A stretch of DNA of 64,000 nt from Diplonema papillatum. Taxonomy: Eukaryota > Euglenozoa > Diplonemea > Diplonemida > Diplonemidae. Shown piece by piece: positions 1-64,000 of the stretch. Each line of letters begins with the position of its first letter. Position 1 is the first letter of the stretch. The DNA lies in NCBI GenBank assembly GCA_030068145.1, contig JAPJBO010000360.1, positions 148,270-212,269 on the forward strand. The letters are read 5' to 3'. A program made the translations under genes and the position numbers. The notes beneath the pieces are model-generated. The model worked only from the letters and a program-made list of their open reading frames with translations, was not told the origin of the DNA and did no database searches.

Positions 1-313
1 CATTGATGCATTCCACGTCTGCAGGGTCCTTGCGTTCAGTTCGCGGCTTCTGTGGGTATACAGACTTGAGTTCACGACTTTTGGAACCGAAGCTTACTCT
101 TGAGATCCGGTGTGGAGGGCCATTGTTACCTGACAAAACCCACTCATGCAGCCTGAGTTCAGCCCCGCGCACCTAGCGCTCACAAGGCAACCCGTGATCA
201 CTTCGGTGTGAGGGGGATCAGTCCTGACCGAGCCTAATGCCTGCCGGGGAAAACTTGGTAACTTTGTGCTCAGCGGTCCCACGAATCATGTTCCACGTCC
301 TGTGATTCGTACT
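1..313. other. left flank of the MULE, no gene seen
   Basis: No coding pattern or RNA gene is visible. Positions 282-311 contain an interrupted palindrome (ACGAATCA ... TGATTCGT). A diverged copy of the adjacent words (TGTGATTCGT) also lies just outside the right end of the MULE near 10082-10106, in the same orientation. Confidence 0.5.
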
Positions 314-322
314 TTTAAACTT
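314..322. repeat. target-site duplication of the MULE, left copy
   Basis: TTTAAACTT directly precedes the terminal GGG of the element and is repeated exactly at 10061-10069. Nine base pairs is the usual duplication length for Mutator-like elements. Confidence 0.85.
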
Positions 323-332
323 GGGATAATTA

Positions 333-431
333 GCTTATAGCCACCAAGAAACTTTTTATTTAGCTTATAGCCACAAAAAACTTTTTATTTAGCTTATAGC
401 CAGGAGGGCCTGAAACTTTTTATTTAGCTTA
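333..431. repeat. MULE terminal sub-repeats, left outer end
   Basis: Three or more copies of a unit of about 30 bp (AGCTTATAGCCAC followed by an A-run and ACTTTTTATTT). The array continues at 2548-2612 beyond the nested element and is mirrored at 9931-10056. Such terminal arrays are plausible transposase binding sites. Confidence 0.75.
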
Positions 432-2547
432 GGGCAGACTATTTTTTTTTTTTTGATCCGCGTCCTAGCGCGCGGAAAATTTTGGGAAACCGTGAAAAAA
501 AAAATAGTTGAAAAAAAAAATATTTTTTCTTTTTTGCTGTGGGAAGGGCACAACAGGGTGCCACGGGGGGACTCCAGATGGTCACTGAAGTCCGCGCTTC
601 GGCTGCGGAAACACCAACCCCCGCTCGTGGGGCCAACACGTCAGCGGAACGCCGGATTAGAAGCTCACTGTGAATCTCTAATTTGTTATGACCCCCTGAC
701 CTATCTGTTGCTGCAGCACCACGAAAGCTGTGACGCCGGCAAATTTCACCTTGACTAAGTGAGTGTTGCATGCTAATGCAAAAACAGGGCACAAGCAAAG
801 GGAAGGGACACTGCCGTGTTTTTGCGCCATCGATGTTGAGATTGGTGCAGTGAAGGATCGACACCTCCTTGAGATCAACGACCTGTCGTTGTCCTTCATG
901 GAGATGTTTCAGCAGATCATAAAAGACCGTCACCTCCGGACGCCTGCCGAGTATGATGATGATGTGGTGGTGTCGGCTAGGGCTGATAGCAGGAGTGTGT
1001 GGAGAGATGTTTCTCTTGGGGCTTGTCTGTGCAGGCCATGGACTCCATGCAGTACCGGGAGGTTCGGTACGTTGTGAAGCAAAAGTTCCCGTAGCTCGAA
1101 CACCTGTCAACGCCTTCGACCTGCTGATGAAAAAGAGCCAAGCCCGCGTGAAGCCGCTGCAAGTGGGTGAAACGAAGTCGTGGATAGTGTTGTTCAACAG
1201 GCTAGTCCAGGAAGAATTCGACAGGGCCCTCCTGGTCGATGAAAAAGGGCATCCGTTCTATCAGGAAGTGGCCAAGACCCTTCTCAAACTTGATGGGCTC
1301 CCACTTTCTGTGCAGCTGTTGCAGTAGTATGAGGGCACCACAACAAGGTGAACTCAGCATCCACTGCACGAAACTGCAGGAAGTGAGAGATGTGGTGTGT
1401 ACCCGTATCGTCACGCAGCAAGCGCAAAACCAACAGCGCACTGAGCAACGCAGTGCGGGAGTTCCATCCAGAAACCCTGTTTGCGACGGGGTCCATCGTG
1501 AAAGCGGAGGGGTCTTCTTCTTGGGGAGAGCTGGAAGGGCAATTCGCCGAGGCAATTCGAGCCGTTTTCACTGGACACCGTGCCCAGCCTCTCTGACGAT
1601 CGCCGTGCTCGGTTCAAGCAGATCCAAGGGGTAAAGACGAGCTTCCCCTTCGGTGTCCACAAATACAACGCTGGGGGGCAAGCGCTTGGTATTCAAGCTG
1701 CCACCGAGCGACCGCCGCCTACAGGAGGATGTCGTCAAGGCGTTCAAGTCGTGCATCGGGACGGGGAAAAGGTTCCACACCCGGGCCATGAGGATGAAAT
1801 TCGTCGAGGTCTGGGGTGTTCCGCGTACCATCCTCAAGACGATGTACTACATGTTCGTGACTGGAGATGTGAACCCCCTGCGCACATCAACCGAAAGCCA
1901 CCTGGCTGAACTCCTCACAACTGATTCACCCCAGTGAGGTTGCATTCCGAAGCTCGTCAAAAGAGTCTAAATACGACGGCTACTGGGACGCCATGGGCCG
2001 CGTTCTTGAGAAGTGCGGTACTGTCGTGGACGAGAGGCGTCATGGAGAAGTTTCACGCCTCACGTTTGAGGTCCCCGCAAGCATCCGGCTTCTCATGGAA
2101 GAAGTGCAGAAGCGGCTTCCGGCCGATGCCCACGTCCCGTCCGAAACGTGGGTACGATACCAATTCTGGCCGAGTACGCCGAACAACACGGTTGCTCCCA
2201 GGCAGTCGCAAGGCCCACGACTAGACGCCTACTACTGTCGGTGGCAGCAGCTCTACGCTGAAGGCTCACCTGGTCCCTCCGTACAACAAAAAGCCTGAGC
2301 ACATGCAGACGACGGGCATTTCCCAGTGCAAAAAGTCGCCGAAGAATCAAAGTGAGGGACGCGTACCCTTCCGGGCCCCCACCCCCCGACCGCTTGCCAT
2401 CAAGACCACCCCCTCCACACAGGAACCCACAGGCCAGGTGACTTGCCAAACTATTTTTTTTTAAAAAAACTATTTTTTTTTGCGCGCGCGCGCGGAAAAT
2501 TTTCAGGGGTCGGGGGACGCGGATCAAAAAATAAAAATAGTCTGCCC
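432..2547. mobile_element. nested DNA transposon, PIF/Harbinger-like by target duplication
   Basis: Inverted ends GGGCAGACTATTTTT (432) and the complementary AAAAATAGTCTGCCC (2547) continue inward, with homology over about 100 bp including a shared GATCCGCGTCC block. The element is flanked by TTA (429-431 and 2548-2550). Removing it and one TTA restores TAGCTTATAGCC, which is the repeat unit of the MULE end, so this is an insertion into the MULE. TTA or TAA duplications of 3 bp are typical of PIF/Harbinger elements. I did not recognise a Harbinger transposase inside, so the superfamily is provisional. Confidence 0.75.
763..2298 (+). pseudogene. decayed coding remains inside the nested element, function unknown
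   Basis: Several consecutive plus-strand stretches read like protein but lie in different frames. They are 763-950 (contains AIDVEIGAVKDRHLLEIND), 1085-1327 (contains NAFDLLMKKSQARV), 1390-1590, 1653-1937 (contains FHTRAMRMKFVEVWGV) and 1960-2200 (contains KYDGYWDAMGRVLEKCG). Stops and frameshifts separate them. Amino-acid composition is natural in each, unlike the opposite strand. They probably descend from one protein of roughly 450-500 residues carried by the element. I do not recognise the family, and no DDE or Myb motif could be assigned with confidence. Confidence 0.45.
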
Positions 2548-2618
2548 TTATAGCCACAAAAAACTTTTTATTTAGCTTATAGCCACAAAAAACTTTTTTA
2601 TTAGCTTCGAGCCACATT

Positions 2619-2935
2619 TTGCAAATTTTTGGTCATTTTTCTGAGTTGGCAAAATTTTGGCCGAAATTTTGGTCGAATTTTTGGTCAAAAATTTGGTCGA
2701 ATTTTTGGTCAAAGTTTTGGTCAAATTTTTGGTCGATTTTTTGGTCGATTTTTTGGTCGATTTTTTTTGGTCAAAATTTTGGCCGAAATTTTGGTCAAAT
2801 TTTTGGTCGTTTTTTTGGTCGATTTTTTTTGGTCAAAATTTTGGTCAAAATTTTGGTCAAAATTTTGGTCAAAATTTTGGTCAAAATCTTGGTCAAAATT
2901 TTGGTCGAAATTTGGTCAATTTTTTTGGGTAATAT
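2619..2935. repeat. tandem AATTTTGGTC array
   Basis: About 20 degenerate copies of a word of 12-16 bp built on TTTTGGTC(A/G)AA. Related words on the opposite strand occur at 8240-8437, on the inner side of the right arm, and in short form at 9888-9925. Open frames across the array give only Phe/Trp/Gly/Gln or Val/Lys/Phe/Leu repeats and are not genes. Confidence 0.8.
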
Positions 2936-3207
2936 ACCAGGATATGCGCGAAAAACTAAAATTTACAAATATATGCGCGGTGCATATATTTGTAAATTTT
3001 AGTTTTTTCGCGCATATATTTGTAAAAAAAAACAGTCTTTTCGCGCATATATTTGTAAAAAAAACAGTTTTTTCGCGCATATATTTGTAAAAAACAGTTT
3101 TTTCGCGCATATATTTGTAAAAAAAAAAAAAAAAGTTTTTTCGCGCACTACAAATACGTTTTCTTTGCAACAAAAGCAGAGCGCCTCTCATCACTGGAGG
3201 CTGGCAT

Positions 3208-3357
3208 ACCCAGACCCGCAAACCCGCATACCCTAACCCGCAAACCTTCGCATACCCTAACCCGCAAACCCGAACCCGCCAACCCTAATACCCGCATACC
3301 GAGACCCGCAAACCCGCCAACCCGCGCCCCTAACCCGCAAACCCGCAAACCCGCGTG
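3208..3357. repeat. telomere-like interspersed repeat inside the MULE arm (left copy)
   Basis: Mixture of CCCTAA, CCCGCAAA and CCCGCATA words. The mirror copy at 9440-9612 reads TTAGGG, TTTGCGGG and TATGCGGG and is slightly longer, so copy number differs between the arms. The TTAGGG words match the commonest eukaryotic telomere unit, but the array is too degenerate to be a true telomere. Confidence 0.65.
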
Positions 3358-3618
3358 CCGGAACTGTTTTGCAAATACACACAGCAGATCAAAGAAAGGG
3401 GGGAAAGGTGGAAAATGCAGATCAAACGGGAGTAGAATGTGCACACGCTTATCCGACTCTTGACTTACTATGCCGTGTTCTGAAAGCTGTCGAGGGGCCC
3501 CTCCATAGGTTCTCGCATGATTCGTTCGCCTTTGTAACACTATCCGTTTGTAGTACGCTTCGCAATTGTGTTCTTGCACTCTAGCCGAATGGCGGGTGGC
3601 GGATTTCCGCGCTCGTAC

Positions 3619-3806
3619 CTTGTGTCTTTTTGAAACACTGCCACGGGGCTGGTGGCCCCCAAAAATGGAAAAAAAAAAATTGCTCAACTTCATCAAAAAT
3701 TACCGCAGTTTTTGTTCCAAAATTTTAAAATTCAAAAAACCCAATTTTTTTCCGGAATTTCTTTTTTGGCCATTTCCAAAAAGACACAAGGTTTTGACCC
3801 TGCATG
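3619..3806. mobile_element. small inverted-repeat element (MITE-like) inside the left arm
   Basis: Begins CTTGTGTCTTTTTG and ends with the complementary CAAAAAGACACAAG extended by GTTTTGACCCTGCATG. It is related to the 210-bp element at 45526-45735, which has both ends complete. The same copy, inverted, sits at 8989-9176 in the right arm, so it was present when the arms were last made identical. Confidence 0.7.
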
Positions 3807-4362
3807 GTACATCCGTTGTGGAACCTCTCGTTGTTTTTGGCATCATACACCCGAAATAGTCACTTTGTGGGCCCTATAATAGGCTACGAACTTCATGGTA
3901 TTTTTACAAATGTGTGAGTGTATGTCATTTTGTATAGTATGTTGAAGTACATTCATTGTGGACCCCATATTCTCGCGATGCTGTGTTTGGCGTCAAAACC
4001 CCGTCTGAATTCACTTTTGATGGCTTTAATGAGGCTAAACACTCGAAATAGGCACTTTGGGGGGAATTTTTTTTGAAAGGGTCTCCCAACAAGAATTGTG
4101 GCATATGCGCGAAAAAACTGTTTTTTACAAATATATGCGCGAAAAAACTGTTTTTTACAAATATATGCGCGAAAACCTGTTTTTTTTACAAATATATGCG
4201 CAAAAAAACTAAAACTGACAAACATATGCACCGCGCATATATTTGTCAATTTTAGTTTTTTCGCGCATATATTTGTAAAAAAAACAGTTTTTCGCGCATA
4301 CGTTTCGTATGCGCGCAGTTTTTTCGGCAGTTTATCGCGCATATATTTGTAAGTTTCCCAAT

Positions 4363-5167
4363 TTTTTTGGTCTACAATTAGACTCCAATCCCTGAGAACA
4401 CACCCATGGCGGGATTCGAACCATTTACCCGGCCATTGACTGTGACAACTGTGTGATTTGGATTCGAACTCAAGTTTCCAATTTCAAGTTTCAAGTTGCA
4501 AGTTTCTTCAATGTGTGGGATACGTTTGGGGGAGTCAAGGTGATTCTGGGGTAGCGTCTAATCTCATCCCATTTCAACTTTGCCTAGGTCTCGTTTACTT
4601 GGACCCCCTTTCTGCCAATTTGCGACTGCCGACTTGCGGCGCAACACTTTGGCAACCATTGCGTTGTTAACTCTCTTGACCTCCAACAACCTTCTTCGTC
4701 AGCGAGTTCGTGGCGGTGTTCGTGACAGGGACTATCAGATTCCTGCAACCCGGCGGCATCTGGACGGCCGTAGTGGGAGCAAGGGGTGCAACACGCTAAA
4801 AGACTGGAAGTACCGGGCATAAATGTTGCGAGCATACGGGTGCTGAAAGAGAAACCGGGAAACATGATACATAGCTCGCAGAGTTCAGACCAGGGTACTT
4901 TTCGATGACACTCTCTTTAACGCAAACGGCGGCAAGCTCTTTGTGGACGATTTTTCAAGTCGGTTCTTATGTAGCCTTCGGGCGTAAACACACGTGGGTG
5001 ACCCTATCTAGACTGTTTCGAGTATCAGACTCCAAAAATTCAAGCAATGATAAGATGATACGACTGTTTCGAGTGATGAGATGATAAGACGTGGAGAAGG
5101 TTGGACTCGCTCCGGGTGGGCGGCGGCTGCGGACGGTCTTTAGTCAAACGAGAAGAGTAGTATGTGC
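4363..5167. other. MULE interior downstream of the transposase gene, no gene seen
   Basis: Non-coding spacer between the left arm and the stop codon of the transposase. It contains a short run of AAGTTTC-type words near 4470-4505 and two copies of GACTGTTTCGAGT near 5010-5075. Confidence 0.5.
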
Positions 5168-8065
5168 TCACTTCTCTTCTGTCAGCTTTCTCGTGTACCG
5201 ACGGTTGAGTGGGATCCTCCTCATGAGGGCACTCGGAGGGCACCCTCGAATAATTGAAAAGTGGTGTCCATCCTCGTGCAGCAGGTACACAGTTGCTGCC
5301 GCAGGTTTCTGTGGTGGTTCTGTGGTTGTCATACTAAAATCTGTTTTTTCGCCGGAAAGGCGGAGGGTGATGCAGACGAAGCGAACATGGTAGATGCACA
5401 CTGCCAGTAGCAGTGTTTCTGCATCCGCCCATGCCTTGTTTTGCTTGGCGGCTGCTGTCCATGCCTCATAGGTGGGCCCCCCTAGCTCCACTTGCTCTCG
5501 GAGCCTTGTGTGTATTTCGGGGGGGGGAACCTGGCTAAACAAGTGTGCCCTTAGCTTGGCATGCCCAAGATGCAAGCTCTTGTAAGCCGCAAAAAACGGA
5601 AACTCCGACTCCAGCAATGCCCAGTAAAAGCAGTTGCCGTCCCGCTCGACGTCCATTGCGTCAGTCTTCGTTTTCTCCAGAACCTCGCGGACGTACATGG
5701 GGTATGTTGACCAGTCACCCTGTCGGTCCACAGGACCCACTTTATCCCCGTTGTCTCCCCCCGCCCCCTTCTTCCCCTTCTCCACCTTTTCCACCTTTTC
5801 CTTCTTTTCAACCCTGGGTGCAGCTGGGTGCTTGCACGTTGCTCGATTGTGTCCACACTGGAGACAGTTTGAGCACACAACGAGCCGTTTTTTGGGGTCG
5901 GGGAGAACTTTCTCGTCTTCGCCATGCGATCGATGTCGCTTCTTTTGCGGCCGGCCTTTCGACTTCTTGAAGACAGGGGGCTTGAGGCTGTCTTCACGAA
6001 TTCCCAGCAAGCCAGGAAGCGGGGAGATGATTCCGGCGTATGTCTTCCGATAGGCCAGAATCTTCCAGCGCGGATGGACGACGTCCAGGATGCTCCGTTC
6101 TTCCGCCCGAGCCGCCGCCGCCACGTGAACGCAGGGTAACGCGGTCACAAGCTTGCTCTCTAAACACGAGCACGTGAAGTCGTCTTCACGTAACTCCACT
6201 GCCTCCCGCTGCTGCTTGAGCACTACTTCATACTTCCCGTCACCTGCAGGCCGCACCACCATTGGCGCAGCCTCCACTAACAACCGTCCCAACATCTTGC
6301 CTACCGATGGCACGCAAGATGATGCTGATGCATTAGCCAACATGCCCCTACGCGTGTGAAAGAGCTCCTGTGTGTACACCCGGAGGCGATCAAACAAGAT
6401 CACTACATTCGGAGACTCCCGGATCGGCAACAACGCCGCATTCAGAGACTCTGCATCGTTGCTCGTGAACTGTGAGAAGCGACACGTTCCGATGAACGCA
6501 CTGCTGAAGCAGCCCTGGATATTGGTCAAGTACTGGGCGACGTTACCCTTCTTCTGCTTTTCCAATGCGAGCATCTCTTCCTCGAACTGCTCTTTCGTCA
6601 GGGCCCTGGAAGCCTTCCAGACACTGCTGCACGACCCTGCACCAAAGTGTGACTTCACGTTTTTTTTGATATGCTCCGTGCACGAGAGGGAAGCTTTCTC
6701 CGGTATCACTCGACTAGCAGCCGCAATGATACCTTTATCGCGGTCGCTCATGACCACATCGAATGGAATCGCCTGCTTCAACTGTGTGAAGAAGGCAGTC
6801 CAAGACTCCTCGTCCTCGCCAGAGCACAGTGAAAAGGCGACAGGAAACAGTCCACCGTCCGCATCCTTTCCCACAGCAACAAGAAGAGTCCCCTTGAGAC
6901 TTCCCTTAAGGAACGTTCCATCCACAGAAACAATGGGCAGAGCCACACGCATAGCGGCTCTGCAAGCACCAAAGGTCACGAAGCACGACCTGAATCGTTC
7001 CTCTCCTTCTACCTCCTTCGTTTGCACATCCCAGATGCAGTCTGGGTCGTGCTGAGCCAGACGCTCGAAATACCCGCGAAGTCTTGCGAAACCAGCCGCC
7101 GCGCGCAACCTCGTCTCATCCAGCGCTTTCTCCTTGGCATCCCACGCTACCGCGTATGTGATATCCATCCCCATGCGGGACTTCACGAAGGCCTGGATCT
7201 GAGCAGGCGTCAGATCGACCTTCGTTTGCATGAGGTCGCCCACCTCCCGAGCAAGCCACGGTGCCGAAAATCGGCTCGTCGTTTTCTCCGTCTGTTGCAA
7301 GTTGCAGCAGGTGTGGGCCACGCTCTGCGATACGCGGAGTTGGCCGTCTTCCCTCTTGTAGGCGTTGCATTTGAACTGGCAGCAGCCGCCGTTTGACTGT
7401 TTCTGCTTGCACCGGAACAGCGTCCTCTTGGCATCCATTCTCTTGCACACGTTTGTGCTTGATGCTGCAAATGTGGCCCTGAACACAGCGTCACAGAAAT
7501 CGCTGTTGTGAGGATAAGTGTCTCCGATACAAGGGAAGCTGGAGGCAGAGGCGCCAGGCGCAACAGACGGGGCAGATGCCGCAGAATCTGGTGCAGGTGC
7601 TGGCACGGTCGGTGCGGATGTCGCGGACGTAGGGGGCATTTGTGCCGTTGAATCTGGAGCGGGTGCTACGGTCGGTGCGGATGTCGCGGACGTAGACGGC
7701 ATTTGTGCCGTTGAATCTGGAGCGGGTGCTGGCACGGTCGGTGCGGATGTCGCGGACGTAGGGGGCATTTGTGCCGTTGAATCTGGAGCGGGCGCTGGCA
7801 CGGTCGGTGCGGATGTCACGGACGTGGGAGACTTTTGCGCTGTTGATGGTGTTCCGGGCACAGAGGGTGTACATGACAAGGGTGGCAGTTGCTGCACAAT
7901 ACGCTGCAGGGTTTTGACTAGAACGGTGGGAGAAGCCTGCAGCCCAACAACAATATTCCCAACGTCGTGCTGCGCGGCGTAAGTCAGTAACGGAATGAGA
8001 TCATCCGCAGAGCTGACAAACTTCTCCAACTGAAGGATTGCATCCAAGACACCGACTGAAGACAT
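5168..8065 (-). CDS. MULE transposase with SWIM finger, zinc knuckle and C-terminal OTU-like protease domain
   Basis: The open frame runs to 8293. I choose the ATG at 8065 (protein begins MSSVGVLD, 965 aa) because the upstream part translates the arm-proximal repeat. Residue numbers here count from 8293. Residues 150-240 hold about 3.5 copies of a 21-22-residue Ala/Pro/Thr-rich repeat. Residues 260-330 are a Cys/His region like the FAR1/FLYWCH DNA-binding fold. Residues 450-620 are a MULE transposase core with likely DDE residues D458 (VSVDGTF), D517 (MSDRDKG) and E615 (NDAESLNAAL). A SWIM finger follows (C708, C710, C721, H723), then a CCHC knuckle (C807, C810, H815, C820) and a Lys/Glu-rich linker. 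Residues 860-1015 match OTU cysteine proteases, with DGNC at 885-888 and H1011 in GHHFSI. No stop or frameshift is present. The core would cut and join the element ends; the role of the OTU domain is unknown, possibly deubiquitination. Confidence 0.9.
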   Translation of the reverse strand: MSSVGVLDAILQLEKFVSSADDLIPLLTYAAQHDVGNIVVGLQASPTVLVKTLQRIVQQLPPLSCTPSVPGTPSTAQKSPTSVTSAPTVPAPAPDSTAQMPPTSATSAPTVPAPAPDSTAQMPSTSATSAPTVAPAPDSTAQMPPTSATSAPTVPAPAPDSAASAPSVAPGASASSFPCIGDTYPHNSDFCDAVFRATFAASSTNVCKRMDAKRTLFRCKQKQSNGGCCQFKCNAYKREDGQLRVSQSVAHTCCNLQQTEKTTSRFSAPWLAREVGDLMQTKVDLTPAQIQAFVKSRMGMDITYAVAWDAKEKALDETRLRAAAGFARLRGYFERLAQHDPDCIWDVQTKEVEGEERFRSCFVTFGACRAAMRVALPIVSVDGTFLKGSLKGTLLVAVGKDADGGLFPVAFSLCSGEDEESWTAFFTQLKQAIPFDVVMSDRDKGIIAAASRVIPEKASLSCTEHIKKNVKSHFGAGSCSSVWKASRALTKEQFEEEMLALEKQKKGNVAQYLTNIQGCFSSAFIGTCRFSQFTSNDAESLNAALLPIRESPNVVILFDRLRVYTQELFHTRRGMLANASASSCVPSVGKMLGRLLVEAAPMVVRPAGDGKYEVVLKQQREAVELREDDFTCSCLESKLVTALPCVHVAAAARAEERSILDVVHPRWKILAYRKTYAGIISPLPGLLGIREDSLKPPVFKKSKGRPQKKRHRSHGEDEKVLPDPKKRLVVCSNCLQCGHNRATCKHPAAPRVEKKEKVEKVEKGKKGAGGDNGDKVGPVDRQGDWSTYPMYVREVLEKTKTDAMDVERDGNCFYWALLESEFPFFAAYKSLHLGHAKLRAHLFSQVPPPEIHTRLREQVELGGPTYEAWTAAAKQNKAWADAETLLLAVCIYHVRFVCITLRLSGEKTDFSMTTTEPPQKPAAATVYLLHEDGHHFSIIRGCPPSALMRRIPLNRRYTRKLTEEK

Positions 8066-8239
8066 TTGCGACACAGCTTTGTGGGTTGGGAACCTTCCAA
8101 CGCGCCCAAACCGCCCGAAAACCCCTACCTGCAGCGAAGATGAACGTGTGCAAATAGGTGTGGCCACTCCAGTAGCTGGCACAGCACGGCAAAAGGTTTT
8201 CTGGGTTCGAATTCCGTGTGTGATTTTTCTCAGATTGGC

Positions 8240-8437
8240 TAACAATTGACCAAAAATTTTGACCAAAAAATTTGACCGATTTTTTTTGATCAAATTTTTT
8301 GACCAAAAAAATTTGACCCAAAATTATGACCAAAAATTTTGACCGATTTTTTTTGACCGATTTTTTTTGACCAAAAATTTTTGACCCAAAATTATGACCA
8401 AAAATTTTGACCCATTTTTTTTGACCAAAATTTTTGG
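8240..8437. repeat. tandem TTTTGACCAAAA array inside the right arm
   Basis: About 12 copies of TTTTTTGACC(A/C/G)A words, the complement of the GGTCAAAA words at 2619-2935. Here it lies on the inner side of the arm, between the arm and the gene start, so it may be promoter-proximal DNA for the transposase gene. Confidence 0.7.
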
Positions 8438-8988
8438 GAAACTTACAAATATATGCGCGATAAACTGCCGAAAAAACTGCGCGCATACGAAACGTATGCG
8501 CGAAAAACTGTTTTTTTTACAAATATATGCGCGAAAAAACTAAAATTGACAAATATATGCGCGGTGCATATGTTTGTCAGTTTTAGTTTTTTTGCGCATA
8601 TATTTGTAAAAAAAACAGGTTTTCGCGCATATATTTGTAAAAAACAGTTTTTTCGCGCATATATTTGTAAAAAACAGTTTTTTCGCGCATATGCCACAAT
8701 TCTTGTTGGGAGACCCTTTCAAAAAAAATTCCCCCCAAAGTGCCTATTTCGAGTGTTTAGCCTCATTAAAGCCATCAAAAGTGAATTCAGACGGGTTTTT
8801 GACGCCAAACACAGCATCGCGAGAATATGGGGTCCACAATGAATGTACTTCAACATACTATACAAAATGACATACACTCACACATTTGTAAAAATACCAT
8901 GAAGTTCGTAGCCTATTATAGGGCCCACAAAGTGACTATTTCGGGTGTATGATGCCAAAAACAACGAGAGGTTCCACAACGGATGTAC

Positions 8989-9176
8989 CATGCAGGGTCA
9001 AAACCTTGTGTCTTTTTGGAAATGGCCAAAAAAGAAATTCCGGAAAAAAATTGGGTTTTTTGAATTTTAAAATTTTGGAACAAAAACTGCGGTAATTTTT
9101 GATGAAGTTGAGCAATTTTTTTTTTTCCATTTTTGGGGGCCACCAGCCCCGTGGCAGTGTTTCAAAAAGACACAAG
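8989..9176. mobile_element. small inverted-repeat element (MITE-like) inside the right arm
   Basis: Mirror copy of 3619-3806 at the matching place in the other arm, same length. Confidence 0.7.
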
Positions 9177-9439
9177 GTACGAGCGCGGAAATCCGCCACC
9201 CGCCATTCGGCTAGAGTGCAAGAACACAATTGCGAAGCGTACTACAAACGGATAGTGTTACAAAGGCGAACGAATCATGCGAGAACCTATGGAGGGGCCC
9301 CTCGACAGCTTTCAGAACACGGCATAGTAAGTCAAGAGTCGGATAAGCGTGTGCACATTCTACTCCCGTTTGATCTGCATTTTCCACCTTGCCCCCCTTT
9401 CTTTGATCTGCTGTGTGTATTTGCAAAACAGTTCCGGCA

Positions 9440-9612
9440 CGGCGGGTTTGCGGGTTTGCGGGGTTTGCGGGTTAGGGTATGCGGGTTTGCGGGTCTCGGT
9501 ATGCGGGTATTAGGGTTGGCGGGTTCGGGTATGCGGGTTTGCGGGGTTTGCGGGTTAGGGTATGCGAAGGTTTGCGGGTTAGGGTATGCGGGTTTGCGGG
9601 TCTGGGTATGCC
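9440..9612. repeat. telomere-like interspersed repeat inside the MULE arm (right copy)
   Basis: TTAGGG, TTTGCGGG and TATGCGGG words interleaved. Mirror of 3208-3357, with a few extra units. Confidence 0.65.
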
Positions 9613-10060
9613 AGCCTCCAGTGATAAGAGGCGCTCTGCTTTTGTTGCAAAGAAAACGTATTTGTAGTGCGCGAAAAAACTTTTTTTTTTTTTTTTACAA
9701 ATATATGCGCGAAAAAACTGTTTTTTACAAATATATGCGCGAAAAAACTGTTTTTTTTACAAATATATGCGCGAAAAGACTGTTTTTTTTTACAAATATA
9801 TGCGCGAAAAAACTAAAATTTACAAATATATGCACCGCGCATATATTTGTAAATTTTAGTTTTTCGCGCATATCCTGGTATATTACCCAAAATTTTTGGC
9901 CAATTTTTTGACCAAAAAATTTTGACCAAAATAAAAAGTTTTTTGTGGCTATAAGCTAAATAAAAAGATTTGAAAGTGCTATAAGCTAATTAAAAAGTTT
10001 TACTTTAGGTGGCTATAAGCTAAATAAAAAGTTAGCAGGTGGCTATTAGATAAAAAGCCC

Positions 10061-10069
10061 TTTAAACTT
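10061..10069. repeat. target-site duplication of the MULE, right copy
   Basis: TTTAAACTT directly after the terminal CCC of the element; exact match to 314-322. Confidence 0.85.
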
Positions 10070-10338
10070 AATCCATGGATCATGTTCTACCTCCTGTGAT
10101 TCGTGTGAACTTTTTACAACCGTGTACTTTCCTACAGCAGGACAGGTTCTGCATCTGTTCATTGGGCAACTAATTTCGTTCCCAACGAAGTTGAAACCAA
10201 AGACCCAGAAGACCCACCGTTCCTTTTGATCCTTGCAGCACCAACCAGCCAGGGCTTAGGTCTGGTCAGGCAGTCCAGGCTGATCGGACTCTCTGTCCAG
10301 GCTGTCTGGTCACGCAGTCCAGGCTGGTCGGATTGACT

Positions 10339-10523
10339 GGTCTGGTCAGGTTCTGTGGTCAACAAATTTCGTTCCCTTATATCCCAACCAACAACATTTC
10401 CCCCCGCCCAAGGCAATCCCATTGGGATATGGTCTGGTCAGGTTCTGTGGTCAACAAATTTCGTTCCCTTGTATCCCAACCAACAAAATTTCCCCCCGCC
10501 CAAGGCAATCCCATTGGGATATA
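10339..10523. repeat. 92-bp tandem duplication
   Basis: Two nearly identical copies of a unit beginning TCTGGTCAGGTTCTGTGG, offset by 92 bp, followed by a partial third. Just upstream (10255-10340) are shorter repeats built on GTCCAGGCTG. No gene is visible in 10070-10820. Confidence 0.8.
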
Positions 10524-10821
10524 AGGGAACAAAATTCCAAGTGTTGGGATATAAGGGAATTCCACCTACAAAAACCACGGGTACCCAGTGTGCCCAGAGT
10601 GCCTTAACTGTGGCGAGCAACGAACAGTTTTACCCTGCAAATCTACCCAAAAAAAACCTTATTTTAGGACGGAAACAACCCGCACCACGTGAAGCACCGC
10701 AAGTGCCGCGAAATCCAAGCACCACACTGCGAGAAAATACATATAAACGCGGACAACAGACCGGTACGGGCTACAAGGCAACCCCTGCTCAACTTGTAGA
10801 ACGTGGGAGGCCCAAGACTAC

Positions 10822-11020
10822 ACTCCACGAAGGAATGTACTTGGTCTCGGTCACAAACAGTCCCGGACATGGCTAGCCATAACCCATAACGAAAGCGTGC
10901 ACGCAATATACAACCCGTAACCACATAGCCCTTTCTTGCTCTAAGAGAACCCATTCATGAACGGTCACACGGAGACCCTAAAACCCCGGAATTTCAAGCG
11001 AACTTTAACTCTAAAAAAAG
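10822..11020 (+). repeat. dispersed repeat R200, copy 1
   Basis: Runs from CTTGGTCTCGGTCACAA to the block GGTCACACGGAGACCCTA, then CCGGAATTTCAAGCGAAC. Other copies lie at 43446-43653, 48360-48450 (internally shortened) and 52503-52800, with looser ones near 38683 and 51850. In the helicase gene this block ends about 100 bp upstream of the start codon, so it may contain promoter sequence. Confidence 0.7.
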
Positions 11021-11336
11021 AACGCCGTCACCGGCAGCTGGCTGCAAATAACGCCGGAGACGCAAAAACTTTGATTCGCAGAGCGATCATGCCTTTTAGA
11101 ACGAGCAAGGAGTGCTCTGTTGCAGTATGCTCCGAACGAGGCAGCGCTGACCACGTGCTCACGGCTAACGACGATCACCACACAAGAAGCTATGGACCGG
11201 AAGCCCCCCCCAAACCCCCCACTGTCACACCCCACACAAAGCTGAACCTCGCAAGCACAAAACGTCGAAAGACACCCAATCTGTACGCCCACAACTACGG
11301 GATCGTCGGAAACACAAAGAAAACACGAACACGCAG

Positions 11337-11832
11337 GACGGCGCCGCGGTGAACCTCGTCGACAACGACCTGGGCACCGACTGGATCGATTACGGCAAAG
11401 GTGACGTGAGCATCGAGCTGTCGGAAGCGGCCGAGTTTGACTCGTTCACGATGGTCACCGGGCGCAGCTCGCCCGAGAACGACATCGTGCAGTGGGAGCT
11501 CACGGGCTCGGTGGACAACGTGGAGTGGATCGTGCTGCACGAACAAGCCGCGAATTACCCCGTCCCCAGCAGCAGAGGCGCGCAACTCGCATGGTTCGAC
11601 TTGTCCCGCTGGCAGCCAGCCGGCGCAGGCGGCGCGTCTACATGCACGGGGTGCCAGACCGTGAGATTCGACGACGTCATCACGTCACTGAGAGAGTGTA
11701 AGTACGTCTGTGAGCGCACTCAAGGCTGCACGCACATCAACTGGAACCCCGGTGACGTCGTGTGCTCGATGCACGCGTGCGCTTCGCAGCCGACCCTTCA
11801 GGCATCGACAACGCGCACTTGCTACAAGTTTA
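11337..11832 (+). CDS. internal exon of an extracellular protein: discoidin-like plus PAN-like module (partial gene)
   Basis: A GC-rich block bounded by a splice acceptor (ACACGCAG before 11337) and a possible donor (GTATGC at 11833). It encodes about 165 residues. Residues 1-90 (DNDLGTDWIDYGKG, then WELTGSVDNVEWIVLHEQ) resemble F5/8-type C (discoidin) domains, which bind carbohydrates or lipids on cell surfaces. Residues 100-163 have eight cysteines in a pattern like PAN/apple modules (CTGC, CKYVC, CTHINW, CSMHAC, TCYKF). No start codon, signal peptide or membrane segment is in this exon, and I found no neighbouring exons nearby. It may be an isolated gene fragment. The same 65-bp sequence found before its acceptor also precedes the exon at 39908. 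Confidence 0.6.
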
Positions 11833-12936
11833 GTATGCTTTTCCGACTTCCATGTTTTGCCTTGACTGCCGTGTACACTTACATAAAAAGGGGCGGGGTC
11901 GAATGATATCACCTATGTTGTTAAAGGGGGGGGCCCTTATCATTATCAACACAAAAGAGAAATCAAAGTGTTATTATGCGATTTGTCGAATACTAAAAAA
12001 AATTCCGGGCAGCCGAACAGCAGCAGGATCGAGAGAATAGTGGTAGTGTTTTAGACAACGAGACGGCTCGTCAAACAATTGCTAGTCTTCGCCTTCGTTT
12101 TGACACGGACCCATTTTCTCGTCATCGGCAGGCAATTATGAAAGCTCACACGGGAACTTCTGCTTGCATCCAACACCCTCGCGTGGCTATCGCTCGCGTT
12201 AGGGTGCTTTATAAACCTGCTGCATGGACACAGCATCGATTAGTGTTCTAACTTGCGTTCTAACAACCACTGGGCACTACTTTCCGTGGTAAGCTGACAC
12301 AGCGCTCGACTTAGAGTACGTGTGACCTGCACCATCCACTCAAACAATCACGGTAAATTGTCCAGGTTCCAGCTCTCCGTCTGCGCGCAATACACACCGC
12401 CTCCCACACACAGTCTCGCACCTCAAGTATCTTGTCTTCAAGCCGGTTCGCACAAGGGAAGTCCCGCTAACGATCTGGTTGCGAAATCCCTCCGACAAAT
12501 CGGAGGCCCACTTCAAGGTGTTCATTTTCTCTGCGACAGTCGAAAGAAGGGTGGGACAACGAGCTTCTTGACTATTCTTCAAGACTATCGTGTTGCTCGC
12601 AGGCACGATTCGAAATCAATCTGATAAGTCCGTGCTATAGTGGCGTTGCCCCACACAGTTTGCACCAGCGTGAACTCTAAGCCTGTGATGTCTGATGAAT
12701 TCTGGGGGCGCGCCATGCAGCCTCAGAAAAAACTGCGTCAATGTTACGTCTTTTGATGCAATCTGGACGCATGTTTCGCCTACATGTTGCTCTGACGAAG
12801 CTCCATCCTACACAGCGCATGTTCCGCTTGCTCATGTACGCTTGCACAGTTAATTGTATACCCTGGCGATCCGCTACATACGGGTTTTCGCTGATAAGGA
12901 GCCTGCCTGCTCTGGAACCTGGATGGCTGACCGTAG
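11833..12936. other. no gene seen
   Basis: Intergenic or intronic DNA with ordinary composition. Short open frames here look like chance; no repeat array was noticed. Confidence 0.4.
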
Positions 12937-12940
12937 GCTT

Positions 12941-13092
12941 TTTTTTGTATAAGCACCTGCTTTGTAGGAAATACTTGGGGGAAATACAGGAGGCTGCCAG
13001 CCGCAAAAGATCAAAGGAGGTAAATATGCTGTAGCCCAGACGAAACACAGGTGAATCTGGGTTCAGTTGCGGGCGTAAGCGTTCAACAACTT
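12941..13092 (+). repeat. dispersed repeat R220, copy 1 (3' truncated)
   Basis: Begins at the T-run and GTATAAGCACCTGCTTTGTAG, continues GGAAATACTTG, and stops near CAACTTGGCAAG before the right terminal part found in other copies. Confidence 0.8.
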
Positions 13093-14728
13093 GGCAAGTC
13101 GAAAGCAAACCCACAGGTAACGTGCCACGTATCCGATTCGCTAGGCGCTTCCGCAACGGCTGCTGTCTCTGAAATTGTGACGCTGCGCCCGCTTGAGCTG
13201 CCAAGAACACCGAGGTATGCACATCAGTCGTGAAATGAAGACAGACGAGGCGCGGACGTCACTCGTGCATGAAGGAACCACATACTAGCGGACTCGCGCC
13301 ACTTCCCCGTGCGAGCGAGTCTCGGAACAGGACTTAAACCTGTAACCCAGGTGGCGACTGCCGACCATGACGGGTGCTGGCACCAGGAGTGTGGAACAGC
13401 TAATCAGGCCAAGCTCATTGCACAGAGTGAGCTTGCCACATCCTCGGTGAGATGTGCCGCCTGTGTAAAGACACTCAGCTGTTGGGGGCCGAAAACCACG
13501 TGCAGCTAACACCGCAGAGATGAAAACCGAAGTCTTGAGCCGAGTGCCGAATGGAGAAGCTGACAGCCCCACACTCTCCGTCCCCCGAAGAATCCCGCCC
13601 CACCCTTCGGAGTCACAGGACATGAAAGCAGTTTGTCGGAAACTCAAAGCCGACTGGTGAACCCGACACTTCGATTCAGCCGATACCCACTCAAAGCCCT
13701 GAACATAGACACACACACACACACGTCCGTGTACGTCGCAACCACCGCCAGCGGCCGGCTGGTGCATCAGCAGTAACGTAGGTGCATTGCGCAACTGGGC
13801 TAGACTCCGCTCAGGGGTTACCCATTACTGAGATTTCACACACACACGCATACACAATGAGTCAGCCGCGCCCTGGCATAGCTGCGACGGCACCCGCGAG
13901 CCCATTCGTGAAGGCACATGAGGCATGGGCAGCGAGCAGGCACCTGGAGCTCTTTAACAGAACAACATGGAAGGAGGAGGCGGAGTGGAAGGGAAGAGAG
14001 CAGGAGAGGGGCGCAAGCAGCCAGCGATCCCGACCAACAGCAAGGCAAGCGAGGAATGCGACGGCACGATGCGCGAGCAGCCGGCAGGACCATCAGCTGT
14101 GACGTGAGGATGTTGACAACGTAGGCTATACTCCGCTTCAGGGGTTACCCGAAATTGAATTCCAACACACCTAGCAAGCTTGCTTGAGCGTCTTCGGCGC
14201 GTCAAGTTGGAATCCTTACGTTTCTGAGCGAACTCCTCATATTATCCACTCGCCAAAAGCGAGGTTGGAGGGGTAAGCAACAACTGACAAACGCAGGCCC
14301 CACCGTTTGCCCCCTTTTTGTACTCCCCCTTCCACGCAGTTCCGCCAACGCGTACGCCCGGAACCTAACTGAAGCCGTCACGTCCGACGCTGAACGCTCA
14401 TTGCTCTCACTCGACGAAGCCGGCCACGCGGCGGAAATTGTCCAATCGCTCAGTTTTGCTGACAGCAACTTGCGCCTGCAGGTCCGTTTTTTTCTGTGCA
14501 TACAATCTTGCGGGGTGCCCCACAATGTATTGTCGAGGGCTTGCATTCAGCGTGAGTGAGCGCTCATGTTTTTTTTCGTAGTAACAATGCTTTGTAAATA
14601 CGAAAGAGAACGCTGGCAGCATGTTTGGGAGAAGGTTAGCCTAACGATCATATTCACTCACTATCGACCACTAGCAGGCTAATCCTCTCCCGGCACGTAC
14701 AAACAAGCACACGCCTATTCTTTTTTTT
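13093..14728. other. no gene seen; minor repeats
   Basis: Contains a short CA run at 13710-13725 and two related words, CTCCGCTCAGGGGTTACCC near 13810 and a similar one near 14130. No coding pattern is convincing. Confidence 0.4.
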
Positions 14729-14945
14729 GTATAAGCACCTGCTTTGTAGGAAATACTTGAGGAGGCTGCCAGTTGCAAAAGATCAAAGGAGGTAAATGTG
14801 CTGTAGCCCACACGAAACACAGGTGAATCTGGGTTCAGTGGCGGGCGTAAGCGTTCAACAAAAAAGACCCATTTTGTAGTTGTATTGTTTCTCCCCCTCT
14901 AGCCTCCTTCGAAGTAAGCACAAGGCAGCCCCTCGAGTATTTTTG
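14729..14945 (+). repeat. dispersed repeat R220, copy 2 (full length)
   Basis: About 217 bp. The left part GGAAATACTTGAGGAGGCTG and the right end GGCAGCCCCTCGAGTATTT are inverted copies of each other, so R220 has terminal inverted repeats of about 20 bp offset about 20 bp from the left T-run. Confidence 0.85.
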
Positions 14946-15119
14946 AAAGTATGCCAATCCTGCAGGGAATAGTTGACTAGACCTCTTGGGTTTGTGCTAA
15001 CCACGAATTGGGGAGTCGGTAGAACCTACAAAGCCAAAAGCAGGACCGACCCCCCTTTTGTTCGTGAGAAAAAGCGAAGAATAAGTCTCACATCTATCCA
15101 CCGTTCCCTCCAAAGCAGC

Positions 15120-15541
15120 TCATGACGGCGCCTGCCGTTCCTGGAGGCCGAGCGGCTGATGGCGGTCTTCCTGATGCTGGCGGAGATCGTCGGCCCGCGT
15201 CGCGGGGCTGCTGCTGGTTGGAGGCGAGCTCCAACCCCTGTTACAGGAGAAACAGCATTCTGCCCGAACTCCTGTTCTTTTCACACCAAGCATGCAATGT
15301 TGGAGGAAATGAGAAGCTCGTCGCCGCAAAGCTTAGCCAGCTTTACGTAAAGACCGATCAGGCACTGCGTTCAACGAAACTCTCTCCTCCCAGCATCATC
15401 ATCATTAGTTTTGCATCAGCTGCGGTACGAGCTTATTCGCCCCAATATATTCCCTATTGTATTTCTTCAAACCGGATTTCCCACATTTACTTGCGTCCTG
15501 AATGACCCTTGCCAGCGTCTCCCGTCCAACTTCCCCACGCA
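15120..15541 (+). pseudogene. partial tandem copy A of the start of the downstream EGF-like protein exon
   Basis: Carries the GCCTGCCGTTCCTGGAGGCC block and CTGATGGCGG, then jumps from GGCGGAGATCG directly to TCGGCCCGCGTCGCGG, skipping about 140 bp present at 16136-16275, and shifts the frame. The rest of the unit (about 300 bp) leads into copy B. Confidence 0.7.
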
Positions 15542-15542
15542 G

Positions 15543-16014
15543 TTCGTGACGGCGACCCTGCCGTTCCTGGAGGCCGAGGCTGCCTCGATGGCTGCCGTGT
15601 CGTTCGTCGAACCCGCGCAGGCCGAGCGGCTGATGGCGGTCTTCCTGACGCTGGCGGAGATCGTCGGCCCGCGTCGCGGGGCTGCTCCTGGATGGAGGCG
15701 AGCTCCAACCCCTGTTACAGGAGAAACAGAGTCTGCCCGAACTCCTGTTCTTTTCACACCAAGCATGCAATGTTGGAGGAAATGAGAAGCTCGTCGCCGC
15801 AAAGCTTAGCCAGCTTCACGTAAAGACCGATCAGGCACTGCGTTCAACGAAACTCTCTCCTCCCAGCATCATCATCATTAGTTTTGCATCAGCTGCGGTA
15901 CGAGCTTATTCGCCCCAAGATATTCCCTATTGTACTTCTTTAACCGGATTTCCCACACTTACTTGCGTCCTGAATGACCCTTGCCAGCGTCTCACGTCCA
16001 ACTTCCCCACGCAG
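15543..16014 (+). pseudogene. partial tandem copy B of the start of the downstream EGF-like protein exon
   Basis: Same structure as copy A, including the same internal deletion and frameshift, but with the longer exon start (FVTATLPFLEAEAASMAAV). It ends with the acceptor-like CTTCCCCACGCAG that precedes the intact exon. Copies A and B share the deletion, so one probably arose from the other after the damage. Confidence 0.7.
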
Positions 16015-18948
16015 TTCGTGACGGCGGCCCTGCCGTTCCTGGAGGCCGAGGCTGCCTCGATGGCTGCCTCGTCGTTCGTGGAGCCCGCGCAGGCCGAGCG
16101 GCTGATGGCAGTCGTCCTGACGCTGGCGGAGATCGCCGAGGAGGACGTGTCGCCCCGCGACCCGGCTGCGAACGCGACGCTGCGCGCCGAAGCCGGCCGC
16201 AGCGTCGCGCTCGTCCTGCAGCTCCTGCTCCGGCCGCGCGCCCGGTTCCGCGTGCCGGAGGCGCTGCTCCGCACGTCGGCCCGCGTCGCGGCGCTGCTGC
16301 TGGCCGGCGGCGAGCGGCACTCCATCGTGCCGCCAGGCTCGCACCGGCCGCAAGCACAGTCCACCCCGGAAGAGCGGGCAACCCTGCTGCTTGACGTCCT
16401 CTGCGGGATGGGCTCACTCATGTTGAACAACCAAGCCTACGGGTCCTGCGCATCGTGCGAATCGTGCCAGGACAGCGGCATCGCCCTCAGCGCCTGCTTG
16501 GACACCGCCTTCTCGATCCGCGGCAAGCGCGTGGAACCCTCGGCCGAGAGCGCGATGGTGTTCCCCGCCACCGTCAACGGCCAGCATTCGCTCATCCGAG
16601 ACCAAGCGGCCCGCGTCGAACTCGGTGCGCCGCTGGCCCTCGTCGGCTTCACGCTCCCTGCGAGCCCCCGGAGCTACGACGCGGATGCCGTCGTCCTGCG
16701 TGGGCCCCCCGCGTACTTCTGCCTGCTCCGCCAGTCGGAAAACGCGTCGCAACGACGCCCCATGGTGTCCGTCGCCGACTCGGTCCTGGAAGTCACGGTC
16801 CCGGTTGACCCGACAACCGCGGCGCAGGTGCCGGTGGCCATGGCGCGGCGGGACAACGGCGCGGCGGCGTGGCTGCTGGATGCGTGTGACCCGTCGACGG
16901 TGGTCGCCGTGGCCGGCAGCGGGGGGCCCCGAGCGGGCGTACGGGAGACGTGCCGCAAAATGACCGCCGGCGGCGCGACCGAGTACGCGGCCGTCGCGGC
17001 GGTGATGCACGGGCGGTGCGTCCCCGGCGACATCCCGGGCTGCGAACGGGTGCTCAGCGCCGCGGCCGCCTTCGAGACCTGCTCGTGCACGCACTGCTCG
17101 TCGCAGCCGGCCGCCGGCGCACCGGCGGGCTACTTCTGGCAGCCTGCGGCCGGCGGCAAGCGCTGCAACCCGTACGAGACGTTCACCTGCGAGGACGCGG
17201 CGTCCGGCGCCGCCGGCTACTCGGCGGTCCTTCCGGAGCAGTGCACGGGCGGTTCTATCCTCGTCGCCTTCGCGTGCGTCTGCCCGGCGGGGTACGCGTG
17301 CTCCGATACGGCGTGCGTCGCGAAAAAGTCGTGCGGGGCCCTGGGGGGCCGGGCGCAGTGCCTGGCGTCTGGGCTGCTGCACGACGCGGCGAAGCAGACC
17401 TGCGAGTGCCTGGGGGGAATGTACTGCGAGCGCGGCGCTGCGGGGGACGGTGCGTGCGTCGACAAGGCGACGTGTTCGTCGGCGCGGACGGTGCCCGACG
17501 GGGGTGCGTGCGCGGCGGGATCAGTGTTCGACCCCGAGACTTCGACGTGCGTGTGTCCGAACACGATGTTCTGCCAGGAGGCGGCGTGCGTCGCGAAGGC
17601 GGTTTGCGGGCAGAAGCCGGCGCGGCCGGAGTCGGCGTACTGCTGGCCGCAGACGACGACCCAGCCGCAGCTGGTCGCCCGGACTGTGGCGTCAGTCAAT
17701 GCGACGACAGGCGAGCTGATTGCGGACGCGACGTGCGTGTGCCCCGGGGACCTGCTCTGCGACGCGGGCCTCGCCGCTTGCACCTGCCCCCCGTGCGTGA
17801 CGGGGTTCTGCCCGTACACAGCAGACCGGTCGCCCTGGGCGGCGCTCGCGCACCGGTGCGTGTGCCCCGAGGGAAAAGCGGGTGCCGACTGCTCCGCCGA
17901 GGAGCCGCGGCCGCCGCTCTTCGTGACCCTGCGGTACCCGGACGGGCGGCACGCCGCCGTGGCGGCGCTGCCGCCGGCGCAGGCGGCCGACTTGCGCGAC
18001 GCAGTCGCGGGGGTGATCGTCAGCGAGGCGAACGAGGGCATCACCCCAGGGGGTGCCGACACGCTGCTGGCGCGGGAAGACGTGCGGGCGGTGTACGTCG
18101 AAGCCGGGAGCATCTTCGTGAGAAGCGAGATCGTCGCGTTTGCGAGCACCTGGGACAACCGGCTGGCCCACCGCCTGGCGCAGCAGAAGTTCGGCGTTGC
18201 GGTGGCGCGCTCCCTCTCGGACGCGACCGCGGCCCAAGCCGGAGACCTGGCCGAGGTCTCGATCGCGACGCTGGCGGCCAGCTGCCCCTCCATCGAGCAC
18301 TGCCTGCACTCCCCGGCGCCGTGGCGGAACTGCACGTGCCAGCAGTGCGCCGACGGGTTCACGCAAGATGGGGCGGCGGGTCCGTCGGAGTGCGTCGCGG
18401 CCGCCGCGTGCACAAACGCGGCGCACTGCAGCTCCCGCGGGCGGGCCGTGGGCCTCGTCGCGCAGGGCTGCCGGTGCGAGTGCGCGGCGAACTTCTTCGG
18501 GCTGGCGTGCGAGCACGACGCGTGCCTGGGATCGGACGCCAATTGGTCGGCGCCGTCTTGCGGGCCGTCGCGTTGCGGCGCCCGGATTGACGGGTACACG
18601 ATTGTCGGTGACGCGGTGGGTGAGTGCATGTCGCCCGATGATGACGACCTGAACGGCGCTGAGGTGGTGTGGCTGGTCATAGGCGTCGTGCTCGTGGCTT
18701 GCCTGGCCGGCGTGTCGGTGTTCTGGTGTCGGCACCACAGGTGCTGCTGGGAGCCGCGCAAGAACTACGTCGACATCGACGAGGAGGAAGAGCACCTGGC
18801 CCCGGACGGCCGCCGGGAGGCGGGCATCCACTCGCCGCCGCTCAGCCACGAGTCGGATCCGACCTTGGAACCGACCGAGGTGTCCGACGGCGTCACAGAG
18901 GCAGATACCCTCAGCAACAACTCGGCTAACCAGGTGTCCCCTCGCTGA
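16015..18948 (+). CDS. type I membrane protein with EGF-like cysteine-rich ectodomain (last exon; N-terminus upstream)
   Basis: A very GC-rich open block of 977 codons ending TGA at 18946-18948. It is preceded by a splice acceptor (CCCCACGCAG), and no ATG or signal peptide stands at its start, so an upstream exon is expected. Residues 1-120 are Ala/Leu-rich and helical. Residues 130-560 and 690-860 hold repeated cysteine modules of EGF-like type (CVCPAGYAC, CECLGGMYC, CVCPNTMFC, CVCPGDLLC, CVCPEGKAGADC, CRCECAANFFGLAC). Residues 882-904 form a transmembrane helix (VVWLVIGVVLVACLAGV). A basic stretch with HHRCCW follows, then an acidic, Ser/Thr-rich tail of about 70 residues. The frame stays open upstream to about 15634, but that part looks like intron. 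Likely a surface receptor or adhesion protein. Confidence 0.75.
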   Translation, partial: FVTAALPFLEAEAASMAASSFVEPAQAERLMAVVLTLAEIAEEDVSPRDPAANATLRAEAGRSVALVLQLLLRPRARFRVPEALLRTSARVAALLLAGGERHSIVPPGSHRPQAQSTPEERATLLLDVLCGMGSLMLNNQAYGSCASCESCQDSGIALSACLDTAFSIRGKRVEPSAESAMVFPATVNGQHSLIRDQAARVELGAPLALVGFTLPASPRSYDADAVVLRGPPAYFCLLRQSENASQRRPMVSVADSVLEVTVPVDPTTAAQVPVAMARRDNGAAAWLLDACDPSTVVAVAGSGGPRAGVRETCRKMTAGGATEYAAVAAVMHGRCVPGDIPGCERVLSAAAAFETCSCTHCSSQPAAGAPAGYFWQPAAGGKRCNPYETFTCEDAASGAAGYSAVLPEQCTGGSILVAFACVCPAGYACSDTACVAKKSCGALGGRAQCLASGLLHDAAKQTCECLGGMYCERGAAGDGACVDKATCSSARTVPDGGACAAGSVFDPETSTCVCPNTMFCQEAACVAKAVCGQKPARPESAYCWPQTTTQPQLVARTVASVNATTGELIADATCVCPGDLLCDAGLAACTCPPCVTGFCPYTADRSPWAALAHRCVCPEGKAGADCSAEEPRPPLFVTLRYPDGRHAAVAALPPAQAADLRDAVAGVIVSEANEGITPGGADTLLAREDVRAVYVEAGSIFVRSEIVAFASTWDNRLAHRLAQQKFGVAVARSLSDATAAQAGDLAEVSIATLAASCPSIEHCLHSPAPWRNCTCQQCADGFTQDGAAGPSECVAAAACTNAAHCSSRGRAVGLVAQGCRCECAANFFGLACEHDACLGSDANWSAPSCGPSRCGARIDGYTIVGDAVGECMSPDDDDLNGAEVVWLVIGVVLVACLAGVSVFWCRHHRCCWEPRKNYVDIDEEEEHLAPDGRREAGIHSPPLSHESDPTLEPTEVSDGVTEADTLSNNSANQVSPR

Positions 18949-19945
18949 GCTTCCTGCGAGTTGCACGCGCACAGCAGTGCCCGCTCCAGGAAGCTACACC
19001 CGTCTGCGGCATTCCTACGACTACATCTTGATGAGCCCATCAGTCGCTATCTGGGCGATTGCTATGCACAGAGCGTTTCAACAAGGAAAGCCGTAATACT
19101 ACAGTCGCCCACGCGCTACCGACGAGCCCCTCCAGCGGTCTTCTGGGCGAATACTATCGCTCGCTCTGACCTGGCAAAGCTTTGCGGTGACGACTCGCAT
19201 CTCAACTTTTTCGGACTCCCAACTAGAGTCGCGCCCGCTGGGCTGGCAGATGATGAGCCCTCATGGCCAGCCAGGCGATTACTATCGCCCGCTCCGGCCT
19301 GGCGATGCTTTGCGATTTGCCGCTGGTGTTTTACACCTCAAAAAAGGAGGGCCTTAGCCCACTTGGAGCCGCCCACCGGGCCATGCCGATGAGGCAAAGC
19401 TTTACGGCGTTGCCTCTGGTGTACGTTGTAAATTCTGGATGCATTGGATACTGTTCTTTTGCCGAGCCCCCTCCCAAAAAGGAGCGATTATCGCCGGGAA
19501 CACGAAAACCGGCTCGGAAGCTTTCCTTGACGGTGAGCTCTTGCGTGCGAAGAACGCTGCTTTCTTGTCTCGCGCGGACGTGATAATCTCGCGTCCGTTT
19601 CCTGAAGAAAGCATGTGGGCCAGCTCACACCCAGTTTTTAGCACTAATCTTTGCGGGTTGCCCTTGTAGCCCGTATTGTGCAGGCTAAAAAGACGTAGGC
19701 AGCGTGTTTTGGTGGTTGATCAGAATTCCTTACCTGAAAATGACACAAGGTAAATACAAGTGGGAAAACGATCAACCGGCACGCACAAACAAAACGAAGC
19801 GCCTGTCTTTTTCTCGTTTCGTCGGTCAGTGCGACCTGATTCAATTACTCCAGTTTTGCCAAGCTCTCCGAGACGGTTTGCCTCTGCTCTGTGAAGAGCG
19901 ACGAACAACTGCCGAACAAACTGTAGTTGTGCTGTCTGTGCAAAC
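18949..19945. other. no gene seen; degenerate short repeats
   Basis: Follows the stop codon of the EGF-like gene. Diverged repeats of GGCGATTACTATCGC and GCAAAGCTTT type words occur at 19050-19410. Confidence 0.4.
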
Positions 19946-19947
19946 GC

Positions 19948-20075
19948 TAAGGTTCCGCGCTGACGATGTGTCCGTGGCTTAAAAGGACCGAAGCACTGTG
20001 TGTAGATATGACCAGTGCGGTGTTGAACACAAAACCATTCCAAGCACGCTCTTTGCCAACCCCACAAACGTATCA
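19948..20075 (+). repeat. dispersed repeat R130, copy 1
   Basis: Contains TGTCCGTGGCTTAAAAGGAC and CAGTGCGGTGTTGAACAC. Related copies lie at 52845-53030 and 58705-58860. Confidence 0.65.
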
Positions 20076-20637
20076 ATACCCCGATTGAACGTGAAACAAC
20101 TTGTCGCCCGCTCCCAGCAACGTTTTGCAACCGCCACGAGTTGCACCACGACGAATGCGCGGCAAAAAAGCGCGCCTGTTCACGGTTACTCATTGCTGGG
20201 TTCTCATTGGGGGATTGGCTCTTTCCCCTCCACCCACGCACCCAACAACAATAGCCCGATTGAACGTGCTAAGATGTGGCCGATCTTCGGTATCCGCACA
20301 GCGGTCGAAGAAAGAGAAGCAGCCCCGCTGGACGGTCGAAGCGATGCCTTCTGTTCCTATTTGCTGGCAACCCCCAAACCCCCCCATAAGCCAAGCAAGC
20401 AAGTTGCAAGACCGACACGCTTTCGAAGAAGGCAGACGAGGGCTGGCAGCCTTCTCTTCCCCCCTTTTTCTTGTGTGCTCTTTGTGCGATTATGGGAGCT
20501 TGACCGGAACTCGTCGCGTCAACAACGGCAGCTGCTTCCGCCTGCGCCTGGCACTCGCGCGAGCGTTGGGAAGCGCGAGCCAGTTCCCGAATGTCATCTA
20601 CCACGAAGCCAGTGCCATCGGCATGCGTAATCCTCTA

Positions 20638-20810
20638 CAGCAGCAACGTATGTGTAAGTATACACAGCACCACCACGAGGAGCACATTCGCACTGTGGTA
20701 TCCTCTACACGTAGTAGGCAGCAGCAACGTATGTGTATGCTTACACAGCACCACCACGAGGAGTACATTCGCACTGTGGTATTCTCTACACGTAGTAGGT
20801 GCACGTAGCA
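20638..20810. repeat. tandem duplication of about 83 bp
   Basis: Two copies of a unit containing GCAGCAACGTATGTGTA, CAGCACCACCACGAGGAG and CTCTACACGTAGTAGG. Confidence 0.8.
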
Positions 20811-20854
20811 CAAGTCTCCATTCTCCATTCACACACAACGAAGGAAGAGAAGAG

Positions 20855-21155
20855 CAGAAAGAAGAAGAAGAAGAAAAAGAAAAGGGCCGCTCCTGGTCCA
20901 TGAACGTGACGGGGTCAACCACAGCTTGCAAAGCTTGAGTCGGAGGCAGCACAGTGCCACAACCCTGTCCGCTTTGCCCTGTGGCTGACCGTCTCGACGA
21001 AGCTTGTGTTCAGCGCAAGCGCCAAGCACCAAGGTGCGCCGCGCCTTTTGATGCTTTAGTTTGGGGAATCGGTAGCCACTTGACCCGTAGACCCAGTACC
21101 GCCGAACACGTTAAGCTTGGCTCCCGTGTAGCAGGCTTTCCCTGGTACCATCAGG
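20855..21155 (+). repeat. duplicated segment, copy 1 (partner 62845-63145)
   Basis: About 300 bp starting in an A/G-rich run, then GCCGCTCCTGGTCCATGAAC, CAAAGCTTGAGTCGGAGG and CCACTTGACCCG. Matches 62845-63145 with small indels. No coding pattern is conserved between the copies. Confidence 0.75.
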
Positions 21156-21751
21156 TTTCTGCCGAACAGTGCGAACTAAGATTCCTCCATTCACACACAA
21201 CGAAGGAAGAAAAGGAAACCCACGCATAGAGAACACGGACCCACCTTTTCATCCGTCGTCAGCACTCGGGGGATCTCCCCCCGCCCTCCGATCCCACCCG
21301 GTGCTGTCCGCCCAAGACGGCTTGAAGAGACGCCCGAAGGCAGCGGCAAAAAAGCGAAAAAAAAACAAAAAAAAAAAAGAAGAAGTTCGCCAAAAAAAAA
21401 AAAAAAAACAATCGCCGGTCGAAAAGGCACCAAAATCTGTGCCCATTCCGGGGGATCGTCGGAAAAGAGGAGCGGAAAAGCCGTTTCCGGGCCGTTTTCT
21501 GCAGTGCGGGGGGTAGGAAGGGGGGGCGGGGTTGCTGTTAGTGGTGCATCAGTAGCAGGGGTTGCTGTTGGCGGTGCATCGGTAGTGGGGGCTGCTATTG
21601 ACGGGGCAACAGTAAGGTTGCACAGCGCACAGAGTATTGGTGGTGTGCACTTCCCTTTACCCGAGGAAAGAGTACGCTCGTATAGTTTCGAACAGTCAAC
21701 AAAGCCGGAACGACGGCCCACGGCGGCTGCGGTACGGGGGTGGTGGTGGCA

Positions 21752-22485
21752 ATGCGCCCGCACAGATGGGTGCTGGTCAGCCTGGCGGCGGTTGTTTTGG
21801 CGCTGGGCGGCGCCGCGGGGCAGGACGTCGTCGAAGGCCTGCTGTTCGAGGACGAGGACTGCCGGACGCCGCTGGGGAGGATCGTGTTGAAGGCGACCGA
21901 AAAATGCGAGTGCATGAAGTGCGCGAGGTGGGACCGAACGGAGGGCGAGGTGACCCTGACCCCCGTGACGCCGACGCTGACGGAAACGCTGGAAACGCAG
22001 ACGCTGACCATTACCCCTACCGAGTTCGACGACGCCCCCCCGCAGGACAACTTCACGACGTTCGAGGTGTTCAACAGCTCGCGGATAGGCTACCGGGCAC
22101 TCCTGGCGACAGGCCGGTCGCAGTTCTGCGGGAATTGCAGCCTCTCGACGTTCGCCATGGGCCGCGCGACGTGTCTATACGAGACCGACGCGCAGGAGCT
22201 GGCGCCGGCGGTAAATTTCACGCTCTTCGAAGAAGGCGACTTCTGCGTCGGCAACGGGACTGCGGGGGGGCAGAACAACACGGTTGCGATCGTGATCGAC
22301 GCCTGCGTCCGCGTGCCGGCTGCGGACGCGTACATTCTCTTTTCCCGGAGCACCTGCCAGCGCATCGTCGACGACGATGACGACTGGCCGGCCCTGAAAA
22401 TCGTGGTTCTCGTAGCGGTCTGCGTCGGAGGCGTCGTCGCCCTGATCGTCTGCGGCGTCGTGTGCGTGGTGCACAAACAGACGAG
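21752..22485 (+). CDS. small type I membrane protein with mucin-like stem
   Basis: The ATG at 21752 opens a clear signal peptide (MRPHRWVLVSLAAVVLALGG). The mature part has a cysteine cluster (KCECMKCAR), a Thr-rich stretch at residues 60-85 and six N-glycosylation sites (NFT, NSS, NCS, NFT, NGT, NNT). An acidic DDDDD run precedes the transmembrane helix at about residues 211-238 (KIVVLVAVCVGGVVAL). I end the exon at a consensus donor (ACGAG then GTTTGC at 22486). The frame stays open to 22546 but runs into the T-tract of an R220 copy. The protein shares GC bias and surface-protein style with the genes at 11337 and 16015. Family not recognised; likely a glycosylated surface protein. Confidence 0.7.
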
Positions 22486-22540
22486 GTTTGCGCACACCGC
22501 CGCCCCGTCGTTAAACTCTCCATTTTCATTCTTTTTTTTT

Positions 22541-22757
22541 GTATAAGCACCTGCTTTGTAGGAAATGCTTGAGGAGACTGCCAGTTGCGATAGATCCAAG
22601 GATGTAAATGTGCTGTATCCCACACGAAACACAGGTAAATCTGGGTTTTGTGGCGGGCGTAAGCGTTCAATAAAAAAGACCCACTTTGTAGTTGTATTGT
22701 TTTCTTCCCCTCCAGCCTCCTTCGAAATGAGCACAAGGCAGTCCCTCGAGTATTTTT
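22541..22757 (+). repeat. dispersed repeat R220, copy 3
   Basis: Full length, about 55 bp after the exon of the small membrane protein gene, preceded by a T-run. Its GTATAAGCACCTGCTTTGTAG start resembles a pyrimidine tract plus 3' splice site. Confidence 0.85.
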
Positions 22758-23708
22758 GTTGTATAAGTTAGGTGTTGACCGCACCTTAATTGAGTCGCGG
22801 TCGCCGATCCCCCAACCGCCAGCATCATGTACTTGATGCGATGCGGAACAAGTGCTGACAGCACCGCCCGGCGAATAGAGGGCCACAAAAGTTGCGACCG
22901 GTCGGGGGGCGCTTAGCAGCCAATGGCCTGATGGCTGAGTGCACACCTAAGCAGGGCTGCATCCTCGTGTTGTGAGCCGTGTTGTGTATAAGGCTTCGTG
23001 GGGGCCTGGTCAACCACCTCATCACAATTATGTTAATACGCGCAAACTCGTCCTTTCTACAGACCCGTTGTACATTTCATCGAAAAAGAGCGCACAATCC
23101 GTCAATCCTTGAGATCGTCCTGACCCGTGCTGAGTCAAGTAAAACCGCATAGTTGTTGCCCGACCCGGGGGGGTTATTCTGAGGAAATTGCCTATTTTCG
23201 GGTACACTTCGTCCGGGGTGTATCAAGCCGCCGACAGCAAGATTTGTGGCATCCGAGGGGTGGAACTAAGCGCATTTTCGTCGATCTTTTCATTGCGGCC
23301 ATTTGCCGCAACAGGTATCCAGGCTTTTTGCCGTGCGAAAGCTGTTCCAGGTCGGCAGGGTGTGAAGTTGTTTCCCGCTATTCATTGGTCCTGCAACCAT
23401 CGTCGAGTGCGCTATTGGTTCGCAGTGTTCTTCTCGCCTCTCTCCGGGTTCGTTTCGGTCGCTGCCTCCCATTCGTGCTGGTCTTGTATCAGGCACTCAT
23501 GTCATGTTCGGCGTGCAGGGGGGCCGGGCCGTCGCAAAAGTATCGTGTCCGGTTGGCCAGGCGTTGCTCAGCCAGCCACCTGGAAACTTTACGAAAGAAT
23601 GAGAGTGAAATAATAAGCTCTGCCACGGAAGGTATGAAGAGAGACGAAATTGGTAGCGAGATTGCACTCCTACGCGTCGAAAAAGTAGAAGGCGATCCAA
23701 GCACAGCC
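22758..23708. other. no gene seen
   Basis: No coding pattern is clear. I looked here for the left end of the piggyBac element (TTAACCCTTT) and did not find it. Confidence 0.4.
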
Positions 23709-25183
23709 TCAGGTCTTGCGCTTGTTGTGCGCAGGGCTGTTGTTTGACTGGAGACTGCGCTTCCTCCCGCGCTTGAATGGGCGCCCGTTGGGATCCTTGA
23801 GTCGGCGCTGCGCGTCCTTCAAGTTCGGGTCGTCGAATTTGTGGTCCTGCTTGGTGTGAAACCGCCCAAAGCAGGGTGCAGGGCACAATGGCACACCACA
23901 CTGCTTGCACATGTATTGGACGTCCTTGCGCTGCACGTGGCACTTGCAAGTCGTCCGGCGGTCCAGGGGCACAAGGTAGTGGGTTTTACCGTCAAGCCGG
24001 CACGGATGATCGTCAGCACGTGACGGAGTACTTGGCGAGAATGGGGTCGACGGTGCGCTGTCCTGCTGCGATTTGGTGGGAGTCGTGGGTTCGGGGCCGG
24101 CACTTACCTCATCCGGTTCTGTGCTGCTGTCATCGGCAGGATCTGCGTTCAGGAGCCCCGCAATAAGCGCACGCTTGAAGTTAGCGAAGGAAAAGCTCTG
24201 CAGATCGTCTTTGTGGAGATGTTTCCAAATAACAGATGCGTTGAGGCACGAAACTTCCAACAAGTAGAAGAAAAGCTTCAGGTACCACCTCCGACCCTTC
24301 ATGAGCCGGCCACAACTGGCCATGAGCTGGTCGCTGAGGTCGACACCGCCCATGTACGCGTTGTAGGACTCGACGATATCGGGTTTTTGCACTGGTTCCT
24401 TTCTTCCACAAGAACCTTTGGGTCGTCTCTGGACCTCAGTTGTGGATGCCCCGATCGGGAGGGTGGACAACATTTTGACCTCCCGTTTGTCGTGCCACTC
24501 CACGTAAGTGACCGGTCCGGATTGCATGAAAAAAGAGTCCCCACGCTGCGGTGCCTTGGCCTTCTCGATCTTACTTGGTCGGCCACGTTTCTTCTCCTTT
24601 TTCTCGCGAAGTAATGGGAGCCCTTTCCGGTTCGACCGTACTGTACCACACGAATGGAACCCCATGCTGGATAGAGCAAGCATTAGTGGGACACTGGTAT
24701 AGTAGTTGTCGAAATACAGCCAGTGCCCACGCTGTGCGTACTTCCTGGCAAGGTGAAGCATCTCACGACAGCCTTAGTCGGGAGATCTGTCTTTCCGGTA
24801 GCTCGCCATGCAAGTGCACGCCACAACGCGATGTAGGCGCATTCACACCCCTTCTGCTCGTTTCTCAGTCTCAGTGTCACCCCGGGTATGGACCCGAATT
24901 CGCGCCTGCTTCGGTGGTCGTCGTACTGCTCCAGGGAATCAACGACGGTGCACGTGCGAAAGGTGTCCGCAGGCAACTTTCTCAGGAAGTCATCCACAGG
25001 CCCCATACCCACTGTCCACCCATCTATCTTCCCAGTCTGCTTTTCAGGTTTCTGCGCACGGGAAGGGGACTTTCTCGGCTTCACCTCTTCCTCATCCGTC
25101 GACGAGCTGTCCGACTCTGTCTCGGACGATGTGCTTTCTGAATCGCACACTTCATCACTGACAATCACGCCTTTCCTGACCAT
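23709..25183 (-). pseudogene. internally deleted piggyBac-type transposase
   Basis: Two minus-strand frames make up the remains. 25183-24765 encodes an acidic Ser/Glu-rich N-terminus (SESTSSETESDSSSTDEEE). 24761-23709 encodes the C-terminal half, beginning inside the DDE domain. Visible piggyBac features are the second catalytic Asp (YFDNYYTS), the third Asp region (NAYMGGVDLSDQLM), the RRWYLKLFFYLLEVS helix, and a C-terminal Cys/His finger (TCKCHVQRKDVQYMCKQC then CFGRFHTKQDH). The region that should carry the first catalytic Asp is missing and the frames do not match at about 24765, so an enzyme is not expected. The complete family is usually near 600 residues; here about 500 remain in total. 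Confidence 0.85.
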
Positions 25184-25504
25184 TTTTTGCAGTTCTTTTG
25201 TTCAGTCCGCAGTTCTGTCCTGCTCGTTTTTTTTGGTACCGGTGCTGATATTTCAAAATCCGTGTGTGACTGGCCCAAGAAAACCTCCCAGTTTTCTGGG
25301 ACACCTCGAGTTCCAGCCGTGAAAAAAGAGGGGGGGCAGGACACTTTTTTGTCGGCAGTTGCTTGAATGGAAAGATACGCTAAGTAATCTTTAAAATACG
25401 TCCCTTGGGTGCCGGATTAACCACAGGGGCACCCTTCGGGAGCTACTCATGATATTCGCTGCATTATCTACGCATGTATGCGTAGATGGTCGGTAAAGGG
25501 TTAA
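23709..25504 (-). mobile_element. piggyBac element, right end defined, left end not found
   Basis: Downstream of the transposase N-terminus the sequence ends TCGGTAAAGGG followed by TTAA at 25501-25504, the usual piggyBac border (AGGG-TTAA). A perfect 8-bp palindrome with a 2-bp centre (CTACGCATGTATGCGTAG) lies just inside the end, at about 25466-25486. After the TTAA the host reads CTAAGATTTCCCCC, a word also found at 30446, 58545 and 61213, so the target was that repeat. Confidence 0.65.
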
Positions 25505-25650
25505 CTAAGATTTCCCCCTCTTTCGCGCGCTAGAAGTCGCGTGCAGTCCCCTAAAGTAGCGCGCGTCTCTGGTAAGCAGCAAGCAGCCGGCGCAAAGACA
25601 ACCCCCCACACAACGCGCCCACAACTAATTACCCAAACCTTTTCGCGCAG

Positions 25651-25948
25651 GGCGTGGGAGCAGTTGCAGGCCGACGTCGACGGGTTGAAGTCGGAGCAGA
25701 AGCAGCTGCGGGAGACAGCGGACAAAGTGAAGATGAACGTCGAAGAGCAGCAGCGCACCATCGGGAAGGTGGCCCGGGAGGTCGACATGGTCGCCGGGAA
25801 CAGCAAGTTCACGAGCGGGGTCGCACTGTCCGCCGCGCCGCCGGCGCTGCCGCTGCGGGACGAGTTGGAAGTCTTGGCCGCGTACATGGGCAACATCGAG
25901 GGCAAGCTGCACGTGCAGAGGAGCATGGAGCGAGACGCCATGCTTTGA
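25651..25948 (+). CDS. last exon of a coiled-coil protein gene (partial)
   Basis: A GC-rich exon after the acceptor TTTTCGCGCAG. It encodes 98 residues: a long coiled coil (WEQLQADVDGLKSEQKQLRE, then VEEQQRTIGKVAREVD), a short Ala/Pro linker, and a second helix (LRDELEVLAAYMGNIEGKLH) ending ERDAML. Earlier exons must lie upstream; the piggyBac insertion at 25501 sits in the presumed intron. The style, with a Trp followed by heptads and QQ pairs, is like C-terminal rods of FG nucleoporins such as Nup62 or Nup54, but this is only a suggestion. Confidence 0.6.
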
Positions 25949-26760
25949 CACCGAGAGCGTCAGAAGGTTCGGCCTTCGGATCTAGGAGAAGCCTGCACGT
26001 GCAGAGGCTCATGGAGCGAGACACAGTGCTCTGACATCCAGAGCGTCAGAAGGTTCGGCTTTTTGATCTAGGGGAAACCTGCACGTGCAGAGGAGCATGG
26101 AGCGAGACGCCATGCTCTACGACATCACGGCTTTTTGATCTAGGGAAACCCTGTACGTGCAGAGGAGCATGGAGCGAGACGCTCTGCTTTGCCATCCAGA
26201 GCATCAGAAGGTTCGACCTTTGATCTAGGGGAAACCTGAACGCGCAGAGGTGCGTGGAGCGAGAAACCATGCTCTGACACCCAGATCGTCACCCGGAGAG
26301 GAAAGCTGCACGTGCTGAGGAACGTGTCATCCAGAGCGCACATGCCCGACCTCCGAGACGAGTTGGAAGTCTTGGCCGCGTACATGGCCAACATCGAAGG
26401 CAAGGGATCCCAAAAAAAAAATCACCGGATGCTCGAAAAACGTTTCTGTACTACATTCCAAGGTCCGCACTCCACGTTGCACAGAGCCTGTGCACGGTGT
26501 GTTTTGATTTTTCCTCCAATTGGATACGACCATACTCTGGTGAAAGCACCCCATCCCGCCTGATTTTGGAAGTTAAGCACCAGCAGGCCTGACTAGTACT
26601 GCGGTGAGTGATCACGCTGCACGTGCAGAGGAGCATGGAGCGACCCAAACCCTGCACGTGACACCCAGAGCGCACATGCCAGGCCCTCCGCGACGAGTAG
26701 GAAGTCTTGGCCGCGTACATGGACAATATTGAAGGCAAGCTGCAAGTGCAGAGAAGCGAG
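25905..26760 (+). repeat. minisatellite derived from the end of the coiled-coil exon
   Basis: About seven diverged units of roughly 85 bp that begin with the palindrome CTGCACGTGCAG and GAGGAGCATGGAGCGAGA, taken from the last codons of the exon, then GCGTCAGAAGGTTCG and GATCTAGG. Two copies (26354-26403 and about 26690-26740) also include the preceding exon part GAGTTGGAAGTCTTGGCCGC. A 5S rRNA fragment interrupts the array. Confidence 0.8.
26522..26617 (+). pseudogene. 5S rRNA, 3'-truncated copy
   Basis: Matches eukaryotic 5S rRNA from its 5' end (GGATACGACCATAC) through AAAGCACC, ATCCCG, the internal promoter A-box region GAAGTTAAGC, and the C-box region TAGTACTGCGGTGAGTGATC. After CACGC, at about base 96 of an expected 119-120, it passes directly into a minisatellite unit, so the closing strand of helix I is absent. 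It should not form a normal 5S rRNA but keeps the internal polymerase III control region. It could be a remnant of a dispersed 5S gene or the head of a 5S-derived SINE. Confidence 0.85.
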
Positions 26761-28616
26761 ACGCCATGCTAGCAGCCAGAGCGTCAGAAAGTTCGCCTTT
26801 CGATCTCCCATGAATTTGTACGGAGAAACATGCGCATGCTCTGACACCCGCCCGACCCACCGCGAGGGTTTTTGCCGCTTTGTCAGCGCCTTGTTCCAGG
26901 TGCTGCACTATATACGGAAGTGGGGAGACCTCTGTTACCTTGCTGCTTTCCGGAAACCGTGACTGTCTGAGACCGACACGAAGCTTTTGTTGTCCTCACG
27001 CGTGGGACCGACCAACTCTTGCGCCAACAAGCCCCGACCCTCCGCGTATGTAGCGGACGGCACACAGGCCGCTACGGAATGCCGATGACTTGCTTGACGC
27101 GTCGTCAGCCAGAATCTAGACGTCGTGCGCAGACTGCTGGCAGCTTCGACTTCTTTCAGCCTGCGGATGAGGTGTCAGCTGCCAGGTGAAGAGGGTTTTT
27201 GTTGCCGACAACCCCGTTCCAGGTGCTTCGTCGTCGAACTTTCGATCTCACCCGGAGGGGAAACCTGCTTTTTGCCTGCCACGACCTGCAGATGGGTAGC
27301 CCACCCAAGGCAAAACCTTACTGCCGCCGACAGTGTGTCCGGGCACGTTTAAGACTATTCCGGGCATAAACCACCCTGAGCATGTGCAAGTCGCAGCACA
27401 AAAATATGCCAATTCTTGCCAACAATTACCATTATCGAAAGGGAGGCAGATTCCAACCAAGTTGGTGGGATGGATCACCCCCTCGGAAGAAAGGCGCCGT
27501 AGTAATGTGCCCGCCTAGTCCGACACTTGTCCTCTGGAACAAGGACAAAGAAAGAAAAAACATAACGTTCTCCCCCCTCCGACTCCTCCGGCCCGGCATC
27601 GCCCGCCGGAGAGACCTGGTCCTTGAATAGAAGAAATAGTAGAAAGGTAGGAAATGGGCAGCTAACTTCTGACCTCGTCGCACTCAGGTCTTGGCTTGGG
27701 TCTTCGTCTGTGCGTAGCCCGCCACGCCTTTCGAAGTGATGATCCGTCATTGGAAAGGGAAGGAAAGAGGGATGCGACCTGATAACTTGCTCACTCGAGT
27801 GTGCTGGTTGAACACGGGCCAACCAAGCGAAGATCGCATTTCACCGGGAGGAAAGTAGAGTCGTCGTAGAAATGAACTGTAGTAGTAGTGTTGTGGTATG
27901 GCCGTAGGAAGCAGGACGTGCAATAATAAAGGGCCAGGACCCCTCCCTCGACGGTGAGCTAGAACCCGATCCACTGCAGAGCATTTCGGTACGTTCACCT
28001 AGTGTCAGCTAACTGCAAAACCACGACGGACGGCTGCCCTTTGCAGCCTTTGGAAAGCAGCTAGGCAGTCACCCAGCGGTTTCTATCCCAGACACCAGTT
28101 GAATAGAAAGAAAGCAGCGAAAACATGAGGAGCGGAAACAAGACGACGAATCAGGGCTTCTGGCGGGTGGGGAAGGCACGAGATCGGGCGGTAAATGCAA
28201 GATGCAGCCCGCCCAACATCGATTCTTTCGAGGCCTCCATGGCAGGTTGTTCTTGTGTCCCCTTTGCACGGCACTGAGCCACAGCCTTACGCAGGTGCTC
28301 CCATGCTGGGTGAGTGAGACCTGCGCTTCCGAGCGTGTTCTTTCCGTTTCTATAGTATGTACTGAAGGGAACATTTCCGGAACAAACGGCTGCACACGGG
28401 AAGATTAGACGAGCCCAATCAAATCGTGCAAATACAGGGACCCTTCTCCCTCGAAGAAGGTCATTTTCTCGCGCGCAGGGCAGGAAGCTTTTTTTTTGCA
28501 CATGCAATGTGTGAGGAAACTGAACCGCCCAAGTAGGACCTTCTGATCATGATCATTTGCCAAATTTGCCACCTGAAACCACGTCCAGGATTTGGGCTCA
28601 GGGTAGTGCGGTCAAC
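26761..28616. other. no gene seen; diverged repeat pair
   Basis: 27655-27850 resembles 29200-29420 (shared CTTGGCTTGGGT, CGCCACGCC and GATAACTTGCTCACT words). 28492-28616 is an inverted relative of 43196-43297 (AGGAAACTGAACCGCCCAAG) and partly matches 29490-29560. No coding pattern is convincing. Confidence 0.5.
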
Positions 28617-28843
28617 GAAGCACCTGCTTTGTAGGAAATGCTTGAAGAGGCTGCCAGTTGCGAAATCTCAAAGGTGACTCCCCACTATCGCAACAATGTT
28701 CGAATATCAATGAAGGAAAAGTATGCTGCCCACACAAAACAAGTAAATCTGGGTTTAGCGGCTGACCTACTTTGCCAGTTGTACCGTTTTCATCCTCTCG
28801 CCTCAGTCGAAACAAGCTCGAAGCAGTCCCTGTTAAGTATTTT
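28617..28843 (+). repeat. dispersed repeat R220, copy 4 (diverged)
   Basis: Lacks the T-run. Starts AAGCACCTGCTTTGTAGG, carries an internal insertion (CCCCACTATCGCAACAATG) shared with copy 6, and ends GAAGCAGTCCCTGTTAAGTA. Confidence 0.75.
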
Positions 28844-30090
28844 GTTTGATGCTGGTCGTCCGTTGTCTCGTGTCTCATCGCGAGGCCGTAGCTCCGGATG
28901 TGTTCCTTTTTAGTATTTCTCTGTTGTTTTTTTGTCGAAAATGTGTGTCTTCTTTCCTTTTTTTTCTGTCCTGCTGTTGTGCAGCGCCCCCCCCCAGCGG
29001 GCTCAAAAAAGAAAGAGTCTTTTTAACCTGTCACCTGTACCGCGGCACCGATTAGCAGGGGGCTTCAGAAGTCGATCCCGCAAGTTGCAAAAAGGTGCAA
29101 GAGAGAAGTGCAATCTCTGAGGACTGATTGCAGGCCAGCCTACTTCTTTTTGCTCAGGTCATTGGAGGATAGGAATGGGTGAAGTCCCCTGTTCGGAGGA
29201 ATCGGCAGTTTCTGGCCTCATCGCACTCGGTCTCAGCTTCAGTCTTCGGTCATTGCATGCGGATATTGGCTTGGGTAATCGAGTTCGCCACGCCATCCCC
29301 AAGTAAGCATCATCAGAAAGTGAGGAAAGAGAGAAGTCAGACAGAACCCTGATAATTTACTCACTAGCGAACGGAATCGAGTGTGCCTGTTGACCAGACC
29401 AAACCAGGCGAAATCACATGTTATTCAGTCTCAGAAGACCTCAACCTACCCCATTCTAAACACGAGGGTGCCAAACCAGCCATCCTGCGACCATGATCAA
29501 TTACCACCCGAAACCACGTCCAGGGTTTGGGTTCAGGGTAGTGCGGTCAACGACACCCCTTTGACATAAATTCAAGGGGAAAGGCAGCGAAACGACACTT
29601 TCGGGGCTTGCGGGTCGATGTTGCGATGCACGCGGGTCGCGCTGCGGATTGGCACACACGTTGACCCCAGCTATGCCGGGTTTGGATTGGAGGTTTGTCT
29701 TTTTTGTTGAATAATACAACGAAAGCACGCATTTCTTCCCATCGATGCGTAGTCCCTGCACCTGCACCTGCACCTGCACCTGCATCCACCAGGTAGCACG
29801 GAGGCCCGCCTGAAGCACTTTTTGTTGAAGGGACACGTTCAGACGACAATCGGTCGTTGGAAACTGAGCTCGTGCCGTGGTCAGAATGACTACTTGTCCG
29901 TAGCTACCTGTGCAACCCCCAGTGCCCGGTACATGCTTCCGGCCCCACTCCCCGCAGAGACCGTCCACGCACGGTTTTGCTTAATTTGCCCTATTCCCCC
30001 TATTCCTTCGACGTACCAGTTAAGCAATAATTCCCCTCTCGTTTCTCTGCTAGCATACGTTAAACTAAGTTTTCCGTGTTTTCGTTGACG
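28844..30090. other. no gene seen; short microsatellite
   Basis: Contains (CACCTG)n of about 30 bp at 29756-29785 and an additional copy of the dispersed block ending GTAGTGCGGTCAACGA near 29555. Confidence 0.45.
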
Positions 30091-30091
30091 T

Positions 30092-30345
30092 AAGGCGGAC
30101 GCGGCGAGCGCGTTCCGGCAGCGGCGGGAGGACGTCGTGCGGAAGGTGAAGGGCGACGGCGTCGCGACCGTCGCGAACGCCGAGCTGCTCTTCTCGCACG
30201 GCTCCGTCGACACGGGCGTGTCGATGCTCGAGTTCATCGAGAAGCGGCGGAAGGGCGGCATCCCGACGCCCGCCCTGCCGCGCCTGATCCACGCACTCTC
30301 CGCCCCCGTTCAGCTTGCGCACTACTACATCATCAAGGGCAACAT
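30092..30345 (+). pseudogene. detached fragment of the PPR gene exon
   Basis: About 250 bp nearly identical to 36933-37192, corresponding to residues 27-112 of the PPR protein (ADAASAFRQRRE through QLAHYY). It lacks the exon start and all PPR motifs and joins unrelated DNA at both ends. Confidence 0.85.
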
Positions 30346-30590
30346 CCCATTTTTGCATTTCTTTTCTATAAAATCTTCTTCGAAGAAGACTCGATGCTAG
30401 CATCAATCATGCATGAAAGAGGCAGCGTTCTGTCTAAACATCAAACTAAGATTTCCCCCCTTCTTCTCAAACAACACCAACGATTCAACCCTTCACGAAC
30501 CCCGCGATTGCGATTTGAAACCCTGGCCTTAGTGGTGCAACACCACCACGACCACGCGCTCTTGATACTCAACAACCAACAAAATCATAT

Positions 30591-30615
30591 CCCCCCCCCC
30601 CCCCCCCCCCCCCCT
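30591..30615. repeat. poly-C tract, left border of element A
   Basis: 25 consecutive C; the length may be unreliable in the assembly. Confidence 0.8.
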
Positions 30616-31381
30616 AGGGCTATGGTGGCTGCATACGGCTGCATACGCGTATGCGCCCAAACCTGCATACGCATACGGCGCTGCATACGGCTATGCATAC
30701 GTATGCATACGGCTATGCATGTGGCTGTGACTTCTCTGGCAATGCACCTCCTTCGTCCAGGACGAAGGGGGAGTCGAAAAGGATACTTAAAAGCAAAGTT
30801 TCGTGAGAGTCGACGGAACCTATGTCCGCCGCAACCCGGGGTACACGGGCAGTGTGTTCACTCCCGTAAGCCGACGAGCCGCGCTCCGATGAGGCAACCG
30901 AAGCTGGTTGTCTCAGGATCTGCTGAGCAAGCGCCAGCCTGTTGTAGGCTGTCGTGCGTCATGAAGCATGCTCGTTCAGTGCTTCGAGCTGGCGTTCGAC
31001 GTCGTCGGGGAAAAAGCGAGGCAGACATTGACCGTGGCACGCATCCTCATCGACCTGCTTTCTACTTACCAGTACATTGCATTGTTACACGGTGAGGTCC
31101 AGTCTCAGAAACTGCCGTCAAAGAGGGCGCGAGTCACACCTAAAAAGCGTGTGACACCCGCTTTTTCAACTCCAGCTTTAACTCCAGTTTCTGGGGCTCT
31201 GGACTCCACCGTCTTCACTCATAGGCCCGTCACGCAGCAGCCAGAAGGCCGGGCTGGCCTCACACAGCCCCACCTATGCATACGTATGTAGCCGTATGCG
31301 TATGCATTATGTTCAAATCTGCATACGCATACGCATACGCATACGTATGCACGTATGCAGCCAGCCCAGCCCTAGGGGGGG
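30609..31381. mobile_element. inverted-repeat element A
   Basis: Ends are CCCCCCCTAGGGCT and the complement AGCCCTAGGGGGGG, each followed inward by GGCTGCATACG-type words. The subterminal zones (30625-30725 and 31275-31365) are arrays of GCATACG and its complement CGTATGC in both orientations. The interior has plus-strand protein-like stretches (30870-31290) without recognisable domains. Length about 0.77 kb. The right border G-run is shared with element B. Confidence 0.75.
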
Positions 31382-32528
31382 TCAATCTACTGTTTAAAAG
31401 TGTCCCAATGGACCATTTTTCAACCTTCAAATATAACGACAAAGCCGGCTCCGAAAACTGGATTTTCGGGTGCAAAACACCAATCCAGCACGAAATACCG
31501 CTGGATGTGCACCCAACGGGCGTTGAATGGTAGCTCAACAAGGGTGTCAAAAGTGCTGTCCAAAGTCGTGCCACCCTTTTACCCCAGGCTACTTCAACCG
31601 CCAAAATTCACTTTAAATTCATACTGGGAGACCAGGAGGCCCTCATCTGCGGTGGAAACCACCAGCAAAAACGCTATTTTGCTACGCCAGGCTAGGGGAG
31701 ACTGAGTTTAACGATCAAAGAGAGCATCACCGAGCTGCAGCCGTAAGTCAACGCTGATGCCTTCGTACGGCAAGGCAGTTGCAGCCCTGTCGCAAGATTA
31801 ACCAGCTCCGCGCGTTGCATTTTCGAAAGAAGCCCCTCAGGTAGACGTAAGGTCCAGTTTGTGCCACCTTAGCAGATGTGAAGGGTGAATGCTGCTTCTG
31901 AATCATTGCAAAAACATTCCTGTCGTCCTCATAGGCGGCGCGCAGTACCGGAGAAGAGCTGCTCAGACCAATGTTCGTGCAGTTCTGGGACACGCTTTGT
32001 GGAAAGTGAGGAAGAAAAACGGTTCGACATTTTTGCATGACGACAAGCACAGACGGTAGCCCCGCTGTCCCCGCTTTCCCTCGATCCGAGCCTCCTACAC
32101 GTAGGAGCATCGTGTCCTTCAGCACTACTGAAAAAAATCGAACCTACAGAGCACATTCTCACTCTAGCTGTTCTGCCATCATATGGGCGTCTCCGCGACC
32201 AATGAACCCCCTTTCTTCTTGTATTGGTGAGGCATGGTGCGCGAGACAAGCGTTTTTTTTCTACTTTTTTGCTGCCTGTGTGGTGGCCTTGAGCTGCATT
32301 ACCATCCACCTTTTACAATTCTGCGGTGGGGTAAAAGGGTGGCACGACTTTGGACAGCAATTTTGAATTCGCGTTTTATACTCGTTTTAGGGCTCTACAC
32401 TCGATTTTAGGCTCGAAAACCCTGTGGAAATGACGGTGTGGGGTGCTCTACAGGGGGCCAGGTCCCCAGGAGGCCCTAGTACGATGAACTTTGAAAAATG
32501 CCCAATTGGGACACAGATTGACCCCCCC
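31375..32528. mobile_element. inverted-repeat element B
   Basis: Begins GGGGGGGTCAATCT and ends AGATTGACCCCCCC. The match continues inward in blocks, for example GTGTCCCAAT next to the end and GCTGTCCAAAGTCGTGCCAC at 31554 and, inverted, at about 32340, giving arms of roughly 200 bp. A minus-strand protein-like stretch at 32125-31748 has no recognised domain. Shares a C/G-run border with A on the left and C on the right. Confidence 0.7.
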
Positions 32529-32987
32529 TACACGGTGCACTAGTCATTAGGAATTCAGCGTTCTTACTAGTAAAATTACTAGTGAAAATGTCTTACTAGT
32601 GCCACTAGTCATTCTTACTAGTGGCACTAGTAAGAATGACTAGTGCACTAGTAAGAATGACTAGTGCACTAGTAAGAATGACTAGTGCACTTGTCATTTT
32701 TGCTAGTGTTTTACACAGTAAAGTCCATTTTTAGGCGGTGGATATGGTGTGGGTGTACGACCCACGCTCGAATACTGTTCCGCGGGTTCGTCCTGCCGCT
32801 GTTGTGCACGCCGAGAAGAACAAGTGAATGGGATAAGCATGGCCCGAAGTCTGGGGTGTGATGGGTGGGGAATTGCAAGAACACGTGTTTGGAATGGGTA
32901 TGTGCTCAGGGTGTGATGGGTGGGGAGGGGGGAACAACGGAAGAAAGGGCCATGTGGCATAGAGTGCTGAATTCAGAGGAGGTAAGA

Positions 32988-34558
32988 CTACCTTCCACCC
33001 GTGTGGGCATCGCGCATGTGGGCATCCCTTCTGCGTGCATCGGCGAACCTTTGCATGCACAGGGGGCAGGTCTTCTTGTCAAGCTTCTCAGCATGAACGT
33101 ACAGCAGGTGTTGGGTCAGCCCGCCCTTGCGAACTGTCTTTTTGCACGATGGACATTGCGTTGTGCATTCGCAGGTGACTGTAGGGCGGTGGTGTGCGTC
33201 GTAGTGTGCGAAGAGGCCGTGGATCTGCGTGTAGCTCTTCTGGCTGGTAATACACCCGTGCTCGCTGCTCTCGTTTTCAGGGTCGGTTGTGCTGCTGTCC
33301 GCATCGTCATCCTCCTCCTCATCGGAAGTCGGGTTGTTGTGCCACGGCTTCTCGTTGCAAATGCAAATCTTGAGAAGAACACCTTCACGAGCAGGACTGC
33401 TACGAAACTTCTGTCCCCATCGTTCAGTTCTCCGGCATACGTGGGCACCCAAACCAGCCCTTCGGAGGCGGGCCTCCAGGTTTTCTGCGGCTTGCTTCCA
33501 CACCGTACTTCGTGCAGTGATGCACTTGCAAAGAAATATGGTGTCGTACTGGTACAGGTGTGGGAGGGGATTGCGACACGCGGGCGCGAGGTCAGGCGCA
33601 AACCCTCGCGGCGCGCTTCGCTTCGTGTCCAGGCTCTTGAGGTGCTTTGTCTGCAGCTCGATTTCCTGGAAGTCTCGTTCCATTGTCTTCTGGGACGTGC
33701 AGGCGGACCACCTTTTGCGCTCACCGTTCATCTGCATCCTCTTCTACCCGACTAGCATCCGGAAGTGTCCGGATCACGAGCCATAGCATGCCCTTCACAT
33801 CGTGCAAGGCTGGTGTGATGGCATGCGCTGGTTCCGTGATACGGGCGGCAATGTTGCAGTGGAAGCCCTGCGCATGCATTTCCTGGATGCTAAGCCGTTT
33901 GCATCTGTGCAGGTGTGCCAACCGCGTCTCAATGCAGGTTGCACAAAAGGCACTTCGGTGCCCGCCACCGCCCACGCCTCGAAAGAGCGACCACAATTCT
34001 GCGTGGTCACCACCAAACACAAATCGACTCAGAGGAATGATTGCATTGTTCTTGCGGAACGTACTTTCCTGAATAGCGCTCAGATGCGGCAGGCAGCTGA
34101 AGATCCACCATGAGTGGAAGGCAGGCTTCCGCTTATCGCACACAGTAAGAAACCGCGTCGCCTTGAGGTCCCCGGACAGTCCAACAGCAAGACGCTGCCT
34201 CCCTGTTGCCCCACGGAAGGCGTTGCCTGGTTTGTACGCGTCCATTGTCACAACCACTGCGGGTGGGCAGCCACCCTGCTCCAGTGGAAACTTGGACAGC
34301 AGGAACGAAATTGCCTTCGGGGTATCCCCGACCAACTCGTCGGCCATCGCCTTGAACCCTGCTTCGCGTGCAGCAAGGGTGTTGTAGGACAGCCCCATGG
34401 TCCAGGCCAAGTTCGCTATTAATTAGCGAGCCCAGCTGGGCACACTGACGCATAGACATGCCGAATCGCATTCTGTTCTCTGCAATGATGCCACCGATAG
34501 CGCGCGCTGTCGGTGCATGGTATGCATCCATTGTTGTCTTCCCCCTGCGGTGTTTCAA
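32988..34558 (-). pseudogene. element C protein with C-terminal C2H2 zinc fingers, frameshifted
   Basis: Read on the minus strand, 34558-34420 starts MKHRRGKTTMDAYHAPTARA. A frameshift near 34420 leads into 34410-33721 (contains SYNTLAAREAGFKAMADELV, VVVTMDAYKPGN, FVFGGDHAELW and FCATCIETRLAHLHRC). Another frame change near 33730 leads into 33737-32988. That last part has an acidic stretch (DEEEDDDADSS) and two C2H2 fingers at its end (CPSCKKTVRKGGLTQHLLYVH split as C-x2-C-x12-H, and CPLC ... HMRDAH). Together they suggest one protein of about 520 residues encoded by the element. The conserved Asp-containing motifs could belong to a nuclease, but I do not recognise the superfamily. Confidence 0.5.
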
Positions 34559-35140
34559 GGCTGGCGATGTGGGACCGTACGAGAATCATACTACGTAAGA
34601 ACTATTGCAACGCGCCCTCCTCTCTGGCCGAGACCCCGACTCCTGTCCATCAGGGCTGACATCATCGTCAACACATGCTCATTTTGTTTTTGTTGGGAGT
34701 AGTCCTGTTGACGATGACGATGACAGTTGACGAAGACAATGGCAGCCCTGATGGACAGGAGTCGGGGCCTGGTGGTTCATAAAGTATCCTGGTGGTTCCA
34801 CATTGTTCACCAGCGAGTGCACTTGGGCCAGAGGGTGGGGCGCGTTGCAATAGTTCGTACGTAACTTTGTGTAGTATGATTCTCGTACGGTCCCGCATCG
34901 CCAGCCTTATCACTCACGAAACACCGCAGGGGAAAACAACAATGGATGCATACCATGCACCGACAGCGCGCGCTATCGGCGCCATCATTGCAGGGAACAT
35001 AATGCGATTCGGCATGTCTATGCATCAGTGTGCCCAGCTGGCTCTCTACAGCAGTGAATGGCGAGCTTGGCCCGACCACGGGGCTGTCCTCCACAACATC
35101 TTTGCTGCACGGAGGGCTTCCGCTGCAACATTGCCTCACA
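34350..35140. repeat. large imperfect palindrome inside element C
   Basis: 34350-34680 is repeated inverted at 34700-35140 with several gaps. Shared blocks are AACAATGGATGCATACCATG, GATTCGGCATGTCTATGC and CCTGTCCATCAGGGCTG. The right arm therefore carries an inverted partial copy of the start of the element's own gene. Confidence 0.75.
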
Positions 35141-35542
35141 ACACAAAAGGTTCTTGGGAAACTCCTCTGCCAGGCGACTGGAAATGTTGTGCGCACTTAC
35201 GGCAGGTGGCTTGGCAACCTAGTGTTCACCATTCATGTTTCTGCGTGCACAACATCGGCAGGACGAACCTGCGGAACAGTATTCGAGCGTGGGTCGGACA
35301 CCCACGCCATATCCACCGCCTAAAAATGGACTTTACTGTGTAAAACACTAACAAACATGACTAGTGCACTAGTCATTCTTACTAGTGCACTAGTAATTCT
35401 TACTAGTGCACTAGTCATTCTTACTAGTGCCACTAGTAAGAATAACTAGTGGCACTAGTCATATTACTAGTAAGATTTCTTACTAGTAAGTTCACTTTAA
35501 AATGACTAGTGATTGGCCTTACTAGTGCACCCCCCCCCCCCC

Positions 35543-36112
35543 TCGCCTTGCTTAAGCTCTTGCTTTGGCAACCTGTCGCTTTTGTGACGCCACAAACTTC
35601 GTTTCCCGAGACGTTACCATACGGCCCAACCCCCGAACACCAAGAGAGGTACAGTTTGGAAGGGACTGCATGTCAAAGCAGGAAAAGGCATATGGAAACG
35701 CTCAGAACCGATAAAGAACAAAAAAGGTCGTAACCCAACACAGGACGAGAAGGAAGGAGCAGCACCACCAGAACCGAGAAAGAACAAAAAAAGAAGAATA
35801 CTACGCACCAAACCCACCACCCTCCCCAACCCGGGCTTCCTTTTTACCCCTGCAAACCCGTGAATAGGTGCTACGGGAGTATCTGGCAACTGCTGCTGAA
35901 CAGTGCTCACGTGGGCGGTGTCTTCGGACAGCACCTCGTGATGTTCGCATCACAAAACAAAGAAGACAGTGAAATGGTCGTTACCTGGTCGGGTTTCGCT
36001 CGCGACCGTTTCCTGAACAATCCTTCACTAAATCCGCGGTTAAATAACCTGGCCTCAGTGGTGCAAGCACCACGCGCTCTTCAAACCCAAGAAACATTTT
36101 CCCCCCGTTGAG
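35543..36112 (+). repeat. direct duplication upstream of the PPR exon, copy 1
   Basis: Matches 36158-36845 almost base for base in two blocks (35546-35895 and 35897-36110). Copy 2 has an extra 120 bp between the blocks (36518-36637). Copy 1 ends at TTTTCCCCCCG, exactly where copy 2 continues into the splice acceptor CAG, so copy 1 lacks the exon. Confidence 0.85.
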
Positions 36113-36157
36113 ACCTGCCGGCCCTAAAACGGCACAGGACTGGTTCTCCATTGACAA

Positions 36158-36845
36158 ACGCCTTGCTTAAGCTCGGCACCCGGTTGCTTTGGCAACCTGT
36201 CGCTTTTGTGACGCCACAAACTTCGTTTCCCGAGACGTTACCATACGGCCCAACCCCCGAACACCAAGAGAGGTACAGTTTGGAAGGGACTGCATGTCAA
36301 AGCAGGAAAAGGCATATGGAAACGCTCAGAACCGATAAAGAACAAAAAAGTCGTACCCAACACAGGACGAGAAGGAAGGAGCAGCACCACCAGAACCGAG
36401 AAAGAACAAAAAAAGAAGAATACTACGCACCAAACCCACCACCCTCCCCAACCCGGGCTTCCTTTTTACCCCTGCAAACCCGTGAATAGGTGCTACGGGA
36501 GTATCTGGCAACCGCTGCTAACACTGCTCGACCTTGACGACCAATGGCAGGTGACGACGTCATCCGATAACCTGACTTTCAAGGCAGTGCATGCTAATCC
36601 ATGTGGTTCATGTACTTAAAAGAAACTCAATGCTTAACAGTGCTCACGTGGGCGGTGTCTTCGGACAGCACCTCGTGATGTTCGCATCACAAAACAAAGA
36701 AGACAGTGAAATGGTCGTTACCTGGTCGGGTTTCGCTCGCGACCGTTTCCTGAACAATCCTTCACTAAATCCGCGGTTAAATAACCTGGCCTCAGTGGTG
36801 CAAGCACCACGCGCTCTTCAAACCCAAGAAACATTTTCCCCCCGC
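36158..36845 (+). repeat. direct duplication upstream of the PPR exon, copy 2
   Basis: Ends with CCCCCCGCAG, the presumed 3' splice site of the PPR exon. Shares CTGTCGCTTTTGTGACGCC and CACGTGGGCGGTGTCTTCG with copy 1. Confidence 0.85.
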
Positions 36846-38149
36846 AGTATAGCGTGCCGTTGAAGGTCGTCGGGTCGCCGGATCTCGAGAGCGAGGCGGG
36901 CTTCCGCAGCAGCAAGCGGGAGGCGTCGCAGCGCAAGGCGGACGCGGCGAGCGCGTTCCGGCAGCGGCGGGAGGACGTCGTGCGGAAGGTGAAGGGCGAC
37001 GGCGTCGCGACCGTCGCGAACGCCGAGCTGCTCTTCTCGCACGGCTCCGTCGACACGGGCGTGTCGATGCTCGAGTTCATCGAGAAGCGGCGGAAGGGCG
37101 GCATCCCGACGCCCGCCCTGCCGCGCCTGATCCACGCACTCTCCGCCCCCGTTCAGCTCGCGCACTACTACAGCATCGAGGGCAACAACATGCCGGAAGC
37201 CTACAAGCAGCTCGGCAGCTTCCGAGGGCACGAGCGAGCCCGCGAAGCGGAGTTCCTCAACGACATCCTCCACGCAAGGTTAGCCAAAACCGATGCACCG
37301 TCCACCACCCGGAACCAGCTGGCAGCCGCTGGGTTCAACGGGCTGCTTGACGTGTATTGCACGGGAGGATACGACGCGTGCCTGCAGGTGCCAGACCGGT
37401 TGTACGACAAGATGTTTTTCGACGGCGTGCAGCCAACGATGGCAACGTACCGGGCGGTGATCCGGGCGCTGGGGCTGACGACGCGGATGGCAGAGTGCGA
37501 GGCGGTGTGGGCGTGGCTGAAGGACACGCAAGGCGAGAGGTTGAACCTCTCGCTTTTCGCGACGGTCCTCGACGCGTACTGCGAAGCCGAGCGGCACCGC
37601 GACGTCGAACTCCTGTTCGACGAGCTCATCCTGCGCGGGCGGCCGCGCCCGGACGCCGCGTGCTTCGACACGCTGATCCGGTCGATCCACGGCCACTCGC
37701 GCCACTACGGCGGGGCGATCCCGGCGGCGGTCGAAAAATCGCTCATCTTCGTCCCGACCATGCTCCGCCGGTGCGGCGTCGCGTCGTGCGACATCCACCC
37801 GGACAACTTGGCGCTGGTGGACGCGGCCGTCGAGCGCTGGACGTACCGCCGTGGCTTGGACAAGACGTACAAGCACGTCATCGAGGAGCGGGAGCGAGAA
37901 TACAACGCGTGGAACGAAGGCCAGCGCTGGAAGCACATCGGCGAGGACGAGGTTAACACGTCAATGATCGAAGCCGCCGTGCGCCGCTTCAGAGGCGACG
38001 GCATCAACGAGCGCATGCGCCTCGACGTGCAGAAGGGCGGAGGCCGTGGCGTCATCTACCCTCCCCAGGCTGTCCGATCCGTGACCAGGTGCGCTCCCGT
38101 TCCCATTTTCTCGTATGTCAGCAATGCATTGCGCGGTACCAAAAATTAG
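36846..38149 (+). CDS. pentatricopeptide repeat (PPR) protein, likely organellar RNA factor (5' exon missing)
   Basis: A GC-rich exon after a CCCCCCGCAG acceptor. The first in-frame ATG is at 36920-36940 or upstream in another exon, so the N-terminus, including any transit peptide, is not defined. Counting from 36854, residues 25-50 are basic and helical. At least three PPR-type helical hairpins follow: 160-195 (FNGLLDVYCTGGYDACL), 197-232 (TYRAVIRALGLTTRMAECEA) and 233-267 (LFATVLDAYCEAERHRDVEL), with a weaker one from 269. PPR proteins bind single-stranded RNA in mitochondria or plastids. The tail after VRSVTR (from about 38091, CAG then GTGCGC) has lower GC and may be intron read-through, in which case the last 18 residues are wrong. 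A piece of this exon is copied at 30092. Confidence 0.75.
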
Positions 38150-38805
38150 TAGTTGGCATCTGCTGCTGGGCATCAACTACGCGTGAGGCACCGTTCCTGT
38201 TTGAACGTTAAACAAATTCACCCCCGTCCTTGTCCTTTACCTGGTGAAAATACCTTGCGGCTGTGATCGAAGATGTTCCTGCTGAAAATTCCCCATGCCA
38301 CAATCGCGATGCACCCCTTTTCCTCGTTCTCCTCGCAAACCCACTGGTGCACATACCGGTCAAACCGAGTACTACTGAAAGCACTGATTATTCGAGGTTC
38401 GGTGTTTTAAAGCACTCGGTTTTATCGATACTCTTCCCACCTTGCAGCCACGCAGCGCTTGAAAGATATCCCTGTTGCCGGAAGTCACCTGGAGACTCCA
38501 ACAAAACGCTAACACTACTACTACTACTAAAAGTCGAATCGTCGCAATAGGCAACAAAGACACACGAACGAGCACACGTCACTGCCACCGCAGATCCGAT
38601 ACGCACACCAGTAAATGAAACTTTAAAGGAGCTTTTACACCCGGATCTCTAAGTGACTTTACAAAAAGGAGCTTTTACAATGGTCACCCGGCGACTTAAA
38701 ACCCCCGGATGTCTAAGAGACTTTACAAAAACCCGGAGTTTCGAGCGACCCTTCACTCTAGAATATGAGCTCGTCACTCGCACAACCGCGGCTGATACAA
38801 AACTA
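38150..38805. other. no gene seen
   Basis: Downstream of the PPR exon. 38683-38760 resembles the R200 block (GGTCACCCGGCGACTTAAAA then CCGGATGTC), duplicated loosely at 38600-38660. Confidence 0.4.
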
Positions 38806-39328
<523 letters not shown>

Positions 39329-39413
39329 CGAAGAGAGTCGTTTTCGTTGAACGCAGTGCCTGATCGTTTTTTTACGTAAAGGCACACAGGTCAACTGTAA
39401 ACGGTGCGCGGAG

Positions 39414-39665
39414 ATGGCAACCGCCCAGCATGTACTGCTGGCAGACGACGCGACGCACAATGATGTGTCTGATATCATGGAAGCATACCCACAAGACCAA
39501 CCACATCTGAGGCGACTCCTCGAAGACTTTGCGACTAGACGAAGGCCCACAATCCGCCACGTGGCCAGGCGTGTGAAAGCGCTATGTGACGACCCGTTGG
39601 TCATCCCTCGTTTTGAGATATCTCGATTAGTGCATGCTTGTATTGACAGTGAAAAAGGCGACTAG
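39414..39665 (+). CDS. short hypothetical protein or first exon
   Basis: The ATG at 39414 is in a good context (GCGGAGATGGCA) and opens 83 codons of natural composition, rich in charged residues (DVSDIMEAYPQDQPHLRRLL, RRRPTIRHVARRVKALC, FEISRLVHACI). No signal peptide or membrane helix is present; helices dominate. It ends TAG 85 bp after the microsatellite. Its relation to the exon at 39908 is unclear; they are 240 bp apart on the same strand. Family not recognised. Confidence 0.4.
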   Translation: MATAQHVLLADDATHNDVSDIMEAYPQDQPHLRRLLEDFATRRRPTIRHVARRVKALCDDPLVIPRFEISRLVHACIDSEKGD

Positions 39666-39832
39666 CGGAAAGGAGAGACAGTAAGGAGAGTGGACATTGG
39701 GCGGCCGACAAAAAGGAAAAAAAAAAAAAAAACGCTAACCCAAACAACTTCCGCCGGCAGAGAGTTTGCCTAAAGAAATCAACTGCCTTCGGGTAGGCTA
39801 GTCTGCCACAAGTTGTCGTCGGAAAAAAAAAA

Positions 39833-39907
39833 AATCGAAAGATACCAATCTGTACGCCCATACGGGATCGTCGGAAACACAAAAAACAACGCTGTACACA
39901 TCCGCAG
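39833..39907 (+). promoter_or_regulatory. dispersed 65-bp block ending in a splice acceptor, copy 2
   Basis: Closely matches 11269-11336 (CAATCTGTACGCCCA, GGGATCGTCGGAAACACAAA) and, like it, ends at a CGCAG acceptor directly before an unrelated GC-rich exon. Confidence 0.6.
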
Positions 39908-40013
39908 GTACGACAACGTGGGTCAGGAAGAGCGCCGATTGGTGCTCTGGGACAAGATCGGCGTCGCATCATCGATGCACGGAAAGCGGGCTCCGGTGGC
40001 GACGGAAGAAGAG
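39908..40013 (+). CDS. short internal exon, unidentified
   Basis: 106 bp of GC-rich sequence between the acceptor ACATCCGCAG and the donor GAAGAG-GTATGC. Encodes YDNVGQEERRLVLWDKIGVA and then SSMHGKRAPVATEEE. An R220 copy begins 30 bp after the donor and offers a T-rich tract plus TTTGTAG acceptor. Confidence 0.5.
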
Positions 40014-40043
40014 GTATGCTGTCCGAACGTGGCTATTTTCTTT

Positions 40044-40260
40044 GTATAAGCACCTGCTTTGTAGGAAATGCTTGAGGAGACTGCCCGTTGCGATAGATCA
40101 AAGAAAGTAAATGTGCTGTAGCCCACACGAAACACAGGTAAATCTGGGTTTAGTGGCTGGCGTAAGCGTTCGACAAAAAACGACCCACTTCGTAGTTGCA
40201 TTGTTTTCTCCCCCTCTAGCCTCCTTCGAAATGAGCACAAGGCAGTCTCTCGAGTATTTT
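40044..40260 (+). repeat. dispersed repeat R220, copy 5
   Basis: Full length with inverted ends (GGAAATGCTTGAGGAG and the complement of CTCTCGAGTATTTT). Lies 30 bp after the exon donor at 40014. Confidence 0.85.
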
Positions 40261-40664
40261 GTCACACGACCTTTCGAACCGTGAGTATTTCATGAGTCAT
40301 GTCAGGACTTCTCCCAGCAATCGTTACGTCAGCGTCTTTCAAGAATCCACCAAGACTCTTGAGGGATTCTTCAGAGACGCTTCAGGACAGTCCACGTCCC
40401 TCCGTTCGCGTTTCCTGAAGGCCGTTCTTGGATTTACAACTCTGCCGTTCATGCCGTTATTAGGGAAGCCCACCAACCCACCCCCACAGACTGCGAGAAA
40501 GCTGCAATTCGCTAGGAAGGCCGCCGTATCAGAACGCCGCGGCGGAGGCTCCTCTGGTGTCTGGAAGCGTTAGGAGACCTGCTGCTTCTGACGACCCGCC
40601 TTGTGCCATACTTTCATCGCGGACGGATCAGGCAGGGAGCGAGCCGCTGCACCTATCTCCTCTT

Positions 40665-41712
40665 GCGGGCACAATCTTGCAGATAAGCTGGAGACAAAGC
40701 CAATCGTCCCGGGATAACCGAGTACTCCGCGCATGCCAAGTCCACGCAGCTGTTTTCAGACGGGGACCACTTGCACTCAGGGTTCGCCCCGCACGACGTA
40801 CATTGCGGGCACAATCTTTCAGATAAGTTGGAGACAAAGCCAAACATCTCGGAAGAACCGAGTACTCCGCGCAGGCCAAGTCCACAAGTCCACGCAGCTG
40901 TTTTCAGACGGACCACTTGCACTCAGCGTTCGCCCCGCACGACGGGCACAATCTTTCAGATAAGTTGGAGACAAGGCCAAACATCTCGGAAGAACCGAGT
41001 ACTCCGCGCAAGCCAAGTCCACAAGTCCACGCAGCTGTTTTCAGACGGACCACTTGCACTCAGGGTTCGCCCCGCACGACGTGCATTGCGGGCACAGTCT
41101 TTCAGAAAAAGTTGGAGACAAAGCCAAACATCTCGGAAGAACCGAGTACTCCGCGCAAGCCAAGTCCACAAGTCCACGCAGCTGTTTTCAGACGGACCAC
41201 TTGCACTCAGGGTTCGCCCCGCACGACGTACATTGCGGGCACAATCTTTCAGATAAGTTGGAGACAAAGCCAAACATCTCGGAAGAACCGAGTACTCCGC
41301 GCAAGCCAAGTCCACAAGTCCACGCAGCTGTTTTCAGACGGACCACTTGCACTCAGCGTTCGCCCCGCACGACGTACATTGCGGGCACAATCTTTCAGAT
41401 AAGTTGGAGACAAAGCCAAACATCTCGGAAGAACCGAGTACTCCGCGCGAGCCAAGTCCACAAGTCCAACAGCTGTTTTCAGACGGACCACTTGCACTCA
41501 GGGTTCGCCCCGCACGACGTGCATTGCGGGCACAACCTTTCAGATAAGTTGGAGACAAAGCCAAACATCTCGGAAGAACCGAGTCCTCCGCGCGAGCCAA
41601 GTCCACAAGTCCACGCAGCTGTTTTCAGACGGACCACTTGCACTCAGGGCTCGCCCCGCACGACGTGCATTGCGGGCACAATCTTTCAGATATGTTGGAG
41701 ACAAAGCCCGCA
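40665..41712. repeat. 146-bp satellite array, about seven units
   Basis: Unit starts GGGCACAATCTTTCAGATAA and includes CAAACATCTCGGAAGAACCG, CAGCTGTTTTCAGACGG and GCACGACGT. Start points 41087, 41235, 41381, 41527 and 41672 give a 145-148-bp spacing. Earlier units are shortened. Because 146 is not a multiple of three, the long open frames across it change frame every unit and are not real genes. Confidence 0.9.
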
Positions 41713-41857
41713 CAGCACAAGGCAGTCCCTCGACCGGAACGAGGCGTTGCCCAGAAACGTCGCGCGTTGAGCCTCCCGCTCGCAGCATTTCGACTTGGGT
41801 TTCTTTGCGTTTGCACGTGCAGACGGGCATTCGAACGCCGGCGGTTCACAATTGCAC

Positions 41858-41882
41858 GGGGGGGGGGGGGGGGGGGGGGGGG
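41858..41882. repeat. poly-G tract
   Basis: About 25 consecutive G after GCAC; the flanks do not show a clear inverted partner. Confidence 0.8.
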
Positions 41883-41967
41883 CGAGCATTTTACCGCCCG
41901 TTCCCAAGATGTTCTTGGTTAGACGTCGCTGCGAGACTCGAGCGTTCTATTTTTGTTGTCGCCCGCC

Positions 41968-42074
41968 TGCCAGATAGGCCCCGGTTGTGTCAACACCGAC
42001 GCCGTCACCCTCGGTCACGGGGCCGCGGCCCGCACCGCGCCTCCGACGGAACGACCTACGCCCGCAGAAGTACG
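41968..42074 (+). repeat. duplicated GC-rich block, copy 1 (partner 63891-64000)
   Basis: Nearly identical to the last 110 bp of the window (GCCCCGGTTGTGTCAACACC, CGGCCCGCACCGCGCCTC, GGAACGACCTACGCCC). Could be exon sequence; the frame is uncertain. 42180-42330 and 42390-42500 are diverged copies of each other. Confidence 0.7.
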
Positions 42075-42583
42075 TGGTTGTAGTGAGGCGACCGGAAACT
42101 CCTCGGAGAGATGGTCCCTGCACTCCAACTCGTCTCTCTCTTTTTTGTTTTTTTTTTTGCCCATTTCAGCGGACATGGAGGCCAGCACCAGACCCGGGCT
42201 TTTTCTTCGGCGACTGCTCAGTCGTTGCCGCATGTCATCCCGCCGTTTCTTGTTTCTTCCATCTTGGTCGCGTGTGAAGACCCGTTGTACAGGTCAGGCC
42301 GACTGATGCAACTTCATGTCCAAACCGCTCTTCGAATCCGCACGGGACCTGAGCCTTACCCACCTGTGCGGTGTGTCTGCGGTGCGTCCTTGGGATACGG
42401 CCCATTGGCTGTCGCATGCCACCCCGCCGTTTCCCTGTTTTCTTCTTTCCTGCGTCGTGGGCTGAACCCCACGCGTGCAGACCGTTGTATACCAGCGTCC
42501 CGGGCCGATGCGCTGCGGCGCAAGCACGACCGAGAGGATTCGTCCCCTCCCCCTTTTTGACGTTTTCTTCTTCTTTTTTACAG

Positions 42584-42790
42584 AAGCGCCAGCATCGGAA
42601 GGAAATGCTCGACGAAGCAGCCAGACAAAGACGCGAAGGGACCCCAAGTGCTGCAACTTCCGGACACGTGTTGAACGGACGTGCGAGGTCGTCCAACACG
42701 ACAAGACATACAAACCCAACGGGGAAAAAGGTCCTGAGCGAACAAAACAACACACGGTGGTGTAAGCGAATAACAAACACCATCATGAAG
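42584..42790 (+). repeat. R220-related longer repeat, exon-like
   Basis: Preceded by a T-rich tract and ACAG. Starts AAGCGCCAGCATCGG and GGAAATGCTCGACGAAGCAG, related to R220. It continues with CCCCAAGTGCTGCAACT and GTTGAACGGACGTG, shared with 60657-60950. One frame reads KRQHRKEMLDEAARQRREG, so R220 may descend from a coding exon. Confidence 0.6.
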
Positions 42791-42966
42791 TGGAGCAGGG
42801 GGGCTGCGGTGGAGTGGGGCGACATTACGCATCGTTGGTGGCCAAAGGCTAGTGGTTGGTGAGGCGTGCTACCTGCGTTTTCAAGGGAAGCCGCGGGGGC
42901 TTTTCCCAGCTAAAGCGCCAGCACGTCGTATCCGGGGTGTGCAGCAGCGCAGCAATAGTTGAGGGG

Positions 42967-43036
42967 GGCTCCTGGTCAGGTGGTTAGGACATCGGACTAT
43001 TATCCCATTCAACCGCGGTTCGATTCCTCCTAGACT
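42967..43036 (+). repeat. tRNA-like sequence, probably SINE head or tRNA pseudogene
   Basis: GGCTCC start, A-box-like TGGTCAGGTGGTTAGGAC and B-box GGTTCGATTCC are in the right order and spacing for a tRNA gene. The acceptor and T-stems do not pair, so a working tRNA is unlikely. Confidence 0.4.
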
Positions 43037-43318
43037 AGTTCTCCAGGTGTTCAGGGTTTGGCTCCTGAATGTAACTCCTAGCCCAGTCTCTGTAAAAAAC
43101 GGCTGCACAGGTTGACCGTGTGGGTGCCAAAGTGGCCCGAATACGATCCAGGGAGAGGCGGCGATCATAGAAAATAGGTACCCTGAGACGTTTTCGTTGA
43201 CCGCACTACCCTGAGCCCAAATCCTGGAGGTGGCAAATTTGGCAAATGACCATGATCAGAAGGTTCTACTTGGGCGGTTCAGTTTCCTCACACATTGCAT
43301 GTGGCTAAAATAAAAAAA

Positions 43319-43361
43319 GTAGCAAGGCCCCCTTCCTCGTACAGAGAGCGGAACTCCTATG
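43319..43361 (+). repeat. direct repeat left of the copied helicase 5' end
   Basis: GTAGCAAGGCCCCCTTCCTC through CGGAACTCCTATG. Repeated at 43865-43910 on the other side of the 0.5-kb insert. Confidence 0.8.
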
Positions 43362-43864
43362 GGATGAACAACGCGGGCGCGCCAGCTAGCTGGCCCCGGC
43401 CAGCTCAGTCCAATACGGCAGTCCACCCTCGAAACCCGGAGTTTCAAGCTTTCACAACAGGAATGCACTTGGTGTCGGTCACAATCAGTCCCGGACATGG
43501 GGTTAGCCATTACTCAGAATGAAAGTGTAGACCAAAGAAGCAGCCCGCCACCCACGTAGCCGTTACTTGCTCGAAGAGAACCCATTTTTTAACAAAGGGT
43601 CACACGGAGACCCTAATATTTCGGAATCTGAAGCGGACTTTAACGCTAAAAACCCCCCAGCCCACACAGGAAGGAGGACACCTCTTCCGAGACCTCTCTT
43701 TTCTCCCTCCCCGTTTCGCGGCACCTCGAAACAAAAGAACACACACACGCCAACATGCACCAAGCAAACGGAAGCGATCGCTGGAACCAGCCCGCACCCC
43801 AGCTGCAGCAGCAGCATCAGCCGCTCACGACGCCGACTGGCTGGGGTGTCCAGCCGCAGCAATA
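43362..43864 (+). pseudogene. copied promoter and first codons of the helicase gene
   Basis: Matches 48262-48662, which has about 100 bp deleted in its R200 part. Includes the R200 block, the 5' leader, the ATG (43755 region, MHQANGSDRWNQ) and about 38 codons, ending in TAG where the copy joins the flanking direct repeat. Bounded by the 43-46-bp direct repeats at 43319 and 43865. Confidence 0.85.
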
Positions 43865-43910
43865 GTAGCAAGGTGCCCCCCTTCCTCGTACAGAGAGCGG
43901 AACTCCTATG
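43865..43910 (+). repeat. direct repeat right of the copied helicase 5' end
   Basis: Second copy of 43319-43361, with a TG insertion. Confidence 0.8.
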
Positions 43911-44130
43911 ATATGGTACACGGTGCAGTAGTAAACTTGTAAAATGACCCTTTTACTAGTAAATTTACTAGTAAAAATTTTTACTAGTAAAATTTACACT
44001 TTTACTAGTAAAATTTACAAGTGCACTAGTAAATTTTACTAGTGCACTTGTAAATTTTACTAGTGCACTAGTAAAAATTACAAGTGAATTCAGGTGTTTT
44101 TCAATCCAAAACAATGATTTATAGGGGGTT

Positions 44131-44574
44131 TTGCGTGAAAAATTGCGAGATCGAAAACTGGGGAGGTGTGGTCGATGTGCACTACCCCTCGGACTGAGTT
44201 GGGCAGGGTTGTTGGGAGCCTTGATGGGAATCATCTCCCCTGAGACAGCCGCGCCGTTGAAAAAGGATGAGAGGAGCAGCGCGCACCCAACTGGAACTGT
44301 ACGCACTGTCCAGCCCCTTTCCCCTGAGACTTTTGTTGAGGAAAAGCGTCTACAAAATGAGAAGAAACGGAGGCAAGAGAGACGCTCTGTGAGTGGTGTC
44401 GTGCCAAATTCACAACAGTGGAACACACTCTACAATGGCGACGTGAGCGGGGAGCGGGGAACCCTGGGCAGAAGCGGCCACCTGACTGTTGCTACTACTT
44501 CCAGTCGGTCCGAGCTTGCCTGCCACTTCCCAACACGCTTCGGCACGGAGGCTTTGCCCAAGCAGGGATCTTGA
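44131..44574 (+). CDS. protein-like open frame inside element D, unidentified
   Basis: 147 codons, with a charged segment EEKRLQNEKKRRQERRS in the middle. No membrane segment beyond a short Gly/Ala/Leu stretch near residue 25. It could be an exon of an element-encoded protein together with 44616-44915. Confidence 0.3.
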   Translation: MREKLRDRKLGRCGRCALPLGLSWAGLLGALMGIISPETAAPLKKDERSSAHPTGTVRTVQPLSPETFVEEKRLQNEKKRRQERRSVSGVVPNSQQWNTLYNGDVSGERGTLGRSGHLTVATTSSRSELACHFPTRFGTEALPKQGS

Positions 44575-44615
44575 CATTGTTGTTGCCGCAGTAAGGAGTT
44601 CCACACAGCCCATCA

Positions 44616-44915
44616 ATGAAACACTCGGGCTCGACCATAATAGTCAGTGTGAGGTTTCGTAAACATGAAAAAGCGGACGAGGCAGCAGGAAGAGTGCTGA
44701 ACGGACGAAGCGTCTTTGACGTGGATCGGTCTACCATGATGCAGGCCTCCAATATGTATGCGCCCAAGATGCCGCCGGTGGAAGAGATCGGCAGGTTTGC
44801 ACGGGGGACCCTCGAGCATCAGAGGAACCGCAGACTCCAAGAGCGACTAAACGCGCCCCAGAGCAGCATCAAGACGCTGCACCAACTCCGGAGGTCCAGC
44901 GGAGCAATGCGCTAG
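44616..44915 (+). CDS. protein-like open frame inside element D, unidentified
   Basis: 99 codons with natural composition: FRKHEKADEAAGRVLNGRSV, STMMQASNMYAPKMPPVEEI, EHQRNRRLQERLNAPQSSI. The VLNGR stretch also appears in the R220-related repeats at 42666 and 60733 (GTGCTGAACGGACG). Likely part of an element protein or a captured exon. Confidence 0.35.
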   Translation: MKHSGSTIIVSVRFRKHEKADEAAGRVLNGRSVFDVDRSTMMQASNMYAPKMPPVEEIGRFARGTLEHQRNRRLQERLNAPQSSIKTLHQLRRSSGAMR

Positions 44916-45420
44916 TGAGGCAATCGATTCTACAAAACGGCACAACGGAGATGTGGTTTAGGAGGGTGCAACGAAAAGGCCACCTCTCAACACATTCTGA
45001 CAGCGGGCGACACAGCGCACCTTGGATGGTTTCAGCCGGAGGCGGACCAAAGGCCGGTGTTCGGGCATCCACCCGAATGCAGGCCCTGGACGCCTATGCG
45101 AAGGGAACCACGCGGTAATCCGGAGTGGGGCTCTACGCGTGCCAGCTGCCCGGGAGACAAGTGCGCTGAAAGGGCAACATGGGCCCTACAAGCATAGGAA
45201 GAAGGTGAGAACGCAAGCACGGCAGCGGCAGCAACACCCCAAGAATCAACGACAATAAAATGAAGCAGAAGGCACACTGCGTTCGTTCCCAACACCCCGA
45301 CCCGACCAAGCAACCACCAAACCCCAAGAAGTACTAATCTCACAGCAACAGCCCAAACAACTTCCCCTAGCACCCTCGTGTGACAAGAATTCTCCAGTCC
45401 TCGAAACCCCCCGTGGAGGA

Positions 45421-45520
45421 AAGGAAATATGTTGGACCGAAAATATGTTGGACCGGACAAAAGTTGGACCGCGGACGACCAAGGCAACTGGACCATTTTG
45501 TCCGGTCCAACATATTTCCG
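45421..45520. mobile_element. 100-bp palindromic element (MITE-like)
   Basis: GGAAATATGTTGGACCG at the left and CGGTCCAACATATTTCC at the right, with inner GGACAAAAGTTGGACC and its partner. A related fold occurs at 46268-46352. Confidence 0.7.
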
Positions 45521-45525
45521 TTTAC

Positions 45526-45735
45526 CATGCAGGGTCAAAACCTTGTGTCTTTTTGGAAATGGCCAAAAAAAAATTTCCGGAAAAAAATTGGGTTTTCTTG
45601 AATTTAAAAATTTTGGAACAAAAACTGCGGCAATTTTTGAGGAAGTTGAGCAATTTTTTTTTTTCCAAAATTTTTTTTGGGGGCCACGGCTCCGCGGGAG
45701 CGTTTTAAAAAGACACAAGGTTTTGACCCTGCATG
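45526..45735. mobile_element. 210-bp MITE with TTAC target duplication
   Basis: Inverted ends CATGCAGGGTCAAAACCTTG and its complement at the right end, continuing about 40 bp. Flanked by TTAC at 45522-45525 and 45736-45739. The uninterrupted site (TTTCCGTTTACGGTATTTGC) is present at 46346-46365, which confirms the borders. Truncated copies are inside both MULE arms. Confidence 0.9.
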
Positions 45736-46267
45736 TTACGGTATTTGCCTTTCAGAGTTGACCGCCAGGCGCGTATCCACTTAGGCGGGGTTGGGTCGAT
45801 GGGCATGAGGTAAAAAAATGTCCCTTGACAAATGGGTAGTCAGGCGCGAGAGATGCGTTGGGTTTCTTCTTGAGCGTACCAAGATCGTCGTTTATTGGCG
45901 GCTCATACTTTTTCCTTCAACCTCGAGCCACTTCGTTTGCACTCTGCATTTTTGCGTTTGCACTCTACCAAAGCAATGGGACAGACGGTGGACGCATCTT
46001 GGTCCACCTTCGGCACTGACCAACCGCAACCGGTCGCGATCAAACATCCTTCCACGCAAGGAAGATCTTGTGATTCCACCACAGGGCTATGGCGACCAAT
46101 GGCTGGACCATGGCCAGGGTGCTTCGTTGCGAGTTGCTGGAGGGAACTCAGCGGGTTACGCAGCGCCGCGCACTGTTCGGGAACTCCTGGCGGCGGACCC
46201 ATGCGCGACTACGGAGTGGAGCGAGTGCTGGTCAGCCGCAAAACTGCACGAAGTACACAGAACCCCC

Positions 46268-46352
46268 CGAAAAAAGTTGGCCGGACAAAAGTTGGACCAC
46301 CAGAGCCCAAAATAGGTGAGTTGGACCTTTTTGTCCGGTCCAACTTATTTCC
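46268..46352. mobile_element. short palindromic element related to 45421-45520
   Basis: GGACAAAAGTTGGACCACC and TTTTTGTCCGGTCCAAC pair across an AT-balanced centre. It is followed by the empty site for the 210-bp MITE. Confidence 0.6.
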
Positions 46353-47023
46353 GTTTACGGTATTTGCCTTTCAGAGTTGACCGCACTGTTGCCCACGACT
46401 CAGTCCAAAAAATGGATGCCAAGCCTGTCCGGCATAAGACGCACGCAGGCAGAGATATTCGTAACCTCCTGGGCCAAACGCAAGATACCAGAGCGTCTTT
46501 TGCCGTGCAACTCTATTTCTGGTACCAGGACGTACCTGTGCACGACTCTGCTCTGAGAGGACAAGGACGCCTCCTCCCTCGCGGTCCGTCTCTTCCGATG
46601 TTATTGTCCTGTGTTCCCACCGCATCGAGCCACAGGGGGGTCGGGTTCGAGTGTTCACGTTTGCCTTGGAGTGGGGGAAACCTGGATTGACGCGGTCTGC
46701 CTACGCGCGGGGCTCTCAAGCACTGGGTTGTCACTTTGCTCTGCTCTCCCAGCCCCATTTTGACGAGTTAGGTGAAAAAGAAGCCGGTTCTTCTGAATGT
46801 GTGCTTCACTTGCCACAGTTTCTTCTTGTTTCACCCCAAAACACCTGCCAAAACACCTGAAATCACTTGTAAATTTTACTAGTGCACTTGTAAATTTTAC
46901 AAGTGCACTTGTAAATTTTACAAGTGCACTTGTAAAATTTACTAGTGGCACTTGTAAACCATTTTCACTTGTAAAACCACTAGTAAATTTACTAGTGAAA
47001 GCCTTTACTACTGCACCGTGTAC

Positions 47024-48249
47024 GATTGCCAAAGGGGGGGGGGGGGGGTTTTGGGCAGATGTTTTATGGCATAGTAAGATACTGGGCATGTGGGGTATGG
47101 GACCCATATCCCCCCAGAAACCATTTTTTCGGGCCGGTTTTGGGGCCAAATGCCCTCGGAGAGCCTTTTTCTGAGCGCAAAACTCTGTTTCTGTGGGTTT
47201 CGAGGCCCCGCACGGTGCACTCCAGCATCGTGTGGGGGTGTTAACTGTGCGGCCAAAGTGTCGGGCGTGGGCACACCTGCTAGATCCAGTGTGCCACACC
47301 CGCAAATCCAGCGTGAAATCCACTGACACCCAAAAATCCAGTGCGGAATCCAGTGTGACACCCGCAAATCCAGTGTGAAACCCACTGTACACCAGCTAAA
47401 ACAGTTCCCCAAGTTGGATCGAGTCACCTGTCGTCCAACGCAAATCAATCATCAAGGAGGCGAGGCCCCTGGTTGTTAAAAAAGCTGACCCCAGGTTCTT
47501 CTGGCAGTAGAAATCGGCCTGTCGGATCGAAAGAAGTGAGTTTGCTGCTGGTAACCTCACGAAGGCGATAGTTAATCGTGTTCCCTTCTGCAGGTGTCGC
47601 ACACGTCCGGCCAGGTGTTCGAACCGGGCACCACGTAGCTGGCGGTACTTAGTTGGCCTTCTTCGTCCACCAGCCTGTGCTAGAAGGATTTGTGCGACGA
47701 ACGTCTTGTGCACGACAGCTTTTCCGTGACCCACGACGTCGGTGGTTGCCTCCACGAGATCGTCGAATGCCTGCTGCCTCATGGGTCACCTTTGTCGGTC
47801 GCCCTCTGTACAGAGACCCCGGGCGCAATCGGGTCAACTCCTGCAGCTTTCATCAGAAAGGCTCTCGTCGCTCTAAAATGTCTCCGCATGGAGCCCTGTG
47901 ACCTATCGTACTTCGTGTGCGTCTTGCCTTGCAAATTTTTGAGCCAATTCTTCGAACGAAACGCATTTACGAGTCACGCATTCTGAGAACAGAGTTAAGT
48001 TCCTGTTCTGGGTGGGTGCTGCCGCCGTAGCCATTGTACGGTCGTAACCCTACCTGGGGCCTCAAAGTCCACAACAACTGAGTTTTGCGCTCAGAAAAAG
48101 GTTCTCCGAGGGCATTGGACCCCAAAATTGGCCCGAAAACATGGTTTCTGGGGGGTTATGGGTCCTATACCCCACATGCCCAGTATCTGACTATACCAGA
48201 AAACATCTGCCCAAACCCCCCCCCCCCCCCCCCCCCCTTTTTGGCATCG
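47024..48249. mobile_element. inverted-repeat element E
   Basis: Ends GATTGCCAAA plus a G-run, and the complement (C-run TTTTTGGCATC). Arms of about 155 bp (47024-47182 and 48079-48249) match well, for example GATACTGGGCATGTGGGGTA and TTTTTCTGAGCGCAAAACTC. A tandem array of AAATCCAGTGTGAAACCCAC words lies at 47280-47395. Its left end touches the right end of D with no intervening base. Confidence 0.85.
47396..47782 (-). CDS. protein-like open frame inside element E, unidentified
   Basis: 128 codons on the minus strand (FDDLVEATTDVVGHGKAVVH, RTRLTIAFVR-like stretches, LPAANSLLSIRQADFYCQKN). Composition is plausible but not decisive, and the opposite strand is also partly open. No domain recognised. 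Confidence 0.25.
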   Translation of the reverse strand: MRQQAFDDLVEATTDVVGHGKAVVHKTFVAQILLAQAGGRRRPTKYRQLRGARFEHLAGRVRHLQKGTRLTIAFVRLPAANSLLSIRQADFYCQKNLGSAFLTTRGLASLMIDLRWTTGDSIQLGELF

Positions 48250-48359
48250 TCTCATATGGACAGCGCGGGCGCACCAGCTAGCTCTGGCCCCACCCAGCTC
48301 AGTCCAATACGGCAGTCACACTCTTCGTAACCCGGAGTTACAAGCTTCCACAAAGGCAC

Positions 48360-48551
48360 TACTACTTGGTGTCGGTCACAATCATTTAACACGAAGGGTC
48401 ACACGGAGACCCTAAAACCTCGAAATCTCAAACGAACTTTATCTCTAAACACTCCCCAGCCCACACAGGAAGGAGGACACCTCTTCCGAAACCTCTCTTC
48501 TCCCTCCCCGTTTCCCGGCACCTCGAAACAAGAACACACACACACGACAAC
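48360..48551 (+). promoter_or_regulatory. probable promoter and leader of the helicase gene, built from R200
   Basis: 48395-48450 is the terminal part of an R200 repeat (GGTCACACGGAGACCCTAAA, CTTTATCTCTAAACAC). It is followed by a 100-bp leader (CCCACACAGGAAGGAGGACA) running to the ATG. The same arrangement precedes the copied start at 43755. No TATA box is evident. Confidence 0.5.
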
Positions 48552-50912
48552 ATGTACCAAGCAAACGGAAACGATCGCTGGAACCAGCCCGCACCCCAGC
48601 TGCAGCAGCAGCAGCAGCACCAGCCGCTCACGACGCCGACTGGCTGGGGTGTCCAGCCGCAGCAGCAGCAGCAGCAGCCGCCGCCGCAGCAGCAGCTGCA
48701 GCAGATGCAGCAGCAGCTGCACCAGCAGCTGCCGCAAGGGGGCTCGTACCAGGGCGGGGGTTCCTACGGGATGGGCGGCGGCGCGGGCGACGCGTGGAAG
48801 CCGAGCCCGGCGAAGGAGTGGAACGCGGCGCCGCCCGCGGCCCGCGAGCCCCTTCAGCAGCCGGCGGCGGCGTACGGCGGCGGGTTGCCCTCCGGGGGCG
48901 GCGGCAAGGGCGCCTACCAGCCGGCTGGCGGCAACGGCTTCGCGAACAGCAACGGCAACAGCAACTCCAACGGCGCTGCCAACGGGAACGGCAGCGCATA
49001 CGGTGGCTTCAACGCGAGCGACGCGCCGATCCTCGGGCAGGGAGGGTACGGGCAGGGCCCCGACGCCGGCACCGGGAAGAAAGGGAAAGGCGGGAAAAAG
49101 GGCGGAAAGGGCTTCAAAGGCGCGAAGGGCGGCGACGGCGGCTTCAAGGGGGGCGACGGCGGCTTCAAGGGAGGCGACGGCGGCTTCAAGGGCGGGAAGC
49201 CCGGCTACGGCGGCGGCTTCAACCAGGACCGCGAGCAGCCGGAGGCGGGCGGCCGCGCGTACGGTGGGGGCGACGACGCGGTGCCTCCCGCCTCGCTTTC
49301 GACTTCGGGGTACCCGCCGCCGGCGCGCGCGAACCCGAATTCGAGGACCACGTCGACGACGATGTCGCAAATCACGACCGAGCGGTTTGCTGACCTTCCC
49401 ATCGACCCGACGCAGAAGCAAGCCCTGTCCGACGTCCTCTGCTACGAGTACATGACGCAGGTGCAAGCCAAAACCATCAACGTCTCCCTCTCTGGCTCGG
49501 ACCTCCTCGCGAAGGCCAAGACCGGCACGGGGAAGACCCTCGCCTTCCTCATCCCGTCCCTCGAGCGCACCCTCCAAGTCCCGTTCCACCAGCGCCGGAA
49601 CTGCGTGTCGGTGCTGGTCGTCAGCCCGACGAGAGAGCTTGCGTGCCAGATCGACGCGGAGGCAGACCAGCTCATCAAGTTCACCGGGCTGTCGCATCTG
49701 GTCGTCTACGGCGGGTACAAGATCTACAACGACCTGTCGGCCATGCGCCAGCGGGTGCCCGATCTGCTGGTGGGAACCCCGGGGAGGTTGAACGACCATC
49801 TCGCGAAGAAGGGACTGGCCAGCAAGGCGTCGCGGCTGCTGTGCCTGATCCTCGACGAGGCGGACCAGCTGCTGGAGATGGGGTTCCGCCCGGACATCAC
49901 GCTGATGCTCAGCTTGCTCCCGCCGCGGGAGAGCCGGCAGACGCTGCTGTTCAGCGCCACGATGCCGGACAACGTCATGTCCATCGCTCGCGTCGCCCTC
50001 CGGCAGAACTTCGCGCACATCGACTGCGTCGGGAAGGAGTCCGACACACACCAGCACGTGCCGCAGTCCTTCTTGATCCACCCCATCGAGACGCAGATCG
50101 CGGAGTTGATGCAGGTCATCAACGAGGGCATGCAGGAGGACCCGGAGTACAAAATGCTCGTCTTCTTCACAACCGCCCGCGTCACGCAGTTCTTCGCCGA
50201 GTTGTTCAACAAGATGAACTACAGCGTGCTCGAAATGCACTCGAGAAAGACGCAAGCCGTGCGGACGCAGACCTCCGACTGCTTCCGGGACAGCACGAAA
50301 GTGATCATGTTCACGTCCGACGTGACTGCCCGGGGAATGGACTACCCCGATGTTTCCAAGGTGATCCAGGTGGGCCTTCCGGCGGACAAGCAGCAGTACG
50401 TGCACAGGCTCGGGAGGACGGCACGTGCCGGCAAGTCGGGCAACGGCGTGCTCCTCCTCAGCGACTTCGAAGAGATCTTCGTCAGGGACCTCGGCGACCA
50501 GCAAATGCAGGCGCGCGTGGCGTCGCCGCGGCAGACGCTGGACCGGTACCAGCAGCTGATCGACCGCACGATGTCCCGCCTGCCCTTCTCGACGAGGGCC
50601 GCCGCGTACCAGGCCTGGCTGGGCTTCTACAACTCGAACCTCAAAAAGCTGCGCTGGAGCCGAGAGAAGGTCGTTGAGGTCGCGAACCATTGGATCACGT
50701 CGTGCTGCCAGCTGAGCGAGCCGCCGGCTCTCCTCGCCAAGACCGTCGCCAAAATGCAGCTGTCCGGCGTCCCGGGCATCATCACCGAGCGCTCCAGAGG
50801 CGGGCACAAGGGAGGCGGCGACTTCGGCGGCAAAGGCGGCTTCTCCGGCGGCGGGAAAGGCGGCGGCAAGGGCGGCAAAGGAGGCGGCAAGGGCGGCAAA
50901 AAGGGGTGGTGA
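48552..50912 (+). CDS. DEAD-box RNA helicase of the Mss116/RH26 type, with Gln- and Gly-rich N-terminus
   Basis: An intronless frame of 786 residues from ATG 48552. Residues 1-70 are Gln-rich; 70-250 are Gly/Lys-rich, with four copies of GGDGGFKG at 193-215. The helicase core has the Q motif (about 279-307), motif I AKTGTGKT (322-329), PTRELA (359-364), TPGR (409-412), DEAD (435-438), SAT (468-470), motif V region (TSDVTARGMDYPDV, 588-601) and motif VI HRLGRTARAG (618-627). The C-terminal extension (YQAWLGFYNSN at 686-696, ANHWITSCCQL, LSGVPGI) resembles Mss116, CYT-19 and plant RH25/26/31, which remodel structured RNA, often group I and II introns in organelles. It ends in a GGK-rich tail (750-786) that may bind RNA. 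No obvious organelle-targeting peptide is seen. All catalytic motifs are intact. Confidence 0.95.
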   Translation: MYQANGNDRWNQPAPQLQQQQQHQPLTTPTGWGVQPQQQQQQPPPQQQLQQMQQQLHQQLPQGGSYQGGGSYGMGGGAGDAWKPSPAKEWNAAPPAAREPLQQPAAAYGGGLPSGGGGKGAYQPAGGNGFANSNGNSNSNGAANGNGSAYGGFNASDAPILGQGGYGQGPDAGTGKKGKGGKKGGKGFKGAKGGDGGFKGGDGGFKGGDGGFKGGKPGYGGGFNQDREQPEAGGRAYGGGDDAVPPASLSTSGYPPPARANPNSRTTSTTMSQITTERFADLPIDPTQKQALSDVLCYEYMTQVQAKTINVSLSGSDLLAKAKTGTGKTLAFLIPSLERTLQVPFHQRRNCVSVLVVSPTRELACQIDAEADQLIKFTGLSHLVVYGGYKIYNDLSAMRQRVPDLLVGTPGRLNDHLAKKGLASKASRLLCLILDEADQLLEMGFRPDITLMLSLLPPRESRQTLLFSATMPDNVMSIARVALRQNFAHIDCVGKESDTHQHVPQSFLIHPIETQIAELMQVINEGMQEDPEYKMLVFFTTARVTQFFAELFNKMNYSVLEMHSRKTQAVRTQTSDCFRDSTKVIMFTSDVTARGMDYPDVSKVIQVGLPADKQQYVHRLGRTARAGKSGNGVLLLSDFEEIFVRDLGDQQMQARVASPRQTLDRYQQLIDRTMSRLPFSTRAAAYQAWLGFYNSNLKKLRWSREKVVEVANHWITSCCQLSEPPALLAKTVAKMQLSGVPGIITERSRGGHKGGGDFGGKGGFSGGGKGGGKGGKGGGKGGKKGW

Positions 50913-51180
50913 AACCAGTGGTTGGCCGTTACTACGTCATTTACTAAGTGATCTTGACTCGTAAGAATTCTTACTTACGTAACATGACTAGTGCCCACTA
51001 GTCATTTTTACTTGTGCAACTAGTGCATTTTGTGGAGGAATCCCTTCATGAGGGTTCTTTTCCTTTTCCAAGAAAGTGGACTCATTCGCTGATGAAAATC
51101 TTAAAAATGCACTAGTCACACTGGTCATTTTTTGCTAGTAAGAATCTTACTACGAATATTACTGGTAAGAACACTGTTTT
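50913..51180. repeat. decayed ACTAGT-word repeats after the helicase gene
   Basis: Scattered CACTAGTCAT and TTACTAGTAAG-type words (50985-51020, 51105-51170) like the arms of element C, probably an old solo or truncated element. Confidence 0.55.
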
Positions 51181-51401
51181 CCCAATGATGCTCCCCCCCG
51201 CCCCCGGCGTTGGCATTGAGCTGAGCGAGGAATGTCGCAAAAGTATTGTTCTTGAAAGTGTCTGATACAGCAGGGAATATTTGACTGGGCCTCTTGTTTG
51301 TGCTAACCACGATTACGGGACTCGGAGACCTACCATAACCTGAAGCAGGACCGACCCCCCTTTGCATGATAGAAAGCGACTAAAAACACCTTTCGTTTTT
51401 T

Positions 51402-51577
51402 GTATAAGCATCTGCTTTGTAGGAAATACTTAGGAGACTGCCAGTTGCGAAATATCAAAGGCCGATGACTCCCCACTAGCGCAACAGTATTCCAACACCC
51501 AAGGAGGTAAATGTGCTGTAGCCCACACGAAACACAGGTAAACCTGGGTTAAGTGTTCAACAAAAAAGACCCAATTT
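51402..51577 (+). repeat. dispersed repeat R220, copy 6 (3' truncated)
   Basis: Starts GTATAAGCATCTGCTTTG, carries the insertion seen in copy 4 (CCCCACTAGCGCAACAGTA), and ends near GACCCAATTTGCC. A second fragment, CACCTGCTTCGTAGG, follows at 51617. Confidence 0.75.
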
Positions 51578-53331
51578 GCCAGGAGCTGCGACTCAACTAT
51601 TTCCCTTCTGACCAAGCACCTGCTTCGTAGGAAATCGCAGCAGAGGGAGGGAAATCAAGGGTCACCCAGTGCCACGCTTTCGTGGTGGCGCACCTCGCGC
51701 CGATTGCAAACATTGTTTGGGACGGGACAATAAAAAAAGTACCACGGCACTCATGCTGCGCAGGGCCTACCGTATATGTGGAGAATTGGCCGAAACCACC
51801 ACAAAAGAGCCTCGGTACTCTTTCCTTCTGTCACCACCACCTTCCTATCACCCGGCGACTCTAAAACCCCGGAATTTCAAGCGTACGTTCTTTCACGCTA
51901 CGCACAAAGTAAACGCAGAAAGGCAGCTATCGCAGGACTCTCTGCCGGTGAAGAGTCTGCTCCGCGCATGGAAATGCGCAGCTGGCAATCACTACCACGA
52001 ACTGTAACAAAAAGAAGACGATGTACAAGATGATTACCCCGATTGGGGGAGGGGGGGTTTAAAGTTGAAAAAACGCCGAAAACACAAAACACACACGCGT
52101 GACCGAACGAAGAGTGGAGAAAGTAATTCTGCAATCAACCCCATCAACGACACTCCTCACACACACACGCTCTCACCCACACACACACACACACACACAC
52201 GCCCGTACCAGCTCCCTTCGCTCTCATCACTTTCCCTTCTTCCTTCCTCTCCCCCCACACCGTAACCTCCGTTTTACAAGAACTGTATCTCCGTCGCTTC
52301 TAAGCGTTTTCTGCTTTCCCTGCTGTTTTTGTTTGTTTTTTTGTTTTCATAATAAGCACCTCTCTTTCGTAGGAAAATACGCGAGGAGGCCGCCGGTTTG
52401 CGAATCAGAAAAAGAGAAAGATGAGAATGTGCTCGAGGCCCGCTCGATACACGGGGGTTTGGTAGTGTACGCGTTCCAACAGAAAATTCAAAGAGAATTT
52501 CTTCTTGGTGTCGGTCGCAACACTTACAAACTTGGCTAGCCGTAGTTAAAGTGTATAATCATACCTACATCCCTCATACTACCCGCCTCACAGCCTCAAT
52601 GGTCCACCGGAGACCCTAAACCACCGAACCTCTAAACCACAATAAACGCTTGAAAAGATTGCATTACTCACAATGAAAATGGACACTGAAGAAACAACAT
52701 TAGCCCTTACTCGCTGCTAAGAGAACCTCGCTTTTTGAGGTCATCCGAGACCCTTAGATCCCGGAATCTCAAGCGAACTCGAACTCTAGAAAACGACCCA
52801 GGAGCAGTTGTTTTGTCACTCACCCCGGCCTGCGACGAGCTGCGACCTGCCGAGACTCAGCTGTCCTGTCTGCATCGGCACGAATACCACCGGCACTACA
52901 CTGATGATGGTCCGCCTTCTGTGCTGTGTATGTCCGCGGCTCAAAGGACCGAAAACACGCCGCAGATAGGGACCCGTGCGGGTGTTGAGCATCCGACCAT
53001 TTCGAAGCACGTTCTTGAAACAAGCATCGGGCGGCCCCTCCGAGTGTTTTTGTTCCGCATTTACTTTCTCTCATCCCCTCCATAAAGAAGACAACACCCC
53101 CCCCCCACTTCCTGTTGCGATCCGCTTTGGGACGGAGGATATTTCGGCGCACCACGAACAAGGGCGAAGGAAGGGGTCTACGTAGCAATGGTGTGCCTGT
53201 CGGTACTTACAGCCATCCAGGTAGAGCGCACCGCGAAGACGCAAGCGGCGTCGAACCGTAGGCCAGCAGGTTGTTGCGTTTCGGAATCATCAACGGAAAG
53301 CAAACTGCGAAAGCTAAACACAGAGTAACCT
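51578..53331. other. no gene seen; repeats
   Basis: Contains an R200-like end at 51850-51890, a CA microsatellite at 52150-52200, a diverged R220 start at 52349, R200 copy 4 at 52503-52800 and R130 copy 2 at 52845-53030. Short open frames are not convincing. Confidence 0.5.
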
Positions 53332-53392
53332 AAACGCGTGTAATTGAGACACCCCGCCCTCAGCTGCAAAAGTGTCTCAATTACAAGCGTTT
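53332..53392. repeat. hairpin: 21-bp inverted repeat, 19-bp spacer
   Basis: Left arm AAACGCGTGTAATTGAGACA plus C pairs with GTGTCTCAATTACAAGCGTT plus T, one mismatch. A third related word, GTCTCGATTACACG, follows at 53400. Confidence 0.8.
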
Positions 53393-54100
53393 TCTGCTGT
53401 CTCGATTACACGGGGGAGGGTAGGTACCAGAAGAAAAAGCAGGAACGGTTCCGCCCCGAACGGAGAACGCCGTAACGTTGCAAACCCGCCCCCCTTAGTT
53501 TGTAGTGCATGCAAAATCCATGTGGTTCACGTGCTACAAAGGAGCTCAAGAGCCTTCGACGTCCATCGCCACCGACGAGCGTTCGTGGCGTGCGGAGCTA
53601 TTTTGAGCCGGTCCGTCCCTATCTCTTGAACCTGCATCGAAGTGCCTGCCGCTGTTAATCACAGTGAATCACGATCCACCACGGTCTATCAGGTCCATCT
53701 CTAGTCCCTAGAGCTGCATCGAATTGCCCGGTGCTGTATTCTTCGGTCTATCACGGTCTATCAAGCGGATGGACCGGCTCATATTTGCAGACATCGCGCG
53801 TCGTACCTCACAAAGGATTTGGCCCTCGCTTCGAAGATGTCAGTCGGAGACTGTAAAACACCGGATTATCAAAAACAAGCGGATCGCACCAGGTCTCCGT
53901 ACCCCCTCCCCCTCCTTGGTGATCCCTCTTGAGAAGTAGCGCGGGAACTTTGTGCTGACTTCAAACTGCTGAAGGCACCGATTGGTAGAAGAACGAAGAA
54001 GGAGGAAGGGGAGGAGAAGCAAAACCGAAACCGAAAAATGAGCAAAAAAAAAAAAAAAGAAAGAGTATCAACACAAATCAGGCGTTTTTTAACCACCCCC

Positions 54101-55119
54101 CCCCCTAGGCATACATCCGATACGACTCGTATTCTCGCATATTCTCGTATTGGGGGGTCGCGGCCCCGATTCTCGCAAAATTCTCGCATGATTCTCGCAT
54201 ATTCTCGCACGTGCGAGAATATGCGAGAATGAGATAACTCACAGTACAGCATGCTTGAACATATGAGAAACCGGCAGGAATCAACGTTTTAGGTCATCTC
54301 CGAGGCTTCCGCGGCATATTTTTCCGCCACTGGGCCTCCGAACTTCTCAAGCTGCTGCTTTCTCTGTGTAGTGAACTTTCCTTTCCTCCTCTGCCTTCAC
54401 TGCCACAGTTCGTTTTGTGTGTTCGTGGAAACAGGCTTTCAAGCTGTTTATGAACTCGGGAACCGAATTTGCTTGTGCTTTTAGCGTTATTTGAGGATTA
54501 GGTCTCCTTGACTCGCTGTCGCTGGGCTCGCTAGATGCCAAGGGCTCGCGGACGTACCTGCGGACCGTTGCCATCCAGAGAGCCTGCAACCTAATAATGC
54601 ACCTGCAAACGGCCCCGAGGCCAATATTCAAAAAGCCGGTGCCTCCTAAGTCAGCGGCAACTGAATGGTACCCGCAGCTTCACGAAACGAGCTGTGGCAG
54701 AGGAAATCGTAGAAGAAAACACAAGAAGCCGCAGCGGAGAAGTTGCAGGCACGGCGGTGGACGGAGCACTTCTTGTGAAGCATGGTTTCGACCATTATTC
54801 AAGCATTGAAAGCAATACCATGGAGCAACCAGAGTTGTTGTTGACAACATAGTGTGTTGAGGTGTCCTTGCCTTGAAAGCAGGACACAATGCCAGCTACA
54901 AAGCTGCAGTTGGCATAGCCTTATTTCGTTCTTTCGCTATCTTCACTTGGTATTGCTGTCGGAGCCTCAAATACGGGTCAAATACATGGTTCTTGAGTGG
55001 TTTACACATTCTCGTATTTCACTCGTATCATTCTCGCATGCGAGAATATGCGAGAATTTCATGCGAGAATGCGAGAATCATTCTCGCATACGAGTCGGAT
55101 CGGATGTATGCCTAGGGGG
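54101..55119. mobile_element. inverted-repeat element F
   Basis: Ends CCCCCTAGGCATACATCCGA and the complement (TCGGATGTATGCCTAGGGGG), one mismatch further in (CGACTCGTAT). Subterminal zones (54135-54235 and 55010-55090) are arrays of ATTCTCGCAT and ATGCGAGAAT. The interior minus strand at 54631-54347 has a protein-like stretch (QANSVPEFINSLKACFHEHT). Terminal CCCCCTAGG is shared with element A. Confidence 0.85.
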
Positions 55120-55672
55120 TCCAATGGCAAGCCAAATAAACGCGTTTTGCATTTTTTCGAGCTCTGGCGGCAAAGTCGGTTGACTTCATGAGGTACCTCC
55201 CCCATACCGGCGCCTTCACACCAAAAAAATACCGAAAACTGCATCAAATAGCCACCTACCGCCCGCATTTGGTCGCAAAATCTCTTTTTTAGGGTTTTGA
55301 AAGTGTGGACAAAGTGTGGACACTTTGCACAATTCTCTCCTTTCAGCCGCCGGCGACAATAAAGTGCGACTCCGAGCTGAGTTTCAGCCAAGCATACCAT
55401 CTTGCGGGTCATGTTGCCACTAAAAGATGTATCCGGGTGCATTTTGGACTCCAGAAGCGTTCAGAGACTGTGCAGCCTCACGTAAAAAAAGGTAGGACCA
55501 GCCGGAATGCTGCAACTTTTGTGAGAAACCCAGCTCACATGACCGCAGAGAGCTCTTGAACTGACGCAAACTGTGCAGACCTCGGCCTGTGACCGTACCA
55601 TAGTGTCAACAGCAGGGTCAGTCGGTCAACAACAGGGCATTTTTTGACCACTAAACCTCATGGATTGATGTG

Positions 55673-55762
55673 TACACGGTGTGTACACGGTGTGTACACG
55701 GTCTGTACACGGTCTGTACACGGTCTGTACACGGTCTGTACACGGTGTGTACACGGTACGCA
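55673..55762. repeat. 11-bp tandem repeat, about nine units
   Basis: Units GTGTACACGGT and CTGTACACGGT; each contains the palindrome TGTACA. Open frames across it read as Val/Tyr/Thr/Cys repeats and are not taken as coding. Confidence 0.9.
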
Positions 55763-55879
55763 ACTTCGTTTTTTCCAGACTTTCGGGGAGGTTAAGAAGG
55801 AAATACGACCTCGGGGGAGCGCCCAAACACCCCCCTGTGTCATCTTGCCGGACGAGCCGTAGCGGAGTGAACTTAAAAC

Positions 55880-56557
55880 GTGAACAAAAAGCTGAAAGCG
55901 CCCCCCTGGCGAGCGAAATGCGACTCAATGTTGCCGACGAGACAGTCGGACCGCGAACGAGCTGAAATTCTGAGCAGACTGGGATTGGTGGACCCTTCTG
56001 GCCTGCTCGGAAGGTTGGAAGCCCAGGCAGGCTCGTTTGTATGGCTCCTTGGCCACATTTTACGGTGCCGACAGTCAGAACACCGCCTTACAGGATACTG
56101 TGCGCAGGCGAAACAGAAAGGCAAACAGCGTGAAGAAGAGCTCGAGGAGTTTCGAACGCCGAGAAGCGTTAAGTCGGGTCGCGGGTGGTCCCCAATAACG
56201 GTGCTGCTGCCAATGACACTCAGAGGTGCCGGCCTGGAGCAGACAGCGGTGAAAATGGTTTTGTTTGACTTTAAGCTGCTTCCAGACGTCGACTGTGAGC
56301 CTGCTCTGTCGTCTGCGGTTGAGAAATCAGTTGGCACCGTCATGACGTGCGGTGCATGTAGTTTCAACACGCAGGCCCATGGAATCCGCACCTGTTTGAC
56401 CCAAATGCTCCAAATACCCCTGAATAGCTGCCTTCTGCCCTCAACACCCTTCATCCTCGTCGTCTCTCTCTCGCTCTTCCTTGCATACGGAATGCGGCAT
56501 TTAAGAACTTTGGAAGCTCGGTCAGCTGCTTGGAAAGATACTTCAGAATACCAATGA
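55880..56557 (+). CDS. hypothetical protein, weak candidate
   Basis: 225 codons. The middle is plausible protein (SDRERAEILSRLGLVDPSGL, AGSFVWLLGHILRCRQSEHR, QTAVKMVLFDFKLLPDVDCE). A hydrophobic stretch (FILVVSLSLFLAYGM) near the end could be a membrane helix. The opposite strand is also open for 347 codons, but its Ser-rich runs look like the reverse of this frame's Glu codons. No family recognised. Confidence 0.3.
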   Translation: MNKKLKAPPWRAKCDSMLPTRQSDRERAEILSRLGLVDPSGLLGRLEAQAGSFVWLLGHILRCRQSEHRLTGYCAQAKQKGKQREEELEEFRTPRSVKSGRGWSPITVLLPMTLRGAGLEQTAVKMVLFDFKLLPDVDCEPALSSAVEKSVGTVMTCGACSFNTQAHGIRTCLTQMLQIPLNSCLLPSTPFILVVSLSLFLAYGMRHLRTLEARSAAWKDTSEYQ

Positions 56558-56986
56558 ATCCGGGCTAGCAAGCCCCAAAGGCAACTTGAGCTACCAATGA
56601 CTGCCGCTTGAAGTGTTTTGGCAACTTGGCAACGCTGGAAACAGGCTCGAACCGACGTTCCATCTTCAAAAGTTGACCTCCACAGCAAAACCTGGGTTCG
56701 CCGTCGAAAAGTGCCGCAACTGGGATGTGAGCTCGAAGTCGAAAACACGAGTTTTACGAAGGCAAGACAGGAGATGAAGTGGGAATCACGTAAGTCAATT
56801 CTCAGATGGGTCCACAAATATGGATTTTGCAGAAGGTGTGCGTCAGTTCTGCCGCAAACGACCGCTGCAGAGTCGAAGGAACGTTTTGGTGATTTTTTTG
56901 GGGCTGCGGGAAACACGCCAAAACGGCCTGAAATCCATGTTTACGCATTTGCTGAGGGGGAATACCGCACACACCCCGGTGTTTGA

Positions 56987-57869
56987 TACCCCCCAGCATA
57001 TTTCCAGCACCGTTCCGGGCCTCGAAGGGCGCTGTTTTGGCCTTTTCTTGCCTCCCGTTTGAACACCACGTTTTCTCCTTTGGCCATTGGACCCCCTACC
57101 CCCCCCCCTCCCAACCATCCTCTCCCCTCTCTTCATCGTTCTTTCCTCTTTTGTTTTTTTTTATCTCGTTTTTCTTTTTTTCGTCTCAGAGAAGAAAAAA
57201 GAAGGTGGAGAGGGGCGTGTAGGGACATTTTACTTAAGGAAAGCTCACGAGCGAAGCAAACCGGGCTGGGAGAATACATTGCCAGGCAGTGCTGTTACGA
57301 GGGTTGAACCAGGGCAATACGACTAGCCGTATTGAGGTCGTGTCAGAACCACTACTCCACGTTCACAGGGCGGAGTGCAGGGTTTATCCTGTATCCTTCA
57401 TTCTGAACGCCATCACTACGCTGATGCCTAGCAAGCCGCGCCTCCTCTAGCCTCCTTCGAAGTAGGCACAAGACAGCCCCGAGTATGTCTGGGTTCTCCC
57501 GAAGCCGGTAATTTTCCTTCGGACGTGCTTCCCTTCGTGACCTGTGTGTTTCCATCGACTTCTTCTGTTCCTTCTGTTTTCGGGGAGCTGCGAATTGCGG
57601 GCCATCACATCCGCTCCATTAGCAGCCAGAAATCTCGGGAGCGTCGTCTCGGAATTACCTACCGCAGCAAGGCAACCCCTGCTCCACATGTATCCATCCG
57701 TCGAAGGCAATGCGATCATACAGTAGTACGGCCTGGGAAGTCACCCAACCGACGCTATTACAAAAAGTAACAACAGAGAGACAGAGAGTTTCTTCTTTGT
57801 CTCCTTCCGGTTCTTTGTGCGCATTACTTTTGTGCGTTCGTTTTTTTTTTTTTTTTTTTTTTTTTTTTT
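56987..57869. other. no gene seen
   Basis: Pyrimidine-rich stretch at 57090-57190, an isolated R220 right-end piece at 57446-57487, and a T-run of about 30 bases at 57840-57869. Confidence 0.45.
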
Positions 57870-58087
57870 GTACAAGCACCTGCTTTGTAGGAAATACTTG
57901 AGGAGGCTGCCAGCTGCAAAAGATCAAAGGAGGTAAATGTGCTGTAGCCCACACGAAACACAGGTGAATCTGGGTTTAGTGGCGGGCGTAAGCGTTCAAC
58001 AAAAAAAAGATCCATTTTGTAGTTGTATTGTTTTCTCCCCCTCTAGCCTCCTTCGAAGTAAGCGCAAGGCAGCCCCTCGAGTATTTT
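57870..58087 (+). repeat. dispersed repeat R220, copy 7 (full length)
   Basis: Preceded by about 30 T. Starts GTACAAGCACCTGCTTTGTAG and ends GGCAGCCCCTCGAGTATTTT. A further GGGAAATACTCGAATACC occurs at 58160. Confidence 0.85.
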
Positions 58088-60656
58088 CTTTTGATGATCT
58101 TTTTTCTTTCTCCGGGGCGCTTTCCTGTTTTCATTTTTCTTTGCAACAGCGTTTTTTGCGGGAAATACTCGAATACCACTACCGCAACGAGTGGGGCCCG
58201 GTAACCACCTAACAGTTGCGCTACACGCTTTGCACAACACCGGCGCCCCCCTGGGTTTTCTGATGTGTTCCTTAAGGAATTGCCTTGTGGGAGGTGATTC
58301 TGTCTTGTCTTTGCATTCTGCAGCCGTTATTTCAGCCTAAACGACCATCCGACCAGTTATTTTGAATTTCCCGAGCATTTTAGGGCCACCCGAGGGGTAG
58401 GTTTCTGGTTTTGGGCTGCTGGCGAGCATCTTACTGCCGCATAGACGCGAGGCATCGGTTCGCTCTGTCGAAAGGGCAAAAGCAACGCCGCAACAAACCC
58501 GGCTTCCTTATGAAGCGCGGCGACAGTACTGCCTAAACATTAAACTAAGATGTCCCCCCCACCTGGCGAGTGCCCTGAGTTTTTTAACTGATTGCTCAGA
58601 CACGGTTGTAGGGGCCTTCTCCCCGTGACGGATTCGCCTGTGCTCTAGTAGCACGGGTGGTCCTGGCTGTGACGAGCTACGAACAGCCGCCTGACAAACC
58701 AGACTCACACCGCGGTCCTGTCTGCAGACACTCAGGTTCCACGCTGATGATGGTCCGCCTTTTGTGTCCGTGGCTTAAAGGACCGAAACACGGCGCAGAC
58801 GGGACCAGTGCGGTGTTGAGCACATACCCATTCCAAGCACGTTCTTGCAATCCCCCCACCTCTAGCCTCAAAATATGCAGCCCCATTCGTTGCTGTGCAT
58901 TCTCAGGTCATGCTCCCCGCCGATGGCCAGCACTGAAGATCGTGTACCGAGCAATCTTTTACCTTTCACGCTCCGCGCGAGATTTCTGCTTCCACCCGGA
59001 GCGTGCCTGAAAAGATACCACCCACACACGGCCGAGCCCAGCCTCAGAAGCTGGCGCTAGAGCTCGGGTTTAAAAAAACGGGAGCCACACCCCGCTTTTC
59101 GGTGCGTACGGAACACACGCGTTCTGGTTGTGGCCGTCCGGATGTGCCACGCCCTACCAGGTGACTCCCTTACAGCGGTGAAGTAACGCAGCACGCGTCC
59201 GATGCTGACTAGTAGTAGAGTGTCCGTGAGACGAGCATGGGTATCATGCGTGTTTCACCTCGCACCGCACGCTCCCACTTACTTCCATACAGTTTGTTGG
59301 GGAGCTTCGAGGCGTCCCTTCGTGTTTCCGACGATCCCCATGGGACGTACAGATTGGTAGGCTTGTCTTTATACCTGTTTACAAGTATTCGCAGTGCACC
59401 GATCGTGGGGTTGTTCGTTGGCATAGTCAACCGGTGCGGAAGATGCAGATCACACCATGCTTGCCCCCTTTTTATCTGAGCTGATAGTACGATAAGCTCT
59501 GGTAAAAATCGGCATGGGAAGATGGAACTCCTCTTCATCCCCAGCTTCCGAAACTGGGCTCCGCCGAAAACCTCGCCGAGCCCAGAACCATTCCGAGCCC
59601 GTTGCAACCCCCACGCCCCTTTTTGTGTCTAACAAATGCAATTTGTCAAGAACAAAAAACAGATCGATGGCAGCGTACTATCCTCCCGTTAGATGAACAA
59701 AACAGGTTTGAAGGAAGTGCGCACAAACAAAGCCGGCAAGCTCTTAGCTTCCCTTGCGAGGGAGGGGGAACGAAAAAGTAAGGGAACAGATGACATGATC
59801 AGGGCAGCACAGATTGGCTGGTAAGAAGAAAAGAAGACGCGCAGGGGGGCATCTTCTTCAATTGATCTGGATCAATTGCCGCCTGCAGATGCTCTCACTT
59901 CGTTCGACGGAGCTCTTGAACCGTACCTGAAAAGGGACAAACTCTGCAAAGTTAGGACTCGCAACATGTTCAGGAGTCCTTGGCGTATTCCAGTACAACA
60001 AAACGAAGAGTGACACTTTCATCACACATCGGAAACTGGTCTCGAATCTTACTTTACGCTGGCAGCGCTTCCACTGGCTCTTCCCCCCCCCCCCCCCCCC
60101 CCAGACACTAGGCTGAAATCTTCCCCCCGGCCCTGAGTGTGGTATCAGAAACGAGAGACTCCCTGTCAAAGCAGAACCGACCGCTCCCCTTTTTTCTTCG
60201 TCCCTTATTTTATTTCCCCCCTGTTTTTGCCTGGGAAGCACAGTTTCTCATCTTCCGCATCCTAATTTCGTCACGTAACTCTCCGTTTTCTCTTCCCCGC
60301 GATCCCAGCATGCAATGCGCACCTTCGTCATATATTTGTAGCTTGCGGAAAAGGGGACACAACTAGTCTTGAACACAACGAGTAGTCTGTGCATTCATTG
60401 TCCGCAGAACAAGTGCCACTTGTGTGGCGGGTTCTACTTGTTTGTACCACGCTTTCTTTTTGTGACAAACACGCCTTGCAAGTACTAAAAAACGAACTTT
60501 CACACGAGCGAACTTTCACTCTGAAGGGGTTCACCCGGAGACTTGGAATCCCGGATTCTTCGGAAGCGCACATCCAAAAAGGTTGGCAGCGTACGTGCAA
60601 CATGCCAAACTAGGTGAGTTCTGGAGCAAGAGGAAAAGCGCCACACGTGGGGTTTT
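58088..60656. other. no clear gene; R130 copy 3 and C-run
   Basis: R130 copy 3 at 58705-58860. A minus-strand frame at 59607-59209 (132 codons, LTMPTNNPTIGALRILVNRY) is possible but unsupported. A C-run of about 18 lies at 60085-60102. 60510-60560 contains R200-like words in altered order. Confidence 0.45.
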
Positions 60657-60950
60657 ACATAAGCGCCAGCTTGAAAGGAAATGCTCGACGATGCTGCCCG
60701 ACAAAGAACAGAAGGGACCCCAAGTGCTGTAACTACCGAACCACGTGCTGAACGGACGTGAGGTCATGCGGGTCTACCCCTACACGACAAATCACACAAA
60801 CACAACAGGTCAAATGTCCTGAGTGAGAAAACAACACACGGTGGTGTAAGCGAAGAACAAAACAGATTGTGTTTGTATTGTATTTGCCCCTTACCACTAT
60901 ATTTCCTCCCTTCCATTCGGAGTCGAAGCAGCTACGTCGAGTATTTTCTG
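60657..60950 (+). repeat. R220-related longer repeat
   Basis: Starts TAAGCGCCAGCTTGAAAGG and GGAAATGCTCGACGATGCTG, has CCCCAAGTGCTGTAACTACC and GTGCTGAACGGACGTGAGG as at 42584, and ends with the R220 right end (GTCGAGTATTTT). It links the 42584 repeat and R220 as one family of different lengths. Confidence 0.7.
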
Positions 60951-61865
60951 CAGGAAAACTGAACCCAGGTGTATTTACGTGCCTAGTGCAGTAGTAGTAC
61001 TGCAGTAGGAAAGGAAAGCGGTCGATGCCAGCAGCAATGCAGCGGGCCTCCAGGTGTTAACCAGATAGGGGACGTGTCAGTTAGACTTTGGCGGACACTT
61101 GCCGGCATAGCGGAGAACCCCCCCCCCTCCCCCATAAGACTCTGCATTCCGCGAAGAAGACTTGATGCTAGCATCAAACACATGAGAGGCAAGTAGCGCC
61201 TGAACACGAAACTAAGATTTTCCCCCACCTTTATATCTTTTTTGGCGGACAGATGACGGCATGGCAAACCATAAAAAATAAGGCCCGAGACCCCACCCCA
61301 TGCCGGACATTGTCCGCCAAAGTCTAACTGAAACGTTCCCACTACCAGTTTTTCGCAGAATGATCGAAGTCAAGCGCGTCTGGCCAAACATGCCACCCCC
61401 TTTAAAAACGAAAGGCCTTCTTTCGTTGAAAAAATCTTTTTTTCGTCCTTTTTTTCGTTTTCTCTCACTCACTCACTCACTCTTCTCTCTCACACTCTCT
61501 CTCCCTCATCCACCTTCTCTTTTGTAAGGCAACTGCCGACTTCGTTCCCAAAAGATACATCCTCGAGTCCGGTACTCCGGTTGGCAGCTCCTTTGCAGTT
61601 TTATTGGTAGAGTAGTCATTTGTCCGAAGCGGGATTGGGCCACCGCTGTGCTCCTGCGTTGGAGCAAATGACGGGAAAGCTTGCAAGACTACCAGATCAA
61701 TAATGGTCGGCAAGGTTTCAGCTTAGTGTGAGTTTGATCAAACTAACATCAAGGCAGCCCTTACAAAGAACCAACCACAGTCAACGCCGCGTGGGTGCGG
61801 GCTTTTGATAGTACGTGCGCTCGGCGAAGGCCGGCGCGTGGCGAGACTGGAGGCAGCAGTTAACG
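60951..61865. other. no gene seen
   Basis: 61143-61230 (GATGCTAGCATCAAACAC and CACGAAACTAAGATTTTCCC) matches 30375-30460 (GATGCTAGCATCAATCATG and AACTAAGATTTCCCCCC). A CACT/CTCT-rich run lies at 61460-61505. Confidence 0.45.
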
Positions 61866-62030
61866 TTTGGGAAACAGTAAGGTTCGGGCGATGCTAAGTT
61901 CGGAGGACGCTAAGTTCGAGTGATGCAAAGTTCGGGCGAAGCTAAGTTCTGATGAAGCAAAGTTCGGCGAAGCTAAGTTCGGGCGAAGCAAAGTTCGGGT
62001 CTGGTGATGCTGAGTTCGGCGTGTGATAGC
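61866..62030. repeat. 18-19-bp tandem repeat, about eight degenerate units
   Basis: Unit GCTAAGTTCGGGCGAAGC and variants. On the minus strand it reads FASSELSFART-type repeats in one frame. Confidence 0.75.
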
Positions 62031-62218
62031 AAGTTTGGCCTGTGATGGCAACTTCTCCCGGGGGGAAGACCCCCCCCGGACCCCCCCCGACTCCGTTTCC
62101 CGGGGCGACCCGAATACCGCGAGATACTGAGAAACTCCGCAAAAAACGCAAATCTCGGGCACATTAGACCCCGAAACGCAACAAACCTCGAAAACAATCT
62201 TCGACCGGAAAAGTGCGA

Positions 62219-62284
62219 TGGGCGGGGTTCGAACCCGGGCCACCGGCCTGAAGGTCGACGCCCGCTCACTCTGCCACCCCTATG
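62219..62284 (-). repeat. tRNA-like sequence, probably SINE head or tRNA pseudogene
   Basis: On the minus strand an A-box (TGGCAGAGTGAGCGG) is followed by an anticodon-loop-like CTTCAGG and a perfect B-box (GGGTTCGAACCC). The acceptor stem does not pair, so a working tRNA is doubtful. Confidence 0.4.
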
Positions 62285-62844
62285 CATTTTGGCAGGGGGA
62301 AAAAAAGCTTGCTCCGCACTATTAGACAAAAGCCGGGTTGGCTCGAATAGAGGCTATTCACATTGCATGTTTATAGGACCTCCAGTCTCGAATTAATCAT
62401 CATGTTTCAAACGCCCGATTGCGCGTAACCTGGAAGCACTCAGAGGGTGTTGGTACAAAGGTGCAATGCCCGCATCCATCCGGCAATCAGCTCGCATCGG
62501 GAGGTGACGCTACCCACCTGGACAAGGTGTCTGCTGCCCCGCATAATGGTCCGCAAGGTAATCATCGCCAAAGCTGGAGTCGGCTGCTGTTCCGAGAGAT
62601 TGGGGACGGAATCGGTGCAGGCTGACGACTTGCGCCTGCCGGGCGTTTCACGTGCAAAAGAGACCTCGCCGATACCAACGTCAGCCACAGGGTGGCTGCG
62701 GGGCCGGCCTACGGAATTCTCCGTCGGCTACTCCCTCCTGCATTAAGAGAATGCTGCTACTGCAAGTTTCACTGGAATACACAAAAAGGGGGGTAGCAGC
62801 CACCGTGTGTGAGAGAATAAGCTATCCCAGGAGGTCACCCCACC

Positions 62845-63145
62845 AGAAGTAGAAGGAAAAGAAAAAGAAAAACGCCGCTCCTGGTCCAGGAACGTGACGG
62901 TCAACCACAGCTTGCAAAGCTTGAGTCGGAGGCAGCACAGTGCCACAACCCCGTCCGCTCTGCCCTGCGGCTGACCGTCTCGACGAGCTTGTGTTCAGCG
63001 CGAGCGCCAAGCCCCAAGGTGCGCCAAGCCTTGATGCTTTAGTTTGGGAAATCGGTAGCCACTTGACCCGCAGGCCCGTGGCTCTGCAGTACCGCCGAAC
63101 ACGTCAAGCTTGGCTCCCGTGTAGCAGGCTTTCCCTCGTACCTCT
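62845..63145 (+). repeat. duplicated segment, copy 2 (partner 20855-21155)
   Basis: Matches copy 1 over about 300 bp with indels; both contain TGGCTCCCGTGTAGCAGGCT at their ends. Confidence 0.75.
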
Positions 63146-63662
63146 CACTCCACCAGAAAAAAAAGATTTCCCCGCCAGCCAGCCCAAAGGAACCTGTAGT
63201 TCGTTCGTACTGCCTAGCGGAATTCCCTCGATGAATCGCAAGAATCCTAGACTGCCCACAGACGTGGACACCGCCTGTAGGAGTGAAGCCTATGCATAGA
63301 TTAACAGGGAGAGTGACATTGGCGCACACGAGAAGTTGTCCTGTCAAGCCTTTTGGCAAAATCTACGCATAGGCTGACTGAGAGTCCGCCAGCCACAGCC
63401 AATTGAGCTGATGAACACTATCGAAGCTTGCAATCAGCTTGATTAGATGCCATCGGCGAAGTCCATCGCCAACCCCTTACGGACGAAGGGAAGCGGAGTA
63501 CTCCAGGGTGTAAAAAGCCTTCTGGAGAAACTCTGGGTCAAAGCTCAAGAGTTTTACGACAGCAAAGAATGGCCACCATAACAAGGTTCCCCTTCTGACC
63601 ATAACGACGGTTCTAACCCGAAGCAGTCCAAAAAAAATACCACCCTGGGGGGAGGCTTGGAC

Positions 63663-63770
63663 ATGTACGTAGGCCCCTGGCAAGAGTACAACCTCGCCAA
63701 GGTCATCCAGCTGTACAAAGCCGAAAAAGAAGCAGACGCGTCCAGGCGATCGGGGAGTAGCGACCATGCG
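63663..63770 (+). CDS. candidate first exon, unidentified
   Basis: ATG followed by 36 codons (MYVGPWQEYNLAKVIQLYKA, then EKEADASRRSGSSDHA), ending at the consensus donor GCG-GTATGC. Composition is that of the GC-rich exons. The next exon may start at one of several AG sites before 63830; the window ends soon after. Confidence 0.45.
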
Positions 63771-63890
63771 GTATGCCTTTTCTTCATTCTTTCCATCAAG
63801 GTGCTATCCGCCGCCGTAGGCCGTGCAATTGCCAAGAAGAAGAGAGCCCGCGACGCGTCAAGACGGTGCTCCCCCGCGAAACAGGCTCGC

Positions 63891-64000
63891 CAGCCAGATC
63901 GGCCCCGGTTGTGTCAACACCGACGCCGTCACCCTCAGTGACGGGGCAGCGGCCCGCACCGCGCCTCTGACGGAACGACCTACGCCCACCTTAGAAGTAC
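63891..64000 (+). repeat. duplicated GC-rich block, copy 2 (partner 41968-42074)
   Basis: Cut by the window edge. In the context of the preceding candidate exon it may be the second exon of that gene. Confidence 0.65.

Follow-up and report, generated by a model that had tools for sequence, protein, structure and literature searches.

Adjoining DNA elements of three types at C/G-run junctions in Diplonema papillatum: a candidate homopolymer-targeting transposon and hAT elements at its border

CACTA transposons have ends starting with CAC and subterminal word arrays, the CACTA/EnSpm elements showing CACTA/CACTG ends, a 3-bp duplication and a Transposase_21-type domain; Tc1/mariner elements duplicate TA. 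For the Buster hAT elements, nnnTAnnn is given as the consensus target duplication in PMC3517528, and PMC6446971 puts the duplication of Mutator-like elements (MULEs) at 8-11 bp. According to the account in PMC3706591, a D/CxxH motif is common to hAT, Kolobok, P, MuDR and IS256; the same account describes Dada, which in 2013 was presented as the first target-specific DNA transposon superfamily, as DDE elements with a DxxH motif that target small RNA genes with 6-7-bp duplications, Dada-U1 and Dada-U6 being devoid of terminal inverted repeats. In the open-licence PMC literature we recognised no report of a DNA transposon targeting poly-C/G, or of a hAT element targeting the border of one. The novelty lies in a DNA transposon that targets homopolymers and whose protein is unclassified, together with hAT elements that exploit its border.

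The window, that is, the whole stretch of 64,000 nucleotides of D. papillatum DNA that was analysed, holds a chain of three elements, A, B and C, which the original prediction had described as joined through G/C-run junctions and as having inverted ends of their own. Both descriptions proved real: a common G7 is found at the A/B junction (31375-31381) and a C7 between B and C (32522-32528), each element has inverted ends, and TA is present at nearly every element border. The chain starts with the presumed left remnant of B's landing site, a poly-C tract (C24; 30591-30614). It is followed by A (30620-31369), a putative non-autonomous hAT element with arrays of the word GCATACG inside both ends, lying between two copies of CCCTAGGG that would represent its 8-bp target duplication, the left one at 30612-30619 and the right one at 31370-31377, where it shares bases with the left TA and the first three G of B. 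B (31373-32530), with ends TAGGGGGGGTCAATCT...AGATTGACCCCCCCTA, appears as a non-autonomous element targeting poly-C/G. C (32531-35531), an element with CACGGTGCACTAGT ends, sits at B's right TA; its right end lacks GTG plus TA, being short by about 5 bp (GTGTA) inside the C-run, whose remaining part (35532-35542) would be the right remnant of the landing site. Run lengths at the junctions may be inexact.

Positions 54096-57108 hold another composite, built like the chain. Between two C10 copies of the landing site (54096-54105 and 57099-57108), F (54108-55112), an element carrying the word ATTCTCGCAT, adjoins X (55113-57098), a B-type element with ends TAGGGGGTCCAATGG...CCATTGGACCCCCTA, at X's CCTAGG junction. 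X, the end-to-end neighbour of F, had been overlooked in the original prediction.

The subterminal word arrays of A, C, D and F had been taken to mark a single group of elements with interchangeable words. The arrays themselves far exceed the counts in 200 dinucleotide shuffles per element: GCATACG occurs 18 times in A (shuffle mean 0.22, maximum 2), ACTAGT at 26 sites in C (52 strand-counts; mean 1.08, maximum 8) and at 12 sites in D (24 strand-counts; mean 0.92, maximum 8), the strand-counts being double the sites because this word is its own reverse complement, and ATTCTCGCAT 10 times in F, against 0 in the shuffles. The single family, however, was ruled out by three unrelated proteins, A being a hAT element and C and D forming a separate family whose protein is unrelated to both A's hAT protein and the B protein. 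Each of A, B and C represents a transposon type of its own. The common design had been set against unrelated superfamilies with separate, non-touching borders; the superfamilies are indeed unrelated, but the borders do touch. As for CCCCCTAGG, which had been read as a terminus common to A and F, it is composed of target sequence and the neighbour's end, the hAT end proper starting at 30620, and is a common landing site rather than a common end. The window contains it 4 times where 0.23 would be expected, and the genome as a whole 2443 times, compared with 1853 for its backward spelling, so that by itself this word shows no more than mild enrichment.

The search for coding copies that had been proposed yielded coding relatives of both A and B. 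The A family of the window is non-coding, and its hAT assignment is made through a coding member of another A-type family that uses this target sequence. The coding copy (L026:1756-3705), which lies in an element bearing the ends of the main A family, shows the Pfam domains DUF659 (6.7e-11) and Dimer_Tnp_hAT (9.7e-7), both above cut-off, while a BED finger in the coding A relative is below cut-off. On these sequence grounds A is classed as a hAT transposon. In the main A family, TAGGG follows 63 of 71 fetched ends and TACCC follows none; A as a lone inserter into poly-C was dropped in view of this polarity and of the hAT domains. A is flanked by CCCTAGGG on both sides and so sits exactly in B's CCC-TA-GGG junction. 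These flanks are compatible with an 8-bp duplication, but since they form a palindrome set within runs, the length of 8 bp would follow from the hAT assignment. Like Buster, as described in PMC3517528, A has a coding member with DUF659 and C-terminal dimerisation domains and a flanking sequence that fits nnnTAnnn, and the A' families have CAGTG-type ends; unlike it, A is found almost always at CCCTAGGG, in most cases where another transposon has its border. An end of the window-A family also lies beside a TCAAAA-type B on contig C150, and an F family end is found at a B junction on C161 (L172); the F border fits 6 bp (CCTAGG), not CCCTAGGG.

The ends of the B families read TAGGGGG(GG)TC, their copies sit in poly-C/poly-G tracts, and the TCAAAA-type copies share the design of the window's B. 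At one B end the junction with the tract reads CCC-TA-GGG. Among 68 fetched B ends, a sample partly chosen for the presence of A, TA followed by exactly seven G is seen in 57; the neighbour is a hAT end in 31, a same-sense run in 19 and an unoccupied opposite run in 3, while 8 have lost TA on the same-sense side and 7 are other. The terminal TA belongs to B and not to the target tract, since element-free copies of the tract lack it. None of 20 element-free copies of the T element has TA in the tract (in 11 of these the tract is an uninterrupted run of at least 11). The W tandem, which reads CAGCCGGCTGA-C13-AGGC when element-free, is filled on C1001 as C17-TA-hAT-B-C28, and the filled site CCGCCCAAA-C11-TA-A-B-C13-TTTTGGCATCG on C99 corresponds to an empty CCGCCCAAA-C9-TTTTGGCATCG in L005. 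The same-sense-side TA is missing at both of these direct filled sites. The left flanks on C936 and C1505 matched no known empty site.

A B duplication of about 10 bp is visible at two sites only and hidden within homopolymers: CCCTTTACCC flanks B on both sides on C26 (10 bp; a pre-existing CCCTTTACCC tandem is a possible source of the repeat), and AC10 and AC11 flank B on C16 (10-11 bp). No matching B flanks were found on C40 and C153, and on C11, C13 and C15 one side has a short or interrupted run that the other does not mirror; we attribute all these cases to slippage or to subsequent change. C9-TA-C8 has 69 occurrences in the genome, compared with 9 when the pattern is reversed, and such sites may represent scars left by B copies since lost. 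C8TAG8 occurs 0 times, against 2 for the reversed word.

Coding relatives of B carry a 734-aa protein of DDE-like layout, which is identical and intact at 8 loci; with an identical 650-aa hAT protein at 14 loci, this points, at the sequence level, to recent activity. The B protein gave no significant match in Pfam, NCBIfam or PDB, and no MULE or Transposase_mut model up to E=1 with the whole protein or E=10 with its middle part, in a profile search where the HMMER filters drop most weak matches. The layout D...D...CxxH...E was read by eye: D346 and C365xxH368 are retained in relative L200 and E601 in L202 and L203, and L201 retains D346 but has CSTQ at CxxH, D273 lying outside the span of the fetched relatives (L200-L203). 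A single-protein query of viral and genome contig collections, which reaches close relatives only, found no B relatives outside this genome. The protein is unclassified and may serve in transposition. The layout and the duplication of about 10 bp at two sites recall the Mutator-like elements (PMC6446971) and the hAT-MuDR-P-Kolobok-IS256 group (PMC3706591), from which B differs in the absence of matches in the three databases, its short ends and its insertion into C/G homopolymers. With Dada, as characterised in PMC3706591, B would share target specificity and a DDE-like protein; in contrast to Dada, B sits in C/G runs instead of small RNA genes, duplicates about 10 bp instead of 6-7 bp and has terminal inverted repeats.

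C and D represent a third type, with CACGG ends and, at D, a TA duplication. In the window, C occupies B's other terminal TA, and D (43919-47020), the second C-type element, is situated in one terminus of a T element and has a TA on either side (43917-43918 and 47021-47022); T copies that are element-free at the D site read ATATGG-TA-CGATGCC in L005 and L021. The minus strand of C encodes a 233-aa protein fragment (33721-34422; 155 genome matches at E<=1e-10) with no Pfam family, and a C-terminal part with zinc-finger-like motifs (32988-33743; zf-Di19, 1.3e-5, below cut-off). This protein may be the transposase, although no Pfam transposase model was found in its fragments. C and D resemble CACTA/EnSpm in their CAC-starting ends and subterminal word arrays, and D resembles Tc1/mariner in its TA duplication; CACGG ends, the TA duplication at D and the lack of a Pfam transposase match in the C fragments set them apart from CACTA/EnSpm.

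The association of A with B was followed in 65 TCAAAA-type B copies on contigs C1-C113, among 100 listed of 342. An A end-word lies within 4.2 kb of 52 of these 65 copies, against 1.25 expected, and A abuts B in 46 (tolerance +-12 bp at A's fixed end and +-260 bp at its variable end), so that, for these two families, end-to-end junctions are strongly over-represented. The chain is one case of a genome-wide pattern. The A/B joins fall into four end/orientation combinations (16, 12, 11 and 9), which argues for many independent joins; several families (A, A', A'', window A and F) are found at B ends, and A lengths vary among loci. A hAT end lies beside all 8 B copies with the identical intact protein. 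Unoccupied palindromic junctions on B are present on C1, C40, C75 and C163, scar-like ones on C103 and C133, and longer chains on C3 and C11 (A-B-A) and on C58 and C69 (B-A-B); on C69 the G-run that follows a hAT end holds a B (G9-TA-G7).

We consider it probable that B entered C/G runs, that hAT elements then entered B's palindromic border, and that C-type elements took other TAs. B would be a cut-and-paste DNA transposon that inserts into C/G runs, duplicating about 10 bp of the run. With ends beginning with TA and 5-8 G, insertion into a C-run would yield a palindromic C(n)-TA-GGGGGGG at one end and a same-sense CCCCCCC-TA-C(n) at the other. The palindromic junction would contain CCCTAGGG, an 8-bp sequence of the form nnnTAnnn that the hAT elements A, A' and A'' presumably prefer as target; they would insert there and duplicate it, so that hAT ends abut B. 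C-type elements would duplicate TA and use other TAs, in the window that at B's same-sense end, and further rounds of insertion in the remaining tract, together with run slippage, could give the longer alternating chains. The unoccupied and scar-like junctions suggest that B preceded A. This order would need a very fast hAT invasion, as a hAT end adjoins every intact-protein copy, and the A-B-A and B-A-B chains would require one more step, in which neighbouring TA-G runs collapse. The unmatched or unmirrored flanks, the same-sense TA missing from some B ends, the 6-bp fit at F and the lack of C8TAG8 in the genome also speak against this reading. That B-type elements are a new DDE superfamily for C/G homopolymers, whose TA+G7 end serves hAT families as a palindromic target in a two-tier arrangement, is a tentative proposal, rather less likely than not.

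The reverse order, with a hAT element first in the tract and B recognising its TA or GCCCTA border, would suit the hAT end beside all intact-protein copies and the arrangement on C69, but is unlikely, as TA-CCC, obligatory for a lone hAT in a C-run, follows none of the A ends, B copies without A or with scar-like junctions exist, and B carries its own TA in tracts. Constant adjacency would also be expected if A and B moved as one composite unit; this was rejected because all four end/orientation configurations are common, and with no single lineage at B ends and differing A lengths it is highly improbable.

A pre-existing C(n)-TA-C(n) acting as a common landing pad, with TA duplicated by every element, agrees with the excess of C9-TA-C8 and with the single TA common to adjoining elements. 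Yet the element-free tracts have no TA, longer repeats lie outside TA on C26 (allowing for the prior tandem) and C16, and 69 sites seem too few for hundreds of B copies, which makes this reading very unlikely; TA duplication by B at such sites was rejected in view of the TA-less tracts and the two repeats. Assembly artefacts, which the original prediction had allowed for, would fit the unreliability of homopolymer lengths, the difficulty of assembling palindromes and the absence of C8TAG8, but are scarcely credible, given the TA and exactly seven G in 57 of 68 B ends with differing flanks, the same junctions at tens of loci, and the unique sequence that runs on at both sides.

Few DNA transposons are strict in the choice of their target, and in the preferred B-first reading B's own end would supply the missing half of the hAT target. 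The identical intact proteins in several copies of both partners make B's target choice and the hAT dependence directly testable, and composites of this kind may be merged by repeat annotation into spurious single families.

Re-reading of the window sequence confirmed the junctions of the three end-to-end elements A, B and C (30591-35542) as given in the original prediction, in the order C24 - TA - A - TA - G7 B C7 - TA - C - C11. The design of the A/B part of this chain is repeated with other families in a second composite (54096-57108; C10 - TA - F - TA - X - TA - C10), in which X is of B type and the F border is compatible with CCTAGG. The subterminal word arrays of A, C, F and D (a second C-type element) were far in excess of shuffled controls. 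The window also holds a direct repeat of 95% identity (35544-35760 and 36159-36382) immediately right of the chain, and a large inverted repeat (2908-9907) with arms of 1031 bp (99% complementarity) and 364 bp (98%) and about 4 kb between them.

Elements C and D have ends of the same kind. D (43919-47020) lies between two TAs inside a terminus of a T element, and its target without the element reads ATATGG-TA-CGATGCC (fetched stretches L005 and L021), which together indicate TA duplication by D. In the window, C sits at the TA of the same-sense end of B, and some five bases of its right end appear to be gone from within the C run. At E<=1e-10, the C protein fragment had 155 matches in the genome, among them related open frames of 630-661 aa; no Pfam transposase model was found in C protein fragments. 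A T element at 47034-48231 is an inverted repeat with a long G/C run after CGATGCCAAAA within its arms. The terminus word of this element, ATGAGACGATGCCAAA, is matched exactly at 595 places in the genome; 20 copies were fetched, many of which continue into a run of G or C whose length varies.

Throughout the searched genome (271 Mb in 2910 contigs), the main A family (GTTTCC words; ends GGGCTAAGTTGG and GGGCTATGTAGG) amounts to about 626 copies, as counted from one end word with at most 2 mismatches. On contig C13, a 3.7-kb element with ends of this family codes for a 650-aa protein matching DUF659 (6.7e-11) and the hAT dimerisation region (9.7e-7), both exceeding Pfam cut-offs; this protein recurs, stop-free and at 100% identity, in 14 loci. 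Window A, with its GCATACG words, represents a non-coding family sharing its site with the main A family; it was also found at a B copy of the TCAAAA type (C150). Further A-type families start with CAGTG after CCCTAGGG. In the parts of the literature consulted, hAT elements are described as having 8-bp duplications (PMC3942097) and those of Buster members as having the form nnnTAnnn (PMC3517528), which CCCTAGGG matches.

The TCAAAA-type B family comprises about 342 copies. A 2.76-kb B element on C2 encodes 734 aa, and the full protein is present at 100% identity in 8 loci. The last 199 codons survive in short B copies (about 55% identity), which therefore look like deletion derivatives of the coding B. 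The protein gave no match of note in Pfam, NCBIfam or PDB, and no relatives in the viral or prokaryotic collections searched. By eye, we read D273, D346, C365xxH368 and E601 in it; D346 is retained in both genome relatives covering it, CxxH in one of the two (CSTQ in the other), and E601 in two further fragments, the D273 position lying outside all of these relatives. A D/CxxH motif after the second D is, in the part of the source consulted, common to hAT, Kolobok, P, MuDR and IS256 (PMC3706591). A B relative on C113 starts with TAG8TAATGTC adjoining G9, a design as in B.

The adjacency of A and B was counted from 100 listed places for each of the two families. On contigs C1-C113, an A end word lay within 4.2 kb of 52 of the 65 listed B copies (1.25 expected), and 46 of the 65 abutted A within set tolerances, in four configurations of A and B ends (16, 12, 11 and 9). 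Both fractions are minimum values once hAT neighbours of any family are considered; B copies on C49 and C77 fall outside the count yet bear other A-type ends, and that on C99 carries an A absent from the listed exact words. On C28, A sequence was found where the far end of B was expected, the junction itself being unread. Conversely, 53 of the 100 listed main-family A copies had a TCAAAA-type B nearby. Two further places, both with the junction unread, are C30, where X-type B sequence and an A end word are some 1.2 kb apart, and C1392 (about 5360-10752), where a B copy with a 708-aa frame, some 26 residues shorter in an Asp-rich stretch, lies beside an intact 650-aa hAT frame, the spacing being compatible with abutment of two coding-length elements.

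The junctions have a polarity. The first 20 fetched places had been chosen for CCCCCTAGG at both ends and are thus a biased sample. In all fetched sequence TAGGG followed 63 of 71 main-family A ends and TACCC none; the remainder showed a T(G)n border (5), a C-type element (1) or another change (2). Among 68 script-found TCAAAA-type B ends, 57 had TA plus exactly seven G, and the 68 faced (i) a hAT end (31), (ii) a same-sense G run after the TA (19), (iii) an unoccupied opposite run (3), (iv) a lost TA (8) or (v) something else (7). These counts show that a B within a run meets it on one side in a palindromic border, C(n)-TA-G7, and on the other in a same-sense border, and that the hAT element occupies the palindromic one. 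Where A flanks B on both sides (C3, C11), the two outer runs have opposite senses, consistent with this rule, and the origin of such A-B-A chains needs an extra step.

Same-sense runs beside the TA of B are 7-32 long (at least 10 in 17 of 19), and no TA was seen in the tract of 20 element-free T termini, of which 11 contain an uninterrupted run of at least 11. Direct filled/empty pairs are provided by C99 against L005 and by C1001 against the neighbouring unit of a tandem repeat; each of the two filled sites lacks the TA at the far end of B. From the TA-less empty tracts and the flanks at C26 (CCCTTTACCC on either side), C16 (a composite between AC10 and AC11) and the window's F+X composite (C10 on either side), we conclude that the TA is B's own; its duplication would be about 10 bp. 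The flanks at C40 and C153 misfit such a duplication, and C11, C13 and C15 have unequal or interrupted runs not mirrored on the other side; these may be altered sites. C9TAC8 occurs 69 times in the genome versus 9 for the reversed word, and these sites may be remnants of lost B copies. In L176 (C147:189690-189760), an A end is followed by TA-G27-TA-G11-TA; the several TAs within one run are possibly traces of repeated B loss.

As to the order of events, palindromic junctions without an occupant were found on B at C1, C40, C75 and C163, and B junctions with an extra TAGGGCC or TAGGCCCTAGCCC at C103 and C133, which look like hAT excision footprints; both favour B first and the hAT element second. 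In the fetched stretches there, L152 (C133:19080-19180) and L161 (C103:132580-132670), the border of B contains TAGGCCCTAGCCCTAG(n) and TAGGGCCTAG7. Against this order, a hAT end is already present beside B at all 8 loci whose B protein is intact and identical, in each case on one side. Taken as a whole, the observations are probably best explained by B entering a C/G run and a hAT element then taking B's palindromic border.
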